From assembly GCA_028278645.1 (NCBI GenBank), contig JANQDZ010000023.1, positions 1 to 57,463 on the forward strand: a stretch of DNA of 57,463 nt, read 5' to 3'. A program made the translations under genes and the position numbers. Positions 1 through 57,463 of this stretch are shown piece by piece. Position 1 is the stretch's first letter; every line of letters begins with the position of its first letter. Below the pieces are notes generated by a model. The model ran no database searches and was not told the origin of the DNA. It saw only the letters and a program-made list of their open reading frames with translations. This DNA comes from Longimicrobiales bacterium (GTDB taxonomy: Bacteria; Gemmatimonadota; Gemmatimonadetes; Longimicrobiales; Gaopeijiaceae).

Positions 1-1
1 G

Positions 2-298
2 CATCATCGGGCTGTGCATGAAGGTGGGGTCAGCGTGTGTATGGATGTGAACCAGCAGGTGGTGTTTTTCACGCCAAAGGGGAAGGCCCTCTTGGCGGCT
101 CCACCGGCAAATCCTGGGGTCCGGCCGTGTCCCAAGCAGGGGGCCAACGTCGACACGGGGTTTCGGTCACCAGGATCCGGGAGAAAGGGCGGGCCGCCAC
201 CGGTCGATGTCTCTGCCTCCATCCCCCGATGGAAGCACGACTCCGACATCCCCTGGGAGGTCGAAGCCAGGGCCTGGGAAGCGTTGGATCCAGTGTAG
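2..298 (+). CDS. C-terminal part of an HNH endonuclease / DUF222-type protein, cut by the window edge
   Basis: The frame is open from the first bases and ends at TAG 296-298. It begins with His-His-Arg-Ala-Val-His-Glu-Gly-Gly, the usual tail of the HNH motif (…HH…HEGG) in DUF222/13E12-type HNH proteins, followed by a short beta strand and a proline-rich tail. The catalytic part lies outside the window, so activity cannot be judged. The GTG at 14 is an internal codon, not a start, because the HNH residues precede it. Such proteins occur in many copies in actinobacteria and Gemmatimonadota, often in mobile or repetitive contexts. The stop codon sits inside a short tandem repeat. Family assignment is from the short motif only. 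Confidence 0.6.
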   Translation, partial: HHRAVHEGGVSVCMDVNQQVVFFTPKGKALLAAPPANPGVRPCPKQGANVDTGFRSPGSGRKGGPPPVDVSASIPRWKHDSDIPWEVEARAWEALDPV

Positions 299-337
299 AG
301 CTTGAGAAGCCCTGGATCCAACGTAGAGCCTGAGAAG
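285..337. repeat. Tandem direct repeat, two imperfect 25-bp units, 28-bp period
   Basis: Units at 285-309 and 313-337 share TGGATCCA, GTAGAG and TGAGAAG with three differences. The first unit contains the stop codon of the HNH-type gene, so the unit was probably duplicated at the 3' end of that gene. No gene is seen between 338 and 433. Confidence 0.7.
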
Positions 338-433
338 CGGTGGGTTCGGCGTGAGGGAAGTGAGCCTGGCCTTATTGCCGCGCGCTGTACTGGTCGCGTT
401 TAGTGCGACCGGGTCAGCCCTCGTTTGCCTGGG

Positions 434-2128
434 TCACCGGCCCACCGATCCCACCGATCTGATCTCGATGTAGTAATTCGGATCCACGGCAAAAGCCGAT
501 GGATCGGATAGCTCGAACCGCACCGTCTGCCACCGCTCCGTGGGATGAATCACCGTGTAGCCGTTATCGTCCAGGGTGACGCCGATCTGCATGTCGAACC
601 CCGGCACCACCTCAGACCATCGATACGAGAGGTCCGACCCTTCGATCCTGTATTCCAGCGCCGGGACCATGGTGGTGCGGAGGTACTGATCGAAGACCTT
701 GCTCAGGTCGATGCCGGCTTCCCGGCTTATGTAGGCTTCCACCTGAGTCCCGGCCACAGCCTGGTATCTGAACTCCTCGTTCAGGCCACGGAGGATGTTC
801 CTCCACAGCTCGTCGTCACCCACGATCTGCCGGATGGTGTGGAGGAGGTTCCCACCCTTGGGATACATGTCCCCTGAACCCCAGGCTGCCACCTCGTAGT
901 CGGGGATGATGGGTCGGTCGTTTCGGATGCCCTGGCGGACTCCCACGGTGTATCGGGCCCCGTCTTCCTTTCCAAACAGGCACTCTGTGTACAACCCCTC
1001 GGCATAGTTGGCGAAGGCTTCGTGGACCCACCCGTCGGCCCTATCCCGGGCCGTGATGTTGTTTGCGAACCACTCGTGGGCGGCCTCGTGGATGATGATG
1101 AAGTCCCACTCCATTCCGAGGCCCGTTCCTGACGCGTCCCGACCTCCGTACCCGTTTGCGTACCCGTTCCCGTACGTCACCGCGCTCTGGTGCTCCATTC
1201 CCGGATAAGGAACGTCGATGAGCTTGAACCCATCCTCATAAAAGGGATACGGTCCGAACCAGTGCTCGAAGCAGGCGAGCATGGGGTAGGTCTGTGTGAA
1301 ATGGGTCCGGGCTTTTTCCAGGTTGTAATCCAATGGCCAGAAGTCCACGGTGAGCGCCCCTGCTTCGCCCTGGTAGACATCCCCGTAATGGACGTAGTTC
1401 GCGGCGTTGACGTTGATGGCGTAGCCGTTGATAGGGTTCCCAACGAACCATTCCCACGTCGTGGTGCCGTCCCCGTTTGGGGTCACTTCTCGTAACCGTC
1501 CGTTCCCCACGTGAACGAGGGGGTCGGGAACCGTGATCCCAACGTTTACGCTGTCCGGCTCGTCCACCCAGCTGTCCTTCAGCGGCCACCAGATACTGGA
1601 CCCGATTCCCTCGTCGGTGGTGACGATCCAGGGCCGGCCCTCCTCGTCGGTACCCCAGGTGAACCCACCGTCCCAAGGCGGGCGCCGGGCGACGTGGGGA
1701 GCTCCTCCGTAGTAAACCGTGACGGCTCGGACAGAGCCCACTTCCTGGCTGTCCAAAGGTGTGGCGAAGTACGCGTTCCCGTCCTTCCGGAATGAGAGGG
1801 CTGTTCCGTCCTGGACGATGCTGTCCACACCGAGGGGCTCCTGGAGGTCGATCTGCATCTCCTGCCCCGACCCCAGGACCCGGTAGGCGATGGTGTTGTG
1901 GCCGTGGATGGTGGAGTCGGCCGGGTTCACCGCTACCTGTAGGTCGTAGTACGTGACGTCCCACCAGGTCCTGGCTGGCGACACCGTGGACCCCCGGAGG
2001 GAGTCGGCACGTGTGTAAACCGGCACTGTTTGCGCGGAGGCGTGGGCGGCCGATCCAAGGAGGAGGACGAGGGCTGTGACTGCTGGGCCGAATCTGGGCA
2101 TACGGGTCCTGGCGCTAGGGACTGACAT
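434..2128 (-). CDS. Secreted M1-family zinc aminopeptidase
   Basis: Exported peptidase expected to remove N-terminal residues from peptides in the periplasm or outside. The 564-residue product starts with a Sec signal peptide (charged n-region, Leu-rich core, Ala-rich cleavage site near residue 32). The gluzincin site is complete: H347-E348-x-x-H351 and, 19 residues on, E370 within a WVHEAFANY segment. About 50 residues before it is a Gly-Met-Glu-His segment, in the place of the GAMEN exopeptidase motif of classic M1 enzymes. The protein is shorter than typical M1 enzymes (about 850), as in bacterial secreted M1 members without the large C-terminal helical domain. It is followed upstream, 31 bp away on the same strand, by another metallopeptidase gene, so co-transcription is possible. 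The family is secure; the substrate is unknown. Confidence 0.88.
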   Translation of the reverse strand: MSVPSARTRMPRFGPAVTALVLLLGSAAHASAQTVPVYTRADSLRGSTVSPARTWWDVTYYDLQVAVNPADSTIHGHNTIAYRVLGSGQEMQIDLQEPLGVDSIVQDGTALSFRKDGNAYFATPLDSQEVGSVRAVTVYYGGAPHVARRPPWDGGFTWGTDEEGRPWIVTTDEGIGSSIWWPLKDSWVDEPDSVNVGITVPDPLVHVGNGRLREVTPNGDGTTTWEWFVGNPINGYAINVNAANYVHYGDVYQGEAGALTVDFWPLDYNLEKARTHFTQTYPMLACFEHWFGPYPFYEDGFKLIDVPYPGMEHQSAVTYGNGYANGYGGRDASGTGLGMEWDFIIIHEAAHEWFANNITARDRADGWVHEAFANYAEGLYTECLFGKEDGARYTVGVRQGIRNDRPIIPDYEVAAWGSGDMYPKGGNLLHTIRQIVGDDELWRNILRGLNEEFRYQAVAGTQVEAYISREAGIDLSKVFDQYLRTTMVPALEYRIEGSDLSYRWSEVVPGFDMQIGVTLDDNGYTVIHPTERWQTVRFELSDPSAFAVDPNYYIEIRSVGSVGR

Positions 2129-2159
2129 TTATCTTGCTAGCCTTCTTATGGCTTCAACT

Positions 2160-4277
2160 CTATCGCTGCAGCGTGACGACCTTGGTCGCGGCCACGGATG
2201 CATCACTTTCCGAAACCGCCCGAAGCGTAAGCGTCGCGGCCTCGGCCCGGCTGCCGCCGCCGTCCGAGGAAACGTAGACTGTCAGCGCCTGAGACCGGCC
2301 GAACTCCACCGCCGCCAGCCCGTTGAGTATCCGAGCCGACCAGCCCTCACCCTCCACCGATACCTCCAACCGATAGAGGTCCGAGGTCAGGTACTCTCCC
2401 GCGTCGTCCGGATGCAAATCGGCCGGCATGGCTTCCGACGATCCGGTGTTGGTGATGGTGAAGGTGATAGGTGCGAGCGAAGGTCCGACGGAGATTTCGT
2501 CAGGCCCGGCCAAAGTCACGGCCCGCGTGTGCGGCCCCGATCCATCCAGAGATCGTACGCCCAGGGTATAGGCCAGGATCCCGTCATCGTCCTTTTCCAG
2601 ATCGATGACGTAGAAGTGCAACCGGTTGTGAGGGTCCACCCATTCGAACTCGCTTCCCGAGTCCAACCCGGCATGGAAGAGGGCATCGTTGAGCTGACGG
2701 TAGTCGGCGATGGTCCTCATCACCTCTTCCCCGTTGGGCTTCGCGTAGTCCACCATGTTGATGTCTTCAGGGTGGGCGTCGATGACCCATATGTAGCTGT
2801 TGAACCCGTTGGGTCCGCCGTTTTGTCCTCGAAGGCTGTCCTTGAACTTGGCCAGCAGCACACCGTTGTCCGGCGTGAAGGAGTCGTACCCGATGCGCTG
2901 GACCACCTCCAGGGAATAGGCGTCGTAGTTGGGGATTCCGGAGGACAGGGGATTGGTGGCTGGATCGGCTTCAGGCGTCCGGTCCCTGGGCTCCTCTCCG
3001 TCCAGACGGACGATGAGACCAGCGTAGGTGCCGGGAAGGGGCTCCACAGCCCGGGCCGTCACCCGAGCTACGGCCAACCCGGACAGGGCCAGTCCCTCAC
3101 GGCTCAGGGTGAGGACGTCGTCTTCCGTGATGAACTCGTTCTCCAGGCGGTTCTTGATCATGAGCCCCGCAGGCATTGCCGCGCCGCCGACGGGCGGGAC
3201 TACCCAGCGTGTGTGTGGCCCGCCGGGCCCGTTGAAGCATCCCCGATCCATCATGTCCCAGGTCCCGGCGGCGACCCTGCGGTACGGCTCCCGGTAGGGA
3301 TTGTTGTTCAGATCGGGCAGACGAAAGGCGTAGTGGCCGAGCTCGTGCGTGATGGTGCCCGAGTTCTCACCCTGCCGCATGGAGGAGAGGCCCCACTGCT
3401 GGGCTCCCGCCAGCCAGCTCGTCCACTCCACGTACCGGGTGGGGATCCACCGGGGCATTTCAGGATTCGGATTGCCCCACTCAGGGGGGATATCGTCGGG
3501 GTTGTTGAACTTCATCTCCCCGAATTCCTGCCATACACCGGTCTCGTCGTAGCTGGCGTATATCCGGAGAACCGCGTCGAACTGGCCGCGGAGCTCCCGG
3601 GCCGGCATCCCGACGTCCTCGGCCCAGAGGGAGTCGCAATCGGGCTCCATCCGGTTCCCCGCGACACTCCTTCCGTCGGGGGCAGACTCCTCCTGCCCGT
3701 ATTCGTTCAGGCCGTACTCCCACCGGTTCTTCGGCATCCGATAGGGCCCGAAGACCTCCACTTCGGTGATTCCGAACTCCCCACGAGACTGCTCCATCCA
3801 GTAGCCGTTGATGGTCTGGAAATGGTTCACCTTGCTGGGGGTCATCCAGAAATCAGCATAGAACTGAGAGACTTCCTCCCTGGATACCGGATCGATCTGG
3901 GGATTTCCGAAGGGATCCGAACCTTTTGGCATCGTGATGACGAAGGGCTGGTCCGGGAAATCGATGCCCATGACGGCGAGCTTGAACCCCCGCTCGGGTT
4001 GGAGAGAGGGATCGGCCCAGTTGTGGCCGGGGATGGGACGGTAGTCGTCCCACGTCATGTCGTCCTGGTCCTGAACCACCTGGGGATCCAAGGGCGCCAG
4101 ATCGTGGACCGAGGACGATTCCTCCGAGCAGGCGGTGGCGACAGAGGTCAGTGACAGAAGGAGGAAAAGACGCGCGTTTATTGCTCCACTCCGAATCGGA
4201 AGATCACGCCTACGCCGGCTTCGTTTGCGAAGGGCTCGGCCTGCCACACCACCTGGTCGAACCCATTCGCTCCTCAT
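2160..4277 (-). CDS. M6-like (immune inhibitor A-type) metallopeptidase lipoprotein
   Basis: Predicted cell-envelope zinc protease of about 705 residues. The site H311-E-x-x-H315 (HELGHY) is followed by a GTWDMMDRG segment, the Gly-x-Trp-Asp-x-Met signature of M6/immune-inhibitor-A proteases. The C-terminal 150 residues look like a beta-sandwich (alternating hydrophobic strands, possibly CARDB-like). The start is taken at ATG 4277 because AAAGGGG lies about 8 bases upstream; the frame stays open to 4364. The N-terminus has an unusually long basic n-region (an Arg-rich stretch at 17-24), then a hydrophobic core and a lipobox ending at Cys50 (VATAC), so a lipoprotein is likely. It lies just upstream of the M1 gene on the same strand. 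A long opposite-strand frame over the gene is a codon-bias shadow. Confidence 0.82.
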   Translation of the reverse strand: MRSEWVRPGGVAGRALRKRSRRRRDLPIRSGAINARLFLLLSLTSVATACSEESSSVHDLAPLDPQVVQDQDDMTWDDYRPIPGHNWADPSLQPERGFKLAVMGIDFPDQPFVITMPKGSDPFGNPQIDPVSREEVSQFYADFWMTPSKVNHFQTINGYWMEQSRGEFGITEVEVFGPYRMPKNRWEYGLNEYGQEESAPDGRSVAGNRMEPDCDSLWAEDVGMPARELRGQFDAVLRIYASYDETGVWQEFGEMKFNNPDDIPPEWGNPNPEMPRWIPTRYVEWTSWLAGAQQWGLSSMRQGENSGTITHELGHYAFRLPDLNNNPYREPYRRVAAGTWDMMDRGCFNGPGGPHTRWVVPPVGGAAMPAGLMIKNRLENEFITEDDVLTLSREGLALSGLAVARVTARAVEPLPGTYAGLIVRLDGEEPRDRTPEADPATNPLSSGIPNYDAYSLEVVQRIGYDSFTPDNGVLLAKFKDSLRGQNGGPNGFNSYIWVIDAHPEDINMVDYAKPNGEEVMRTIADYRQLNDALFHAGLDSGSEFEWVDPHNRLHFYVIDLEKDDDGILAYTLGVRSLDGSGPHTRAVTLAGPDEISVGPSLAPITFTITNTGSSEAMPADLHPDDAGEYLTSDLYRLEVSVEGEGWSARILNGLAAVEFGRSQALTVYVSSDGGGSRAEAATLTLRAVSESDASVAATKVVTLQR

Positions 4278-4578
4278 GGTCGTGGCCCCTTTCCGTGGTT
4301 TCCATTTGTGCAGGCCTCTGCCTGACGTCCAGGCTGAGAGGTGTGAGGATAGTAAAGACCGCAACGCGGGCCCGCGACCTCGAGGGCCTTGCTCATAACC
4401 TGTCGTCAGTTAAACCTTGAACCTTCGGCGGCCGGATCGGCGGCTCGCCTACTGATACGGACTCATAAGAACCAGGGACTTCCCGCCCCGCGGCATCGCG
4501 GGGAGATGGATCGATGTGTGCTGGGGTTCGGGTTGTGGCCGGCCCGGGAAGTTGAGCCTGTATGCATGCAGGAACCCC

Positions 4579-5328
4579 ATGACCAAGAAGCCCCCCATCG
4601 TCCCCGCGATCCTGTTCCTCTTTGGTCTTGCTCTCATCCCCAGCCAGGCAAACGCCCAATACCTGGCCGAGAAATGGCAAATCACTCCTAAGGCCGGGTT
4701 GGAGGCCGGCTTTCAGGAAGCCGGCAAAACCCACATGGAATTCCGGATGGCCAATGGCGACCCTGGGTACTGGCAGACTTGGGAGGTCCGGGTCGGCGAG
4801 AATGTCGGCGACTACCTCTTCATCATCTGGGAGCATGAATGGGCGGATTGGGATGCGTATGAGGCGAGTGATTTCGCGAAGGTCGCAAGTCCCCACTGGG
4901 GGGCGACCGTGGCGCCCCTAGTCGAGGACGCGGTGAACTACATCTCCGAGACCGACACTACGATGATAAAATTCCCTACTGATCCCGATTTTGAAGCCAA
5001 CCTCGTGAATGTCATGACCCTTCACGTTGCCCAAGGGAAGATGATGGAATTCAGGGAGGAAATGGCGAAGTTCCATCAGGCTATCGTTGATGCTGACATG
5101 CCCGTTTACTACAGGCCGAGCGTGCCCGTGATTGGTGGGGAGAGCAGCACCTTCACCATCGCAGCCTTCGGTCCCAATTGGGCCCACTTTGCCGACCCTG
5201 ATCCGATCATGGGCCAGATGTATGGAGAGGAGGAAGCCATGGCCATCTTCACCCGGATGGGGGAAGTGGCGGTGAAGGTCGAGTCCTCCATGCCTCCGGT
5301 TTCGGCCCGACCTGTCGAACCTGCCTGA
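4579..5328 (+). CDS. Secreted protein of unknown function, paralogue of the gene at 9990
   Basis: A 249-residue product with a clear Sec signal (MTKK, hydrophobic core, cleavage after Ala-Asn-Ala). The ATG at 4579 has AGGA upstream at good spacing; the open frame reaches further back to 4516. The mature part resembles two tandem alpha+beta half-domains, each with a strand, a Trp-rich helix (WADWDAYEAS) and a Pro-Leu-Val-Glu helix. This is similar to ferredoxin-like dimeric barrel proteins such as NIPSNAP or antibiotic-biosynthesis-monooxygenase folds, a tentative fold guess. It is clearly homologous along its length to the product at 9990-10754 (shared PKAG, FQEA, WAD-DAYE, FTIA-FG and FADPDP segments). 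Neighbours are divergent or convergent, so it is probably transcribed alone. No catalytic motif was recognised. Confidence 0.75.
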   Translation: MTKKPPIVPAILFLFGLALIPSQANAQYLAEKWQITPKAGLEAGFQEAGKTHMEFRMANGDPGYWQTWEVRVGENVGDYLFIIWEHEWADWDAYEASDFAKVASPHWGATVAPLVEDAVNYISETDTTMIKFPTDPDFEANLVNVMTLHVAQGKMMEFREEMAKFHQAIVDADMPVYYRPSVPVIGGESSTFTIAAFGPNWAHFADPDPIMGQMYGEEEAMAIFTRMGEVAVKVESSMPPVSARPVEPA

Positions 5329-5400
5329 GATGTAGGAAGGGGAGGACCGCGTAGGAGACCCGGGGCGGGAAGGACCTGGAATCCAGCCCGTGCGAACCGC

Positions 5401-7284
5401 CTAGTCTCGACAAGAGGCCTGGGTGGTCCCCACGGATCTCACATCCCCGCCTCTTCCAAGGGCGATGTACATCCGATTGTTCCAAAGGTTAACGTCTTGG
5501 CTCACTCCGTCGAATGGTGGGCGCTCAAGGGCCGCATCCAGGCACCAACCCACACTGTCCGGGGCAGGGAAGGTCACCGGGACTGCGATAAACCTTCGCC
5601 CCGTCGGACTTCCCGGCTGAGTCAGGTTAAAGGGCTGACTGAGGAAGGTCCCCCCGAAAAGGTGCGGCGAAGAGGCCGGCGCCACCCTGACCTGGATACG
5701 GTTACCTGTGACGTCACCAGCACCCAAATTGAAGACCAGGAGAAAGACCGTGGCTTTCCCGGGCCCAAGATCTCCCGGTTCGTTACAGCCCACCGAATTG
5801 GCATCTGGACTGCAGTCCCCATCCCGATCCACGAGGACCGGAATCGGTGAAGGGTAGGGCTGCTGATAGCCGGAGTGTACCCTACCGAAAAGCAAAGCGG
5901 GGTCAGGGCCTCCGATCGATTCACAGTCCCCGACGCAGTATCGGAAGGAAGAAGCGGAGCCGGCGAGGGCGGCGGTATCAGCGACAGCAGCTACGACTCC
6001 CAGGACCCTCTCCTTCTCGCTGAGACCAGGGAAATTCTCATTGTGCGCCGACACGTACAACTCCTGAATCGTGTCGCCATGAGGTTGGGCAAAGAACCCA
6101 GATCTAGTTCCATCTTTATGGAGAGCCAGGGCTGACACCGAGAATCGATTTGGGTCCGACCCCTGGAGTCGGGCTTGGAGCACAGTCCCGGTCCCGGCGT
6201 CAGGGCCTGAGAAATAGACGTATCGCCGAGTAAGGGGTGCGGTCGATCTTGCCGACGGTGTCTGGGGGAACGTGGTGATTGAATCCGCGAAACCACCAGA
6301 ACCGCCAAGATCCGGATAGGAAGCACCCTCTTCAAACTTCTCCGGATCGAGCAAAGCCATAGTGAAGCCGACCCACTCGCGCCTCAGAGAGGATCCTCTT
6401 GCAGCGAGCGCGGAGTCGATTGCCAGATGTGGGTTTGGCGTGTTCCGCATCCGGAACCAAGCGTCACGGACCAAGCCGTGCCCATATTTCTCCGACAGAA
6501 AGCGGAGCCAGAACCACCCTCCGTACCGCAGTGAGGCCAGAGGAACCTCAGGCTCTCGGAATACGGTGAAGAAACCAAGCGCCTCCGAAAGCACGTTGGC
6601 GTTGATATGGTCGAAAGTCTCGTCGTTCATCCAGTTCGCGGAGGCTTCCGCAAAGTCGCCGGGCCCGAAACTTGTTGCTGCCTCGGAGATCCCGAACTGA
6701 ACTGAGTGGTGGTACTCGTGAGCCACGACATCCCAGATCACCTCCGGTTCCGAGAGTGTCCCAAGGTCTCCCGGACCGGAGTTGATGTTTGGATCGAGGT
6801 AACAGCCCCGGAGGTCCTGATCGAGACCCATGTACGAGGGTTCGCCCGGTGGGACGGCGCCCGCGGTCTCCGATTGAACGTAAGCGATCACCCCGCATCC
6901 GACCTCGTGCACATAGACATCGTATCGGCTGTCCCCTCCTCGAACGCCATCACCCGGTGGCACCGGCCACCCGAGGTCGACGATCTGGCGTTGATGGGTG
7001 GCCTGCAGCGCGGCTCCAATGAGATCCACGTAATCTGGCACGCCATTGGCCGGTGCTAAATCAGTTAAATCGGGGGAGTCCGCATCGGTTGTATCGGTCG
7101 AATAGTGGATTCGAAAGCAAGCGCTGGGGCTTTTAGAGCAATCAACCCCAACGGGGGCTACGTCAACAGAGTCACTTTTGTTTAGTACCGGGCGTGGTAC
7201 CGGGCGTTGTCCCGCCGCAGCGGAGGACAAACCGACAAGCGAACCGCCGATCAAGAGGCAAAGCCAAGCAGTGCGCCCCATCAT
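5401..7284 (-). CDS. Secreted putative metalloprotease, MXAN_6640-like
   Basis: A 627-residue exported protein. The signal peptide is MMGRTAWL… with cleavage near Ala-Ala-Gly. Residues about 40-150 resemble the N-terminal region of MXAN_6640-family putative metalloproteases (CFRIHYST, GVPDYVD). The metal site H189-E-Y-H-H193 follows, then a DFAEASANWM segment that can supply the third ligand. The C-terminal 300 residues are predicted beta-rich, with two segments that look like Ig/CARDB-type modules. The ATG at 7284 forms an ATGA overlap with the stop of the upstream gene, which suggests translational coupling; a second ATG follows immediately. AGGA lies upstream. The family name is by recollection of the motif; protease activity is inferred from HEXXH. 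Confidence 0.72.
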   Translation of the reverse strand: MMGRTAWLCLLIGGSLVGLSSAAAGQRPVPRPVLNKSDSVDVAPVGVDCSKSPSACFRIHYSTDTTDADSPDLTDLAPANGVPDYVDLIGAALQATHQRQIVDLGWPVPPGDGVRGGDSRYDVYVHEVGCGVIAYVQSETAGAVPPGEPSYMGLDQDLRGCYLDPNINSGPGDLGTLSEPEVIWDVVAHEYHHSVQFGISEAATSFGPGDFAEASANWMNDETFDHINANVLSEALGFFTVFREPEVPLASLRYGGWFWLRFLSEKYGHGLVRDAWFRMRNTPNPHLAIDSALAARGSSLRREWVGFTMALLDPEKFEEGASYPDLGGSGGFADSITTFPQTPSARSTAPLTRRYVYFSGPDAGTGTVLQARLQGSDPNRFSVSALALHKDGTRSGFFAQPHGDTIQELYVSAHNENFPGLSEKERVLGVVAAVADTAALAGSASSFRYCVGDCESIGGPDPALLFGRVHSGYQQPYPSPIPVLVDRDGDCSPDANSVGCNEPGDLGPGKATVFLLVFNLGAGDVTGNRIQVRVAPASSPHLFGGTFLSQPFNLTQPGSPTGRRFIAVPVTFPAPDSVGWCLDAALERPPFDGVSQDVNLWNNRMYIALGRGGDVRSVGTTQASCRD

Positions 7285-7967
7285 GGCCGATGAATCCTGC
7301 GTGTGCCCAGCCGAACCGGTATCACGACCGTCCTGCCAGGGGATACAACCGGCAGGTCGCGGGCGATTCCGTAGTCAAACGTCATCGTCAGTGAGGTGTC
7401 TGGTTCGATCTCGACGAAGAACAAACCCGTCGAATCGGTGGACGTACGCAGGGGTCCAACGGTCAAGCTTTGGCCGGATTCAGGCACGATCATACCTCTA
7501 GCTCGAGTTCCGCGCCCCCCGGCAAGGCGATAGTACGCCAGGCCGACCACGAATGCTCCTTCTAGGCGGGAGCTGGGTAGCGCTTCAGGCGGTGGTAGGT
7601 CCACCAGGACCCTCCCTGGGTCCTCAACGGTTTCGACGACTCCCACCGGGGCGAACCCTGGACGCGTCCTGAACACCCCTACTGCCGAGCCCGGTGAAAG
7701 CGACGGGGCGATTACGCAGAAGAGCCCATCGGTGCGGGCTTCCGCATCGACTAACTCATCACCATAGAACACCTGGAGGCGGAACCCAGGAGCACCCGCT
7801 GTGGACGCCCCGATCGAACCCCCGATACCGGTCGATCCGACCGGTATTTCCGGGCAGGGATCTTGCGCCCCTGCCGGCCGCACCGCGCTGGCACACGCGA
7901 TGCAGAGGGCATAAACGAGGATTCCTGAGCGCATTAGGCCGCTCCGATACCTGACTCTCTCATACAT
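7281..7967 (-). CDS. Secreted hypothetical protein, carboxypeptidase-regulatory-like domains
   Basis: A product of about 228 residues if it starts at ATG 7967, which has AAGGGG just upstream; the frame itself is open to 8102. The N-terminus has a hydrophobic segment and an Ala-Gly-Ala cleavage site before Gln-Asp-Pro. The rest is beta-rich, with two repeats of the pattern hydrophobic strand, Asp/Ser-Thr turn, Gly-Leu-Phe, Val strand (around 'TDGLFCV' and 'STGLFFVEI'). That pattern is typical of carboxypeptidase-regulatory-like or transthyretin-like folds. It overlaps the downstream metalloprotease start by four bases, so the two are probably made together and the protein may accompany the protease outside the cytoplasm. 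No catalytic residues were seen. The function is not known. Confidence 0.65.
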   Translation of the reverse strand: MYERVRYRSGLMRSGILVYALCIACASAVRPAGAQDPCPEIPVGSTGIGGSIGASTAGAPGFRLQVFYGDELVDAEARTDGLFCVIAPSLSPGSAVGVFRTRPGFAPVGVVETVEDPGRVLVDLPPPEALPSSRLEGAFVVGLAYYRLAGGRGTRARGMIVPESGQSLTVGPLRTSTDSTGLFFVEIEPDTSLTMTFDYGIARDLPVVSPGRTVVIPVRLGTRRIHRP

Positions 7968-8218
7968 CTGGGCCCCTTCCGAGAAATTCCTAAAGCGAGG
8001 AGTACCTAGCTGCAGGCGAGGGACCACAGGTGGACTCGCCAACCCACGCCAGGGGTTCCTGTCGCGTTTTTCTCCGGTTTGGCGCGCGACAGTTATCGGC
8101 ACTCAGGCCTTGGTCATCAGTCCCCCCCGACTTTGTAAGGAGACGATCTCCAGCGGCCTAGGAAAAATAGTAGTTTCCCGTCCACCTACCGGGGGAAACT
8201 GTTGTCCGGACCAACACC

Positions 8219-9160
8219 TCACAGTTTAAAAAGAGAAACAAAGACAGAGAGGGAGAGCTGATCTTCGTCAGATCGGTAACCGAACTGCACCCCACCAGCC
8301 AGCCCTTCTCCGGTGCTTGGGATAATGTACACTGGGAGACCCACGCCCCAGACCTCGCTATCCACGTCAACGGAATATTCAAGCCGGAAAGCTGCGACGC
8401 CGCCGACACGCTGTGACAGAGAAAGGCCCAACACGCTCTTCTCTTGTTGTTTTGGACCTCCGACCACCACCTCTTCGCAGACCAAGGTCCCGGGGGGGTC
8501 CGCTGAAGACGGAACGCACAGGTCCCGCTTGTCTCCTGGCTTCCACGATTCTTCAACCCGATACTTTGCCTGCAAGAGCGTCGACGAGCCCCATCGGTAT
8601 CCCAAGAACCCCTCCACGGACCAGGCCGTTTCGCTCGTCTCGGCGCCATCGAGCGTAGATGCATCACGGTATTTGAAAGAAACCGGGGCAACTCGCCCCT
8701 TTCCCCCCCAAACCAGGTTGTTTTCACCCTCAAGCATCCTGAAGCTGGCAGTAACCTCCAACCGTGCTTTTCCGGCCAGTCCATCAAGGTCGGCCAGTTC
8801 CGTCGAAGATGCCGTTGAGTCGACAGGACCCACTAACGTGGCTGAGAAGACTCGCCGCGCATCGTCACAAACCCCGGGCAGATCACACAAATTGAACTGC
8901 AGTTTGGCTTCCTTTTTTCCTCGATCAGCTGCCAACGATACAGTCCAGTTAGTGGTCCGAGCGGCGGATTTTAAGCTTGGATCGAATAGGAGAACTCCGA
9001 GTTCTCGGACTCTCCGAGCATCGCTGGTCCCGGCCAGGGTCCGGGAGGTCCCCGGATCAGAGGGCGGGGCCATGTAGCCCGTACTCTGCCCGGATACTGG
9101 AGCGGCGCTCGAGAGAAATAACGAAACCAGCAAGGCAAGGACTCTTTCGTGTCTCCGCAT
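8219..9160 (-). CDS. Hypothetical outer-membrane beta-barrel-like protein
   Basis: A 313-residue product from ATG 9160 (the frame extends upstream to 9277). The signal peptide is MRRHERVLALLVSLFLSS with cleavage after Val-Ser-Gly. The mature protein consists of many alternating polar and apolar strands separated by Gly/Asp-rich turns, and ends in a strand finishing with Phe-Lys-Leu. A terminal aromatic or aliphatic beta signal of this kind is typical of outer-membrane barrels. No conserved enzymatic motif was seen. A role as a small outer-membrane channel or structural barrel is inference from pattern alone. The gap to the next leftward gene (7967) is about 250 bp, so it may have its own promoter or be transcribed with the two downstream genes. 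Confidence 0.6.
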   Translation of the reverse strand: MRRHERVLALLVSLFLSSAAPVSGQSTGYMAPPSDPGTSRTLAGTSDARRVRELGVLLFDPSLKSAARTTNWTVSLAADRGKKEAKLQFNLCDLPGVCDDARRVFSATLVGPVDSTASSTELADLDGLAGKARLEVTASFRMLEGENNLVWGGKGRVAPVSFKYRDASTLDGAETSETAWSVEGFLGYRWGSSTLLQAKYRVEESWKPGDKRDLCVPSSADPPGTLVCEEVVVGGPKQQEKSVLGLSLSQRVGGVAAFRLEYSVDVDSEVWGVGLPVYIIPSTGEGLAGGVQFGYRSDEDQLSLSVFVSLFKL

Positions 9161-9550
9161 GAGAAACCCACCGTTCTTGGAAGCGTCTCTGATCCACGGT
9201 GTCACCAAAAACGGCAACATCGCCGAAGCACACCGGGCAACTATTCTTGCTTTTGGGAGGGAGTGCCCAGGACACACTTTGTGTGCTCCGTCCGCCCTCC
9301 CCTCGTCTTAAACAGAGAGTTAAGCCGTTTGTCTAGATCCGAAGTGGCAGAAGCAAGCAGGCCGAGAATAATGGATCGGACAGGTCCACTTTCAGCGGGT
9401 CAGAACGGCACTCGCCTGGACGCAGATCCAGATCTAGCTGGGGGGAGATCCTATTTAGCGCGAAACCTATTCGTCTGTCAAGTTTTTACTGCGGAGGTGC
9501 TTTCTCAGTAAGCCGGTCTACCACGCGACCGCTGTCTCCAGACCAGACGT
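9161..9550. other. Non-coding stretch with no recognised gene
   Basis: No open frame here has believable codon use or a ribosome binding site. It probably carries the promoter of the leftward barrel gene. It ends where the IS3-type transposase remnant becomes readable. Confidence 0.5.
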
Positions 9551-9703
9551 CGATCTCGCGGAAACCCCTTCGACAACACCCAGGTCGAGAGCTTTTTCAA
9601 AACCCTGAAGCACGAAGAGCTCTTGGCAAACAACTACGCTACTGTGGCCGACGGCGTCGAGGGATTCACTCCAACCAGAGACATCCCTTTCCTCAGTTTC
9701 TGA
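9551..9703 (+). pseudogene. Remnant of an IS3-family transposase (C-terminal DDE region)
   Basis: The frame reads Arg-Ser-Arg-Gly-Asn-Pro-Phe-Asp-Asn-Thr-Gln-Val-Glu-Ser-Phe-Phe-Lys-Thr-Leu-Lys-His-Glu-Glu and continues with a Leu-Leu-Ala-Asn-Asn-Tyr helix. This matches the highly conserved end of the IS3-group integrase core (GNPYDNA…ESFFKTLKxE), including the catalytic Glu. There is no start codon, the rest of the catalytic domain is absent upstream, and after about 40 residues the frame diverges and stops at 9701-9703. No terminal repeats were found. This is a scar of an old insertion, not an active element. Confidence 0.8.
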
Positions 9704-9989
9704 CCAGGGTGGGTGGCTTCAGTTTCGCCGCGCATAGGCTCTCCCTGATACGAAGCCCTCCCCGTTCCTTCCGACTAAAAACTTTTGCCCTTGAAAATTT
9801 TTTCTTTCCAGTGAGTATTTCTTTGTCCGGTTCCCCCTGGATGGGAGCCAGGCCTCCAAAGCAAAAGCGCATCAATCTCTGAGGATCTCCCCGTCGGCTG
9901 GGGAGACAAGCTGAGCCTTTTCGGTGATTCCCCGAGGGTCAGGCACAATGCCGCCCTTGTATTTGTGTTCCGTTTTCAGGAGAGATGTT
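9704..9989. other. Non-coding leader region before the secreted-protein gene
   Basis: A stretch of 286 bases with an A/T-rich part at about 9775-9835. It probably contains the promoter of the gene at 9990; no clear -35/-10 pair could be fixed. Confidence 0.4.
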
Positions 9990-10754
9990 ATGACCAGGCA
10001 CCGTTTCGCCTTCCCCTTCCTCTTTATCATGGCCCTGGCTCTGCTGCCGGCTCAGACCCAGGGTCAGGACATGTCCCGATGGTGGCAGTTCAAGCCCAAA
10101 GCCGGGAGTGGGCCGGCCTTCCAAGAGGCCTTCCGGGCTCATGTGGAATACCGCAAGGAACTGGGCGATCCCTGGTCCTGGGCTGTCTACGAGACCGTTG
10201 TGGGAGAGGACTACGGGACTCTTCACGTCGGTTCTTTCAATCACACCTGGGCCGACTTCGACGCCTACGAGACCTGGGAGAACGGGGCCGCGGCCAGCGC
10301 CCACTTCCAGGCCACAGTGAGTCCCTTGGTGGAGGAGATGACCACCAATATCTCTCAGGCCAATAGGTCCTTCGAACGGTATTACCCGGACCCGGAGCAG
10401 GTTCCGAACTACGTCAACGTCACAACCTTCTATCTCAATCCGGGCAAGCAGGGGCAGTTCAACGAGAATGTCATGAAGTGGCACGAGGTCATCGAGGCCA
10501 ACAACATGCCCTACTACTATGCCTCGAACTTCCTGGCTGCCGGTGGGGAAGGCCCATCCTTCACCATCGCCCTTTTCGGAGAGGGCTATGCCAGCTTCGC
10601 CGATCCCGATCCCTCCATGGAGGCGGCGATGATGGAGCACTTCGGCGAGGAAGAAGCGATGGAGATCTTCACCGCTTTTGGTGAGTCGTTCCACTACTGG
10701 GAGAACGTCGTCGTTCGGTTCCGACCCGATCTCTCGCTGATCAACGAGATGTAG
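9990..10754 (+). CDS. Secreted protein of unknown function, paralogue of the gene at 4579
   Basis: A 254-residue product. The start ATG 9990 has AGGAGA just upstream and is followed by a textbook Sec signal (MTRHRFAFPFLFIMALALL, cleavage near Thr-Gln-Gly-Gln). Two similar halves can be seen, each with a strand-helix pattern containing WADFDAYE or FADPDP. The fold may be a ferredoxin-like dimeric barrel (tentative). It shares many segments with the product at 4579-5328, so the two arose by duplication, and both sit next to exported-protein genes. A strong intrinsic terminator follows 31 bp after the stop, which separates it from the padR unit. No catalytic motif or ligand site was recognised. 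Confidence 0.75.
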   Translation: MTRHRFAFPFLFIMALALLPAQTQGQDMSRWWQFKPKAGSGPAFQEAFRAHVEYRKELGDPWSWAVYETVVGEDYGTLHVGSFNHTWADFDAYETWENGAAASAHFQATVSPLVEEMTTNISQANRSFERYYPDPEQVPNYVNVTTFYLNPGKQGQFNENVMKWHEVIEANNMPYYYASNFLAAGGEGPSFTIALFGEGYASFADPDPSMEAAMMEHFGEEEAMEIFTAFGESFHYWENVVVRFRPDLSLINEM

Positions 10755-10785
10755 GCGGTCTTCCGGCCGTCGGTCGGAGAACTTC

Positions 10786-10819
10786 AGGGCCCGGGGGGAC
10801 ACCCTCCGGGCCCTTTTTC
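10786..10819 (+). terminator. Strong rho-independent terminator
   Basis: A 13-bp stem pairs 10786-10798 with 10802-10814 (one G-T pair, otherwise perfect, nearly all G:C) around a 3-base ACA loop, followed by TTTTT. It ends the transcript of the 9990-10754 gene. Confidence 0.92.
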
Positions 10820-10885
10820 TGTGTCCGTTCCGCTCGGCGCAGCCGCACCCCTCTGCTGGATCCAGAGACCGCAGCGCAACCCCGA

Positions 10886-10930
10886 TTGAACCTTTCGGTT
10901 GCCCCGTTCGTAGTATACCTAGAAGTTCTA
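10886..10930 (+). promoter_or_regulatory. Putative padR promoter and PadR operator
   Basis: TTGAAC at 10886-10891 and TAGTAT at 10911-10916 form a possible -35/-10 pair with a long 19-base spacer. Overlapping the likely start site is a perfect 11-bp palindrome, TAGAAGTTCTA (10920-10930). It lies about 50 bp upstream of padR, a sensible place for autoregulation by the dimeric repressor. Neither element is proven. Confidence 0.4.
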
Positions 10931-10977
10931 TGGGGGAGCACCCCCTCTGACCTGCGCACGAACCACAGGCGACTGGC

Positions 10978-11328
10978 ATGCCGAGCCCAAAACCTGAGTC
11001 CAAAGCCGACCTCCTGAAGGGCACGCTCGACCTTCTCATCCTCAAAGCTCTGACCTTCGGTCCGCGCCACGGCTACGGGATCGCCCGGTGGCTCGAGGAG
11101 TCGAGCCGCGACCTACTCCACATCGAGGAGGGCTCCCTGTATCCGGCCCTTTCCCGCATGGAAAAGCGAGGCTGGATCCAATCCGAGTGGGGGTCATCCG
11201 AGACGAACCGACGAGCCAAGTACTATCGCTTGACCGCCTCGGGCCGGGGGCAACTGTCCTCTCAGGCCCAGGGATGGGAACGGCTCGTGGAGGCCATGTC
11301 TCTCGTCCTTCATAAGAAACAGGCCTGA
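10978..11328 (+). CDS. PadR-family transcriptional regulator
   Basis: A 116-residue DNA-binding repressor. The N-terminal winged helix has the PadR hallmarks: LLKGTLDLLILKAL, then GPRHGYGIARWLEE, then EGSLYPALSRMEKRGWI, then a wing with RRAKYYRLTASG. The protein ends in a short dimerisation helix. Its length is typical of the compact PadR type found beside ADOP permease genes in Acidobacteria and Gemmatimonadota. The permease gene begins 8 bp after its stop, so the two form one operon and the regulator probably controls its own permease in response to an unknown effector. A palindrome overlaps its likely promoter. Confidence 0.92.
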   Translation: MPSPKPESKADLLKGTLDLLILKALTFGPRHGYGIARWLEESSRDLLHIEEGSLYPALSRMEKRGWIQSEWGSSETNRRAKYYRLTASGRGQLSSQAQGWERLVEAMSLVLHKKQA

Positions 11329-11336
11329 GGCACGAC

Positions 11337-14000
11337 ATGGCTTCATCCCTCGACCGTTGGATCCGCATGTGGTCGCACCTCTCCCGTCGGAGGCTCAAAG
11401 GGGAGGTGGACGAAGAGCTGGAGTTCCATCTGGAGATGCTGGCCCAGAAGTACGAATCCCAGGGCATGGATCCGGCCGACGCGCGACGGGCAGCAGAAGA
11501 ACGCTTCGGCGATCCCGGACGCATCAAGAAATCGACATTCCGGGCCGAAAGGTCCCGGGTAAAGCAGAGGAATCGAGCTGTTCTTATGGATAACCTTCGC
11601 CAAGACCTCCGCTTCGCCTTCAGACAACTCTGGAAACGGCCGGTCTTCAGTGGGATCGCGCTGGCCATGCTGGCTCTGGGTATCGGAGCCAACACGGCAA
11701 TCTTCAGCGTGGTCCACAACGTTCTCCTGAGGCCGCTGCCTTTCCACGAACCGGACCGGATCGTTCGGATCTGGGAGTCTCGTCTCGAACAGGGGTGGGA
11801 ACGAGCCTCGGTTGCCCCAGGCAACTTCTGGGACTTCCGGGATATGAACCGGTCCTTCGTGGACCTGGGCGCCTACCGGTTCTCGGCCGCGAACCTCACT
11901 GGCGGGGAGCACCCCGAGCAGCTCAGCCAAGGCCGGGTCACGTCAGGGTTTTTCGGAGAGGTTCTCGGTGTGAGGGCGGTGATCGGCAGGACTTTCCTTC
12001 CGGGTGAAGACGAGGGTCAGGGCGAGGGGAACGTGGTGGTTCTGGGGAACGAGTTCTGGCACAGCCACTTCGGTGGGGATCCCTCGGTTCTGAATACCCA
12101 GATGACCCTGGATGGTGAGAGCTATACGGTGGTCGGCGTCCTGCCCAGAGGCCGGCCATGGTTGGACTTCGCCGACGTCTATACGCCCATCTTGAGGGAG
12201 TTCGAAGCGGTCAGGACGAGCTTCGAGCTGGCTGTGATCGGACGACTCAGAGACGGGATGACCCTGGAGGTTGGCCGGGATGACCTGGCGAGCGTAGCGC
12301 GGCGGTTGGAGGAGGCGTTCCCGGAAGATCTGGCGGGAATTGGTGTGACCGTGGGCCCTTCCAGCGAGTGGGTCGCAACGGATGAGACCCGCCGGGCTCT
12401 TTGGGTTCTCCTGGGCGTGGTCGGGTTCCTTCTCATGATCGCCTGCGTGAACCTGGCGAACCTTTTCCTGGCCCGGGCCACCGGTCGAGTACGCGAAACG
12501 GCAATTCGTGCCGCAACCGGGGCGTCAAAAGGCCGGTTGATTCGACAGGGCCTGACCGAGTCCCTGGTGGTTTCATTGCTAGGTGCAGGGCTGGGTTTGG
12601 TCCTGGCCTGGTGGGGTGTGAACACACTGATCGCCATGGCTCCGGGGAACATCGACGGCCTCTCCGATGTGACCATCAATGCCTGGGTCCTGGCGTTCAC
12701 GCTGGGTGCCGGGGTGCTCACCGGTGTCGTGACAGGGCTGGTTCCCGCACTACAAGCGTCCGGTTCGGATGCCGCTTCCACGCTGCGGGCGGGTGGTCAG
12801 AGCATCGCCGGAAACCGGGCCCACAACCGACTCCGCAGCGTTCTGGTGGCGGCGGAGGTGGCGGTGTCCCTCATGCTTCTGGTGGGGTCGGGCCTCCTTA
12901 TTCGGAGTTTCGGAGAGCTCATGGGCGCAGAGCGGGGGTTTGAGTCGGAGAATCGCCTCATCGCCTCGGTGAACGTGCCCGACCAGTACGGTCCGGACGA
13001 GTTCTTGAGTTTCAACCAACGGCTTCTGGACCGGGTTCGGGAGCTGGGTCCCGTTCAGAGCGCTGCCTTGGTCCACATCAGGCCCCTTTCGGGCGGGAGC
13101 ACAGGGCTGGGCTTCGCTCGGCCGGACCAGCCAGACCCCGAGGGAGGGACTCCCTGGGCGTCCTGGCGCCTGGTTTCTCCCGGCTACTTCGAGACCATAG
13201 GGGTCCCGGTCCTGAGGGGTAGGGACCTTACCGCCGACGATCTCGCCGCCATGGGTGATGGCCCGCTACCCGCACTGATCAGCGAGCGCATCGCCGAGCA
13301 GCTCTGGCCAGGGGAGGATCCCCTGGGCCGTACCATCACCCTCTGGGCCGGGCAGACGGAAAGCCCCGGTGAGGTCATAGGGGTAGTGGGAGACATGTTG
13401 GAGAGGGGCATCGACCAGGGACCCACCTTCGCCGTCTATCTACCCTATTTCCCCGCGGGTTTCGCTCCGGACATCGTGGTCCATACCGCCGGCGCGCCCA
13501 CGGCTCTGGTTCCCAGGCTTCGGTCCCTGGTGGCCGAGCTGGACCCGAACATCCCGCTGTCCGACGTCGCCACCATGGAAGACATGGTGGGCCGATCGGT
13601 AGGGAGCCGGAGGTTTACCATGGTGATGGTGAGCATCTTCGCCGGGTTGGCCCTCCTTCTCGCGCTGGCCGGGGTGTACGGCGTTCAAGCCTACTCCGTG
13701 GCCCAGCAAACCCCTGAGATCGGTGTCCGGGTAGCCATAGGGGCCAGCAAAGCTCAGATCCTGAAGAAGGTGATCTTTCAGGCCATGCGGCCGGCCATCT
13801 TTGGCGTCGTTCTGGGTTTGGGAGGGGCTTACGGCCTCACCAGGTTCATGAGCAGCCTGCTCTTCCAGGTGGAAACCAGCGACCCGCTGACCTATGCCGG
13901 CGTCGCCGGGATCCTGGTGGTGGCGGCTCTGTTCTCGGCCTTCCTGCCGGCCCTCAGGGCGACCCGGGTGGACCCGGTGATCGCCTTCCGGACGGAGTAG
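11337..14000 (+). CDS. ADOP-type FtsX/MacB-like ABC permease
   Basis: An 887-residue inner-membrane permease. A cytoplasmic N-terminal helical region (about 1-80, with DEELEFHLEMLAQKY) marks the acidobacterial duplicated orphan permease class. It is followed by a transmembrane helix (about 100-120, GIALAMLALGIGANTAIFSVV), a MacB_PCD periplasmic domain, an FtsX block near 360-470, a second helix plus periplasmic domain from about 500, and a final FtsX block near 760-885. The duplication (two MacB_PCD/FtsX halves) is visible. No ATPase gene is adjacent, as is usual for ADOPs. The substrate is unknown. It is coupled to padR in an apparent two-gene operon. Confidence 0.9.
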   Translation: MASSLDRWIRMWSHLSRRRLKGEVDEELEFHLEMLAQKYESQGMDPADARRAAEERFGDPGRIKKSTFRAERSRVKQRNRAVLMDNLRQDLRFAFRQLWKRPVFSGIALAMLALGIGANTAIFSVVHNVLLRPLPFHEPDRIVRIWESRLEQGWERASVAPGNFWDFRDMNRSFVDLGAYRFSAANLTGGEHPEQLSQGRVTSGFFGEVLGVRAVIGRTFLPGEDEGQGEGNVVVLGNEFWHSHFGGDPSVLNTQMTLDGESYTVVGVLPRGRPWLDFADVYTPILREFEAVRTSFELAVIGRLRDGMTLEVGRDDLASVARRLEEAFPEDLAGIGVTVGPSSEWVATDETRRALWVLLGVVGFLLMIACVNLANLFLARATGRVRETAIRAATGASKGRLIRQGLTESLVVSLLGAGLGLVLAWWGVNTLIAMAPGNIDGLSDVTINAWVLAFTLGAGVLTGVVTGLVPALQASGSDAASTLRAGGQSIAGNRAHNRLRSVLVAAEVAVSLMLLVGSGLLIRSFGELMGAERGFESENRLIASVNVPDQYGPDEFLSFNQRLLDRVRELGPVQSAALVHIRPLSGGSTGLGFARPDQPDPEGGTPWASWRLVSPGYFETIGVPVLRGRDLTADDLAAMGDGPLPALISERIAEQLWPGEDPLGRTITLWAGQTESPGEVIGVVGDMLERGIDQGPTFAVYLPYFPAGFAPDIVVHTAGAPTALVPRLRSLVAELDPNIPLSDVATMEDMVGRSVGSRRFTMVMVSIFAGLALLLALAGVYGVQAYSVAQQTPEIGVRVAIGASKAQILKKVIFQAMRPAIFGVVLGLGGAYGLTRFMSSLLFQVETSDPLTYAGVAGILVVAALFSAFLPALRATRVDPVIAFRTE

Positions 14001-14151
14001 AGGGGGAATCGCCTACACGAAGTAGGGCGGCTCACTCACTTTCGGGCGGCTCACTCCCGGTTGGGTGGCCTTCGGCCCCTTGTCAGATCCCCCCGTTATT
14101 CTCCACTGTGCCTTCGCTCCTCCTGACCCTCGGCCGGGACCCTGACTCGAC

Positions 14152-17073
14152 ATGATCAAAGCCCCAGATCGCTCGCCGGTTCAGCCCATCTTCCTGGGCT
14201 GGGACGGTCCGGCTTTGCCCAGGGCTGCGCGACTGCTGGCGGAGGAGTATGCCGATGGGGAGGGGCTGGATCTGAGGAGTGTGGTGGTGGTGACGCCGGC
14301 GGCTCGGGCCGGTCGGAGGTTGATGGAGCTTCTGTTGGAGGAATCCGAGGCTCGAAGGGTCCCGTTTACCCCGCCCAGGACGGTGACCATCGGCCACTTC
14401 CCGGAGCTTCTTTATCAACCCACGGGGCCCATCGCCGATTCCACCACGTCCCGCCATGCCTTCGCCCAGGCGCTAAAGAGGACCGATCCCCAGGTGCTTA
14501 AGGAGGTCTTTCCGGACCCTGCCCCGAACCTCTCGGGTTGGATGGCTCTGGCCGGCATAGTGGAGAAGCTCCACAGGGAGGTAGGGGCAGAGGGGAAGGA
14601 CTTCCTCGACGTGGCGTGGGAACTGAAGCGAGGGTTCCCCTACGACGATTCGAATCGGTGGGAGGCCCTGGCCGAGGTCCAGAAAACGTACCTGGAGATC
14701 CTGGTTCGCTCCGGCCACCGGGACCGGGACCGGGAACGGAAGGCGGCTCTGAACGTGGACCGCCTCACCCCACCCGGAGACGTGTGGATGGTGGGAGTGG
14801 TGGAGCTTCCCGGGGTGGTGCGGAAGATGGTCCAGGCCCTTCCGGGCCTCATCCGAGCCCTGGTTCACGCGCCGGATGAGGAGAAGCATCGATTCGACTC
14901 CCTGGGCTGTGTGGTCCCCGGGCAGTGGGAGCGGACTCCCATCAAGCTCGAGGAGGACTGGATCCAGGTGGTGCAACGGCCCAGGGATCAGGCCGCGGCC
15001 ACGGTTGCGGCGCTCCGGGGTTACGACGGGAAGTTCTCAGCCGAAGAGATCGTAGTGGGAGTGCCCGATACGGACTTGGTGCCCTTCGTGGAGCAAGGTT
15101 TGTCGGGAGCAGGGGTATCACATCGGTTCGCAGGCGGGACCCCGGTGGAGGAAACCGGCCCGGTCCGACTCCTCCAAGCCCTGGTGGACTACCTGGACGG
15201 CAAACCCTACCCGGCCTTCGCGGCCCTTATCCGGCATCCCGACCTCTATGAACTGGTGGAGGGGGCGGTTCGGGTGGGAGGGGCCGATGGTCCCACCAGC
15301 GCCCTCACCTACGTCGACGAGTTCCAATCCAGGCACCTCCAGGACTCGGTGAAGGGACCTCTCCCCGGCGAGGACATAAACGCCCGGCGCACCCGGGACC
15401 TGGTGAAGAATCTGGATCAGGCCCTGGGCCTCGATACCCTCGACGGAGTCAGGCCCCTTTCGGAGTGGATGCCCGAATTCCTCGAGGTCCTTGTCCGAGC
15501 CTACGGTGGCCAGCCCCTTGATCGGAGCAAGAGCGCTGTCCGGCAGATGTTGGACGCCATGACCCACATCAAGAGCGCGGCCGCACGCTTGGCCACCCTG
15601 CCGCGGAGTTTGGACTCCAAGGTGGAAGCGCCGGAGGCCTTGGGGGTTCTACTGGCGGAGCTCACTGGACCGGCCCTCACCATACCTCCCGACCCGAAGG
15701 AGCACGCGGTGGAGCTCCTGGGCTGGTTGGAGCTTCCCCTGGATGACGCGCCGGCGGTGGTGGTGACCGGAGTGAACGAGCGCATCCTCCCTGAGGCCAT
15801 GGGGGCCGATCCCTTCCTCCCCGGTTCACTCAGGACTCGCCTGAAGATCCCCGACGATAAAGCCCGGTATGCTCGGGATGCCTACCTGCTTTCGGCGCTG
15901 GTGAAGTCCAGGGAGGAAGTCCACCTGGTTGCAGGGCGCCTCAACGGGGATGGCGATCCCCTCAGGCCCAGCCGGCTTCTGTTCGCGGATGAGCCTGAAG
16001 TGGTGGCGCGACGGATCAAGCGGTATCTGGGGGATGATGCGGGTGCGGAGGCGGCGTCTGACGCCGACGCGGCCGCGGCCGATTCCGCGATGGATTCGCC
16101 CACGGACACCGACCAACAACCCGCCTCAGAAAGCCGATTCCGCTCCCCACCAGAAGACCCCCTCCCAGCCCTGGATTCCCTGGAGAGCATCACCGTCACG
16201 GACTTCGGCGCCTTCCTGAGGGACCCGTACCGGTATGCCCTGACCAAGATCCTTAAGCTGGAGCAGCTGGACGACGACGCCCGGGAGATGGACGGGGCTG
16301 TGTTCGGGAACATCGCGCACGAGGTTTTGGAGCGCTTCGGAAAGTCCGACGAGAGAACATCCGACGATGCCGACGTTGTTGGGAGGAAGCTCAACCAGCT
16401 CCTGGGGCATCAGGTCAAGGAACGGTTCGGGTCCCGGCCGGTGCCGGCCGTTCGGGTACAGGTGGAACAGCTCCGGGCCCGCCTCCGGTGCTTCGCCCGC
16501 TGGCAGGCCGGCTGGGTCGCCGACGGATGGCGGATCGTGAGGGTGGAAGCGAAGCCTGAGGCGGGTGTGCCCCTAGTGGTGGACGGGGTTCCGGTGAGCC
16601 TTCGAGGGAAGATCGATCGCATTGACCACAACCCCGACACCGGCGAGTGGGCCATCTTCGACTACAAAACAGGTGACCATGGAGAGACCCCCGAAGAAAC
16701 CCACCGGAAAGGGCGGAGGAACAACAAGGAGTGGGTGGATCTTCAGCTTCCCCTGTACCGTCGTCTCCTTGCCGGGATCCTCGACGGACACCTCGAACCC
16801 GTGGTTCCGGAGGCGGCATGGGATCGGGTACGGCTGGGCTACATCCTCCTCCCCAGAGACCTCGACAAGGTGGGCCTGGCCGAGGCGAACTGGAGCGAAG
16901 ACGACCTGGCCCTGGCCTACGATACCGCGGCCCGGGTGATCCGGAGGCTCAGGTCCGAGCCCTTCCACTACGACCCAGACTCGAAGAGATACAGGGACGA
17001 CGAGTTGAACGCCCTCCTCGGCCGATTGGGATTGCCCCAGGCCGACGATGACGAAGGGGAGGCCGACGAATGA
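14152..17073 (+). CDS. AddB-like subunit with PD-(D/E)XK nuclease domain
   Basis: A 973-residue protein, presumably the partner subunit of a helicase-nuclease that resects double-strand breaks. Residues about 1-640 have the layout of an inactivated helicase-like AddB core. The last ~280 residues are a RecB-type nuclease: SITVTDFGAFLRDPYRYAL, GNIAHEVLE, GKIDRID and FDYKTG supply the His, Asp and Lys of the active site. Between them lies an acidic, Ala/Asp-rich linker (about 620-670). The four cysteines that hold the 4Fe-4S cluster in Bacillus AddB are not seen round the nuclease domain. The stop overlaps the next start by four bases (ATGA), consistent with a two-subunit complex. The AddB assignment rests on order, size and the nuclease motifs. 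Confidence 0.82.
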   Translation: MIKAPDRSPVQPIFLGWDGPALPRAARLLAEEYADGEGLDLRSVVVVTPAARAGRRLMELLLEESEARRVPFTPPRTVTIGHFPELLYQPTGPIADSTTSRHAFAQALKRTDPQVLKEVFPDPAPNLSGWMALAGIVEKLHREVGAEGKDFLDVAWELKRGFPYDDSNRWEALAEVQKTYLEILVRSGHRDRDRERKAALNVDRLTPPGDVWMVGVVELPGVVRKMVQALPGLIRALVHAPDEEKHRFDSLGCVVPGQWERTPIKLEEDWIQVVQRPRDQAAATVAALRGYDGKFSAEEIVVGVPDTDLVPFVEQGLSGAGVSHRFAGGTPVEETGPVRLLQALVDYLDGKPYPAFAALIRHPDLYELVEGAVRVGGADGPTSALTYVDEFQSRHLQDSVKGPLPGEDINARRTRDLVKNLDQALGLDTLDGVRPLSEWMPEFLEVLVRAYGGQPLDRSKSAVRQMLDAMTHIKSAAARLATLPRSLDSKVEAPEALGVLLAELTGPALTIPPDPKEHAVELLGWLELPLDDAPAVVVTGVNERILPEAMGADPFLPGSLRTRLKIPDDKARYARDAYLLSALVKSREEVHLVAGRLNGDGDPLRPSRLLFADEPEVVARRIKRYLGDDAGAEAASDADAAAADSAMDSPTDTDQQPASESRFRSPPEDPLPALDSLESITVTDFGAFLRDPYRYALTKILKLEQLDDDAREMDGAVFGNIAHEVLERFGKSDERTSDDADVVGRKLNQLLGHQVKERFGSRPVPAVRVQVEQLRARLRCFARWQAGWVADGWRIVRVEAKPEAGVPLVVDGVPVSLRGKIDRIDHNPDTGEWAIFDYKTGDHGETPEETHRKGRRNNKEWVDLQLPLYRRLLAGILDGHLEPVVPEAAWDRVRLGYILLPRDLDKVGLAEANWSEDDLALAYDTAARVIRRLRSEPFHYDPDSKRYRDDELNALLGRLGLPQADDDEGEADE

Positions 17074-20000
17074 GCGGCGGCGGGCGCACTGGCGACACCA
17101 GCGGCGGCCGGCCGGGATCGACCTCGGGGGCTGCGTACTCCCGCGGGACCTCGTACTCCGGACCCCTCCCCCGGGAGCTGGTTCTGGCCTCGGCAGGATC
17201 GGGGAAGACTCACCATCTCTCTTCCCGCCTCATCGGACTTCTGGCTATGGAAGTCCCGCCCGAAACCATCTGGGCCTCGACCTTTACCCGGAAAGCAGCA
17301 GCCGAGATCCTGGAGCGGGTTCTGGTTCGACTGGCCGAGGCAGCCCTGGACGAGGGGAAGGCGGCGAAGCTCGCCAAGGAAGCCTGGCTGGACGACAACG
17401 AGACGAAGCCGCCCGAGGACTTCCTCACCCGGGCCAAATGCGGCCAACTCCTGGCCGACCTGGTCTTCTCACTCCACCGGGCCAACATCGGCACCCTGGA
17501 TTCCTTCTTCGTACAGGTGGCCAAGACCTTCGCCCAGGAGCTGGGCGTCTCTCCCACCTGGAGAATGGTGGAGGGGCCCGAGGAAGACCGCATGCGGTCC
17601 GAGGCCCTGGAGTCGGTTCTGGACCAGGAGGACTCGGCCGTCATGGCGGAGCTTGCCCGGGAATTGGCCAAGGGAGAGGTCCGGCGGGGTGTCCACCGGC
17701 ATCTTCTGGAGCAGGTGGAGAAGCTGCTGGAGACCCTACGAGAAGTGGCGGAGGGCAACGAGGACGCCTGGAAACTCCGGTTCGCCGAGGTGGATCCGGA
17801 GGGAGCTCCAGACTCTGAGCAGATCCAGGAGCGTTGCGAGGAGTTGGCCGTTCGCTTCGAGGCCACCAACCCGCCGGCCAACAAGGACGGGAAGCCCAAC
17901 AAGGGATGGGCCGGCGAGCTCCTTCGCCTTGCCGGCGTCGTCCGCGAAAGGGACTGGACGGCCTTTTTCGCGAAAGGCCTGGGACTGAAGCTTGTTGAGC
18001 AGGGAATGCTGGCTCCGGCCGCGGAGGTGACCTACAGCCGGCACACTCCAGACGCCCACCTGGCCGACATCCTGGAAGCGGCGGCCTACCTGGCCCGCCT
18101 CGATCTCGCCCGGGATCTCAGAAGACAGGCCGGGGCCCTGGAGCGGCTGGCGGGATGGTACCGGGATGCCTTCGAGGAAGCCCAGAAGGGGAGGGGGGAG
18201 TATCGGTTCGGAGATATCACCCATCTGCTTCGGGCCAAGCGGATCACGGGGGAAGCTGACCCCCTCTACTTCCGTCTCGACGCCCGGGTCCAGCACCTGC
18301 TTCTGGACGAGTTCCAGGACACCTCCCGAGCCCAGTGGGAGGTCCTGGATCCTTTGGTTGAGGAGCTTCTGTCCGGGCACCAGACGGAGAGGGCGGCGGT
18401 GGTGGTGGCCGATCCGAAGCAGTCCATCTACGGATGGCGGGGCGCCCGGCCGAGCCTGGTACGGCAGGTAAGTGAAACCCACCACCTGACACATGATGAC
18501 CTGGATCTCTCCTGGCGATCGGGCCCCGTGATCCTGGACACCGTGGGAAGGGTTTTCTCCGAGCTCCACCAGAACGACGTCGTGGCCGAGATGGACGACG
18601 GCCCCGAGGTGGCCCAGGAGTGGATCAAAGACATCTATCCCCTGGACGCGGCCTGGAAGGACCGGCCCGGGTATGCCGAAATCAGGGTAGGACCGCCCGG
18701 AGCCGGTAAAGGTCAGGTCCAACCGGTCTTCCTGAAGGAGGCCGCCAGGTTCATTGGTAAGCTCCGTGAGAGGGAGCCCCGGGCCAGCATCGGTGTCCTG
18801 GTTCGTACCAACAAGGTGGTCTCCTACCTCATCGCGGCCCTCCGGGAATTGGGTATCCCCGCCAGCGGGGAGGGGGGCACCCCCCTCACCGACGCCGCTC
18901 CGGTGAACGCGATCCTGGCTCTACTCCGCATGGTGGACCATCCCGGGGATCGTCTGGCCCGGTACCACGTGGCCAAAACGCCGGTGGGGGAGGTGGTGGA
19001 GTACGCCCACCACGACGATCTGGCCGAAGCCAACCGCCTCGCCCGGAAGCTCCGGGGCCGGCTCATGCGGGACGGTTACGGGGTCACGCTGGCAGAGTGG
19101 GCCCAAGCCCTCGATCCCTCATGTGATCCACTGGAGAGAGCCCGGCTCCTCCAGCTTGTGGAGATGGGATTCGCTTTCGACGGGGATCGGACCCTTCGGC
19201 CAAGGGACTTCGTCCGGCTGGTGGAGAAGCAGCGAGTGGAGGATCCGTCGGGAGCCCAGATCCGGGTCATGACCATCCACCAATCCAAGGGCCTCCAGTT
19301 CGACGTGGTGGTGCTTCCGCATCTTTATGGCTCGCTGGAGCACTCCGGCGGCCGGGATCCGGTGGTTCCATGGAGAGACACGACGACCGGCCGCGTGACC
19401 AAGGTCTACCCAGCCACGAATAAGACGGTCAGGGCCCTGCTCTCTGAACTGCGGGAGGCCCACAACCAAGCCCGGGGTTTCCGCCTTCGGGACGAGTTCA
19501 GCGGACTCTACGTAGCCATGACCCGGACCCGGTACGCCCTGCACATGCTGATTCCCGCCGACGGGGAAAAGGGCGAAGGGACCACCAAAAGCGCGGCCAG
19601 GATCCTGAGGCACGCTTTTGAGCCCGGGAAGGGGGCGGACGTGGCCGACCCGGTCCTCTGGTCCCGGGGGGATGCCGAGTGGTTCAAGACGCTGGAGCCC
19701 GATGAGTTCGAGGCGACGGCCGGAGCCGGGCTCGGCCAGGAAGATGCCCTGGCCACCGGTGACCCGGTCCGCCTGAGGGAAGAGGAAGGGGATCGGAACA
19801 GGAACCTGGCTCGTAGGAGCCCCTCGGCCATGGAGGGTGGCGACACCCTGGACCTGTCCGCCCACCTCCGGCTGGATCTGAAGAACGACGCCCGGCTGCG
19901 GGGCACGGTGGTCCACGCCTGGTGCGAGGCTGTCGAATGGATCGAGGATGGCTTTCCCGGGGACGGTATTCCGGACGATGCCACCCTGATCAACGCGGCA

Positions 20001-20420
20001 AAGAAGGAAGCTCCGGGCCTCTCCGAGGACCGGATCCGCGAGTGGTTGGACGAGTTCAAGGTCTGGGTAGAAGCTCCCGCGATTAGGAAGGCCTTGGGCC
20101 GGGGCCCCTACACGGACGGGGCCCGCGTGGAGCGGGAGCTACCGTTCGTCCAGCGCGTTCCCGACGGGATCCTCCAGGGTTACATCGACCGCCTCGTCGT
20201 GTGGGAGGAGGAAGGGAAGGTCACGGGCGCCGAGGTCCTGGATTTCAAGACGGACGTGGTCGATGCGTCGGACCCGGAAGCGATCGAGGCGAAGATCGAC
20301 TTCTATCGACCCCAGATCGATGCCTACAGGGAGGCCGTGGCCAACCGCTATGGGCTCGATGCTTCTGAGGTTTCGGGGAAGCTCCTGTTCCTGAGGCCTG
20401 GGTTGGTGCTGGAGGTTTAG
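17070..20420 (+). CDS. AddA-like UvrD-family helicase-nuclease
   Basis: A 1116-residue SF1 helicase with a C-terminal nuclease. Helicase motifs are clear: Walker A ASAGSGKT at residues 40-47, motif Ia STFTRKAAAE, motif II LLLDEFQDTSR, motif III VADPKQSIYGWRG, motif V MTIHQSKGLQFD and motif VI LYVAMTRTR. The C-terminus holds a second RecB-type nuclease (RGTVVHAWCE and VLDFKTD). With the upstream AddB-like gene this forms an AddAB-type repair complex that also degrades foreign linear DNA. A Gly/Ser-rich N-terminal tail of 30 residues precedes the helicase. Translation is coupled to the upstream gene by an ATGA overlap. Confidence 0.9.
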   Translation: MSGGGRTGDTSGGRPGSTSGAAYSRGTSYSGPLPRELVLASAGSGKTHHLSSRLIGLLAMEVPPETIWASTFTRKAAAEILERVLVRLAEAALDEGKAAKLAKEAWLDDNETKPPEDFLTRAKCGQLLADLVFSLHRANIGTLDSFFVQVAKTFAQELGVSPTWRMVEGPEEDRMRSEALESVLDQEDSAVMAELARELAKGEVRRGVHRHLLEQVEKLLETLREVAEGNEDAWKLRFAEVDPEGAPDSEQIQERCEELAVRFEATNPPANKDGKPNKGWAGELLRLAGVVRERDWTAFFAKGLGLKLVEQGMLAPAAEVTYSRHTPDAHLADILEAAAYLARLDLARDLRRQAGALERLAGWYRDAFEEAQKGRGEYRFGDITHLLRAKRITGEADPLYFRLDARVQHLLLDEFQDTSRAQWEVLDPLVEELLSGHQTERAAVVVADPKQSIYGWRGARPSLVRQVSETHHLTHDDLDLSWRSGPVILDTVGRVFSELHQNDVVAEMDDGPEVAQEWIKDIYPLDAAWKDRPGYAEIRVGPPGAGKGQVQPVFLKEAARFIGKLREREPRASIGVLVRTNKVVSYLIAALRELGIPASGEGGTPLTDAAPVNAILALLRMVDHPGDRLARYHVAKTPVGEVVEYAHHDDLAEANRLARKLRGRLMRDGYGVTLAEWAQALDPSCDPLERARLLQLVEMGFAFDGDRTLRPRDFVRLVEKQRVEDPSGAQIRVMTIHQSKGLQFDVVVLPHLYGSLEHSGGRDPVVPWRDTTTGRVTKVYPATNKTVRALLSELREAHNQARGFRLRDEFSGLYVAMTRTRYALHMLIPADGEKGEGTTKSAARILRHAFEPGKGADVADPVLWSRGDAEWFKTLEPDEFEATAGAGLGQEDALATGDPVRLREEEGDRNRNLARRSPSAMEGGDTLDLSAHLRLDLKNDARLRGTVVHAWCEAVEWIEDGFPGDGIPDDATLINAAKKEAPGLSEDRIREWLDEFKVWVEAPAIRKALGRGPYTDGARVERELPFVQRVPDGILQGYIDRLVVWEEEGKVTGAEVLDFKTDVVDASDPEAIEAKIDFYRPQIDAYREAVANRYGLDASEVSGKLLFLRPGLVLEV

Positions 20421-20481
20421 GGGCGGACCCTGTCAGAGGGACTGAGGTACTATTCCTTTTGCAAATCCATACCGGACGACC

Positions 20482-21162
20482 ATGAGCGACGCCAGGCGCT
20501 ATAACGAGGACGAGATCGCCGAGATTCTGGAACGTGCCACCACCAATGAGGGTGCGGCCCAGCCGGCTTCGAAGGGATCCGAGGCAGGGCTGACCCTGGA
20601 AGAGATTCAGGAGATCGGCTCCGAAGTCGGCATCGCGCCGGCCCGAATCGCCGACGCCGCCCAGGCCATGGCGAGCCGGAACCTCGTGGGCCCCGCCAAG
20701 ACGTTCCTGGGGGCGCCGCGCTCGGTGTCCCGTATCGTTCGCATCGATCGGCCTCTGAGCGACAACGAGTGGACCCGCCTTGTGGTGGATCTTCGGGAGA
20801 CCTTCGACGCCGTGGGCAAGGTCACGAGCGAAGGGAACCTGCGCACATGGCGCAACGGGAACCTCCATGTCTACGTCGAGCCGGACGGGGATCGCTATCG
20901 GGTTCGTATGCGAACGATCAAGGGCAACGTACGGACCGCTACGGCCCTGGGCGCCGCGTTCATCGGTATGGCCCTGGTTCTATTCCTCGACTTCCTGGCG
21001 GAAGGGGCCACGTTCAGAGCTTTACTTCCGGTCCTTTTGTTTGCGGCAGTGGGATTGGGTGCCTTTGGCTTCACCCGGGCCACGCTGCCCGGATGGGCGC
21101 TGGAGCGAGCGAACCAGATGGAAGGGCTAGCCGAAAGGGTTCCGCTCCTGTTGGAGGAGTAG
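20482..21162 (+). CDS. Hypothetical membrane protein with two transmembrane helices
   Basis: A 226-residue protein of unknown function. Residues 1-75 are soluble and helical (EDEIAEILERA, then a segment like the short N-terminal domains that precede membrane helices in DUF1707-type proteins). Residues about 75-150 look like an alpha/beta domain. Two hydrophobic helices follow at about 153-170 and 178-198, and a short tail ends in Leu-Leu-Glu-Glu. It starts 61 bp after the AddA-like stop on the same strand and may be co-transcribed, but nothing ties it to repair. No catalytic motif was seen. Confidence 0.6.
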   Translation: MSDARRYNEDEIAEILERATTNEGAAQPASKGSEAGLTLEEIQEIGSEVGIAPARIADAAQAMASRNLVGPAKTFLGAPRSVSRIVRIDRPLSDNEWTRLVVDLRETFDAVGKVTSEGNLRTWRNGNLHVYVEPDGDRYRVRMRTIKGNVRTATALGAAFIGMALVLFLDFLAEGATFRALLPVLLFAAVGLGAFGFTRATLPGWALERANQMEGLAERVPLLLEE

Positions 21163-21166
21163 GCGT

Positions 21167-21577
21167 TTACGTTCGATCGATGGCCCGGACCGGTGGATTG
21201 TTTCGGATGTGGCGGTAGGACTCAGACGGTCCGGTTCGAGTCCTGCCGTATTGGCCCCGTGCCTCCGAGAGTTTGGCAATCACCAAGGTGTTCAGCGAAA
21301 CGCCCTCTGCTTCAGCTTCTTCGGCCAGCCAGGCATGAAGCGATTCAGGAAGTCTGACTCTGAATTGCCCGCTGTATTCCCGAAGAGTGCGTGGCTCGGG
21401 CAGGGTCCAACCCTGCTCCTCATAGGTGCCAAGCGCCAGTCTAATTGCCTCGGACAACTCGGAAGCAGCGTCAGAGGGGGTCCTTCCGTGAGCTGACAAA
21501 CCACCAAGCTCCACGCAAGAGGCTACGAAAACCCCGTCTCCCGGGCTCCAGGCGACCCGCATACTGTACTTCGCCAT
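21167..21577 (-). CDS. hicB: HicB-family antitoxin
   Basis: A 136-residue antitoxin. The N-terminal half is the HicB partial RNase-H-like fold (MAKYSMRVAWSPGDGVFVASCVELGG, then GRTPSDAASELSEAIRLAL). The C-terminal half is a ribbon-helix-helix-like DNA-binding domain (SGQFRVRLPESLHAWLAEEAEAEG, then SLNTLV). It should neutralise the HicA toxin and repress the operon. The start is taken at ATG 21577, which has GGGAG upstream; the frame runs further upstream into hicA in another frame. It follows hicA by 11 bp, the usual hicA-hicB order. Confidence 0.88.
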   Translation of the reverse strand: MAKYSMRVAWSPGDGVFVASCVELGGLSAHGRTPSDAASELSEAIRLALGTYEEQGWTLPEPRTLREYSGQFRVRLPESLHAWLAEEAEAEGVSLNTLVIAKLSEARGQYGRTRTGPSESYRHIRNNPPVRAIDRT

Positions 21578-21588
21578 AATGAGCTCCC

Positions 21589-21831
21589 TCACAAGATCCC
21601 CAGCTCTTCCAACGTCAATAGCAGCTGCCGAACCTGATAGGCTTTCGCCATGCCACCCGACTCCTGGAAGTTGAGGAGCGTCCTGAATCCGTCCCGTTTG
21701 TAGATGTGGTGGCTGCCTTTTCGCCGAGCAAGAGAAAACCCAAAACACTCAGCCAACTCGCAGAGCTCCCGGAATCTTAGTCCTGAAGGGCGGGCCTGAC
21801 CTCTCTCCAGCAACCTCCGGCATCGATCCAC
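21589..21831 (-). CDS. hicA: HicA-family mRNA interferase toxin
   Basis: An 80-residue toxin of the double-stranded-RNA-binding fold, expected to cleave mRNA during translation when its antitoxin is lost. The diagnostic segment ARRKGSHHIYKRDG holds the Gly-Ser-His with the catalytic His, and is followed by a GMAKAYQVRQLLLTLEELGI tail. The N-terminus has the usual RFRELCELAECFGF helix. The start is GTG 21831 with GGAG some 10 bases upstream; the ATG at 21823 is out of frame. It is transcribed leftward before hicB, behind a palindromic operator at 21855-21876. Confidence 0.85.
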   Translation of the reverse strand: MDRCRRLLERGQARPSGLRFRELCELAECFGFSLARRKGSHHIYKRDGFRTLLNFQESGGMAKAYQVRQLLLTLEELGIL

Positions 21832-21854
21832 GACTGAACTACTCCATCAGGTTA

Positions 21855-21876
21855 ATGGTACCATATATGGAACCAT
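21855..21876. promoter_or_regulatory. Near-perfect 22-bp palindrome, likely hicAB operator
   Basis: The site is ATGGTACCAT, two bases, ATGGAACCAT; the whole 22 bp is self-complementary except for one mismatched pair. It ends 24 bp upstream of the hicA start codon, where a HicB ribbon-helix-helix dimer would repress transcription. Confidence 0.7.
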
Positions 21877-22074
21877 ATCTCAAGGCCGGGGCGGCGGCAT
21901 GGTTCCAGGATTTCCTTGAGGTTCAAGGGAGCGGGAGGGCGATGGCAGGCGCCAACGGGGCCGATCTGGCGGAGGAGCTTTGGCGTCCTTAACCTGATTC
22001 ACCCCCCAACAACATCCCATCACGGATCGGATCGACCGGAGACTGGGAGGGAAGGGGAAGGTAGTGGAGGCCCA

Positions 22075-22671
22075 ATGACTCACGTCCACAACACCAAAGG
22101 CGTCTTCTGCCTGGAGGGAAACTGGGAGAAGGACCTCAAGAGCCGGACCTCAATGGCCCCGGTCTTGGAGCTCCTGGAAAAGTCCGGCTATCCCTCGGTG
22201 CCATACATCTACAGGGACGTGGGGACCCTCACCGAGTTCGACTATTACCTCAGCCGTTGGACCCTGAAGAAGTACGAAGCCTACCCCATCCTCTATCTCG
22301 GATTCCACGGCACGCCGGGGGCTCTCCGGGTGGGGTATGGGCCCGACCACGGCATCGATCTGAAGGAGCTGGGGGAGCGCCTGGAAAGGAAGTGCAAAAA
22401 GCGCATCATCCACTTCGGATCTTGTGGGACCCTGAACATCCACGGGACCAGGATCCGGAACTTCATCAAGCGTACCAGAGCCTTGGCCGTGTTTGGCTAT
22501 AGGTCAGATGTGGATTGGATGATCTCGGCCGCTTTCGAGATCGTCCTTTTTTATGAGCTCCAGTACAACACCCTCACCCGCCATGGCATGGCGGCCGTAA
22601 AACGCCGGGTCCAGGCCCAGGCCTCGGACTTGGCCCGGAAGCTTGAGTTCCGGATGATGATTGCGAGGTAA
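22075..22671 (+). CDS. Small caspase-like protein (DUF6642-like)
   Basis: A 198-residue protein starting at ATG 22075 with GGAGG upstream; the frame extends back to 21916. It has the sequence plan of a minimal caspase/CHAT fold: a core strand then His (YLGFHG, H78), and a second strand ending in a Cys (IHFGSCGTL, C117), each followed by Gly. This His-Cys spacing is what a caspase-like dyad requires. The N-terminal GVFCLEGNWE and the later VFGYRSDVDWM segments match what I recall of DUF6642-family proteins; this name is not checked. There is no signal peptide or membrane segment, so it should act in the cytoplasm. It is divergent from hicAB. Protease activity is inference. Confidence 0.6.
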   Translation: MTHVHNTKGVFCLEGNWEKDLKSRTSMAPVLELLEKSGYPSVPYIYRDVGTLTEFDYYLSRWTLKKYEAYPILYLGFHGTPGALRVGYGPDHGIDLKELGERLERKCKKRIIHFGSCGTLNIHGTRIRNFIKRTRALAVFGYRSDVDWMISAAFEIVLFYELQYNTLTRHGMAAVKRRVQAQASDLARKLEFRMMIAR

Positions 22672-22711
22672 GACGGCCCCGCTTCCGCCTCAACTAACGC
22701 TGAGTGCCCCC

Positions 22712-24718
22712 CTACCTCACCCGCTCGAACCGAACGTCCCGGGATCGGGTGTTGGCCATGTAGAAAGCGATCACCCGTCCGTTCCGATCCCTCTCGAAGG
22801 AGATCTGGAACCCGCCACCTGAGAACTCGTCCTCCTCACCGGGGGTGAGGTTGGCATCGTCCAGCCTACGCTGTTTCAGGACCAGGTGGTCTTCATCCAG
22901 GGTGATGGTGAAGAAGGTCTCGATCTCATCGCTGAAGAACCGGCCTGTGAAGGCTTCCAGCTCCTCGGCACTCGGCTCCCACTCCTCGGCCTCTCCCTCC
23001 ACCCGGTTGGCCGGATGGTCCCCGTTCTGATGGAGGGTCAAGGCGTCCACCTCCCCCTCATCGTTTCGATGGAATGTCAGGGAACCGTCCACCTCCACGA
23101 TGGCGAAGGTCATGTCCGAGGTGGGAACGATCTGAACCCTATTCTGGCCGCTGCCCTGAGCGAAGAGAGTGTCCCCTTCCCGGAAGAATCGGAGGACGAA
23201 GCCGGAAGTCTCGTCCAACTCGTATCGGCCCACCATCTCGTCGAAGGCCTCAGGATCGTAGGCTTCAGCGTCAAAAGCTGCCGCCTCCGGAGATTCCTCG
23301 GTGGCCTCCTCCTCTTCCTCCGGCTCCATGTCGTCACCGAAGAAGGCTTCCGCCAAACGGAAGGCAATGGAACCGTCGAACGCGGCGTGGTTGCTCTGGG
23401 TGGTGATGCCGGCATTGATCTCCGGGTAGTAGGCGAGCTGGCTCCGGTGGGCCATGTCGGCGCCGCCGTGATGGACCCGCCGCAGCCCCCGGTGCTCATC
23501 GATAAAGAGACCCAGGCCATAGCCCGAGGTGTCACCGCTGGTAAGGATGTTCGAAGTCATCATCTCTTCGATGGACTCAGGGCTCCCCACCGCCGGGTCG
23601 GCGTAATTCTCGATCCAGGTCTGGAGGTCGCCCACCGTGCTGTAGATGCCCCCGGCTCCCACGGCGCCCCCGATGTCGCCGGTCTCCAGAAAGGCGCCTC
23701 CGGGACCCGGCCTGTAGCCCATGGACACTTCTTCGACGATGTGCTCCGGGCTGGGTCGAACCATGGTCCGGGTCATGCCCAGGGGCCCGAAGACATTTTC
23801 CTCCATGAACTCGTGGAAGTCCTGTTCCGAGATCCGCTCCACGATGGCCGCCGCCAGACCGAAGGCCGTGTTGTTGTAGTTGAACTCCGAGCCCGGGGAG
23901 TTCTGGAGGGCCGGCTGGCGCTGCACGATGTCGATGATCTCGGACCGGTCCACCCAGTCCCCGTGGTCCACCCGCCGTCCCGTCATGATGAGCAGGTTGA
24001 TGAACTCCCGGTATCCGGTGGTGTGGCTGAGGATGTGGCGGATGGTGATGGTCTCACCCAGGTCGGGGAGTTCGGGGATGTGCTCTCGAACGTCGTCATC
24101 CAGGGACAGCTTGCCCTGCTCGGCCAGGAGCATGATGGCGAAGGCCGTGAACTGCTTGGACGTGGAGCCGATGTTGGTCCGGGTGTCTACTTCAAAGGGG
24201 ATGCCGTAGGCGAGGTTCGCCGTGCCGTAAGCCTTGGAGAAGAGCGTCCTGCCATCCCGCCAGACCGATACCGCAGCCCCAGGAGAATCCTCCCGGTCGT
24301 AGGCGGAAAGAAGCTGCTCGGCCAGCTCTCGGGGGTCGGTGGCCACGGGCTCCAGCATGCTGATGGCGATGGAGTACTCTCCAGACCCCTCTTCGAAGGG
24401 AATCACCTGGATCTGCCAGTCGCCTTCCTCATCCGTCTCGAACTGGAAGTGCTCCAGGCCCTCCCCCGGTCCGTCGAAGCTGCTCACCACTCTTCCGGTT
24501 GGATGCAGAATCCGCACGATGACGTCCACCGTGATCTGGTCCACGGCACCTCGAACCAGGTAGTCCTCACCGGCCGTGACCGTGTAGGCGATGGTGTCGC
24601 CGGCTTCCAGGCTGCCAGCAACGGACGATCCCATGGAGAGTGGGGTCGTCTGGGCGCTCAGTCCGGAGGCGAAAGCAAAGGATGCGATGGCTGCCGCAGC
24701 AACAAAGGAGCGAAGCAT
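22712..24718 (-). CDS. Secreted beta-lactamase-family serine hydrolase with PPC-like domain
   Basis: A 668-residue exported hydrolase (ATG 24718, signal MLRSFVAAAAIASFAFAS, cleavage near Ser-Ala-Gln). Residues about 25-115 resemble a bacterial pre-peptidase C-terminal (PPC) beta domain (GDTIAYTVTAGEDYLV). The class C beta-lactamase/penicillin-binding-like domain follows with all three motifs: S185-T-S-K188, YNN near the middle, and HHGG late. An acidic Glu-rich linker (EEEEEATEE) leads to a C-terminal beta domain similar to those of ClpD/EstB-type peptidases. It may cleave D-amino-acid peptides or esters. The frame continues to 25084 but the signal peptide fixes the start. It is divergent from its paralogue at 24931. 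Confidence 0.85.
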   Translation of the reverse strand: MLRSFVAAAAIASFAFASGLSAQTTPLSMGSSVAGSLEAGDTIAYTVTAGEDYLVRGAVDQITVDVIVRILHPTGRVVSSFDGPGEGLEHFQFETDEEGDWQIQVIPFEEGSGEYSIAISMLEPVATDPRELAEQLLSAYDREDSPGAAVSVWRDGRTLFSKAYGTANLAYGIPFEVDTRTNIGSTSKQFTAFAIMLLAEQGKLSLDDDVREHIPELPDLGETITIRHILSHTTGYREFINLLIMTGRRVDHGDWVDRSEIIDIVQRQPALQNSPGSEFNYNNTAFGLAAAIVERISEQDFHEFMEENVFGPLGMTRTMVRPSPEHIVEEVSMGYRPGPGGAFLETGDIGGAVGAGGIYSTVGDLQTWIENYADPAVGSPESIEEMMTSNILTSGDTSGYGLGLFIDEHRGLRRVHHGGADMAHRSQLAYYPEINAGITTQSNHAAFDGSIAFRLAEAFFGDDMEPEEEEEATEESPEAAAFDAEAYDPEAFDEMVGRYELDETSGFVLRFFREGDTLFAQGSGQNRVQIVPTSDMTFAIVEVDGSLTFHRNDEGEVDALTLHQNGDHPANRVEGEAEEWEPSAEELEAFTGRFFSDEIETFFTITLDEDHLVLKQRRLDDANLTPGEEDEFSGGGFQISFERDRNGRVIAFYMANTRSRDVRFERVR

Positions 24719-24930
24719 GGTGCGCCGACCTTGGATCAGGTGATGTGTGAGAGCTGTGAGAATAGGTATAAGAAAAACGGGTTGGAGAGGGTAGGGAAGA
24801 AGGACAGGCACGGGAGGCGGGTAGCCTTCTCCTTGATTGGTCCCGGGTGTGGCCGCAGGTTGCCACCCACGGCATGTATCGGCTGGACCCGGGGTTAATG
24901 CCTCCGAACAGTCAACATTGGAGTTTGAGT

Positions 24931-26619
24931 ATGCGAATGGGCCCGCGATGGATTGGTTTCGTATTCCTTCTGGCTTCTTTGGCTCTTCCCGCGAGCCTTC
25001 ACGCCCAGGGCACGGGTGGCCTCGGCCCCGAGGTCGAGGCCAGGATCGACGCCGTGTTCGAGGCCATGGATTCCGCCCACACACCTGGGTGCGCCCTTGG
25101 GGTGATGGAGGGGGGGAGCCCCGCCTATCTGAAGGGCTACGGGATGGCCAACCTGGAATACGACATCCCCATCGGTCCGTCTTCGGTTTTCCACGTTGCG
25201 TCCGTGTCGAAGCAGTTCACGACCTTTGCCGTGTCGCTTCTGGTGGCCGAAGGAGAAGTCTCATGGGAGGACGATATCCGGGATTACGTTCCCGAGGTGC
25301 CGGACTTCGGTGAGACCATCACCCTGAGGCATCTGGCGAACCACACGTCCGGGATCAGAGACCAATGGAGCCTGCTCAGTATGGCCGGGTGGCGGTTCGA
25401 AGCCGACGTTATCACCCAGGATGACGTCCTGGAGATCACCTCTCGTCAGACCGCATTGAACTTTCCCGTGGCCGAGCAGTACCTCTACTCCAACACGGGG
25501 TTCACCCTTCTGGCCGTGGTGGTGGAGAGGGTTTCGGGCCAGACACTGAAGGAGTTCACCCAGGAGCGGATGTTCGGGCCCCTGGGCATGACCGGCACCC
25601 ACTTCCATGACAACCACAACACCATCGTGCCCAACCGTGCCTATGCCTACGCGCCACTGGGCCGGGACGAGGGGTACCGCATCAGCATCCCGGACTTCGA
25701 CGTAGTGGGCGCCACCAGCCTCCATACCACAGTGGAGGACATGGCCAAATGGGACCGAAACTTCTACACAGCGGAGGTAGGCGGGACGGAGGTCATGAAG
25801 GGAATGCACGAGCGGGGGATCCTCAGCTCGGGCGACACCATCAACTACGCCCTGGGCCTTTCCCACGGACGCTACAGAGGCCTTCCTACCGTGGGCCACG
25901 GCGGGGCCGATGCAGGGTACCGTAGCGATTTCCTCCGATTCCCGGAGCAGGACATTACCGTGGCCGTCCTCTGCAACTTCCCATCCAGCGGACCTGGCGG
26001 ACTGGGGAGGCAGGTAGCGGACATCGTTTTGGAGGATGCGTTCCCCGAGCCACTGTCTGACGATGACGAAGAGGAGGGGGAAGAAGAAGCCGACCCGGTT
26101 CGGCTGTCGGAAGCCGAACTCGAGGAGTTGGCGGGATACTACACCCAGGAAGCCAACGATCGTCCGGTGGTTATCAGGAACCGGCGCGGCCACCTGTTCC
26201 TGGAGGGGCGGGTGAGGCTGTTCCATGAAGGTGACTGGGTTTTTCGCCCAGACGGTGAGGAAGAGGAGACGGTCCAACTCGTGGCGACTCCCGACGGCTC
26301 CATCTCATTCACCACCCCAGAAGGGATCACGTTCCTGCGCCAGCCGTCGGTGGATCGGGATGAGGTTGATCTAGAGCCGTATGTCGGAACCTACTGGAGC
26401 GATGAGTTGGGGGTGGAATACGAGGCTCGTCTGGAAGAGGGGCGGCTGTTTTTCACCAACCGGAAGACTGGCCGGAATAACCTCGGCCCCGTGTACAAGG
26501 ACGGATTCGGGTCTGGCGGGAACTGGGTGAGGTTCTACCGGGACTCGTCCGGGGGGATCGCAGGGTTCACTCAAAGCTCAGGTAGGGTGTGGAAGGTGAG
26601 ATTTGAGAGGGTGGGGTAG
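24931..26619 (+). CDS. Secreted beta-lactamase-family serine hydrolase
   Basis: A 562-residue paralogue of the divergent neighbour. The start ATG 24931 has GGAG upstream, with a second ATG at 24937. The signal peptide ends near Leu-His-Ala-Gln. The catalytic domain has S91-V-S-K94, YSNTG and GHGGAD. An acidic linker (DDDEEEGEEEAD) precedes a C-terminal beta-barrel-like domain that ends with WKVRFERVG, nearly the same final residues as the paralogue (DVRFERVR). Unlike the paralogue it lacks the N-terminal PPC-like domain. The two are read from a common 212-bp intergenic region. The substrate is unknown; D-amino peptidase or esterase activity is plausible. Confidence 0.86.
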   Translation: MRMGPRWIGFVFLLASLALPASLHAQGTGGLGPEVEARIDAVFEAMDSAHTPGCALGVMEGGSPAYLKGYGMANLEYDIPIGPSSVFHVASVSKQFTTFAVSLLVAEGEVSWEDDIRDYVPEVPDFGETITLRHLANHTSGIRDQWSLLSMAGWRFEADVITQDDVLEITSRQTALNFPVAEQYLYSNTGFTLLAVVVERVSGQTLKEFTQERMFGPLGMTGTHFHDNHNTIVPNRAYAYAPLGRDEGYRISIPDFDVVGATSLHTTVEDMAKWDRNFYTAEVGGTEVMKGMHERGILSSGDTINYALGLSHGRYRGLPTVGHGGADAGYRSDFLRFPEQDITVAVLCNFPSSGPGGLGRQVADIVLEDAFPEPLSDDDEEEGEEEADPVRLSEAELEELAGYYTQEANDRPVVIRNRRGHLFLEGRVRLFHEGDWVFRPDGEEEETVQLVATPDGSISFTTPEGITFLRQPSVDRDEVDLEPYVGTYWSDELGVEYEARLEEGRLFFTNRKTGRNNLGPVYKDGFGSGGNWVRFYRDSSGGIAGFTQSSGRVWKVRFERVG

Positions 26620-26732
26620 CCTAACCTGTAACGGCACCTGATCCGTACCTCTTCTTAACCGAGTTTTGCGAATCTCTCGGGGTCAGTTGGCGTCGGCTTC
26701 CTGGGCCCTGTCTTAGGTAGACTTCTCCTCAG

Positions 26733-26753
26733 CCGGGTCCGATTCCGGTTTTT
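26733..26753 (+). terminator. Weak candidate terminator
   Basis: A 5-bp stem (26733-26737 with 26744-26748, one G-T pair) and a 6-base loop are followed by TTTTT, about 115 bases after the serine hydrolase stop. The short stem makes this uncertain. Confidence 0.3.
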
Positions 26754-27117
26754 CCATCATCTGTCCCAACACGGCGGCGGAACTAGGGCGCTCACTACGA
26801 AGGACAACGCATAGCTTGTGCTGTGCTCCTCGGAAACCGGACCTCTGACCCGGACGCACACACCCTTGAGGAGTAGAGAGATTTGAGGGTTTATTTGTGG
26901 AGGAAGCTTCCGCTAGAAAAGCAGTGTGAGTGAGCTGCCAGACGTGGCAAAGCACGAACGAAGGGAACAAGGTGGCTTCTGAGGAGCCGATTCAAACGGC
27001 TTGGACTTCTGCCGCGGGCAGGATGCCGACCGCCGTCCGGAAACCCAAGGACGGTGTCCCCCGGACTCACCTTCGACGGAAGAAAACGCTGATATCTGGG
27101 CCCCCTAGAAGGCCGTT
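26754..27117. other. Non-coding stretch at the left end of the accessory island
   Basis: Several short frames exist, but none has believable composition or a ribosome binding site. No tRNA or repeat that could serve as an attachment site was recognised. Confidence 0.45.
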
Positions 27118-28122
27118 TCATTCCCTTCGCCTTCGGAGCAGGGAGATCCAACTTCGTTTGGCGGAGACCAGGTCGGCGGTGCTCTCGGCTGTGCCGAATA
27201 CTCCTCCGTATGGAACGAGATTGAGGAGAACGTCGAACGCGAGGGAGCCTACACCTGGGCGTCTTTTCGTGAGTTCCTCAACCAGTTCATGAGAAACCAA
27301 CTTCCAGGCTTCCTGCTCCGCAGCCTCTTGATCGAGGCCACCGTGGGTCATTTCAACTACCTGTTGGCCGAGGCGTCCAATCATTTCCCTGTAATCCCGG
27401 CCTGCCGCGGACTCCCGAATCTTGCAGACCTCATCCCATTCCAACTCCCCGAAGTCCGGGAGGCCAAGTTCAACGCAGGTTGCGTGGACCACTCCCCTTC
27501 CGTCGGCGGTCCAGCGGTCGGCCTGTGCGCTTACTTTGTGGTTTATCGCGGCAACGCAGTGGGGATCCACATGAATCGGCACACCGGAGAGAAGGGACAA
27601 AACAGCATCGTAGTTCAGGCCTTTTAGAATTGCCAGGCGCAACTGATTCCCTTCTGGGAGTGCTGCGGCCAGCTCAGGGTTGCGGTGGTCAGCCCGAGCC
27701 AGCTTCTCCGATTCCAGTTTTGCGGTGGTGTCGAGGCTAACATCAACGAAGAAGATGAACTCGGACTCTGTGAGGCCCGCCTCGTGAAGGATTGGGTAGA
27801 AGTCGGCCCTGAAGTGGGCAGTTGTGATGTCTGAGAAAAGCCGCCTCATCGGACCTGGCGCATGGGATGGCTTTGCTCCGATCCCCCATCGCGAACCGAG
27901 TTCATGGTACACGACTCTGGATCTGTCGGGGTCGGTTCCGGGTGGGAAGAACCACTCGGAAGAGTTTCTTTCCCCTACGGTGCACTGGAAAGTCCCGTTT
28001 TGGAGGCCCACTTGATCATGAAGGACGACGGCGTTCTTCAGTCGCTGGACAAGTTCTCCGCGGGTTTCTGGACCGGCGAACCAGGAGCAGTTTGACCGTA
28101 AGCCGAACAGTATGTCACTCAT
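27118..28122 (-). CDS. Hypothetical cytoplasmic protein
   Basis: A 334-residue protein of unrecognised family. The start is placed at ATG 28122 because a TATAAT on the same strand lies 55 bases upstream (28182-28177), inside the longer open frame that reaches 28299. Seen in the sequence: an N-terminal region with aromatic residues, a run of predicted strands with FIFFVDVSLD (an acidic strand end that could bind metal), a central helix-rich part with conserved-looking His/Asp (IHVDPHCVAAINHKV), and a C-terminal hydrophobic stretch LAFDVLLNLVPYGGVFG followed by a basic RRRRE end. No signal peptide. It heads leftward away from the restriction-modification gene and may belong to the island; the function is unknown. 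Confidence 0.6.
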   Translation of the reverse strand: MSDILFGLRSNCSWFAGPETRGELVQRLKNAVVLHDQVGLQNGTFQCTVGERNSSEWFFPPGTDPDRSRVVYHELGSRWGIGAKPSHAPGPMRRLFSDITTAHFRADFYPILHEAGLTESEFIFFVDVSLDTTAKLESEKLARADHRNPELAAALPEGNQLRLAILKGLNYDAVLSLLSGVPIHVDPHCVAAINHKVSAQADRWTADGRGVVHATCVELGLPDFGELEWDEVCKIRESAAGRDYREMIGRLGQQVVEMTHGGLDQEAAEQEAWKLVSHELVEELTKRRPGVGSLAFDVLLNLVPYGGVFGTAESTADLVSAKRSWISLLRRRRE

Positions 28123-28176
28123 CGGGACCATACCTGCCGGAAGCAGTGAGGCACACAACGCCACAGGTAACTCTCT

Positions 28177-28182
28177 ATTATA
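28177..28182 (-). promoter_or_regulatory. Consensus -10 box for the 27118-28122 gene
   Basis: Read leftward, TATAAT lies 55 bases before ATG 28122. No good -35 is present at 17 bases, so it may need an activator. It argues against the longer start at 28299. Confidence 0.45.
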
Positions 28183-28551
28183 CTGCTCACCGGCTCCTCC
28201 GGCGGAGGGAATTCCCGAATTGAGTCGCGAAGGCGCCTCCTCGGATTGGAGTAGCAAACTGTCCCGGGAGGCCTGGCAATTCGGGACGACCAGCGCCACG
28301 GTGTCTGCACTCCTCTCGTCCCACCAGCCGTCTCAACAAAGACTCAGGGGTCTTTTTGGGGATGGGGCGACGCATGATCCGTGCGTGGCTTGGCGCTGTG
28401 AGACAGCGTGGCTAACTCCCGAAGGACGCCGAGGCCTCTTGCGAGATGAAAAGCTAGGGTCGCGGCCTTGTCGCTAGCGTGACATGTTTACCCGAGAGCA
28501 TGTTGGGCTCAAGGGGGGCCCTCACCTCTCCCGTTCCTAACCTGGGAAAAA
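28183..28551. other. Divergent non-coding region with two palindromes
   Basis: It contains the perfect 10-bp palindrome GGGAATTCCC (28207-28216) and an 8-bp CGCTAGCG centre flanked by TGT and TGACA (about 28464-28484). It probably holds the control region for the restriction-modification gene at 28552; no controller protein gene is adjacent. Confidence 0.4.
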
Positions 28552-31500
28552 ATGCGCCTCGAAGAGCTGGTTGACCGGATCCGAAACACAGAGACACCGA
28601 GGACAGAAGCGACCCTGCAGGCCGATGTCCGGCAGCTCCTGCTCGAAGCGCCGATCGGGCTAGATGAATCCGATCTGCGGGAGGTGAACCTCGAGGCCCC
28701 GCTGGGGGATCGGCGCCGGATCGATATTGAAACCGGGACCTGCGTGATCGAAGTCAAAAAGCGTCTGCTGAACCCCCGGGTGGTGGCAGATGCCGTCGAC
28801 CAACTCCAGGGCTATTTGCAGGTGCGGCGCTCCCAGACGGGTCTTCGATACGTTGGAATCTTGACGGACGGTTTTCTCTGGATCTGCTATCACTTGAGGG
28901 GGGAAACAGCGGAGGAGGTAACCCGGCTCACCCTCAGCTCCGGAGTCGAGGGTGAAAGCTCACTTCTGATTTGGCTGGAAGGGGTTCTGGCGACTGCCCA
29001 GGACATCCCACCAACCCCAGAGAACATTGGTCGAAGACTCGGATCCGGAAGCAGTTCCCATCAGCTAGACAGGAAGAGTCTCGCCAGCCTCTACCTAGAC
29101 AATCGGTCGTTGCCCACGGTCGCTGCCAAGAGAAAACTCTGGGCTAGACTCCTTACCACCGCGTTGGGCACCAGTTTTGAGGATACCGATGACCTGTTCA
29201 TCGAGCACTCCCTCCTTGTGCTCTCTGCAGAAGTTATCGCCCACGCCGTCCTTGAGTTGGATCCAGCTCAGATTCTGCCAAAGAGGTTGGTCACCGGGGA
29301 GGTCTTCGACGAGGCCGGTGTCTATGGGGTCGTCGAGGCTGATTTTTTTGACTGGGTCGTAGAGGTGCCCGGGGGGGAGACTTGGCTTCGCACGCTCGCC
29401 AAGAGACTGAAGCGGTTCCGCTGGGAGGCAACAGAACACGATGTTCTGAAAGTGCTCTACGAGTCAGTCATTAACCCGGACACGAGGAAGAAGCTAGGAG
29501 AGTACTATACGCCGGATTGGTTGGCCGACCAGGTTGTGGATGAGGTCTTTGATGACCCGCTCAACCAGCGGTTGCTAGACCCTGCATGCGGGTCAGGGAC
29601 ATTCCTGTTCCAGGCCGTGCGGAAGTACCTCGCCGTTGCGGAAGATGAGGGCCTCTCAGTGTCTGAGGCTCTGGAGGGGGTAACTAGGCAGGTAATTGGG
29701 CTGGACCTTCATCCGGTAGCGGTGACTCTCGCCAGAGTGACGTACCTTCTCGCAATCGGACGATCACGAGTGGCAGGTGGGGAACGCGGTGCTCTGCGAA
29801 TCCCAGTGTACCTCGGCGACTCCCTGCAATGGCAATTCTCAGTCCCAAACCTCTGGACTGCAGGTACACTTTCCATCAAGACGGATTCGGGCCCTGACCT
29901 GTTTGATTCTGAGCTGCTATTCCCAGAGACCTTGTTGGCAGAGCCGCACACTTTTGATTCACTAGTGGAGGATCTGGCTCATGCGGCTGATGCCCGGGGG
30001 TCTGACGGCCCCCCGGATATGGAGGGGATCTTCGATCGTTTTGGTGTTTCGGAGGTCGATCGACCTGTTCTCAGAGATACTTTCGAAAAACTCTGCCACC
30101 TATGCAAGGAGGGCCGGGACCACATCTGGAGTTACTACGTCCGGAACCTCGCGCGTCCGACATGGCTCTCGAAGCCCGAAAACAGGGTCGACGTTTTGGT
30201 GGGGAACCCCCCGTGGCTGGCCTACCGAAATATGACGGTCGAAATGCAGGCAGCGTTTCGGGCTATGAGTTCTGATAGGGGCCTCTGGCAGGGCGCAGGA
30301 GTCGCACCTCACCAAGATCTGTCCGCACTGTTCGTGGCAAGGGCGATCGAGCTATACCTCCGCCCGGAGGGCGTTTTCGGGATGGTAGTGCCGAACGCTG
30401 CTCTAGATCGGGCGCAGTACGCCGGATTCAGAGCGGGGAAATTCGGGGACCATCCTTCTGGTCCTGTTTCGGTGACCTTTGGGCAGCCATGGGACCTACG
30501 CCGGATTCGGCCGCACTTCTTTCCCAGAGGGGCCGCTGTTGTGTTCGGGGAGCGGAGCGCACACCCGAATCGGATGCCCGAAACTGTGGAAGCGTGGAGT
30601 GGCAAACTGGGGAATCCCTATGCGGGTTGGGAGGCAGTCTCAACGACAGTAGTCAAAGAGCCCGCGGTGCTCTATCCGTCTACTTCCCTCACAACTTCCA
30701 AATACCGAGGGATGTTCAGCCAGGGTGCAGCCCTGTCGCCGAGGTGCCTCTTCGTCGTCGAACCAGACGAATCTGGGCCTCTCGGAGTACCGAAGGGTCA
30801 TCGACGGGTAAGGTCGTCACGAAGTGCCAATGAAAAGCCCCCGTGGAAGAACTTGCCCGATCGATCAGGAGTTGTCGAGGGGAGGTTCGTGCACGAGCTG
30901 GTAGCGGGGGAGGTCCTGGTCCCATACCGAACCTATCGAAAGATGGAGGTAGTCCTACCAGTCCTCGGAGGCGAGATCCTTGTGAGGGGGTCGAATCGGC
31001 TTGGACCACACCCTCGCCTCGGGAAGTGGTGGCGTGAGGCGGAGGCGATCTGGGAGGAACACAGGAGCAGCGACCGCCTCTCTCTTGCCGAACAGATGGA
31101 CTACCGCCAGAAGCTGTCGAAACAGTTGGAGCCGGTGACCCACAGGGTCATCTACTCCAAGTCTGGCATGCATATGGTGGCGGCTCGCCTGGAGCTCTCC
31201 AAGGCGGTGGTAAATGATTCCCTATATTGGGCGAGAGTTGGATCGGAGGATGAGGCTTTATACTTGTGTGCGATTTTGAACTCAAAAGCCCTCACGGATG
31301 CGGTTCGCCCCCTTATGTCTTACGGGAAAGACGAACGCCACTTTGACAAATATGTGTGGCAGTTGGGAATCCCTGAGTTCTCCCCAGCTTCACAAGTCCA
31401 TGAGGATCTAGCCCATCTTGGCAGAGAGATAGAACGTTTCGTAGCGGAACTCTCGATCCCAACGGAATCCTACTTCGTGACGGCTCGACAACGGGTGAGG

Positions 31501-31569
31501 TCTGAGATTTCCTCGCATCCTGCGGCTGCCAAGCTTGAGACTACTGTCTCGAAGATTCTCGCTAACTGA
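28552..31569 (+). CDS. Type IIG-like restriction enzyme / N6-adenine methyltransferase
   Basis: A 1005-residue single-chain protein with nuclease and methyltransferase parts. N-terminal PD-(D/E)XK site: D58 (RIDIE) and E67-V-K69 (VIEVKK). Methyltransferase: motif I DPACGSGTF near residue 343 and the catalytic NPPW motif near 550 (VLVGNPPW), typical of gamma-class enzymes that methylate adenine N6. The C-terminal ~350 residues should be the DNA-recognition part (TTSKYRGMF, then VTHRVIYSKSG, then SYGKDERHFDKYVW), as in type IIG and PglX-like enzymes. It should cut or modify foreign DNA using S-adenosylmethionine. No separate specificity or helicase gene is next to it. The target sequence cannot be predicted here. 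Confidence 0.85.
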   Translation: MRLEELVDRIRNTETPRTEATLQADVRQLLLEAPIGLDESDLREVNLEAPLGDRRRIDIETGTCVIEVKKRLLNPRVVADAVDQLQGYLQVRRSQTGLRYVGILTDGFLWICYHLRGETAEEVTRLTLSSGVEGESSLLIWLEGVLATAQDIPPTPENIGRRLGSGSSSHQLDRKSLASLYLDNRSLPTVAAKRKLWARLLTTALGTSFEDTDDLFIEHSLLVLSAEVIAHAVLELDPAQILPKRLVTGEVFDEAGVYGVVEADFFDWVVEVPGGETWLRTLAKRLKRFRWEATEHDVLKVLYESVINPDTRKKLGEYYTPDWLADQVVDEVFDDPLNQRLLDPACGSGTFLFQAVRKYLAVAEDEGLSVSEALEGVTRQVIGLDLHPVAVTLARVTYLLAIGRSRVAGGERGALRIPVYLGDSLQWQFSVPNLWTAGTLSIKTDSGPDLFDSELLFPETLLAEPHTFDSLVEDLAHAADARGSDGPPDMEGIFDRFGVSEVDRPVLRDTFEKLCHLCKEGRDHIWSYYVRNLARPTWLSKPENRVDVLVGNPPWLAYRNMTVEMQAAFRAMSSDRGLWQGAGVAPHQDLSALFVARAIELYLRPEGVFGMVVPNAALDRAQYAGFRAGKFGDHPSGPVSVTFGQPWDLRRIRPHFFPRGAAVVFGERSAHPNRMPETVEAWSGKLGNPYAGWEAVSTTVVKEPAVLYPSTSLTTSKYRGMFSQGAALSPRCLFVVEPDESGPLGVPKGHRRVRSSRSANEKPPWKNLPDRSGVVEGRFVHELVAGEVLVPYRTYRKMEVVLPVLGGEILVRGSNRLGPHPRLGKWWREAEAIWEEHRSSDRLSLAEQMDYRQKLSKQLEPVTHRVIYSKSGMHMVAARLELSKAVVNDSLYWARVGSEDEALYLCAILNSKALTDAVRPLMSYGKDERHFDKYVWQLGIPEFSPASQVHEDLAHLGREIERFVAELSIPTESYFVTARQRVRSEISSHPAAAKLETTVSKILAN

Positions 31570-31802
31570 CTCCGCCAAAGAGGAACCTCATCGGCCGACT
31601 TTCTTAGCCTGATCCCAATCCGTTGGTCCTCCGGAACGGGGGAATACAGCGCATGGCTTGTGCCTAGATGGGTAGTATCAATGGGAACAGGTGTAGGTTT
31701 TCGTCCGTCCGGGCCTAGGGTCCCTGGGGTGTATGGATAGCAGGTGTACCGAACCAATCCGAAGCCTATGGAATGGTTTGGAAAGAGTGTCTAGCTTGTG
31801 GA

Positions 31803-31907
31803 CCGAGATCTCGGGGCGTTTTATTCCCGAGGGTGTGGATACCTCGGTTTAGTGGGATCAATCCGTAAAAGCCAGTCCCCGTGCAATTTCACGGGTTCGT
31901 GGTATCC
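31803..31907 (+). other. Structured, possibly transcribed element upstream of the D12 methyltransferase
   Basis: A perfect 12-bp palindrome CCGAGATCTCGG (31803-31814) overlaps a hairpin CTCGGG/CCCGAG (31810-31815 with 31826-31831). Next comes a 7-bp outer stem GGATACC/GGTATCC (31837-31843 with 31901-31907). It encloses a 6-bp hairpin CCCGTG/CACGGG with a 6-base loop (31878-31895). The element ends 26 bp before the GTG start at 31934 and may be a 5' leader or small RNA. The preceding 31570-31802 holds no gene that I can support. Confidence 0.45.
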
Positions 31908-31933
31908 AATTTGTGTGAATCGCGGAAGGAACC

Positions 31934-32734
31934 GTGAGGAAAGCTGACCGTAAGACAGTGCTTCGTCCGTTCTTTGGGTTCTACGGGGGAAAGTGGCGGG
32001 ATACGCCCAGGCTTTACTCCGAACCGGAGTACGACGTCATTGTCGAACCGTTCGCTGGCTCAGCCGGGTACTCTCTCCGTTTTCCTGAGAACAAAGTGGT
32101 TCTTTGCGAACGGGATCCGGTCCTAGCGGGCCTCTGGAAATACCTCCTCGAGGTTGATGAAGGGGAGATCCTAGGTCTGCCAGATCTTGGGCCTGAGGAC
32201 TCCGTGGACGATCTGGACGTGCGTCCGGAGGCTCGGCACCTGATTGGCTTTTGGTTAAACCGCGGAGTATCCGCACCGCGCAAACGGCCATCAAAATGGA
32301 TGCGGTCTGGAATCCGGCCTGGGTCCTTTTGGGGTTCGAGGGTCCGCGAGACTATCGCTTCACAGTTGCCTCGCATCAGGCACTGGAAAATCCACCAGGT
32401 CACCTTCGAAGATTGTCCGGTGGAAGGCGAGGCCACCTGGTTCATTGATCCGCCATATCAGCTCACTGGGCACCACTACCGGTTCGGTTCCGGCCTGATC
32501 GACTACCCCGAGTTAGCTGCCTGGTGTCTGGAGAGAGAGGGCCAGGTCATGGTCTGTGAGACCGAGGGGGCGGATTGGCTGGATTTCCATCCCTTGCCGA
32601 GCACTAAGACCACGCGGCGAGGGCAGCGGTCCCAGGAGGTAATCTGGACCAACAATGGCCGAATGATCCCGGATGGTCTAATCATGGGAGAGGACACCGG
32701 ACTAGGGTTTCGGGATCGAGAGGAGGCCTCTTAG
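31934..32734 (+). CDS. D12-class (Dam-like) DNA N6-adenine methyltransferase
   Basis: A 266-residue enzyme starting at GTG 31934 behind GGAAGGA. The alpha-class order is seen: an N-terminal FGFYGGKWR segment (like the FxYxGGK of D12 enzymes), motif I VEPFAGSAGYS near residue 40, a target-recognition region, and the catalytic D172-P-P-Y175. It should transfer methyl groups to adenine in a short DNA site. It stands alone, without an attached nuclease, between the type IIG-like gene upstream and the convergent GHKL module, whose last gene ends only 2 bp away. It may protect self DNA from a neighbouring nuclease. Dam-like phage or island methylases look similar. Confidence 0.83.
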   Translation: MRKADRKTVLRPFFGFYGGKWRDTPRLYSEPEYDVIVEPFAGSAGYSLRFPENKVVLCERDPVLAGLWKYLLEVDEGEILGLPDLGPEDSVDDLDVRPEARHLIGFWLNRGVSAPRKRPSKWMRSGIRPGSFWGSRVRETIASQLPRIRHWKIHQVTFEDCPVEGEATWFIDPPYQLTGHHYRFGSGLIDYPELAAWCLEREGQVMVCETEGADWLDFHPLPSTKTTRRGQRSQEVIWTNNGRMIPDGLIMGEDTGLGFRDREEAS

Positions 32735-32736
32735 CC

Positions 32737-33435
32737 TCAGACACGCCCTCTAATAGTGGCGAGTTCTGTTGAGAAGCGCTCCTTCAAGTGTTCGTGGACT
32801 TTCCTCAGCAGATCGGCTGTTGACAGGGACAGGTTGCCTGCTCCCGTCCTGAGCTCGCTCGCACCGCTCTTCACGGATTCCTCCGCCGCCATGATTGCGT
32901 TCTCTACCTCGGCTAGTGCTCCCTCGAGTTCAATCCTTTTGCTGTGGGCAGTGATTCCCCAAAAGACACAGGCGTCGTGGAAGGTGGCTCGGTCAATCTC
33001 CCCTGATTGTTCTCGAAGGACTGCCCGGGATCGCAGCAGCCGCTCCAGCTTTCCGCGGATCTCCCTCGACATTGTTGCCTTTCCGCCAGAGAAGCCGGAG
33101 GAACTGGGTTGACCTGGTTCCTCTTCATTCAATTGGCGCCCGAGGGTTTGCCCTGACGGGGTCAGCTTGTAGAGCTTCGTGCCGACCTTCTTCAGGAATC
33201 CTCTTTTGCGGATGGGCTTCGAGCCCATCAACTCCGCGTATACCCGATTTGAATCGGGGTATCGAGGTAGTCCCCGGTCGTCATCGTGACCCCGTAGTCC
33301 GAAAGCTCGTGGGTACCTCCGCCATGCGGCGACAACGAGGTCCTCACCTGTGAGCGGTCGATCCTCTCCCTCACTCAGACCGTAGGCAACGATTAGGAGT
33401 TTCTCCCAGACGGGCCTTGTGGCTTTGGCACTCAT
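32737..33435 (-). CDS. Hypothetical winged-helix protein, third gene of the GHKL module
   Basis: A 232-residue protein. Residues about 8-100 read as a winged-helix domain (WEKLLIVAYGLSEG, LTGEDLVVAAWRRYP, GFLKKVGTKLYKLTPSG), the last part being a typical wing. After a Ser/Gly-rich linker comes a helical, probably coiled-coil half (MSREIRGKLERLLRSRAV, then a long Glu/Lys-rich helix to the end). It overlaps the GHKL ATPase stop by four bases (ATGA), so it is translated with it. It probably binds DNA or serves as the adaptor of the ATPase; no enzymatic motif was seen. The family is unrecognised. Confidence 0.65.
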   Translation of the reverse strand: MSAKATRPVWEKLLIVAYGLSEGEDRPLTGEDLVVAAWRRYPRAFGLRGHDDDRGLPRYPDSNRVYAELMGSKPIRKRGFLKKVGTKLYKLTPSGQTLGRQLNEEEPGQPSSSGFSGGKATMSREIRGKLERLLRSRAVLREQSGEIDRATFHDACVFWGITAHSKRIELEGALAEVENAIMAAEESVKSGASELRTGAGNLSLSTADLLRKVHEHLKERFSTELATIRGRV

Positions 33436-35741
33436 CTTCCCTCCGGTGGTGCCTCATTATCGATGATGAACGGGGCCAACTCCTCCGCAATAGCCGATTG
33501 AAGCTCAGGCAGCTTGTCTGACATCATGAGGAAAAACTCCTGTTTCGTCATGGCGCCATCGATCTGGGTGTCGTACGTAACCAGGATCTGTGTCATGACA
33601 TCCACGTATCTCTCGACGTGGTACATTCTCCACTCGCGCGACTCATACCCGAACCCAGCCTCTTTGCTGAGGTACATCTTTGCCAGGGGAGCGTCACTGT
33701 TGATCCACCAGATGTTTCGGTCGGAATCTTGGGGTCTTTGGATCACAGGCGGATCGTCAGAGCTGAAGAAGACGTAGTCCTTCGTTTCCGGGTCCTCGTC
33801 GACTTCACCTGAGACGAGAATTAAAGGGTATCCTCGGCCTCTTCCCCGTTTTGATCCTGAGCCGTCCTTGCCGGAACCACCTGAACCATCCTCGCCCGAT
33901 GCTTCCTCTACCACGATCCTCGCTGGGGTTTCGCAGACCACGCGGTCGTCTCCCGCAACCACCTCGGTCTCACCGGGGGTGATCCCGAAGACCAAACCAG
34001 CGGACCCCACCCTTGCGGTCGACGCGTTCCCTTCCGTCCAGATTAAGGCAACATCCTCGTAGACGTCTCCACAGGAGAGGGCACACTTTGCCCGAATCTG
34101 GGTCCGGCTACCGGCCGGTACCGTCACGGAATCAGGTTCTAGGGTGATCGACCGGATCCGAATCACCTCGATGGGGACCCTATTCGACTCGAGGGACCCG
34201 TCGATGGTTTCGGCATAGACCACAGTGGTGCCTGCAGAGAAGGAATTGATGAGCATCAGGTGGTCATCCACTACCGCGACGTTCGGATCCTCGGATACCC
34301 AGCGGTAAGGTGTTGCACGGATCTGCCTGCCGTGGGCGTCAAAGAAACGGATCCTTGGCCTGATCGCTACACCGAGGCCTAGACGGGGGTGGGACACGCT
34401 GACGTCAATTCGGGAGGGCTTGCCTGCTGGAAGCCGAGTCGTTGAAGTCCTTGCCCCTCCACCGCCGAACTGGCCGAGCATCAAGTCGCGGATGAATCGG
34501 TTCTTCCAGCGGTCCAGCGCCTCGTTCATACGGCTGAGCTCATTCCTCTCCTTTTTCGTATAGGCCGTTCTGTCCCGGCTCTCGAACTCCTCTGCGAATG
34601 CCTGGATCTCCTCGGCAATGAAGTAGTCCACCGCTCGGGTGAGAGGAGATTCGGCTAGTGCTCCTCGATGGTTTTGTTTGAACTCTTCGAGGCTCTCCAG
34701 TTCGCACTCACCGTAGATTTTGTCGCGGTAGCCAGAGACCACAGGGAACTCGAGCATTCCCCGGTACCCGATGAATCCGCCCGCAGGTGTCTTGTAGTTG
34801 ATCGTGTGTCGGGCCTTCTTTTTCCACCTCATGCTGGTCCTTGAGGTGCAAAGGATCAGGGTGCCCTGGGGGAGTGAGCCATCACCGATCGTGGATTCTT
34901 CCGTTCCAAAGACAGGGTCGGGCAGGGATTCCGGAATCTCCAAGACCTTTTCGGAACTGCCGGGAATTGGATCAACCGCGGTTGGCGACAGGGGATTCGC
35001 ATTCCGGACTTGTCGTCCGTTGTGCATCACGAAAACCTCGCAGAACTCTAGTGAGGTTAACATTTGGGGGTGGTCCTGCAGCTGCCCCAGAAGGTCCGTC
35101 ACCGGGATCTTTTTGCTCATGTTCTTTGGCCCCACACCCCTCACCAATGTGAACCCGGATGCCCTCGCCGCAGCCTCCTTTACAGCTTCAGGCAGTTTGG
35201 CGTAGGAGGCCCCTAAGGGGGTGAGGGCAGCGTCGAGATCCTGGATGAGATTGGGGACATCATAGTCTTTTCCCTCGACGTCGTCTGGCACATATCCGAA
35301 CTGGGTGGTTCCTCCACCCGTTCCATATCGGCATCCCTTCCCACCCCGATGGGTTTGGAGTAGAGCATATTCGGTGAACATCTGTGTCATGTAGCACTTC
35401 CCGCCATTCCCGTGGCCGCCTTGGACTGAAGCATCTGTGTCCTGTGCTGCTGCGTCTGGGTCCGCCCAATGGCGGAAGTACTCCTCGATGTGATGACTGG
35501 TCGTTCCGACTAGGTCGAGACAGGCGATGGAGGGTGGGCCGACCCTTGCTAGGTCACACGTGAAGAGCACTATCACCCTGTCTTCCGGGTTGAAGGTTCC
35601 CCTGCTGTAGGCGTCCGCAGAGTTCTTTACCCATTCTGGCAGCCCGTTTTCGTGAGACTGGAAGGGTTTGCAGATTAGGGCGATGGCCCCCGGGCCATGG
35701 ACTCTCTGTTCTGCGTCTGGGGTAAACCGGAATTCGGACAC
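33432..35741 (-). CDS. GHKL ATPase with Ig-like (Big_2-type) repeats
   Basis: A 769-residue protein, GTG start at 35741 behind AGAGAGG. N-terminal Bergerat-fold ATPase: N box E36-WVKNSADA (N40, D43), G1-like D76-LVG79, and G2 box GGHGNGGK at 108-115. A transducer-like middle region extends to about 430. Two Ig-like strands sets follow (RIRFFDAHGRQI … YRWVSEDPNVAVVD and SITLEPDSVTVPAGSRTQIRA … GITPGETEV), the pattern of bacterial Big_2 domains. A Gly/Ser/Lys-rich linker then leads to a C-terminal domain of about 140 residues (YPLILVSGEVDED). No signal peptide, so the Ig-like modules are inside the cell. MORC/MutL-like GHKL ATPases are known from restriction-associated operons. This one is flanked by two winged-helix genes. 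Confidence 0.75.
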   Translation of the reverse strand: MSEFRFTPDAEQRVHGPGAIALICKPFQSHENGLPEWVKNSADAYSRGTFNPEDRVIVLFTCDLARVGPPSIACLDLVGTTSHHIEEYFRHWADPDAAAQDTDASVQGGHGNGGKCYMTQMFTEYALLQTHRGGKGCRYGTGGGTTQFGYVPDDVEGKDYDVPNLIQDLDAALTPLGASYAKLPEAVKEAAARASGFTLVRGVGPKNMSKKIPVTDLLGQLQDHPQMLTSLEFCEVFVMHNGRQVRNANPLSPTAVDPIPGSSEKVLEIPESLPDPVFGTEESTIGDGSLPQGTLILCTSRTSMRWKKKARHTINYKTPAGGFIGYRGMLEFPVVSGYRDKIYGECELESLEEFKQNHRGALAESPLTRAVDYFIAEEIQAFAEEFESRDRTAYTKKERNELSRMNEALDRWKNRFIRDLMLGQFGGGGARTSTTRLPAGKPSRIDVSVSHPRLGLGVAIRPRIRFFDAHGRQIRATPYRWVSEDPNVAVVDDHLMLINSFSAGTTVVYAETIDGSLESNRVPIEVIRIRSITLEPDSVTVPAGSRTQIRAKCALSCGDVYEDVALIWTEGNASTARVGSAGLVFGITPGETEVVAGDDRVVCETPARIVVEEASGEDGSGGSGKDGSGSKRGRGRGYPLILVSGEVDEDPETKDYVFFSSDDPPVIQRPQDSDRNIWWINSDAPLAKMYLSKEAGFGYESREWRMYHVERYVDVMTQILVTYDTQIDGAMTKQEFFLMMSDKLPELQSAIAEELAPFIIDNEAPPEGR

Positions 35742-35752
35742 TTCGACCTCTC

Positions 35753-36358
35753 TTATTGTTCTTCCACTAGGCGATCAACGAGGGCTTCCCATGCTCGGCT
35801 GATGTCGTCTTTCAAGGTTTTTGGGGATTTGACTGTGTAACCCTTCCGCCCGTGACGTCGAAGGAAGCCTTCCTGTTTGAACCATCCAAGGACGAGGTAA
35901 AGCTGGTAACCGGGTATCCTTAAAGAATCTTGGTGCTGTCTGAGGTCGCTCATACCCTCCGCTTTTATGGGGCCTTCGTCGAGAGCTTGGAGCGCCAAGG
36001 CTCGATCTGCGATGGCTTCCAACGCGGCGCGAGGAGCTCGGTGCTCGTACGACCTCTCGTTCGAGGGTGAGCGGCCAATCTTGACTAGGTAGTCTCCCTC
36101 CCTGACGAACGAGGGCAGACCAACGCTGGTGGCCGATCTCCCTGGTTCGTTGGAGCTTCCAGGATCTTGGGTCTCAGATCCGGTCTGTCCCATTTCGGCT
36201 GTTCGGATCGGATCGATCTCGGCCAACTGCTTCGCGACTGAAAGGACCGCCGGGACCTCGTCGAACCGATGCTCCTTCATGGCTTGTTCTACCAACTGCC
36301 GTACGCTTCGCTCAGCCGTTCGGACCGCCTCGATCGCCTCTTCCAGAAGTCTCTCCAT
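35753..36358 (-). CDS. Hypothetical winged-helix protein, first gene of the GHKL module
   Basis: A 201-residue protein. Residues 1-50 form a helical, probably coiled-coil segment (LLEEAIEAVRTAERSVRQLVEQ). The middle is Ser/Gly-rich. The last ~100 residues look like a winged helix with an antirepressor-like wing (LVLGWFKQEGFLRRHGRKGYTVKSP). Its stop is 11 bp from the GTG of the GHKL ATPase, giving a compact three-gene leftward operon with the A/T-rich region upstream as its promoter. It may sense or recruit DNA for the ATPase, which is inference from context. The family is unrecognised. Confidence 0.65.
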   Translation of the reverse strand: MERLLEEAIEAVRTAERSVRQLVEQAMKEHRFDEVPAVLSVAKQLAEIDPIRTAEMGQTGSETQDPGSSNEPGRSATSVGLPSFVREGDYLVKIGRSPSNERSYEHRAPRAALEAIADRALALQALDEGPIKAEGMSDLRQHQDSLRIPGYQLYLVLGWFKQEGFLRRHGRKGYTVKSPKTLKDDISRAWEALVDRLVEEQ

Positions 36359-36700
36359 CGAAACACTTAGGGTTAGAGTCTACATAAATTTTACTTAAAA
36401 TATAGAATATGCAGTTCATGGCAAGAGACGAATGCCGAAAGACTGTGGTCGTTGGCTCGGCCTTCCTTCTGTTTGGGGAAGAGAAACCCTCCGAACCTGG
36501 ATTGTGGGGCCTTCTCCGTCCTAGGAATGTTTGGTCTTATAGCGATCCCGGTCTCGTTCACAGGGAGGCCACTGCCGGGCCCAGGAACTCACAGGGCTCC
36601 ATCAGCCCTCCCAACAGGTGCCCGGGAGATATTCCTTCGTGGATGAGGGCAACGCATGACACATGCGACGTGACCTACCTCGCCATGCGTGGGGAGTTTA
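36359..36700. other. Non-coding region with A/T-rich promoter zone of the GHKL operon
   Basis: Bases 36381-36410 are about 90 percent A+T in a G+C-rich sequence and lie 23-52 bases upstream of the first GHKL-module gene. This is the likely promoter, although no single -35/-10 pair is convincing. Nothing was recognised in 36413-36700. Confidence 0.5.
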
Positions 36701-37645
36701 TTAGATCTTGGTGACCTTCTTGAGGATGGGACCTAGGGCACCAACCAAGCGGTCCATATTTTGGATGGATTGTTCCTGGATCTCAGGCCACTCCTCCGGC
36801 GGGGCCATAAGCCCACCACACGCGAACTCGGCCCTGACGCGACACGCTCTTCTTCCCTCAATCAGTTGCCAGTCAAGTGGGCCGCCGAATGTCTTCTCAG
36901 CTTTCAAACGGTCTTCACGCATGGCTTCGAGAATTCGTTCATTCTCGGCTGCGTCACCGGTATCGATATAGAGCTCCACTCCAGCTCTTGCTTTCTTCCA
37001 GATTAGATACACCCAGCTCACCCCCCCCCGCCCAGCACCCGACCCGAGCCAGCTATCCCTCGTAGGGGCCCTGTTTGCATGATGAAGGATGCCCATGGCC
37101 TTGGCGCGGTCAAGTAAACCTTCCCAGTACCGAAGACGGAGGAGGTGACGCTCAGCTAGTTCCTTCTTCTCTTGTCCGATAGCCTTTGCCTCTTCGGAGG
37201 GACCGGCGAGGACAGTGAACAGGGGAGCCGCGGCCGAATTGCCTATTTGGATTGCTTCGAGCCGAACGAGGAAGAAAGCCCTGTCTACAGGGGTGGACTC
37301 ATTCAACCAACTGATCGCCGTGACATGTTCCGGGCGGCCGTCCGTGACTATCCATATGGCGAACGTTGCTTCGAGGTTGGAAAAGTAGGTTACCAGCTTC
37401 CCCAGGTGGTCGTGGTTTGAGGGTTCTAGCTGGTTTTCGATGATGACCGGTTCCCCGGATTCCGTCTCTGCCACGAGGTCGACACGGAAAGATCCGACGC
37501 TCTTCTCGCGGTCGACTGGCTGAAGTGGGATTCCGACTGCCTCTGCCAAGGTTTCGAGATTCTCCTCCAGCCATACCGTGAATCCCCGCTCTTCATGGGC
37601 CCAGAGCTTGCGGACAGGCACCTTCTCGATTCGGCCGATTTCCAT
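36701..37645 (-). CDS. DUF4268-type PD-(D/E)XK nuclease-like protein with a coding G9 tract
   Basis: A 314-residue cytoplasmic protein, ATG 37645 behind GGGAGAGA. The N-terminal part is a restriction-endonuclease-like fold: V55-D56-LVAE, then VIIE70-N-Q72 (D … ExQ, the Lys of the usual ExK replaced by Gln as in some active members), then a helix with Tyr. The C-terminal half (WVYLIWKKARAGVELYIDTGD, FGGPLDWQ, RRACRV) matches DUF4268 as I remember it. Such proteins are common in defence islands. A run of nine C on the + strand (37021-37029, nine G in the coding sense) lies between the two domains at about residue 206. Slippage there would cut off the C-terminal domain. Confidence 0.72.
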   Translation of the reverse strand: MEIGRIEKVPVRKLWAHEERGFTVWLEENLETLAEAVGIPLQPVDREKSVGSFRVDLVAETESGEPVIIENQLEPSNHDHLGKLVTYFSNLEATFAIWIVTDGRPEHVTAISWLNESTPVDRAFFLVRLEAIQIGNSAAAPLFTVLAGPSEEAKAIGQEKKELAERHLLRLRYWEGLLDRAKAMGILHHANRAPTRDSWLGSGAGRGGVSWVYLIWKKARAGVELYIDTGDAAENERILEAMREDRLKAEKTFGGPLDWQLIEGRRACRVRAEFACGGLMAPPEEWPEIQEQSIQNMDRLVGALGPILKKVTKI

Positions 37646-38007
37646 AGTCTCTCCCTTCGCGCCTTGCCGGTGAGGCTTCGGGCCGGAAATGCTACTAATG
37701 GCTGTCTAAAGAAAGGTCGCCTCTGAAGCTACAAGGGTAAGAGCAATCATGGACAGTGAGGTGAAAGTCCGGGGGGAGGTCAGGCCCGTCCCGCACTCCT
37801 CGGTGTCGTATGAGCGGCTGGGTTCCACCCCCCCTGCCACCGTGGCCCAAGAGGCCTTTTTCTATGGGATCTGACAGCGCACATGTCGTGCTGGGCTCCG
37901 GCGGGGTTGGCCCGGGATTTCAGGGTCAGATGTGCCGTTCCGACGGGCCTCGGACCTTAACACTTTTAAACACCCTTTATTGCGTTCTCGGCCCGCAGCA
38001 GAGCCCG
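37646..38007. other. Non-coding stretch, nothing recognised
   Basis: No believable frame, repeat or hairpin with a T-tail was seen. It includes the upstream region of the DUF4268-type gene. Confidence 0.45.
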
Positions 38008-38721
38008 TTATAAAGCCTCTATCACCCGCCTTAGCGCTTCCACGGAAAGAGGCGGATCGCGCCGGTGCAGCATGGCATGACAGTTTGGGCATACGGGAAC
38101 TAGGTCGGTGATGGGGTCGACCTGGTACCCGGCGCCGGTCCGATTCAGAGGTACGATGTGGTGGACATGGATGAACCCCTCGCCTATGTCCCCGTAGACC
38201 TCCTCGAACTGGAGGTCACAAGCCTTGCATGCCATCCCGTGATGGGCGATGCAGGCCTTTCGGGCTGCGGGATTGCGTTCGTAGGCGTTCACAAAAACCC
38301 GTCTGGACGCACCTTCCCAATACAGATCAGGGATCGGGATCTCGCCGGGCGCCTCTTGCACTAGTGCGGAGACTCGCCGCCGGTGTAGGGAATGCCCTCC
38401 GCTACAGCGCTCCACTTCATACCAGACCGGAGGAAGTGGGGGGTCCACCAGCACACACCCGCGTTTGATGTCGCACCGGATGTGTTTGAGATCCTGGTAG
38501 GTACTTGTTCCGCGTAGGCTGGCTGCCAGCTCGCGGATCGGAGCGTCCGGGTTGAACAGCCGTCGTTCGTACTCTTCGAACGGCAGGATACCCCGAGGAG
38601 CACGACGAAGCACTTCGAACGCGACGTACCCCCAAGTGTTTGGTCGTCGCGGGTTCTCTTCAAGCCAATGAGGCGCTACGGATAGCTGGCGCCCTTTCAA
38701 GTCCTTTCCCCGTCGTGCCAT
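38008..38721 (-). CDS. HNH endonuclease
   Basis: A 237-residue protein starting at ATG 38721 with GGAG 8 bases upstream (a GTG 15 bases earlier is in frame but sits on the ribosome site). The C-terminal HNH nuclease is clear: KACIAHHGMACKACDLQFEEVYG, then HVHHIVPL, then DLVPVCPNCHAMLHRR, with the paired Cys that hold structural zinc. This form is common in McrA-like and other restriction HNH enzymes. The N-terminal ~120 residues (NPRRPNTWGYVAFEVLRRAP) may recognise DNA. It may cut modified or foreign DNA. It lies beside the IS21 element, which is inserted just upstream and could separate it from a former promoter. Confidence 0.83.
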   Translation of the reverse strand: MARRGKDLKGRQLSVAPHWLEENPRRPNTWGYVAFEVLRRAPRGILPFEEYERRLFNPDAPIRELAASLRGTSTYQDLKHIRCDIKRGCVLVDPPLPPVWYEVERCSGGHSLHRRRVSALVQEAPGEIPIPDLYWEGASRRVFVNAYERNPAARKACIAHHGMACKACDLQFEEVYGDIGEGFIHVHHIVPLNRTGAGYQVDPITDLVPVCPNCHAMLHRRDPPLSVEALRRVIEAL

Positions 38722-38770
38722 GTCTGCGCTCCGCACCTGGTGTAGGAGATCACCCTAAAGTACCGACCTG

Positions 38771-38790
38771 GGGACATCCAGATTTACGCA
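38771..38790 (+). repeat. Left terminal inverted repeat of the IS21 element
   Basis: GGGACATCCAGATTTACGCA, matching the complement of 40909-40928 at 19 of 20 positions. Confidence 0.88.
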
Positions 38791-38857
38791 CCTGCCATTG
38801 ACGGAGGTGCCGTGTTGAGCGGCACACTCTGCGTCGGTCCTCGACGCGGAGAAGGCG

Positions 38858-40111
38858 ATGGCAAAGCTCACGAAGGAGCAGATCATGGTGAGTGAGCAGA
38901 TGGTGCAGAAGGATGTGTCGATTCGGCAGGTGGCCCGGCAACTTGGCGTGACGGAAGGAGCGCTTCGATATCACTTCCGGAAGCGGGCCGAAGGTCGAGA
39001 CGGAGAGGACGGCCGGAGGGACCAACCGACGGCCGTGGACGGCTATGAAGAGGCCGTAGAAGCGATTCTGGAGCGCTTGGAGTGCCGGCGGGTGACCGGG
39101 GAGGGACGACCGGTCCAGGCCCGGACGGTCTACGAGCTTCTGGGCCGAGATTATGGCTATTCGGGGAGCTACCGGGGTGTCGTACGACATCTGAGGCGAC
39201 GCTACGGCGTTCCACCTGTTCGGGCCTATCGGCGTGTGGAGACACCTCCTGGGGTCCAAGCCCAGCACGACTGGTTTGAGGCCCATACCCGGATCCGGGG
39301 CCAGGAGACGGATGTTCAAGCACTGGTGGGAACGTTGTCCCACAGCCGGGGCCGGTTCTGCTGGGTCAGCCGTAACGCGACGCAGTTGGCCTGGCACGCA
39401 GGGCATCTGGCGCTCTTCGAGCGGTATGGGGGCGTTCCCCTCTGGGTCCGGATCGACAACCTGAAGACCGGAGTGGCTTCCGGGGCGGGGTCCACGGCGG
39501 TGCTGAACCGAAGCTACGAAGCGTTCGCTCGAGGGTGTGGGTTCGAGATCGATCCGTGCCGGCCGGGTACCGGCTCGGACAAGGGCAAGGCGGAGCGAAG
39601 TGTCCGCACCTTCCGACAAGCCTTTGGCGAGGTGTTTCGTCAGGACTGGGTGAGTTGGGAGGCTCTGCAGACGGGTCTGGACCAACGAGCCTGGTCGTTG
39701 ATGGATCGGCTCATGTGTCCGGTGACAGGGACCTCGGTGCGGGAAGCCTTCGAGGCCGAGGGGTTGGTGCTTCAGCCGCTACCCACCATGGCGGAACCGT
39801 TCGATGTGGTGGTGTCGAGGAAGGTGAGCCGTGACTGCTTGGTCTCGTTCGAAGGGCGCCGTTACAGCGTGCCCTTTCTCTGGGTAGGCCGGCAGGTGGA
39901 GGTCCTTGGAACCCTGAAGCACGTGGTCATCCAGGCCGGGGGCCAGGAAGTTGCCCGACACCCGCGGGGTAGCCGCGAGCTTCTGATCCTGGATCCAGAC
40001 CACGATGAGGGTGAGTCCACTGACCAGGTCATTCGGCCCACACCGATGGGTCACCGAGCTCGGCTTCAGATGGCCGGTCTGAGCGGACCCTCGAGAAGTG
40101 CCAGGTGCTGA
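38858..40111 (+). CDS. istA: IS21-family transposase IstA
   Basis: A 417-residue DDE transposase. The N-terminal helix-turn-helix (VSIRQVARQLGVTEGALRYHFRKR) binds the ends. The catalytic core has Asp in QAQHDWFEAH, Asp in RIDNLKTG and Glu in GKAERSVRTF. A C-terminal beta-barrel (DCLVSFEGRRYSVPFLWVGRQVEV) follows. The start ATG 38858 has GGAGAAGG upstream. It overlaps istB by 7 bases. The frame is intact, so the element could be active. Confidence 0.92.
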   Translation: MAKLTKEQIMVSEQMVQKDVSIRQVARQLGVTEGALRYHFRKRAEGRDGEDGRRDQPTAVDGYEEAVEAILERLECRRVTGEGRPVQARTVYELLGRDYGYSGSYRGVVRHLRRRYGVPPVRAYRRVETPPGVQAQHDWFEAHTRIRGQETDVQALVGTLSHSRGRFCWVSRNATQLAWHAGHLALFERYGGVPLWVRIDNLKTGVASGAGSTAVLNRSYEAFARGCGFEIDPCRPGTGSDKGKAERSVRTFRQAFGEVFRQDWVSWEALQTGLDQRAWSLMDRLMCPVTGTSVREAFEAEGLVLQPLPTMAEPFDVVVSRKVSRDCLVSFEGRRYSVPFLWVGRQVEVLGTLKHVVIQAGGQEVARHPRGSRELLILDPDHDEGESTDQVIRPTPMGHRARLQMAGLSGPSRSARC

Positions 40112-40890
40112 AGCTGGTGCATCTGGCAGAGTGTCTGCCTGAACTGGTGGAAGAAGGGGCCCGGGACGACGTGACGCCCATCCGGTTTCTGGATCTGGTG
40201 TTGGAGCGGGAGATCGAACGGAAGACGGAGCGCAGGATCGCCACCTCGCTCAAATTGAGCGGACTGCCGGTGGGTAAGACACTGGACAACTTCGACTGGA
40301 CGTTCCAGCCCCGTGTGGACCGATCGAAGCTGGAAGGGCTGGCCACCTGCCAGTTCCTCAGGGACCGGGACAACGTACTCTTCCTCGGTCCGCCAGGCGT
40401 GGGAAAGAGCCACCTGGCGGTGGCCCTGGGCGTACGGGCTATCAAAAATGGCTTCAGCACCACCCACTTCATCCTGGACGACCTGATGCATCAGCTCAAG
40501 GCGGATGCGGCCGTACCTCCAGCTCGTCTGAAGGCGAAGCGGTACCTGAACAGCGGGCTACTGATCATCGATGAGGTGGGGTTTCGGCCCCTGGACCGGC
40601 TCGAGGCGAACCTGTTCTTCCGGCTCGTGAGCGCTCGGTACGAGAAGGGGTCCATCATCCTGACCTCGAACAAGCATGTCCGGGACTGGCCGGAGATCTT
40701 TGCCAGCGACGAGGTTCTGACGACGGCCATCCTGGACCGGCTACTCCACCACGTTCACATCATCCACATCGATGGCCGGAGCTACCGTCTCCGGGAACTC
40801 GACGGCCTCCTGCAGCCGCAGCCGGCCCCTTCCTCACCCCAAGCGAAAAAAGGAGAGAAACCTACTCAGATGCAAACGGCGAGTGCGTAA
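40105..40890 (+). CDS. istB: IS21-family helper ATPase IstB
   Basis: A 261-residue AAA+ ATPase that controls target choice for IstA. Walker A GPPGVGKSH, Walker B LLIIDEVGFRPL and a sensor-like SIILTSNKHV segment are intact. The start is GTG 40105 inside the end of istA, so it is translationally coupled. The C-terminal tail is Pro/Lys-rich. Confidence 0.92.
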   Translation: MLKLVHLAECLPELVEEGARDDVTPIRFLDLVLEREIERKTERRIATSLKLSGLPVGKTLDNFDWTFQPRVDRSKLEGLATCQFLRDRDNVLFLGPPGVGKSHLAVALGVRAIKNGFSTTHFILDDLMHQLKADAAVPPARLKAKRYLNSGLLIIDEVGFRPLDRLEANLFFRLVSARYEKGSIILTSNKHVRDWPEIFASDEVLTTAILDRLLHHVHIIHIDGRSYRLRELDGLLQPQPAPSSPQAKKGEKPTQMQTASA

Positions 40891-40928
40891 AAGTGGGTGT
40901 CCCCAGACTGCGTAAATCTGGGTGTCCC
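40884..40928 (-). repeat. Right end of the IS21 element with two repeat copies
   Basis: The outer copy at 40909-40928 is the terminal inverted repeat. The inner copy at 40884-40903 has the same TGCGTAA … GTGGGTGTCCC frame with three differences. Paired end copies are normal in IS21. Confidence 0.8.
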
Positions 40929-41291
40929 TTTACAACTGGCTTCAGAACTCTGAATCCTACTGCCCACAGGCCCTTCCCGGACCTTTTCGGCCGTTCCTGA
41001 GATCTTCCAGTCCCAACACCTCTTCCAACATGGGCCCCAAAGCCCTTTTTCTCACGGGAATTCGCAACGCATTACTGAAGCGTTCCCTCCTCCTGATTTG
41101 CAGTGTAGCTCCGAACCCGGGCCAGGTTGGGAAGGGGCAATACAGGAAGGAGAGCTAGCCGGTCAGCGGTCAGGGCCCAGACCAGAGTCTCATCCGAGGT
41201 CAGAAAGTTCAATGCGGATTCTAGAGCGGCAAACGCCGACAGAAGAGGACGCGTGTTAGGTGCGATAAACCCAACGGCAAGCCATCTCTTC
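40929..41291. other. Non-coding stretch right of the IS21 element
   Basis: No supported gene. The short rightward frame at 41127 has no ribosome site and runs against the end of the RES-domain gene. Confidence 0.45.
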
Positions 41292-42386
41292 TCAGACAGG
41301 TTCGTGGGGCATCTCGAGTATGTGGGCTTCAACCAGCGCGAAATCGGTATGTGGATACTCTACCCTATGACCCCCGAAGGGATCAATCACACCCTGTCGT
41401 CCTCTTACCAATGGGTGCCCCCTGTTCAAACCCGGACCGAGAACCCTCACCATCGACCAAGGAAGGGGGGCTGAGAGCCGAAATAGACTGGACAGCTTCG
41501 GGCAGTAGCCTAAGGCGTGCCCTGGGTCCGATGGAAACACAAAGTTAGTTGTGAGGAGATCAGCTCCATGGAAGGTGACTCGGCTGGAGAAGTACCTGAT
41601 TCCATCGAACTCCCGCGTTTCCACCAAATAGGCTGTTAAGAGTTGGGGGATAACATACTCCTCCACGAATGATCCGTCTGGATGGGTTCGTACAAATGAA
41701 CAAGCTGCGAGGAGCGGCCAGAGTGACGCGTGAGCAATAGCCAGATCAACCAGGGGACATTTCTTGCTTCCGTGGGCATTGATCAATGCGGCCATGAGCG
41801 CGGGGCGATGGCCAAGGTCCAGCAGGACCACAGCAGTGTCCGGTGCTAGTTTTAGAGACGACACCCAAAAGTCATCAAGTTCGGCCCGACCGAGCTCCTC
41901 CCAGCATGTATAGATCGACGAGCTGAGATAGAGCATTGGGACTCCTGGCATGCTGTATCTTTGGGGACCGACTCGATGTCGCATATCATAGGGGATATGG
42001 AAGACCTGGGATCGATCCAAGCCAGCATTCATAGAAGCCCTCCTTACCCGAAATAGCGGCCCGATTCCATCCTGATCCACAGGTTTTGACTTGAGTACGT
42101 TGAGGTGCTGATTAGCTGAGGCCATTGCACTATGCATAGCGTCCCGGGCAGTTCCCGGTTGCCCGGCCAGCGCCGCGGAATGCGCGGCGAGGAGGTGATG
42201 CCCTAGATCCCGGATGGCGGGGAGGTGGGACTTGAGGGTTGTAGAAGCGTAGTCCTGAGCGGTGAGCGATGCGACGGCTTCGCAATAGAGATTAGTTGCT
42301 GAAAGAAGGGATTCACCAAAGGGTATCCCTGTTCCGGCCCTGGGGAGGTCACAGAGTTCGTCATTTAGTAGGGTGATAGCGTCCAT
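41292..42386 (-). CDS. RES-domain protein (ADP-ribosyltransferase-like fold)
   Basis: A 364-residue protein. Residues about 120-330 match the RES domain as I recall it: LFRVRRA, FHIPYDMRHRVGPQRYSMPGVPMLYLSSSIYTCWEELG (the Arg, then the Tyr-Ser and Glu in the expected order), with a late SS/HGADLLTTNFVFP segment. RES toxins are ADP-ribosyltransferase-like enzymes that destroy NAD+ and normally pair with a Xre-type antitoxin. Here the domain carries an extra ~115-residue helical N-terminus (heptad-like Ala/Leu pattern), and no antitoxin gene is adjacent. It may be an abortive-infection effector. The ATG at 42386 has only a weak ribosome site. Confidence 0.68.
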   Translation of the reverse strand: MDAITLLNDELCDLPRAGTGIPFGESLLSATNLYCEAVASLTAQDYASTTLKSHLPAIRDLGHHLLAAHSAALAGQPGTARDAMHSAMASANQHLNVLKSKPVDQDGIGPLFRVRRASMNAGLDRSQVFHIPYDMRHRVGPQRYSMPGVPMLYLSSSIYTCWEELGRAELDDFWVSSLKLAPDTAVVLLDLGHRPALMAALINAHGSKKCPLVDLAIAHASLWPLLAACSFVRTHPDGSFVEEYVIPQLLTAYLVETREFDGIRYFSSRVTFHGADLLTTNFVFPSDPGHALGYCPKLSSLFRLSAPLPWSMVRVLGPGLNRGHPLVRGRQGVIDPFGGHRVEYPHTDFALVEAHILEMPHEPV

Positions 42387-43010
42387 GAAGAGAGATTCCC
42401 AAAGTCAGGTTGGAACTCTTTAGAAGCGTCGTACGGTCACCAAAGAGTTGCATTGGACCCTTGGGAGCCTAACCCTCGACGCAATCTCCGGGCAAATCGC
42501 CGCCTATCTTGACCCGGAGACGGAGGGACTTACTTGTGGGCCAAGGACAGCTGCTCGGGCCTTGACTGTTTTCCCCCGGTGATCCCGCATTCAGGGTAAG
42601 CCCTTCCTGGCTATTCCCATTTTCCCTCATCTCTCCCGGCGGCCCCAATATCCTCGCTGTCCACGTTCAGAGGGGACGCCAAGGTGAGGAATCAGCCGGG
42701 AAGGCGCTGCACCATCAGTTCAGGGCAGATCCTCTCCGGCTCTCAGATCGAAACGCAAAGGGTGCAATTCTCATCCGCCACCTTTGTGCATTTTTGCGCT
42801 GCCGCTAAGGGAAACATCGAAAAAAGGTCAGCCAGTCAGGTCTTTGAATGCCCAGAGGGCGTCCCCCGTTGGAGTCACGGAGGCCACCGAACCTCCCCCT
42901 TCTCGCTGTTACTGAACCACACACGTCGGTTCAAGAGAGGGTCAAGGTCGACGACAGGCCCGAGCCTGATCTTCATGAAGCTTGACCCTGGGGAACAAGA
43001 GTTGCATATT
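42387..43010. other. Non-coding stretch between the RES gene and the hig locus
   Basis: No convincing frame. A 12-base direct repeat GGGAACAAGAGT begins at 42991 and recurs at 43021, straddling the hig operator region. Confidence 0.45.
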
Positions 43011-43052
43011 TTCCCAGTATGGGAACAAGAGTAATGGTTACCAGATTGGTAA
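43011..43052 (+). promoter_or_regulatory. Two 15-bp inverted repeats, likely hig operators
   Basis: TTCCCA-GTA-TGGGAA (43011-43025) and TTACCA-GAT-TGGTAA (43038-43052) are both perfect 6-3-6 palindromes with centres 27 bp apart. They lie 21-63 bp upstream of the higB start, where HigA-type Xre repressors bind. A GGGAACAAGAGT repeat overlaps the first site. Confidence 0.65.
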
Positions 43053-43073
43053 GATAGAATCCGAGGGCCAATC

Positions 43074-43364
43074 ATGCGCGTGGTGGGCCGACAGCTCCTA
43101 GAGGACTTCAAACGGCAGCATGCCGATGCGAGGGGCTCGGTAGATGCCTGGTTGGCGGAAGCTAAGGAGGCGACGTGGGAAACCCCCCACCATGTGAAGG
43201 AACGCTATGCGAGCGCGAGCATTCTCAGGAATGGGGTGGTGGTCTTTAACATTCGGGGTAACCGGTATCGCCTTGCCGTCCGAATCGCGTATCAGACCCA
43301 GATTGTGAAGGTGTTGGCGGTTGGAACACACAAGGAGTACGACTCCTGGACGTTCGACAGCTGA
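43074..43364 (+). CDS. higB: HigB-type toxin (mRNA interferase)
   Basis: A 96-residue RelE/HigB-fold toxin expected to cut mRNA on the ribosome. It follows the HigB_toxin pattern: DFKRQHADARGSVDAWLAEAKEATW, then VKERYASASILRNGVVVFNIRGNRYRLAVRIAY, then VLAVGTHKEYDSW (the final THxEYD is diagnostic). ATG 43074 has GAGGG upstream. The antitoxin gene follows 12 bp later, the typical toxin-first order of hig loci. Confidence 0.88.
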   Translation: MRVVGRQLLEDFKRQHADARGSVDAWLAEAKEATWETPHHVKERYASASILRNGVVVFNIRGNRYRLAVRIAYQTQIVKVLAVGTHKEYDSWTFDS

Positions 43365-43376
43365 GTAGGGGGTAGC

Positions 43377-44579
43377 ATGTTTAAGGTCATCCGCAATGAC
43401 GACGACTACAATGTCGCCCTTGAGACCATTGAGGCTCTTGTTGCGAAGGATCCCCCACGTGGCAGTGAGGAAGCTGATCGCCTAGAGGTTCTGGCAGTTC
43501 TCCTCGAGGAATACGAACAAACCAACTGGCACGAGACTCTTCCCTCCCCGGTTGAGGCGATTCGATTCCGAATGGAGCAAGCTGGTCTGAAGCAGCGAGA
43601 TCTGGTGCCTTACTTCGGTAGCGCAAGCAGGGTCTCTGAAGTGCTCTCGGGAAAACGCAATCTAACCCTCCAAATGATCCGGGCACTGACCGAGGGCCTC
43701 GGCATCCCGGCGCGGGTGTTGATCCAGGAAGAACCATCCGAAGAGACAATAGAGGAAGCGCCCTGGGCGAAGTTTCCCGTCAAGGAGATGGTACGGCGAA
43801 ACTGGATCTCAAACGTTGCTCTGCAATCGCCCGAGACCATGGTTGCGGCACTAAAGGCCTTCTTCGCACCGCTGGACCCGTCGATGGACCTCGCGGTCCT
43901 GTACCGAATGACTCGACACGTTCGGACGACTAGAAAGGCAGATGAGCCATCCCTGATTGCCTGGACAGCGAAAGTGCTCCTTTCCGCTGGCGAACAGAAC
44001 CTCGAGGCCAGTTTTAAACCGGGAAGCGTGACGCCGGAGCTTATGACGGAGCTGGTAAAGATCTCATGGGCCGACAACGCTCCGGCGTTGGCCCGTGAAT
44101 TCCTTGGTCGACACGGTATCGCTTTGGTGGTAGAGCCGCATTTCCCAGGAACCCACCTGGATGGGGCAGCTATCCTATCTGATCCAGACCGGCCAATCGT
44201 AGGCCTAACACTACGCTACGATCGCCTTGACAATTTCTGGTTCGTCCTCATGCACGAATTGGCTCACATCAGCCTTCATGGGCGTGGAGAAGCGGACGTG
44301 TTCTTTGATGACCTTGATGGAGATGCCGTCGAGGATATGGAGGATGAGGCCGACCAACTCGCCGGTGAAGTGCTCGTGCCGAGCACCGAATTCATCAAGA
44401 GTCCGGCCAGCAGACTTCGCACAGCGGGCGCGGCGGAAAACCTGGCTAGAAAGCTCGGGATCCACTCCGCCATTGTCGCCGGAAAGATGAGGCACTTTTT
44501 CAACTCTTATCGAATCCTCACGAAGCTAGTGGGGCAGGGTGAGGTCCGAAGATGCTTCCCAGAAGTGACCTGGCCTTAA
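43377..44579 (+). CDS. higA: HigA-type antitoxin fused to an ImmA/IrrE metallopeptidase domain
   Basis: A 400-residue protein, four times the usual antitoxin size. Residues 1-120 are a HigA antitoxin with a Xre helix-turn-helix (QAGLKQRDLVPYFGSASRVSEVLSGKRNLTLQMIRAL). Residues about 200-390 form an ImmA/IrrE zinc peptidase with H293-E-L-A-H297 and downstream acidic residues (EDEADQLAGEVLVP) giving the third ligand. Known ImmA/IrrE proteases cleave a paired Xre regulator when activated; here protease and regulator are one chain. Damage or phage sensing that leads to self-cleavage and toxin release is an attractive inference. The start is ATG 43377 behind AGGGGG, and the gene overlaps the following beta-protein frame region. 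Confidence 0.87.
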   Translation: MFKVIRNDDDYNVALETIEALVAKDPPRGSEEADRLEVLAVLLEEYEQTNWHETLPSPVEAIRFRMEQAGLKQRDLVPYFGSASRVSEVLSGKRNLTLQMIRALTEGLGIPARVLIQEEPSEETIEEAPWAKFPVKEMVRRNWISNVALQSPETMVAALKAFFAPLDPSMDLAVLYRMTRHVRTTRKADEPSLIAWTAKVLLSAGEQNLEASFKPGSVTPELMTELVKISWADNAPALAREFLGRHGIALVVEPHFPGTHLDGAAILSDPDRPIVGLTLRYDRLDNFWFVLMHELAHISLHGRGEADVFFDDLDGDAVEDMEDEADQLAGEVLVPSTEFIKSPASRLRTAGAAENLARKLGIHSAIVAGKMRHFFNSYRILTKLVGQGEVRRCFPEVTWP

Positions 44580-44593
44580 AGAAAGGCTATCGA

Positions 44594-45655
44594 ATGATAC
44601 CTCCATACTACGTACCGGTCTTGAGGTGGAAGAGGGCAGAACAAAAAGCCCTCGGAATGATAAACACTCCCGAGCGGGAGTATGTCATACCTCTCGTTGA
44701 ATTGGTTCCGCGGGATTACGAAGCCAAGAAGTCGAAGCCCGTTCCTACGATCCTGCAGGTCGCGGAGAAACAAGCCACTTCAATTACCCGGAACTGGCCT
44801 GACCGGCCGATGTTCGTTGATCCCTGGCTTCTCTCTGGTCGCCTTCGCCGAAACCCCAAAAACCATCCCCTTTCGCACCTCGGAGGTCTAGCCAAGAGCG
44901 CTAAGCTTCGGCTGATTCCGGTCGCGAATCTCCGCACGGCATCATCCGAGCTGGCAGTGCTAGCAAAGACCGCTGCAACACTCGGTCATGGGGGGGCCAT
45001 TCGGCTGAAACCCGCCGACCTGTGGGACGGCACCCTGGGTTCGCGAGTCAGGTCGCTCCTTCGCGCATTCGGTCTGGCCAGCACCGGAACCGATATCCTC
45101 ATCGATTACGAGATCACTGATCCTGGAGCCCCTACTATCGCCTCTGTGCTGAGAAAGCTGGGCGGAATGAAGCAGTGGCGGACGATTGCGGCCATCAGCG
45201 GAGCTTTCCCGAAAGATCTAACGGGTTTCACGCCTGGAGAGCACCTTCACCCACGAGTGGACCTAACTTGGTGGCGTTCTCAGAGAACGGGCGCTCAGCC
45301 TCCCTGCGCCTTTGGCGACTACGCGATCCAGCATCCGGTATTCGAGGAGCCGCCGGGAAGAGCCAACTTTTCAGCAAGTATCCGGTACGCGACCGAGGAG
45401 CACTGGGTGGTGATGCGTGGGGAGGGTGTGTTCAACGACGATGGGCCTGGTTTTGCCCAATGGCCCGCCAACGCTCAACTCCTCTGCGAACGGTCCGAGT
45501 TCTGCGGAGCCGAGTTTAGCTACGGTGATCAGTACATCAGCGAGATGGGCCATCAAGCGAAAACCACAGGAAATGCGGAAACCTGGCTCAGAGCGGGACT
45601 GAATCACCATTTGGTCTATACAACCCGCCAGCTCGCCAAGCTCTTCGAGTCTTGA
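44594..45655 (+). CDS. Beta-family protein (PF14350-like)
   Basis: A 353-residue protein. ATG 44594 is preferred (AAAGG upstream, and family members begin near YxPVLKWK); the frame extends back to 44552 inside higA. It follows the layout I recall for phage T4 beta protein relatives: a start strand YVPVLRWKRAEQKAL, then YVIPLVELVP, and later strands as in a TIM-like fold (FVDPWLL, LIPVANLRT, GAIRLKPADLW, DILIDYEI, TIAAISGAFPKDL). In bacteria these genes occur in defence neighbourhoods, often with sce7726-type partners. Here one lies convergent and overlaps by 68 bp. It follows the toxin-antitoxin pair closely, so it is probably in the same operon. Molecular function unknown. Confidence 0.7.
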   Translation: MIPPYYVPVLRWKRAEQKALGMINTPEREYVIPLVELVPRDYEAKKSKPVPTILQVAEKQATSITRNWPDRPMFVDPWLLSGRLRRNPKNHPLSHLGGLAKSAKLRLIPVANLRTASSELAVLAKTAATLGHGGAIRLKPADLWDGTLGSRVRSLLRAFGLASTGTDILIDYEITDPGAPTIASVLRKLGGMKQWRTIAAISGAFPKDLTGFTPGEHLHPRVDLTWWRSQRTGAQPPCAFGDYAIQHPVFEEPPGRANFSASIRYATEEHWVVMRGEGVFNDDGPGFAQWPANAQLLCERSEFCGAEFSYGDQYISEMGHQAKTTGNAETWLRAGLNHHLVYTTRQLAKLFES

Positions 45656-46226
45656 GGCGAGCCCGAACCCCTGTCTTGAGGGCCTGCAAGTCTAGGACAT
45701 CGACTAACCGCTGATAGAGTCTTCGCCGGGAAGCGGACCGCAAGCCGTCCGCCTCACCCAAATCAACAAGGAATTCGAGCGCTTCATCTCTCCAGAGAAG
45801 CTTGATTACGGAAGCCGCATCGACGGAGGGGTTCTGTTTTGCCCTACGGAGGGTGCTAAAGGTGATTCCGCCTCGTGGTCCAACCTTGGCAGACATGATG
45901 CCCCACCAATCTGGGAGGAGGGGAACGGCCGCGTCGATGTGTGCCCCGTCACAAAGGAGCGTGGCTCGATCCAAGATCAGCGAATACGTTTCGACCTGGG
46001 CTGGCAATCGAGCTAAGGTGTCCTTTCGGCTCTTGATCTCGTAGCCATCCACTCGACCATTCACAACTGCGACGTCGACTCGAGACTTCCCGTGTCGGAG
46101 CCCGAGCTCTTCCACAATCAGCGAACCCGGATCCGACCGGTGCCGAACATGCAACCGGTGCAGAAGTGCTTGGCGGAGTGCTGCATCGCCGAAGGAGTCA
46201 GGTGAGAATGCCATTGCACAACCCAT
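45588..46226 (-). CDS. sce7726-like PD-(D/E)XK-type protein
   Basis: A 212-residue protein with the pattern of sce7726-family proteins: an early LRQALLHRLH helix, LIVEELGLRHGKSRVDVAVVNG (Asp on a strand), then DGYEIKSRKDTLARLPAQVETY, giving a D … ExK nuclease-like site, and a Tyr-containing helix. Such proteins usually sit beside a beta-protein gene. Here the two are convergent rather than in tandem, and their 3' ends share 45588-45655. The ATG at 46226 is used; another at 46214 is possible. Nuclease activity is inferred from the motif. Confidence 0.7.
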   Translation of the reverse strand: MGCAMAFSPDSFGDAALRQALLHRLHVRHRSDPGSLIVEELGLRHGKSRVDVAVVNGRVDGYEIKSRKDTLARLPAQVETYSLILDRATLLCDGAHIDAAVPLLPDWWGIMSAKVGPRGGITFSTLRRAKQNPSVDAASVIKLLWRDEALEFLVDLGEADGLRSASRRRLYQRLVDVLDLQALKTGVRARLKTRRAWRAGGLYRPNGDSVPL

Positions 46227-46449
46227 TCCAGATCGGTTGACGTTACCTCGGGAACGAAATTAGTCACACCGTGCCTTCACAGCCAGAAAAACCCTACTGT
46301 GGGGAAAAGGACCGAAAAGAACTCACGTATTCATGGCCGTGGCGTTGACGTTGGATTCAGCTGCAGAACGGGCTGAGTCCGGATTCCTTCACCCATCGGG
46401 GTTTCCGGCAACGCCTTTTTTGTCGCGGCGAATCTGAAGCCGGCGGGCT

Positions 46450-47319
46450 TCAAGCTCTAGTGGAGGCTCCTTCAGCCCGCAGGATGTTGCGGTGGATACA
46501 GCAGACTACCGGGAAGCCCGGTTCTTTGGTGACGACTGTCAGGTCCGGTGGGACCGCTGGTCCTTGGATCCCCAGTTTTTCCACCTCCCCCAGAAGCTCC
46601 TGGAAATCGGGAGAAGCCTTCGGAAGTTCCTCATGAATGGATCCCAAGCGGAACTGTTGGAATCCAATCAGACCGACGCAGGGGAATATTTCTCCGTTTT
46701 CATCGATGGTCATCTGGAGACGGCGGTCACAGGCAGAGATATGGCGCTCAGAAGGCCCGGTGATACTCCCTCCGCTGTCAGGGACCACGCGAAAAACCTT
46801 CCCTCCCAGTGTCTGGGATCTTCCAACGCCCTTCTCAAGCCACCAAAGCGGGTCACCCCTTAGGGTTAGCATCGATGTGGCTTCGGCCGCGGCCTCAAGG
46901 GTCCGCAGAAGCCCGGATTCGGTCCCGGTTGGGCGATTAGGTTTTCGGCAGTCGAGGGTAAGGGAGAACCCACGTTCAGCCTGGAAGGTGTCGATCAAGG
47001 TGTCACCGACCTCCAATAAGTCCCAGAGGTCGAGTTCAAGATTCGTGATGAAACCACGTTTCCTTGCAGCGCAGGCTATTGCGAACAGACGCTTTTCTAA
47101 ACCCGCTAGGCTATCGACAGCCAAACGGCATTCCCTTCCGTAGAGTAGATGAAGATTGCGCCCCTGGCTTATCCCGGTCGAATCACGATACCAGGCATCG
47201 AATCGTGGGATCCAGTCTACCAGCGTTTGTGACCCCGGCCGGAAGTCTTCCTTCTCGGACGCCAAGAAAGCCCCGATAGATCCTAATCGCGAAAGAAACG
47301 GCAACCGATCTCCTAGCAA
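46450..47319 (-). CDS. SPASM-like protein lacking the radical SAM cluster motif
   Basis: A 289-residue protein, probably a partner or degenerate paralogue of the radical SAM enzyme upstream. It has no CxxxCxxC motif. Its C-terminal third does look like a SPASM/twitch domain: SACDRRLQMTIDENGEIFPCVGLIG, then RLGSIHEE, and a late VVCCIH, which would supply Cys ligands for one auxiliary Fe-S cluster. The middle shows TIM-barrel-like strands (FSLTLDCRKPN and SMLTLRGDP). The start codon is TTG 47319, overlapping the radical SAM stop by 7 bases, so the two are translated together. A scaffold or peptide-binding role is inference. Confidence 0.65.
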   Translation of the reverse strand: MLGDRLPFLSRLGSIGAFLASEKEDFRPGSQTLVDWIPRFDAWYRDSTGISQGRNLHLLYGRECRLAVDSLAGLEKRLFAIACAARKRGFITNLELDLWDLLEVGDTLIDTFQAERGFSLTLDCRKPNRPTGTESGLLRTLEAAAEATSMLTLRGDPLWWLEKGVGRSQTLGGKVFRVVPDSGGSITGPSERHISACDRRLQMTIDENGEIFPCVGLIGFQQFRLGSIHEELPKASPDFQELLGEVEKLGIQGPAVPPDLTVVTKEPGFPVVCCIHRNILRAEGASTRA

Positions 47320-48323
47320 GCCTTGAGCGCCTTTTGGACGCTCTGAAAGGCAAGGGTGGAAAAGAACTCTGTGACCTTCTCTGCGCGCTCGGGGTCAGAG
47401 AATATCCACCAACACAGGTGGCAGATGGACGCGAAACTCCGGTCTCGAACTGTGTGTCCTGCATTCTCAAGAATCGGCACCAAAGACCCAACTCCTCCAA
47501 AAACGATCGTTCGCAACAACGGCGAGCTATTCATACGCTCGGCTATGTCGACAATGGATTCATCCCTCACGTTCCCGAAGATGTGTCCATCTGTTTGATC
47601 GATGCCCGCACAACAGGGGAATACGTTGCCGAACGCATTCACGGCCAAGTTCATGGTCTGGTGGCAGTTAGCGTTTAGGGGAGAACCTGCATGGACCTCG
47701 GACGGTGAGATCTCTCGCGCCGCCCGTCCGATGGGGGACACGGGGCTACAGTACATTTCGTCGACCGAAGACAGCGTCTCATTGGCAAGAGGTTGGATCG
47801 CCCCTTCGACGGTGTTCTTACGGCTGGAGAGGATCCTCAGGACGGTCTCGATGCCGTTTTCCCTGCATGCGTGTACGCAGTGATCCACACGGTCCGGAGG
47901 AACGAAAGGGCGGTGCCACGCGTCCCAGCTGATTTCCATCCTCGTCAGGCCTGCTGATCGCAGGCGTTGGCAATGGGAATCTGCCGTCCTTGGGTTTCTT
48001 GCCCAGAACGCGTTCGTCGTCCCAGACACCTCGAGAAATCCACTCCTCCGGGCCGACTCAACAATTGCCAGACAGTCGTCGAGCTGAACGAAGGCTTCGC
48101 CTCCAGCAAAATGTAAATGAGGCTTGAGCGACGGGATCGCTGGCGCCTCCTCTATCACTCGCATGAGGGTTTCTAGGCTCAACGACGAAAACCCGAGAGA
48201 TTCGGATCCCCCTGGGCCCGCTGATTGGTAGCACATGGCACATTTCGCCGGGCATCGATTCGTGGTCTCTAGGACCAACGACTCGTAAGTGACCGGCATG
48301 TCCCTCAGCACCTTTGCGTTCAC
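47313..48323 (-). CDS. Radical SAM/SPASM enzyme, probably peptide-modifying
   Basis: A 336-residue iron-sulfur enzyme. The S-adenosylmethionine-binding cluster motif is C24-PAK-C28-AM-C31, with a GGE segment (HLHFAGGEAF) further on. The C-terminal SPASM-like region has Cys in NCHQTMNLAVNAFGNVFPCCAG and CHLCWW, so auxiliary clusters are likely. Enzymes of this build often modify ribosomal peptides. It starts at GTG 48323 (GGGG upstream; ATG 48299 is the alternative) and lies 55 bp after the small gene that could encode its substrate. It overlaps the SPASM-like partner. The reaction (epimerisation, cross-link, thioether) cannot be read from the sequence. Confidence 0.82.
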   Translation of the reverse strand: MNAKVLRDMPVTYESLVLETTNRCPAKCAMCYQSAGPGGSESLGFSSLSLETLMRVIEEAPAIPSLKPHLHFAGGEAFVQLDDCLAIVESARRSGFLEVSGTTNAFWARNPRTADSHCQRLRSAGLTRMEISWDAWHRPFVPPDRVDHCVHACRENGIETVLRILSSRKNTVEGAIQPLANETLSSVDEMYCSPVSPIGRAAREISPSEVHAGSPLNANCHQTMNLAVNAFGNVFPCCAGIDQTDGHIFGNVRDESIVDIAERMNSSPLLRTIVFGGVGSLVPILENAGHTVRDRSFASICHLCWWIFSDPERAEKVTEFFSTLAFQSVQKALKAC

Positions 48324-48378
48324 CGTTCGCCCCGGTGCGAGGTGCCCTTTGGGGTTTTATCAAGGACCGGCCAGAGAG

Positions 48379-48729
48379 TCACTTCTTGACGGCTTTCCTC
48401 GCGGCTGCGACGGCAGCCAGTGCTAGCGCGACAGTCTCCACCAGGCTTGCTGACACTCTAACGTCGGAAAGATTCACTTCAGATTCGTCAAAGCGGTTGC
48501 GGTCGTCGACAGTCAAATAGGGGTTTTGAGACGACAACTCCACCACCGTTGACAGGATCTCTTCTTTCGCATCCGTGAGTGCATCGATGACCTCGGGGGT
48601 TGTTTCAATCCCGTGCTGTTCAGTGAACCCCTTCGGATCACGGAGAAGATCTTCCAGGATGGAGAGGGGAGCGTCCTTCAGGTTTGTCAGGTCAGTGAAC
48701 ACAGGGGCCGCGGAAGCCGAGCTGGCCAT
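48379..48729 (-). CDS. Small protein, candidate RiPP precursor
   Basis: A 116-residue, Cys-free product. The start ATG 48729 is fixed by a perfect AGGAGGTGA immediately upstream, implying very strong translation. Residues about 22-70 resemble leader regions of the nitrile-hydratase or Nif11 kind (LSILEDLLRDPKGFTEQHGIETTPEVIDALTDA is the pattern of a leader helix pair). The C-terminus is an Ala/Val-rich hydrophobic helix (about 90-110) ending in a basic tail. No double-Gly cleavage site is evident. It is first in a leftward unit with a radical SAM/SPASM enzyme and its partner, so it may be the modified substrate; alternatively it is a small structural protein. The family is not recognised. Confidence 0.55.
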   Translation of the reverse strand: MASSASAAPVFTDLTNLKDAPLSILEDLLRDPKGFTEQHGIETTPEVIDALTDAKEEILSTVVELSSQNPYLTVDDRNRFDESEVNLSDVRVSASLVETVALALAAVAAARKAVKK

Positions 48730-49166
48730 TGTCACCTCCTAGAACAGTTTGGTGCCGAATCAGCGGTCTAGGTGGAAGCTAAGAACTCTCCCAGCGGATT
48801 CGCCAGGTTCTTGGACGGCCAGGCCGCCGGGCCCTTGCCCAGAAGCGCTGAAGGGCTACAGAGGATTCCATATCGTGCCTCCCGGTGGCCACTCCTGAGC
48901 CCGCTTGTCAAGGCCGTTGGTTTTTAAGGTTGGCATGACGAGTAGGGCCTCACATTGTACCGTCGGACAAAGGGCTCCGTGAAGAAACCGCAATGATGGC
49001 GGGTAGTCGATCCGTCTCCCGGCAGCTGAGTCGGTCGGTCATGGAGTGCACATGCCCTTCTTTGACGGTTAAGCCTGCGGGTGGCAACGCCGTTTGAATA
49101 GGTCACACCGGGCGTTAAAAGTGACTGACTGCCAGGCCCCGTCAGCTTCGGCGGCATGCGAGTTTC
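48730..49166. other. Non-coding divergent region left of the G-tract promoter
   Basis: It should contain the leftward promoter of the peptide unit, but no convincing -35/-10 pair was found. Frames reading through it (for example 48924-49313 leftward) have poor composition and no ribosome site. Confidence 0.45.
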
Positions 49167-49195
49167 TTGAGGGGGGGGGGGACAGGCGGTATAAT
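49167..49195 (+). promoter_or_regulatory. Sigma70-type promoter with an 11-G tract in the spacer
   Basis: TTGAGG (49167-49172), a 17-base spacer and a perfect TATAAT (49190-49195) point rightward to the ABC operon. The spacer begins with a run of eleven G (49171-49181, overlapping the end of the -35). Change of this run by slippage would change the spacing and so the promoter strength. Confidence 0.65.
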
Positions 49196-49470
49196 CGCCG
49201 AGACGGAAACCAGCGCGTTGTGGAGTATAGAAAGCTAGTCCGTCGACGGCGAAATCAGCGAAGTTAGTGGGCTCCTCTTTCCGCACGGGCTGAATTCGCG
49301 AGGCCTCCTTCAAAGAAAGCAGGGTTAACTGGGATCATGATTGGCCTTTCAGTGAAACCGGAATCAAACGCGTTCTGCGGGGAGGTGGGTAGTCACCGCT
49401 TGCCCTGGGATCAGTCCAGGCCTTGGGGTTCTTGGTCAGATCTGGCGGTTCGCCAGTGCCGCGGGGCGCA
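49196..49470 (+). other. Long structured leader of the ABC operon
   Basis: About 270 bases separate the promoter from the ATPase start. A near start-site stem pairs TCGCCG and GACGG (49195-49206) with CCGTC and CGGCGA (49240-49252). A compact hairpin CTGGCG/CGCCAG with a 3-base loop lies at 49442-49456, 14 bases before the ATG. No known riboswitch consensus was recognised. Leftward and rightward small frames here are not supported. Confidence 0.45.
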
Positions 49471-50304
49471 ATGAGCCAATCGGAATTCCCAGGCGCAGTT
49501 CTCGCGAAGGGTGTATCCTTGGCTTTCTCGGAAGGGCAAGGCTGGCTCTCGGTTTTGACCGATCTCGATTTTGCAGTCCGCCCAGGTGAGTTCGTCTCCA
49601 TCATCGGGCCCTCCGGTTGCGGAAAAACTTCCCTTCTGAAGCTCTTGACAGGCCTCTACTCTCACCGGTCGGATGTAAGAGTATCCGGTGAAGTGTTTGT
49701 GAACGGTGCTTCGTCCACCTCAGCGCGAATGAGCCGGCAGATCGGTCTGATGTTCCAATCGCCGTTACTGCTGCCATGGCGGACTGTCATCCAGAACCTT
49801 CTTCTGCCGAATGAACTCATTCAAGACTCACCCGAAACACCCCAGGACCCCACCGTAATCCTTGAGCAGTTGGGCTTACTCCAGTTCCAGGATTACTTCC
49901 CGGCGAACCTTTCCGGCGGAATGCAGCAGAGGGTCGCCTTGGCGCGGTTATTGATGTACCGCCCCAGGATCCTGACAATGGATGAGCCTTTTGGGGCGCT
50001 CGATGAGCAGACGAGAGAGGGATTGAACCAAGACCTGCTTGAACTATGGAGGCAGGAATCGCCTACGGTCCTATTCGTGACCCATAGTCTCCAGGAAGCT
50101 GTATTCCTCTCCGATCGAATACTCGTCCTCACGGACAGGCCAGCATCGATTTACGCCGAGGTCCAGGTCTCTGTTACTCGGCCCAGAAGTTTGGATCAGA
50201 AGTTCACGGTGGATTTCCTTAATGCACAGAAGGAGTTAAGGGCCCTTGTAAAAGAAGCGTGGGATGAGCAGGATGCCGGGCGCGAGAAAGGCGTTGACAG
50301 ATGA
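49471..50304 (+). CDS. ABC transporter ATP-binding protein, NitT/TauT type
   Basis: A 277-residue ATPase. Walker A GPSGCGKT (46-53), Q-loop LMFQSPLLLPWRT, signature LSGGMQQRVALARLL, Walker B RILTMDEPFGALD and the switch His in VTHSLQEA are all present. The closest families are the SsuB/TauB/NrtD group of importers for nitrate, sulfonate, taurine or pyrimidine-type solutes. The start is taken at ATG 49471 (open upstream to 49423), just after a hairpin. It overlaps the permease start by four bases. The substrate is not defined by the ATPase. Confidence 0.9.
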   Translation: MSQSEFPGAVLAKGVSLAFSEGQGWLSVLTDLDFAVRPGEFVSIIGPSGCGKTSLLKLLTGLYSHRSDVRVSGEVFVNGASSTSARMSRQIGLMFQSPLLLPWRTVIQNLLLPNELIQDSPETPQDPTVILEQLGLLQFQDYFPANLSGGMQQRVALARLLMYRPRILTMDEPFGALDEQTREGLNQDLLELWRQESPTVLFVTHSLQEAVFLSDRILVLTDRPASIYAEVQVSVTRPRSLDQKFTVDFLNAQKELRALVKEAWDEQDAGREKGVDR

Positions 50305-51056
50305 GGATTCGAGTCATCGGTCCGATCGCAGTCCTGTTCCTGTTCTTGATTGGCTGGGAAGGAGTTGTACGGCTATGGGAAATCCCGGAGTATTTGGTCG
50401 CTCCTCCATCCGCCATATTCCGATATTCCGTTGACAATTTGGGAGACCTCTCCGGTCATTTCCTCATCACGATGACGGAAGCAGCTGCGGGTTTCCTGTT
50501 GGGCTCTTCGGTTGGGTTCCTCTTAGCAGTGGGTTTTTCCCACTCTCGTACCCTGGAGTACTCCCTTTACCCGTACATGATCGCTCTGAAGGCAGTGCCG
50601 ATCGTGGCGCTGGCTCCGCTCCTAGTGCTTTGGTTTGGGAATGGTATTCCAGGCAAGGTGGTCATGGCGGCGCTGATCTGCTTCTTCCCCGTCATCGTGA
50701 ATGTGGCCATCGGTCTGCGGGCAGTCGATCCAGGTCTTCATGAACTCTTCCGTTCCTTGGCAGCGTCTCGCTCTCAGATCTTCTTCAAGCTTAGGCTGCC
50801 TTCATCTCTACCCTATTTGTTTGCGTCTTTCCGTATCGGTTCGACACTGAGTGTGGTCGGTGCCATAGTGGGCGAATTCTCTGGTGCTCGAAGTGGTCTC
50901 GGCTACCTAATGGTAGTTTCTGTCTACCAACTTGAAACCCCGGCCCTGTTCGCCGGGATCGTGGCCGCATCTCTTGGAGGGATCGCGTTTTTCTATCTCA
51001 TCGTTTGGCTTGAAAGTCTCTTCGTGCATTGGGAGCCAAGGGACACAAAGGTATGA
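50301..51056 (+). CDS. ABC transporter permease, NitT/TauT type
   Basis: A 251-residue inner-membrane protein with about six transmembrane helices. The permease EAA-type loop (LHELFRSLAASRSQIFFKLRLPSSLPYLFASFRI) that contacts the ATPase is present. The ATGA overlap couples it to the ATPase gene, and its own stop overlaps an ATG of the next reading frame. It belongs to the SsuC/TauC-like importer permeases. The solute is unknown. Confidence 0.9.
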   Translation: MRIRVIGPIAVLFLFLIGWEGVVRLWEIPEYLVAPPSAIFRYSVDNLGDLSGHFLITMTEAAAGFLLGSSVGFLLAVGFSHSRTLEYSLYPYMIALKAVPIVALAPLLVLWFGNGIPGKVVMAALICFFPVIVNVAIGLRAVDPGLHELFRSLAASRSQIFFKLRLPSSLPYLFASFRIGSTLSVVGAIVGEFSGARSGLGYLMVVSVYQLETPALFAGIVAASLGGIAFFYLIVWLESLFVHWEPRDTKV

Positions 51057-51073
51057 CTAAAAGGAGTTCCAAC

Positions 51074-52096
51074 ATGCGGGACGCGGCACTGGGACGGATC
51101 CATTTTCGGAAGTGGTTCGGCGCGGTTTTTGTTCTCTGTTTGGCCCTTCTGTCGACTTCCTGTGATGGAGGAAACACGAGCCAATCTGAGATCTCGGTCC
51201 GTCTAAAGTGGACCTTCACGGCACACACGGCAGCCGGGCCAGGCGTTGCCTTGGCCAGAGGTTTCTTTGAGAACGAGGGCTTGCAGGTGACTCTCAACCC
51301 TGGAGGTTTCGAGTTTGACCCGGTTACGCTGGTCGCTTCCGGCTCCGACGATTTCGGGGTAAAGGGTGCGGACGACCTTATTATTGCTCGTTCTCGAGGT
51401 GTCCCAATCGTTGCCATCGCCATGGACTACCAACTGAACCCCGTAGCTTTCATGAGTCTCCCACAAACGCAGATCCGGACCCCGGCGGATTTCATTGGTA
51501 GGCGGATCGGAGCGAAATACGGCCAAAACGTTTATACGTTTCTCCTGGCAATGCTCCGAGACCAGGGAGTGCCCCTTGATTCGATCGAGGAAGTCCCGGT
51601 CAGGCTCGATGTATCACCCCTTCTTACCGATCAGGTCGACGTGTTCCCGGGTTATGACAATTTTGAACCCGCAATCTTCGCCGACCGAGGTATTGAGGTG
51701 GACGTCCTCCTTGCAAGGGACTACGGAGTCCAGTCTTACGGTAACGTGGTCTTCGCATCAGAGGAGATTATCCGGAATCAACCAGAGAAAGTCCTCCGTT
51801 TCTTAAGAGCCTATCTGCGCGGATGGGAGTGGGCCATAGAGAACCCCGAGGAGACCGCGCGGATCATGGCTGGGTTGAATCCAGACTTTTCCGAGTCGGT
51901 CCAACAGAGGATGATGGAGAGAACGATCCCGTATGTTCGGCCTGAGCCTGGGTTCCGGGTGGGGTCGATGACCATGGAGGGATGGGAACTCACTCAACGG
52001 GTGCTCCTCGACCAGGGCCTGATCGGGGAGCCAATTGATCTGAGCGAAGCTTTTACAACTGAGTTTCTTGAATTGGTTTATCCAGATGAGGGCTAG
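51074..52096 (+). CDS. ABC transporter solute-binding lipoprotein (NMT1/SsuA-like)
   Basis: A 340-residue lipoprotein. ATG 51074 has AAGGAG seven bases upstream and is preferred to ATG 51053, which overlaps the permease stop. The signal peptide ends in a lipobox with Cys30 (LSTSC). The mature part is a type II periplasmic-binding fold of the NMT1/SsuA/ThiY group: VRLKWTFTAHTAAGPGVALARGFFENEGL, then DFGVKGADDLIIARSRGVPIVAIA, then IGAKYGQNVYTFL. The opening KWTFTAH…A/GPGVALARGFF matches HMP-precursor-binding ThiY-like and similar proteins, so a pyrimidine-like solute is possible. The next gene follows after 2 bp. Confidence 0.87.
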   Translation: MRDAALGRIHFRKWFGAVFVLCLALLSTSCDGGNTSQSEISVRLKWTFTAHTAAGPGVALARGFFENEGLQVTLNPGGFEFDPVTLVASGSDDFGVKGADDLIIARSRGVPIVAIAMDYQLNPVAFMSLPQTQIRTPADFIGRRIGAKYGQNVYTFLLAMLRDQGVPLDSIEEVPVRLDVSPLLTDQVDVFPGYDNFEPAIFADRGIEVDVLLARDYGVQSYGNVVFASEEIIRNQPEKVLRFLRAYLRGWEWAIENPEETARIMAGLNPDFSESVQQRMMERTIPYVRPEPGFRVGSMTMEGWELTQRVLLDQGLIGEPIDLSEAFTTEFLELVYPDEG

Positions 52097-52098
52097 GA

Positions 52099-53733
52099 AT
52101 GGAAAACGGTAAACCCGAACTTGGCCTTCGGTTTGAAACGGTCGAGATCCACTTCATCTATTCTTTTCTGATGGATTCAGGTGGGTGTCTGTTCGAACTC
52201 CGCGAACGATTACTCAAATCCACGTCAGGACGCCAAGCGTTCGAGAACGGTGATCGGCCGAGCAAACCGCTGCAGCGCGTAGGCGTCCCGTCCAGCCTTC
52301 GCATCCGAAAGCCCCACTCCTACCTAGGCCGCGAAGACGACCAACGCTTCAGCGAACTGTACTGGTATCAACCGATCAACAAACCTGTGCTGGTGGATAA
52401 CCTCCCTCCACGAAGGGAAGAATCCGCATTCGCGGCTGGAGACCTGTCAAGTCTGACGATATCTCCACGTACTTCTGAAGAACCCTCAGGCCCAACCTCC
52501 AAAGCGAATCCTAGTTCCACCAAGCCACCTGACCCCGATGACAAAGGGTTGCCCAGCTGGGACTATGAAAACGGCGGAAATGGCCAGCGATTTGAGGTTC
52601 TCACACGCATATTCCCGACTGGGGCAGGGACGGTCACCGTCAAGTTCACTTTGGACGAGGACCAAGGTCCTTATGACACCGTTGATGTCCATCGATTGCT
52701 GCATTCAGTCAACTCCACAGATCGAAGCGACTATAGATACCCACATCTTCGGTTCGAGGGTGGCAACGGCCCCCTCGGGGCTTTTGAAGGGCGGCTGATC
52801 GATCTCGTAGAACAGGTTTGCCAGGAGATCGATGGATACGCTGGGAAGCGAGTGGGGTGGGAGGGCCTATCAGGGTCCTGGACGGACCCGAAGATACTGA
52901 AAATCGACTCGGAGCGTTTCGATTATCAGAATCCTTACGTTTTTGTGAAGGGAAGATTGGCCGATGAGGACTTCAGCGGGGACCCTTGGTGGAAACGGGA
53001 CCTCAGCGCCAACACCGAAGCTCCACCTGTTTACTCCGCTGAACAAGTAAGAAGGTATAAGGAGGCGGCCACGCTTCTTTATCGCTACAACCGTGGGCTA
53101 GATCTGCTCAACCGGGAAAAGCCAGCTTTGGACATGATCTCCATGCCGCGTTCAGAAAGGACCGATGGCGAATTGATCCGGAATTTCAGCTGGCATCGCG
53201 ATATGTTCGTTGCACTGCACTCAAGAGCTGCACTGGTCTTCTCAAGAACCCCAACCGAGGAGCGATCAGGCGGAAGAGGAGAACTGGACTCTACTGTTCA
53301 GGACGTGGCCCGGTTTGTTTCTGAATCAACTTTGGACCTTCTCGAAATGGTTCGTTCGAGGTGGCACCTGAGTGTAATGCTGAATGAGCTTCTAGACCTG
53401 GACCTCGAATTGTTGGACTCAGATCGGCTCGGCGGAGGACTCGATTTCCTTGAACGGAGCTTCGGCAGGAAGAAGCAGTACGCGACTTTCTTAAGTGATC
53501 CACTGCACTACACCTATGAAGGTGGGCTGCTCGTGGAACTCCTAGACCACGCCCGAACGCGGTTTCACCTGGATCCGCTCGCGAAGGTGCTCTCAGAGAA
53601 ATTCGAGGTAGTGAGCGCCTTGTTCGAAGATTCTGAGAAGGCCCAAAGGCGAAGGTTGTTCTTGGAGGAGGCTGAGGCAGCTGAGGAATTTGGGGCGGGC
53701 AGGGACGGAATAGACGTGTTGGGAGGAATATGA
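52099..53733 (+). CDS. Hypothetical protein, first of an unrecognised three-gene set
   Basis: A 544-residue cytoplasmic protein of no recognised family. The first ~95 residues look like an alpha/beta domain with aromatic strands (FETVEIHFIYSFLMD and FSELYWYQPIN). A Ser/Pro/Lys-rich disordered stretch (about 120-160) follows. The middle is beta-rich (RFEVLTRIFPTGAGTVTVKFTL). The C-terminal ~200 residues are helical (VARFVSESTLDLLEMVRSRWHLSVMLNELLDLDLELL). It starts 2 bp after the binding protein and overlaps the next gene by four bases, so it belongs to the ABC operon. No catalytic motif or signal peptide was seen. It may sense or process the imported solute, which is a guess from context. Confidence 0.7.
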   Translation: MENGKPELGLRFETVEIHFIYSFLMDSGGCLFELRERLLKSTSGRQAFENGDRPSKPLQRVGVPSSLRIRKPHSYLGREDDQRFSELYWYQPINKPVLVDNLPPRREESAFAAGDLSSLTISPRTSEEPSGPTSKANPSSTKPPDPDDKGLPSWDYENGGNGQRFEVLTRIFPTGAGTVTVKFTLDEDQGPYDTVDVHRLLHSVNSTDRSDYRYPHLRFEGGNGPLGAFEGRLIDLVEQVCQEIDGYAGKRVGWEGLSGSWTDPKILKIDSERFDYQNPYVFVKGRLADEDFSGDPWWKRDLSANTEAPPVYSAEQVRRYKEAATLLYRYNRGLDLLNREKPALDMISMPRSERTDGELIRNFSWHRDMFVALHSRAALVFSRTPTEERSGGRGELDSTVQDVARFVSESTLDLLEMVRSRWHLSVMLNELLDLDLELLDSDRLGGGLDFLERSFGRKKQYATFLSDPLHYTYEGGLLVELLDHARTRFHLDPLAKVLSEKFEVVSALFEDSEKAQRRRLFLEEAEAAEEFGAGRDGIDVLGGI

Positions 53734-54671
53734 GACGGGGGCCCGAGGATCCGTTTTTTCCCGCAGGTGTGAAACCCCTTGACGAAAAAGAGCTTGCGGA
53801 GGTCGAGAAGAAGCTGAAGCGGCAGAAGGCCACTGAGGACAACTACACGGATGGCTTCGCGACACAGTACAAGCAGCTGTCCTCCGACGTCGAAGCACTC
53901 TGGCAGGCTTTCTATCACAGGCGGTTCCTTTTGGATTCCACCGAGTGGGAATCCGAAAGTGACTATTACCTATCTCGTTTCCGTTTGGTTCTCAAGAAGG
54001 ATTCCCGTTACGAAAGGGCGATCCGCCAGCCCGGGAAGGGCCAGACCCCGCTCTTTAGTATTTTTTCTGTTGAGATGACAGATTATACGTCTCACCTCAT
54101 GACTCTCACCGAGACTGGGCGGAAGGTCGCATGCAAACGAGAAAAAGCCTTCCGGAACACCTTGAGGGATGCAATCGGTTCTTACCGTGAGTTGAGGGAG
54201 GAGAACGGACGTGCCCTTGGTATAAAACTGAAAATGTGGGCAGACTACCAACTTCAATCGAAACTCCTCGGAAACGCAACCCAGCGGTTTCGCAGCGAAC
54301 ACTCGGTGTTGGAGGACATCCAGACGCTGATTGACAGCTATGAAGGCCAGCTCTTCGAGCCAGGGAGGATGCCCGATTACGATGCGGCTGGTTTGATTAG
54401 GATGGTCGCTTCCGCCCGTTGGGTTTGTGACCGTGTGCGGGACCGCGTGAACTTCCCTGAGGAGGAGCGCGTTGAGCTTCTCGCCACGCTGATGAGACTA
54501 TCGAATGAAAAAGAAGGCGTTGGATCCAGGAGGGAGCAAGAGGCGTATGTGGAGTGGTTGTGCATGTACATCGCAGAGGTCCGAGAGATCATGGATGTCC
54601 AAACCGCCACACAAGTCCGACAGGATGGCTACGAATCGGACAGCGAGGTTGACCGGGGGTACCGAGCATGA
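53730..54671 (+). CDS. Hypothetical helical protein, second of the three-gene set
   Basis: A 313-residue protein, mostly alpha-helical with charged heptads (DEKELAEVEKKLKRQK, FRNTLRDAIGSYRELREENGRAL). No membrane segment or signal peptide. An ATGA overlap joins it to both neighbours, suggesting a complex with fixed stoichiometry. The sequence FLLDSTEWESESDYYLSRF is notably aromatic and could be an interaction surface. No family or catalytic motif was recognised. Confidence 0.68.
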   Translation: MRRGPEDPFFPAGVKPLDEKELAEVEKKLKRQKATEDNYTDGFATQYKQLSSDVEALWQAFYHRRFLLDSTEWESESDYYLSRFRLVLKKDSRYERAIRQPGKGQTPLFSIFSVEMTDYTSHLMTLTETGRKVACKREKAFRNTLRDAIGSYRELREENGRALGIKLKMWADYQLQSKLLGNATQRFRSEHSVLEDIQTLIDSYEGQLFEPGRMPDYDAAGLIRMVASARWVCDRVRDRVNFPEEERVELLATLMRLSNEKEGVGSRREQEAYVEWLCMYIAEVREIMDVQTATQVRQDGYESDSEVDRGYRA

Positions 54672-55300
54672 GCCACGAACCGGTGTCTGAATCGTCGCCT
54701 GGGCCTGCTGCCAGCCCAGCATCAAACGGTCCGGCAAACGAACCGCCCCCAGAGTCGGACTCGGATTTGCAGATTCACCTGAATGCACACACCGCTATCC
54801 AAAGGCAGAGGCTCTATCAGTTCTTGTTCTCTCTATGTTTGGCCTTTGGAATTGGCGTGTTCGGGTTCCTCCTTTTAAGCGACGAAAGTTACGTGGGTTC
54901 GGGGTTTATCTCCCGAATCGGTGAAGGGCAGTTTTTGCTTGAGAAAGCCTTGGATTTAGCGTTTGGCATAGGGGTCGGCCTAACCACAATCCTCGCTTCG
55001 AGGAATCTCCACCATATCGCTGGGATTTATGAGGACATAGTCCAGCTGGCTGGAGCTGGGCAAACGGCTGCGATTCAAAGAGCAGCCGCTACTCGAAGGA
55101 AACGGTTTCGGGAGAATCGGGAAAACCTTGGGGGGGCAACTGCCGCGGAAGATGCATTTTTGCCGGTAGCGAGGCGAGCCGACAGGATCACCACCTTCCA
55201 ATGGATGAGGCGGAGAGATAGACTGAAGAAGCAGCACGTTCAGCTGGTTCTCTGGTTTTTCACTACTTTCCTTCTACTGGTGGCAAAATGGATGTTCTGA
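54668..55300 (+). CDS. Hypothetical membrane protein, third of the three-gene set
   Basis: A 210-residue protein with a Ser/Pro-rich N-terminal tail (1-38), two transmembrane helices at about 54-74 and 92-112, a basic cytoplasmic loop with helices (RRAAATRRKRFRENREN), and a third hydrophobic helix at the very C-terminus (LVLWFFTTFLLLVAKWMF). It probably anchors the two preceding soluble products at the inner membrane. It overlaps the preceding gene by four bases and the methyltransferase gene by 13. The family is not recognised. Confidence 0.7.
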   Translation: MSHEPVSESSPGPAASPASNGPANEPPPESDSDLQIHLNAHTAIQRQRLYQFLFSLCLAFGIGVFGFLLLSDESYVGSGFISRIGEGQFLLEKALDLAFGIGVGLTTILASRNLHHIAGIYEDIVQLAGAGQTAAIQRAAATRRKRFRENRENLGGATAAEDAFLPVARRADRITTFQWMRRRDRLKKQHVQLVLWFFTTFLLLVAKWMF

Positions 55301-56070
55301 CCGGGAGTCTGGCTCGGCCTATGTCTCAGGGCCGGAGCACATCAGTCCAGGGAATCGATTCGGAATCCCCCGACTTCGACCGCTTCGGGGAGGCTTTCGA
55401 CCAATTCCCTATCGCGGCCGCCGAGGATGTGGATCTCTTTTTGGATCGTGCACCGGTCTCAAACCGGGGAACTGCCCTTGACCTCGGCTGCGGAACGGGC
55501 AGGGTAGTCTACGCCCTTTCCTCTCTCTTTCGGTTTGTGAATGGGATTGATGTATCCTCCAGGATGCTTGCGGAGGCCCAACGTCGGTGCGAGGGGCTAC
55601 CCAACGTGGCTCTTCATCGGGCCGACGTAAGGGAGGTTAGGTTCGAGCTTGAGGAATATGATTATGTCGTGAGCCACACTCTGTTCCACCACCTTTCCGG
55701 GGCTTTGGAACCGGTGCTCGAAGCCGTGAAACGGTCGGTCAAACCAGGTGGGAGAGTTGTGTTCGTGGACATCCTAGCGGAGGGATTGATGAAGTGGAAC
55801 GCGGCTTTCGCTCGCCGGATCGGAGCCGTCATTACGTCCGTATCAGGTATCCGTCGTTCTGGACTCCGAAAAGCATATGAGAGTTACCGGCAGGCGACGC
55901 ATCCAGCTTGGATGAACCACCTGAGAACAGATCGCTTCCTTCCGAGGAAGGCATTCCTGGCTAGGTTCGGAGCGGTGTTCCCTGGTGCGAAGTTCACCGT
56001 GTTTAAGAGGGAGTACGGACTGGTCACTCTGGCGATGATGGAGTGGGACAAACCGTTCTCCGGGGCCTAA
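55288..56070 (+). CDS. SAM-dependent class I methyltransferase
   Basis: A 260-residue Rossmann-fold methyltransferase. Motif I ALDLGCGTGRVVYAL near residue 65, the acidic post-I end of the next strand (VNGIDVSSRMLAEA), motif II-like VVSHTLFHHLSGALE and the later KPGGRVVFVDIL form the UbiE/Methyltransf_11 pattern. It overlaps the membrane-protein gene by 13 bases; ATG 55321 is an alternative start. It closes the rightward operon that begins with the ABC transporter. It might modify the imported solute or a peptide; the sequence alone does not decide. Confidence 0.85.
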   Translation: MDVLTGSLARPMSQGRSTSVQGIDSESPDFDRFGEAFDQFPIAAAEDVDLFLDRAPVSNRGTALDLGCGTGRVVYALSSLFRFVNGIDVSSRMLAEAQRRCEGLPNVALHRADVREVRFELEEYDYVVSHTLFHHLSGALEPVLEAVKRSVKPGGRVVFVDILAEGLMKWNAAFARRIGAVITSVSGIRRSGLRKAYESYRQATHPAWMNHLRTDRFLPRKAFLARFGAVFPGAKFTVFKREYGLVTLAMMEWDKPFSGA

Positions 56071-56142
56071 GTCATTTCGGGGGGCAAGGTAGAGGAAAGC
56101 GTCGGGATTTGGTCAGGGCCTATCAGGACCCAGACATCGCTT

Positions 56143-57144
56143 TTACGCGGAGCTTGCACCGCAAATCCTCACCTTTGCGGACGTGTTCGCCTTCAGACGG
56201 AACTCCCTGTCCTCGATCACCCTGATCTTCACGCGATACGGCGCGGTTGCCGGTCTCGTGGAGCCGCGGGATGCAGATCCTTCTAGGACGTCCTCGAATC
56301 GGCCCAAGAAAGTCTCGTTGGGATCTGATTTGAGCTCGATCGTCACTTCTCGGTGTTGGAACTCGGTCTCCAGGGCCGCTGCTGGGATCTCAACCCAGAT
56401 CCAACGTTCAGAAGGATCGATGAGCGTCAACACCGGCTCCCCCGGCGTGGCGCTCTCTCCCTTTGCCTTGTGGAGCTCGGAAACCACTCCGTCTCTGGGG
56501 GAACGGATCGCGGTCTCGTCGAGTTTGAGGTCTGATTCGGCGACAGCCTGCCTCGCCGCCTGAACCCTGCTGCTCTGCGCATCCAGGGCCTGTTCTGTCG
56601 GTCCAGCACGCAACAACTTTGATCTTTGAGTGGCCTTCTGGACGTCTTCCTTCGCGATATTCACCCGGGATTGGACCGTCTCCAGGGAATCCAGTCCTAT
56701 AGCTCCCCCGTCGAAGAGGAGTTTCACCCGGGAGAGGTCTGATTCTGCCAGTTCAAGGATTGCCATTGCTTGACGAACCAAAGCATCGGCTTGGTTCAAC
56801 TCTGACTCGGTGGGGCCAGCGGTCAGCTCGGAGAGTGTAGCTTCCTCGAAGTTGAGAACCGCGACGCGTTCATCGAGTTCAGCCTTCAGGAGGCCGGTTC
56901 CGAGTGTGGCCAGCACCTGGCCCTCGGAGACTTGCTGTCCAGCGGAAATGGTAAGGTCCGAGATCCTCCCACCGATGGAAAACCCCAAATCATACCTCTC
57001 GATCTCCACCGTCCCGGTCACACCTGACTCGCATAGGGGATCCTTGACCGCCCCCTCGGAGGAACATGCCGAGGAATATGCAACGGCCAGACCCACCAAT
57101 GCGCCCAAAACGGTGCATTCTCGAAGATGCTTCAATCTGGTCAT
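56143..57144 (-). CDS. HlyD-family (membrane fusion) lipoprotein
   Basis: A 333-residue periplasmic adaptor of a tripartite efflux or export system. The ATG at 57144 has AGGGGAAA upstream. A lipobox ends at Cys27 (YSSAC). The split lipoyl/barrel-sandwich domain is seen around GGRISDLTISAGQQVSEGQVLATL and TAIRSPRDGVVSELHKAKGESATPGEPVLTLID. Between them lies a long coiled-coil hairpin (about 85-205). A beta-barrel domain follows. It is convergent with the methyltransferase gene. The matching inner-membrane pump would lie downstream to the left, but no such gene is there, so it may be upstream of the window edge or elsewhere. Confidence 0.87.
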   Translation of the reverse strand: MTRLKHLRECTVLGALVGLAVAYSSACSSEGAVKDPLCESGVTGTVEIERYDLGFSIGGRISDLTISAGQQVSEGQVLATLGTGLLKAELDERVAVLNFEEATLSELTAGPTESELNQADALVRQAMAILELAESDLSRVKLLFDGGAIGLDSLETVQSRVNIAKEDVQKATQRSKLLRAGPTEQALDAQSSRVQAARQAVAESDLKLDETAIRSPRDGVVSELHKAKGESATPGEPVLTLIDPSERWIWVEIPAAALETEFQHREVTIELKSDPNETFLGRFEDVLEGSASRGSTRPATAPYRVKIRVIEDREFRLKANTSAKVRICGASSA

Positions 57145-57463
57145 GCTTTCCCCTGGGCGACTGCTCCGTCCCTCTGATTAAGCATGTTTCTTTGAATCAT
57201 AGTTCGCCGGCTAGGGGCATCGGGCAAGACCCTGGAAGAGAAAAGCCATGGGGGACGAATCCAGGGGTGGGGTGTCGGTATGGCGTCTTTAAAACGCGCC
57301 GGATACAAACCCCCAGCCGTCTTACCCTACCGGTCATACCCCCGTGCGTCGCCTAGAGGGATTGCTTTGGTTAAGAGTCAGAGGATGAGCCGGTCCCGCC
57401 CTTCCCTTCTTAGCATCACCCCCTACCTACCTCCCTCCCTCCCCCCCCACATCATCCCAATTC
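57145..57463. other. Non-coding edge with pyrimidine-rich low-complexity end
   Basis: It contains the upstream region of the HlyD-like gene. Bases 57411-57450 are almost entirely C and T, with a run of eight C at 57441-57448. No gene is supported. Confidence 0.5.

Follow-up and report, generated by a model that had tools for sequence, protein, structure and literature searches.

Gene Content of the Locus

The window, the whole stretch of 57,463 nucleotides analyzed here, is a defence island. It carries a leftward operon of three ORFs on the minus strand, read from the sequence as encoding proteins of 201, 769, and 232 aa in that order. The upstream gene (35753–36358) encodes a possible winged-helix protein and lies 11 bases from the gene for a GHKL-S5 ATPase with two Ig-like domains (33432–35741, GTG start). 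The ATPase stop codon shares a four-base overlap (ATGA) with the third gene (32737–33435), coding for a winged-helix partner protein, here termed wH2. Two bases separate wH2 from a convergent plus-strand gene for a D12-type DNA adenine methyltransferase (31934–32734), which has a DPPY motif and matches the PADLOC model MTase_II (E 1.9e-33); its Pfam D12 score (17.3 bits) is below the cut-off of 22. A first-pass annotation had described the three packed genes, with the same spacings, and the methyltransferase ending 2 bp away, and the sequence agrees with it at every coordinate. Two further window proteins are nuclease candidates, an HNH protein (38008–38736; Pfam, PADLOC) and a DUF4268/PDC-S11 protein (36701–37645), the gene for the latter being set off from the operon by a 342-base gap.

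The ATPase Head

With its motifs intact, the 769-aa protein belongs to the GHKL+S5 ATPases of the MORC/MutL/Hsp90 type; ATP hydrolysis and ATP-driven dimerisation are predicted for it. Its GHKL and S5/transducer part covers residues 1–425 (34467–35741, minus strand). Of the motif residues listed in the first-pass annotation, E36, N40, D76, and the Gly-rich stretch held up: E36, K39, N40, D76, G79, G109, and G111–K115, most of them within the E36, N40, D76, and G109–K115 motif set, are identical in 20/20 aligned family rows (window included). D43, kept in 18/20 rows, is not invariant. In VIA-align comparisons, the AlphaFold model matched Morc3 over residues 13–390 (Z 16.8, rmsd 4.0, 289 aligned), in a tie with Hsp90 (Z 16.2) and followed by MutL (Z 14.7); the S5/transducer domain behind the GHKL domain is present by this fold match. 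The earlier placement of the protein in a GHKL class known from restriction-modification neighbourhoods is supported by a profile-profile comparison, in which the ATPase profile matched eight GHKL proteins that the BbrUII/HgiDII model had retrieved, at E 1e-9 over 341 columns, versus E 0.085–0.91 for nine decoys.

Features of particular MORC-like families were also sought. The MORC S5 motif GhXhhpXXRhl, as printed, was found in 0/20 family rows and 0/8 BbrUII-type rows, a comparison that holds no true MORC row as control. No ExxxH column pair, a paraMORC2 feature, reaches 70% conservation across the GHKL-S5 part of the family alignment, and a Pfam scan gave no TIR match, a paraMORC4 feature, in the window proteins.

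Ig-Like Domains, Linker, and C-Terminal Domain

Behind the head, all on the minus strand, lie two Ig-like domains at residues ∼443–528 (34158–34415) and ∼529–612 (33906–34157), a Gly/Ser-rich linker at ∼613–637 (33831–33905), and a conserved C-terminal domain at ∼638–769 (33435–33830). The beta-rich structure predicted by the AlphaFold model at ∼443–612 is matched by a segment of Leptospira LigA (over residues 439–615). The Pfam model Big_2 (PF02368) exceeds its cut-off at one place, residues 530–600 (24.9 bits, cut-off 22.8, E 2e-5). Both Big_2-like repeats of the first-pass annotation can thus be kept, the second with a Pfam match as well as the model, the first as a domain predicted by the structure model only. 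The Gly/Ser linker it had described is likewise present, with pLDDT <50 over residues 615–637.

Outside this family, Ig domains typically belong to surface proteins of bacteria and structural proteins of phages. A surface or secreted protein, which the Big_2 match might suggest, was considered and rejected: the highest 19-residue Kyte-Doolittle mean is 1.45, and a cytosolic location is favoured because of the ATPase motifs and the methylase context. Compared with five close relatives, Ig domain 1 is 49–55% identical, conserved like the ATPase head, and Ig domain 2 less so, at 37–51%. A surface that recognises phage would be expected to change fast; the conservation of Ig domain 1 does not fit this and counts against a defence module.

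No nuclease domain was matched by Pfam in the window protein or in the relatives scanned, and no conserved D..ExK set was found in the C-terminal part of 10 aligned rows. Four divergent relatives do not have the Ig domains; the C-terminal domain is found in Ig-less relatives too, and in these four the winged-helix gene sits upstream.

The Constant Partner and the Variable Upstream Gene

The wH2 gene adjoins the ATPase gene in 18/18 loci where its position is readable, a count that leaves out three loci (L008, L011, and L050) whose contig or record ends inside the ATPase. A second winged helix in the operon, as originally annotated, is borne out: the model of wH2 has a pLDDT of 84 and winged-helix matches of Z 8.2–10.5 over residues 3–114, with a helical C-terminal half. 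A likeness to MukF/kleisin was rejected (Foldseek E 3e-3), as the Z of 9.4 covers the winged helix only and lies near those of many wHTH proteins. The idea that wH2 is private to the module was also discarded, given a phage contig (L055) with a wH2-like domain and no ATPase.

The 201-aa protein behaves differently. It had been annotated as a winged-helix protein, a reading for which no match over the cut-off was found in Pfam or NCBIfam and none in PADLOC or PHROGs; it remains a possible winged helix. The gene at its position in L010 has a HARE-HTH match (E 3.7e-8), whereas the window gene has none to PF05066 at E ≤ 1 in the Pfam scan, and BLASTP between the two proteins found nothing. A single-protein query, which reaches close relatives only, found no relatives in viral contigs, and the single relative found is a remnant in one locus, L007. 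A conserved unit with two winged-helix partners, and the self-contained three-gene system proposed at first, are therefore not upheld: beyond that remnant, the three genes do not recur together in the loci found. The set that recurs is the ATPase, wH2, and a methyltransferase.

A Methyltransferase Recurs Beside the Pair

In 10/15 assessable loci, a DNA methyltransferase lies next to the ATPase-wH2 pair or one gene off (the window, L009, L010, L012, L046, L047, L048, L076, L077, and L078). This count merges L049, a near copy of L048, with that locus and leaves out L008, L011, and L050 as well as L006 and L013, which have too little DNA behind the pair. The slot 3′ of the pair holds a methyltransferase in nine of the 14 assessable loci other than the window. 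The class varies, being N6_N4 in seven linked loci, C5 with Vsr in two, and D12 in the window alone. In L014, a methyltransferase of the same N6_N4 branch is found 4 kb from the pair. At the N6_N4 methylase density of nine of the genomes that carry these loci (68 matches in ∼38 Mb, counting fragments), ∼0.08 would be expected within 2.5 kb of the nine loci, against five observed.

A single branch of ten rows (100/99) holds all seven N6_N4 methylases from the module side, that of L014, and only two of 17 control methylases drawn from the list of N6_N4 genome matches; within this branch the seven form two groups, not one. One of these two controls (L114) has, at a distance of 250 bases, an ORF weakly matching PD-(D/E)XK (E 0.0012, under the cut-off), so that the ATPase-wH2 pair may occupy the place of an endonuclease. 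The other (L113) has no PD-(D/E)XK-type neighbour.

The first-pass annotation had cast the D12 enzyme as protector or primer of the operon. The link to a methyltransferase stands, and because ATPase, wH2, and methyltransferase recur together, the enzyme is more plausibly a component of the module than a protecting neighbour. However, several observations argue against a restriction-modification reading. In four of the 15 loci (L007, L045, L079, and L080), neither inspection by eye nor scans revealed a methyltransferase near the pair; the window D12 enzyme is of another class than the methyltransferase of every relative locus seen; five of its viral relatives (L091–L095) have no ATPase in the stretches examined; and the methyltransferase is often on the strand opposite to the pair, which gives no sign of co-regulation.

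Distribution and Mobility

The ATPase family is rare and patchy. With the centre genome excluded, it was found in 3/249, 1/246, 0/293, 1/250, 0/254, and 0/81 sampled genomes, the last sample having one further, marginal match (E 5e-4, model positions 315–419) that was not counted. On this scarcity among the sampled genomes, a housekeeping ATPase, a possibility that the first-pass annotation had wanted checked, was rejected. In 394 other genomes of its own phylum, a search with the full-length profile, weak because at most two candidates per genome were scored, gave Ig-region rows alone among the matches listed. Relatives span eight named lineages, with 36–49% identity over the best segment.

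Several copies are associated with mobile elements: L046 is flanked by phage head genes, tail genes are found ∼3 kb from L048, and L014 sits on a plasmid typed as conjugative. A record search was set aside as evidence for phage or plasmid spread, as 14 phage records match the Ig part only and one plasmid record matches with 92% coverage at 24% identity. Some ATPase genes are disrupted; that of L077 ends early (382 aa), that of L012 is split by an IS630-like ORF, and that of L013 has a frame break near its end.

Relation to Known Systems

None of the three operon products matches a named defence system in PADLOC, a check that had been called for: PADLOC 2.0.0 returned 0 families at E ≤ 1 for the ATPase, wH2, and the 201-aa protein alike, and the ATPase family has no match in NCBIfam. 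No paper naming this gene set was found among titles, abstracts, and passages, mostly from outside the subscription literature.

The closest parallel is with prokaryotic MORC and paraMORC1–5 proteins, which combine GHKL and S5 domains, occur sporadically over distant phyla near DNA methylases, Vsr, and HNH nucleases, and were tied by gene neighbourhood to restriction-modification, with eukaryotic MORC proteins suggested to derive from them (Iyer, Abhiman & Aravind, 2008, PMC2292703). The window family shares the N-terminal GHKL and S5 domains, the sporadic spread, and the methylase/Vsr/HNH neighbourhood. Unlike MORC/paraMORC, no SFII helicase was noticed alongside by eye, and the missing printed motif would set the family apart from MORC proper. 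Its constant winged-helix partner and the Ig-like repeats of most members are not named for MORC/paraMORC in the parts of that paper available to us. The family may be one of paraMORC1–5, to which it was compared by published description rather than by paraMORC sequences.

Other systems share parts of this architecture. The BbrUII/HgiDII family (NCBIfam NF050001) shows distant GHKL+S5 profile homology with the window ATPase, with no match for the latter, and E 0.097 for the L078 ATPase, in a direct hmmscan; of the members over the cut-off, the three that were sampled finish, judged by eye, in a PD-(D/E)xK-like stretch, whereas the window family has no such conserved set. In GHKL-Shedu VcSduA/paraMORC3, a GHKL ATPase is proposed to control an antiphage effector, and E27 is needed (PMC12137116). 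VcSduA is a single protein with a C-terminal DUF4263 nuclease, in contrast to an ATPase with wH2, and the passages available describe no methyltransferase or winged-helix partner (PMC12137116). BREX couples self marking by a methyltransferase with an intracellular Ig-like beta-sandwich in PglZ and a block of phage DNA replication (PMC12839542; PMC13326643). The window module has an intracellular Ig-like domain and, putatively, methyltransferase self marking in common with it. However, the three window proteins match no PADLOC BREX model, and the Ig-like domain of BREX is said to evolve fast (PMC12839542), unlike the conserved Ig domain 1 of the window ATPase. HEF_HK/Response_reg_2 elements place a GHKL ATPase and its partner gene in the vicinity of type II R-M systems and C5 methylases (PMC8011034), resembling the window ATPase in partner gene and methylase neighbourhood; the window partner is a winged helix rather than a receiver, and no HEF_HK Pfam match was reported.

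A Proposed Restriction-Modification-Type Module and Its Alternatives

The explanation we favour, by a modest degree, is a restriction-modification-type defence module, with a methyltransferase for marking and, as restriction arm, the ATPase-wH2 pair. It is supported by the constancy of wH2 and the linkage to methyltransferases, by the GHKL class match, by mobility, and by the defence island around the window copy; the conserved pair has intact GHKL+S5 motifs, a patchy spread, and no recognisable nuclease. In such a module, the methyltransferase (the D12 enzyme in the window) would mark host DNA, and wH2 would bind DNA and help to separate unmethylated from methylated sites. ATP would bring two ATPase molecules together at their GHKL heads to form a closed clamp on incoming DNA that is unmethylated; the Ig-like pair and the C-terminal domain would be the arms of this clamp. 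Trapped DNA might then be blocked, compacted, or passed to a nuclease. All of this is predicted, from the defence role and the reading of methylation by wH2 to the closing of the clamp and what becomes of the DNA, and nucleic-acid sensing, already suggested in the first-pass annotation, is possible. The module would extend the MORC/paraMORC restriction-modification theme with a set of ATPase, wH2, and exchangeable methyltransferase.

Whether the restriction arm works with a nuclease divides the readings further. It is conceivable, if rather unlikely, that ATPase and wH2 recognise, move on, or license DNA that a separate, locus-specific nuclease cuts, in the window the HNH or the PDC-S11 protein. 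Nuclease-family genes occur near 6/15 assessable loci: HNH in the window; two HNH genes in L009, one resembling phosphorothioate-dependent restriction enzymes below that model's cut-off; in L012, a YhcG PDDEXK gene (E 5.5e-63) that immediately precedes the ATPase gene; Vsr in L047 and L078; and a PLD-like protein in L077. MORC/paraMORC operons, for their part, usually hold nucleases, as far as the accessible text of the 2008 survey goes (Iyer, 2008, PMC2292703). However, the kinds differ, with none common to the loci beyond the two Vsr cases, none was seen by eye beside the module in L010, L046, L048, and L076, and the gap between the operon and the PDC-S11 gene speaks against the PDC-S11 protein as cutter.

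Restriction with no nuclease at all, also doubtful and weakened by the same six loci, would rely on an ATP clamp like that of MORC, whose arms are cytosolic Ig domains and whose winged-helix subunit reads methylation, to entrap and silence any DNA that is without the methyltransferase mark. Were it true, the module would parallel eukaryotic MORC/HUSH-type silencing in bacteria, with a single effector serving m4C-, m6A-, or m5C-type methylases. To our knowledge, the role of prokaryotic MORC/paraMORC ATPases in restriction-modification neighbourhoods is largely without experimental tests. With one ATPase, one constant winged-helix partner, an exchangeable methyltransferase, and no common nuclease, the family is a small, clean case suited to asking whether a MORC-type clamp alone can exclude unmethylated DNA, and it places Ig domains in a cytosolic DNA-handling machine.

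Methylation-linked silencing or maintenance of mobile elements, rather than phage defence, seems improbable; here ATPase and wH2 would act on the element's DNA organisation or transcription. Winged helices are mostly regulators, and copies on the conjugative-typed plasmid and in phage contigs fit such a role, as do the sigma-region-4 proteins beside the pair in L079 and L080, that of L080 with a HARE-HTH domain. So do VapC-type (PIN) genes, which four loci carry directly upstream and a fifth at one gene's distance; given these, some of the clustering may reflect hitch-hiking within islands. The recurrent methyltransferase and its exchange of class nevertheless fit self/non-self marking better, and the window copy lies inside a defence island. 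Finally, that the three window genes form their own system beside a D12 gene placed there by coincidence is very unlikely: the ATPase is paired with a D12 enzyme at no other locus seen, and the viral D12 relatives occur apart from it, but a methyltransferase fills the 3′ slot in most other assessable loci, and the most variable part of the locus is the upstream gene, not the methyltransferase.

ATPase family and its Ig-like domains

The minus-strand trio at 32737-36358, encoding products of 201 (35753-36358), 769 (33432-35741) and 232 residues (32737-33435), is tightly packed as the first-pass annotation described: 11 bases lie between the first two genes, and the second and third overlap as ATGA. 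A D12 methyltransferase gene (31934-32734, + strand) converges on the trio and stops 2 bases away. The three proteins were without a PADLOC family at E <= 1, in agreement with the earlier view that no named system was known with exactly this composition, and no NCBIfam model exceeded its cut-off for any of them. Big_2, in the 769-residue protein, was the only Pfam family over cut-off, and the sole PHROGs matches, in the same protein, were to Ig domains of phage structural proteins.

Judged from its predicted structure, the 769-residue protein is a GHKL plus S5 ATPase, with MORC and Hsp90 tied as nearest fold. Residues 13-390 of the AlphaFold model (pLDDT 77.5, built with 13 sequences) matched Morc3 (Z 16.8, rmsd 4.0, 289 aligned), and nearly the same range matched Hsp90 (Z 16.2), MORC4 (15.8), MutL (14.7) and MORC2 (14.3). 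Profile-profile comparison with eight GHKL proteins retrieved with the restriction enzyme model NF050001, three of which are over its cut-off, gave a probability of 96.5 and E 1e-9 across 341 columns; the reversed reference scored E 0.085 and eight shuffled references E 0.31-0.91. E36, K39, N40, D76, G79, G109, G111-K115 and R359 are invariant in 20 of 20 aligned GHKL-S5 regions, so the GHKL residues listed earlier largely stand, except D43, retained in 18. Identity to the window ATPase was 22-50% across the seven relatives first aligned. Relatives (loci designated by L numbers) occur in eight named lineages (KSB1, Planctomycetota, Sedimentisphaerales, Ignavibacteriales, Acidobacteria, Chloroflexi, Bipolaricaulota and Omnitrophota), on an Ensifer plasmid typed as conjugative (L014), on six viral contigs and in five further sampled genomes. 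An IS630-like transposase ORF, identified by eye, interrupts the ATPase gene of L012 (3520-4593) at the linker preceding the Ig domains.

Two Ig-like domains occupy residues about 443-612. Their first Foldseek match was Leptospira LigA, and sequence matches were to Ig-bearing phage tail and head proteins. Across L006, L007, L008, L009 and L013, identity to the window ATPase was 54-56% for the GHKL part, 49-55% for the first Ig domain and 37-51% for the second; conservation of the first domain at the level of the ATPase head suggests a structural role for it. The ATPases of L047, L078, L079 and L080 lack Ig domains and retain GHKL-S5 and the C-terminal domain; they split from the other 16 rows with 100/100 support in an unrooted tree where L080 is a long branch. 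The L077 ATPase is also without Ig domains, but because it ends early, at 382 residues. Conserved positions of the C-terminal domain include W, N, P and R residues; D650 and E746 are kept in eight of 10 rows, and no K or H is conserved.

A constant winged-helix partner

The 232-residue protein, wH2, adjoins the ATPase in 18 of 18 assessable loci (near copies L048 and L049 both counted) from 21 ATPase loci including the window. It lies directly 3′ in all 14 Ig-clade loci with continuing DNA and directly 5′ in the four Ig-less loci, whose partners were recovered at E 3.5e-13 or better by a profile built without L047. Of the three genes, ATPase and wH2 recur together, and the upstream gene differs between loci. 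The winged helix postulated for this protein was borne out by the model (pLDDT 84), in which it is N-terminal and matched by SSV1 F-93 at Z 10.5; the C-terminal half is helical. The domain is not exclusive to the module: the phage contig L055, which lacks the ATPase, encodes a wH2-like version (E 2.7e-13) at 9776-10306, possibly a decoy or regulator.

Methyltransferase linkage

In 10 of 15 assessable loci a DNA methyltransferase (METHYLTRANSFERASE) gene is adjacent or separated by a single gene, scored 3′ of the ATPase-wH2 pair in the Ig clade or 3′ of the ATPase in Ig-less loci. The window has the D12 enzyme; N6_N4 enzymes occur in L009, L010, L012, L046, L048, L076 and L077, and C5 enzymes in L047 (a Vsr fusion) and L078 (with adjoining Vsr). 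By gene content, one kind of ATPase-wH2 pair is therefore linked to three marking-enzyme classes. The DPPY motif of D12 presumably indicates N6-adenine methylation, and we take the TSPPF/TSPPY motif of the N6_N4 enzymes to suggest N4-cytosine methylation. The L014 methyltransferase lies 4 kb upstream, and none was seen near the pair in L007, L045, L079 or L080. In L045 (13054-16878), an AAA gene that by eye resembles McrB and another that may be McrC-like lie 3′ of the pair, separated from it by a 488-residue protein without a Pfam family.

At the density seen in nine genomes, 68 PF01555 matches in about 38 Mb, chance would place about 0.08 such methylases less than 2.5 kb from the nine loci; five were observed. 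The seven module N6_N4 enzymes, that of L014 and 2 of 17 controls (strong matches chosen from the PF01555 list) formed one ten-row branch (100/99) containing two groups, with the remaining 15 controls outside. One control locus, L114 (8074-10089), carries a methylase akin to the module's next to an ORF that matches PDDEXK weakly; the two may form an ordinary type II restriction-modification pair.

Relation to known systems and proposed mechanism

Restriction-modification operons with GHKL-S5 ATPases are already known (PMC2292703). Compared with these, the window family adds the constant winged-helix partner and Ig-like domains and swaps methyltransferase class, a combination not found in the literature searched, which included few subscription papers. 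The ATPase family may be one of paraMORC1-5, with which it was compared by their descriptions rather than sequences.

The recurrent set is methyltransferase, ATPase and wH2, with no nuclease common to the loci. Acting like MutL and MORC, the ATPase would clamp unmethylated DNA; C. elegans MORC-1 is reported to entrap DNA topologically and to condense it (PMC8277788). wH2 would discriminate methylated from unmethylated DNA, a role for which it is a fair candidate because winged helices read adenine methylation in type IV enzymes (PMC11037411). Clamped DNA might then be either blocked or cut. Nuclease-family genes lie near the modules of the window, L009, L012, L047, L077 and L078; by eye, no nuclease gene was seen near those of L010, L046, L048 and L076.

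Upstream genes

The gene upstream of the ATPase, which encodes the 201-residue protein in the window, specifies a coiled-coil plus HARE-HTH protein in L010 (PF05066, E 3.7e-8), an HTH_17 protein in L045, a YhcG PDDEXK protein in L012 and, in L014, a 75-residue protein with relatives in L048, L049 and L050. In L007 (9536-10014), a remnant of the window's 201-residue gene adjoins a fragment that, by eye, resembles the start of another GHKL protein. Five loci representing both clades have VapC-type PIN-domain genes, detected with Pfam, on the upstream side of the module: they abut it in L009 (9301-9977), L013 (9358-9888), L076 and L080, and lie one gene off in L079. A MazE-type antitoxin accompanies them in L009 and L076 (by Pfam) and in L079 and L080 (by eye), and none was noted for the L013 gene; these are perhaps an addiction element. 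The Ig-less loci L079 (10988-13435) and L080 (7216-8250) also encode sigma-70 region 4 proteins whose extra domain is an RNA polymerase alpha CTD or HARE-HTH.

Mobility and defence island

In L046, module and methyltransferase lie between phage head genes, flanked by a portal protein gene (E 1.3e-36) and, at the opposite end, by a gene with a weaker match to a head protein; the L048 module is about 3 kb from phage tail genes. The window is a defence island, with PD-Lambda-2 B and C (43377-45655; PADLOC E 7.5e-144 and 4.8e-41), an HNH gene and, flanking the module, a type IIG restriction-methylase (28552-31569) and the candidate defence protein PDC-S11 (DUF4268; 36701-37645). It also holds a 1116-residue UvrD/GajB-like helicase (17070-20420, + strand; E 1.2e-25), third in a row of three large + strand ORFs starting at 11337, the first two without a PADLOC match at E 1e-4. 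A RES-domain gene (41292-42386; Pfam E 1.8e-7) sits between an IS21-type istAB pair, recognised by eye, and PD-Lambda-2.
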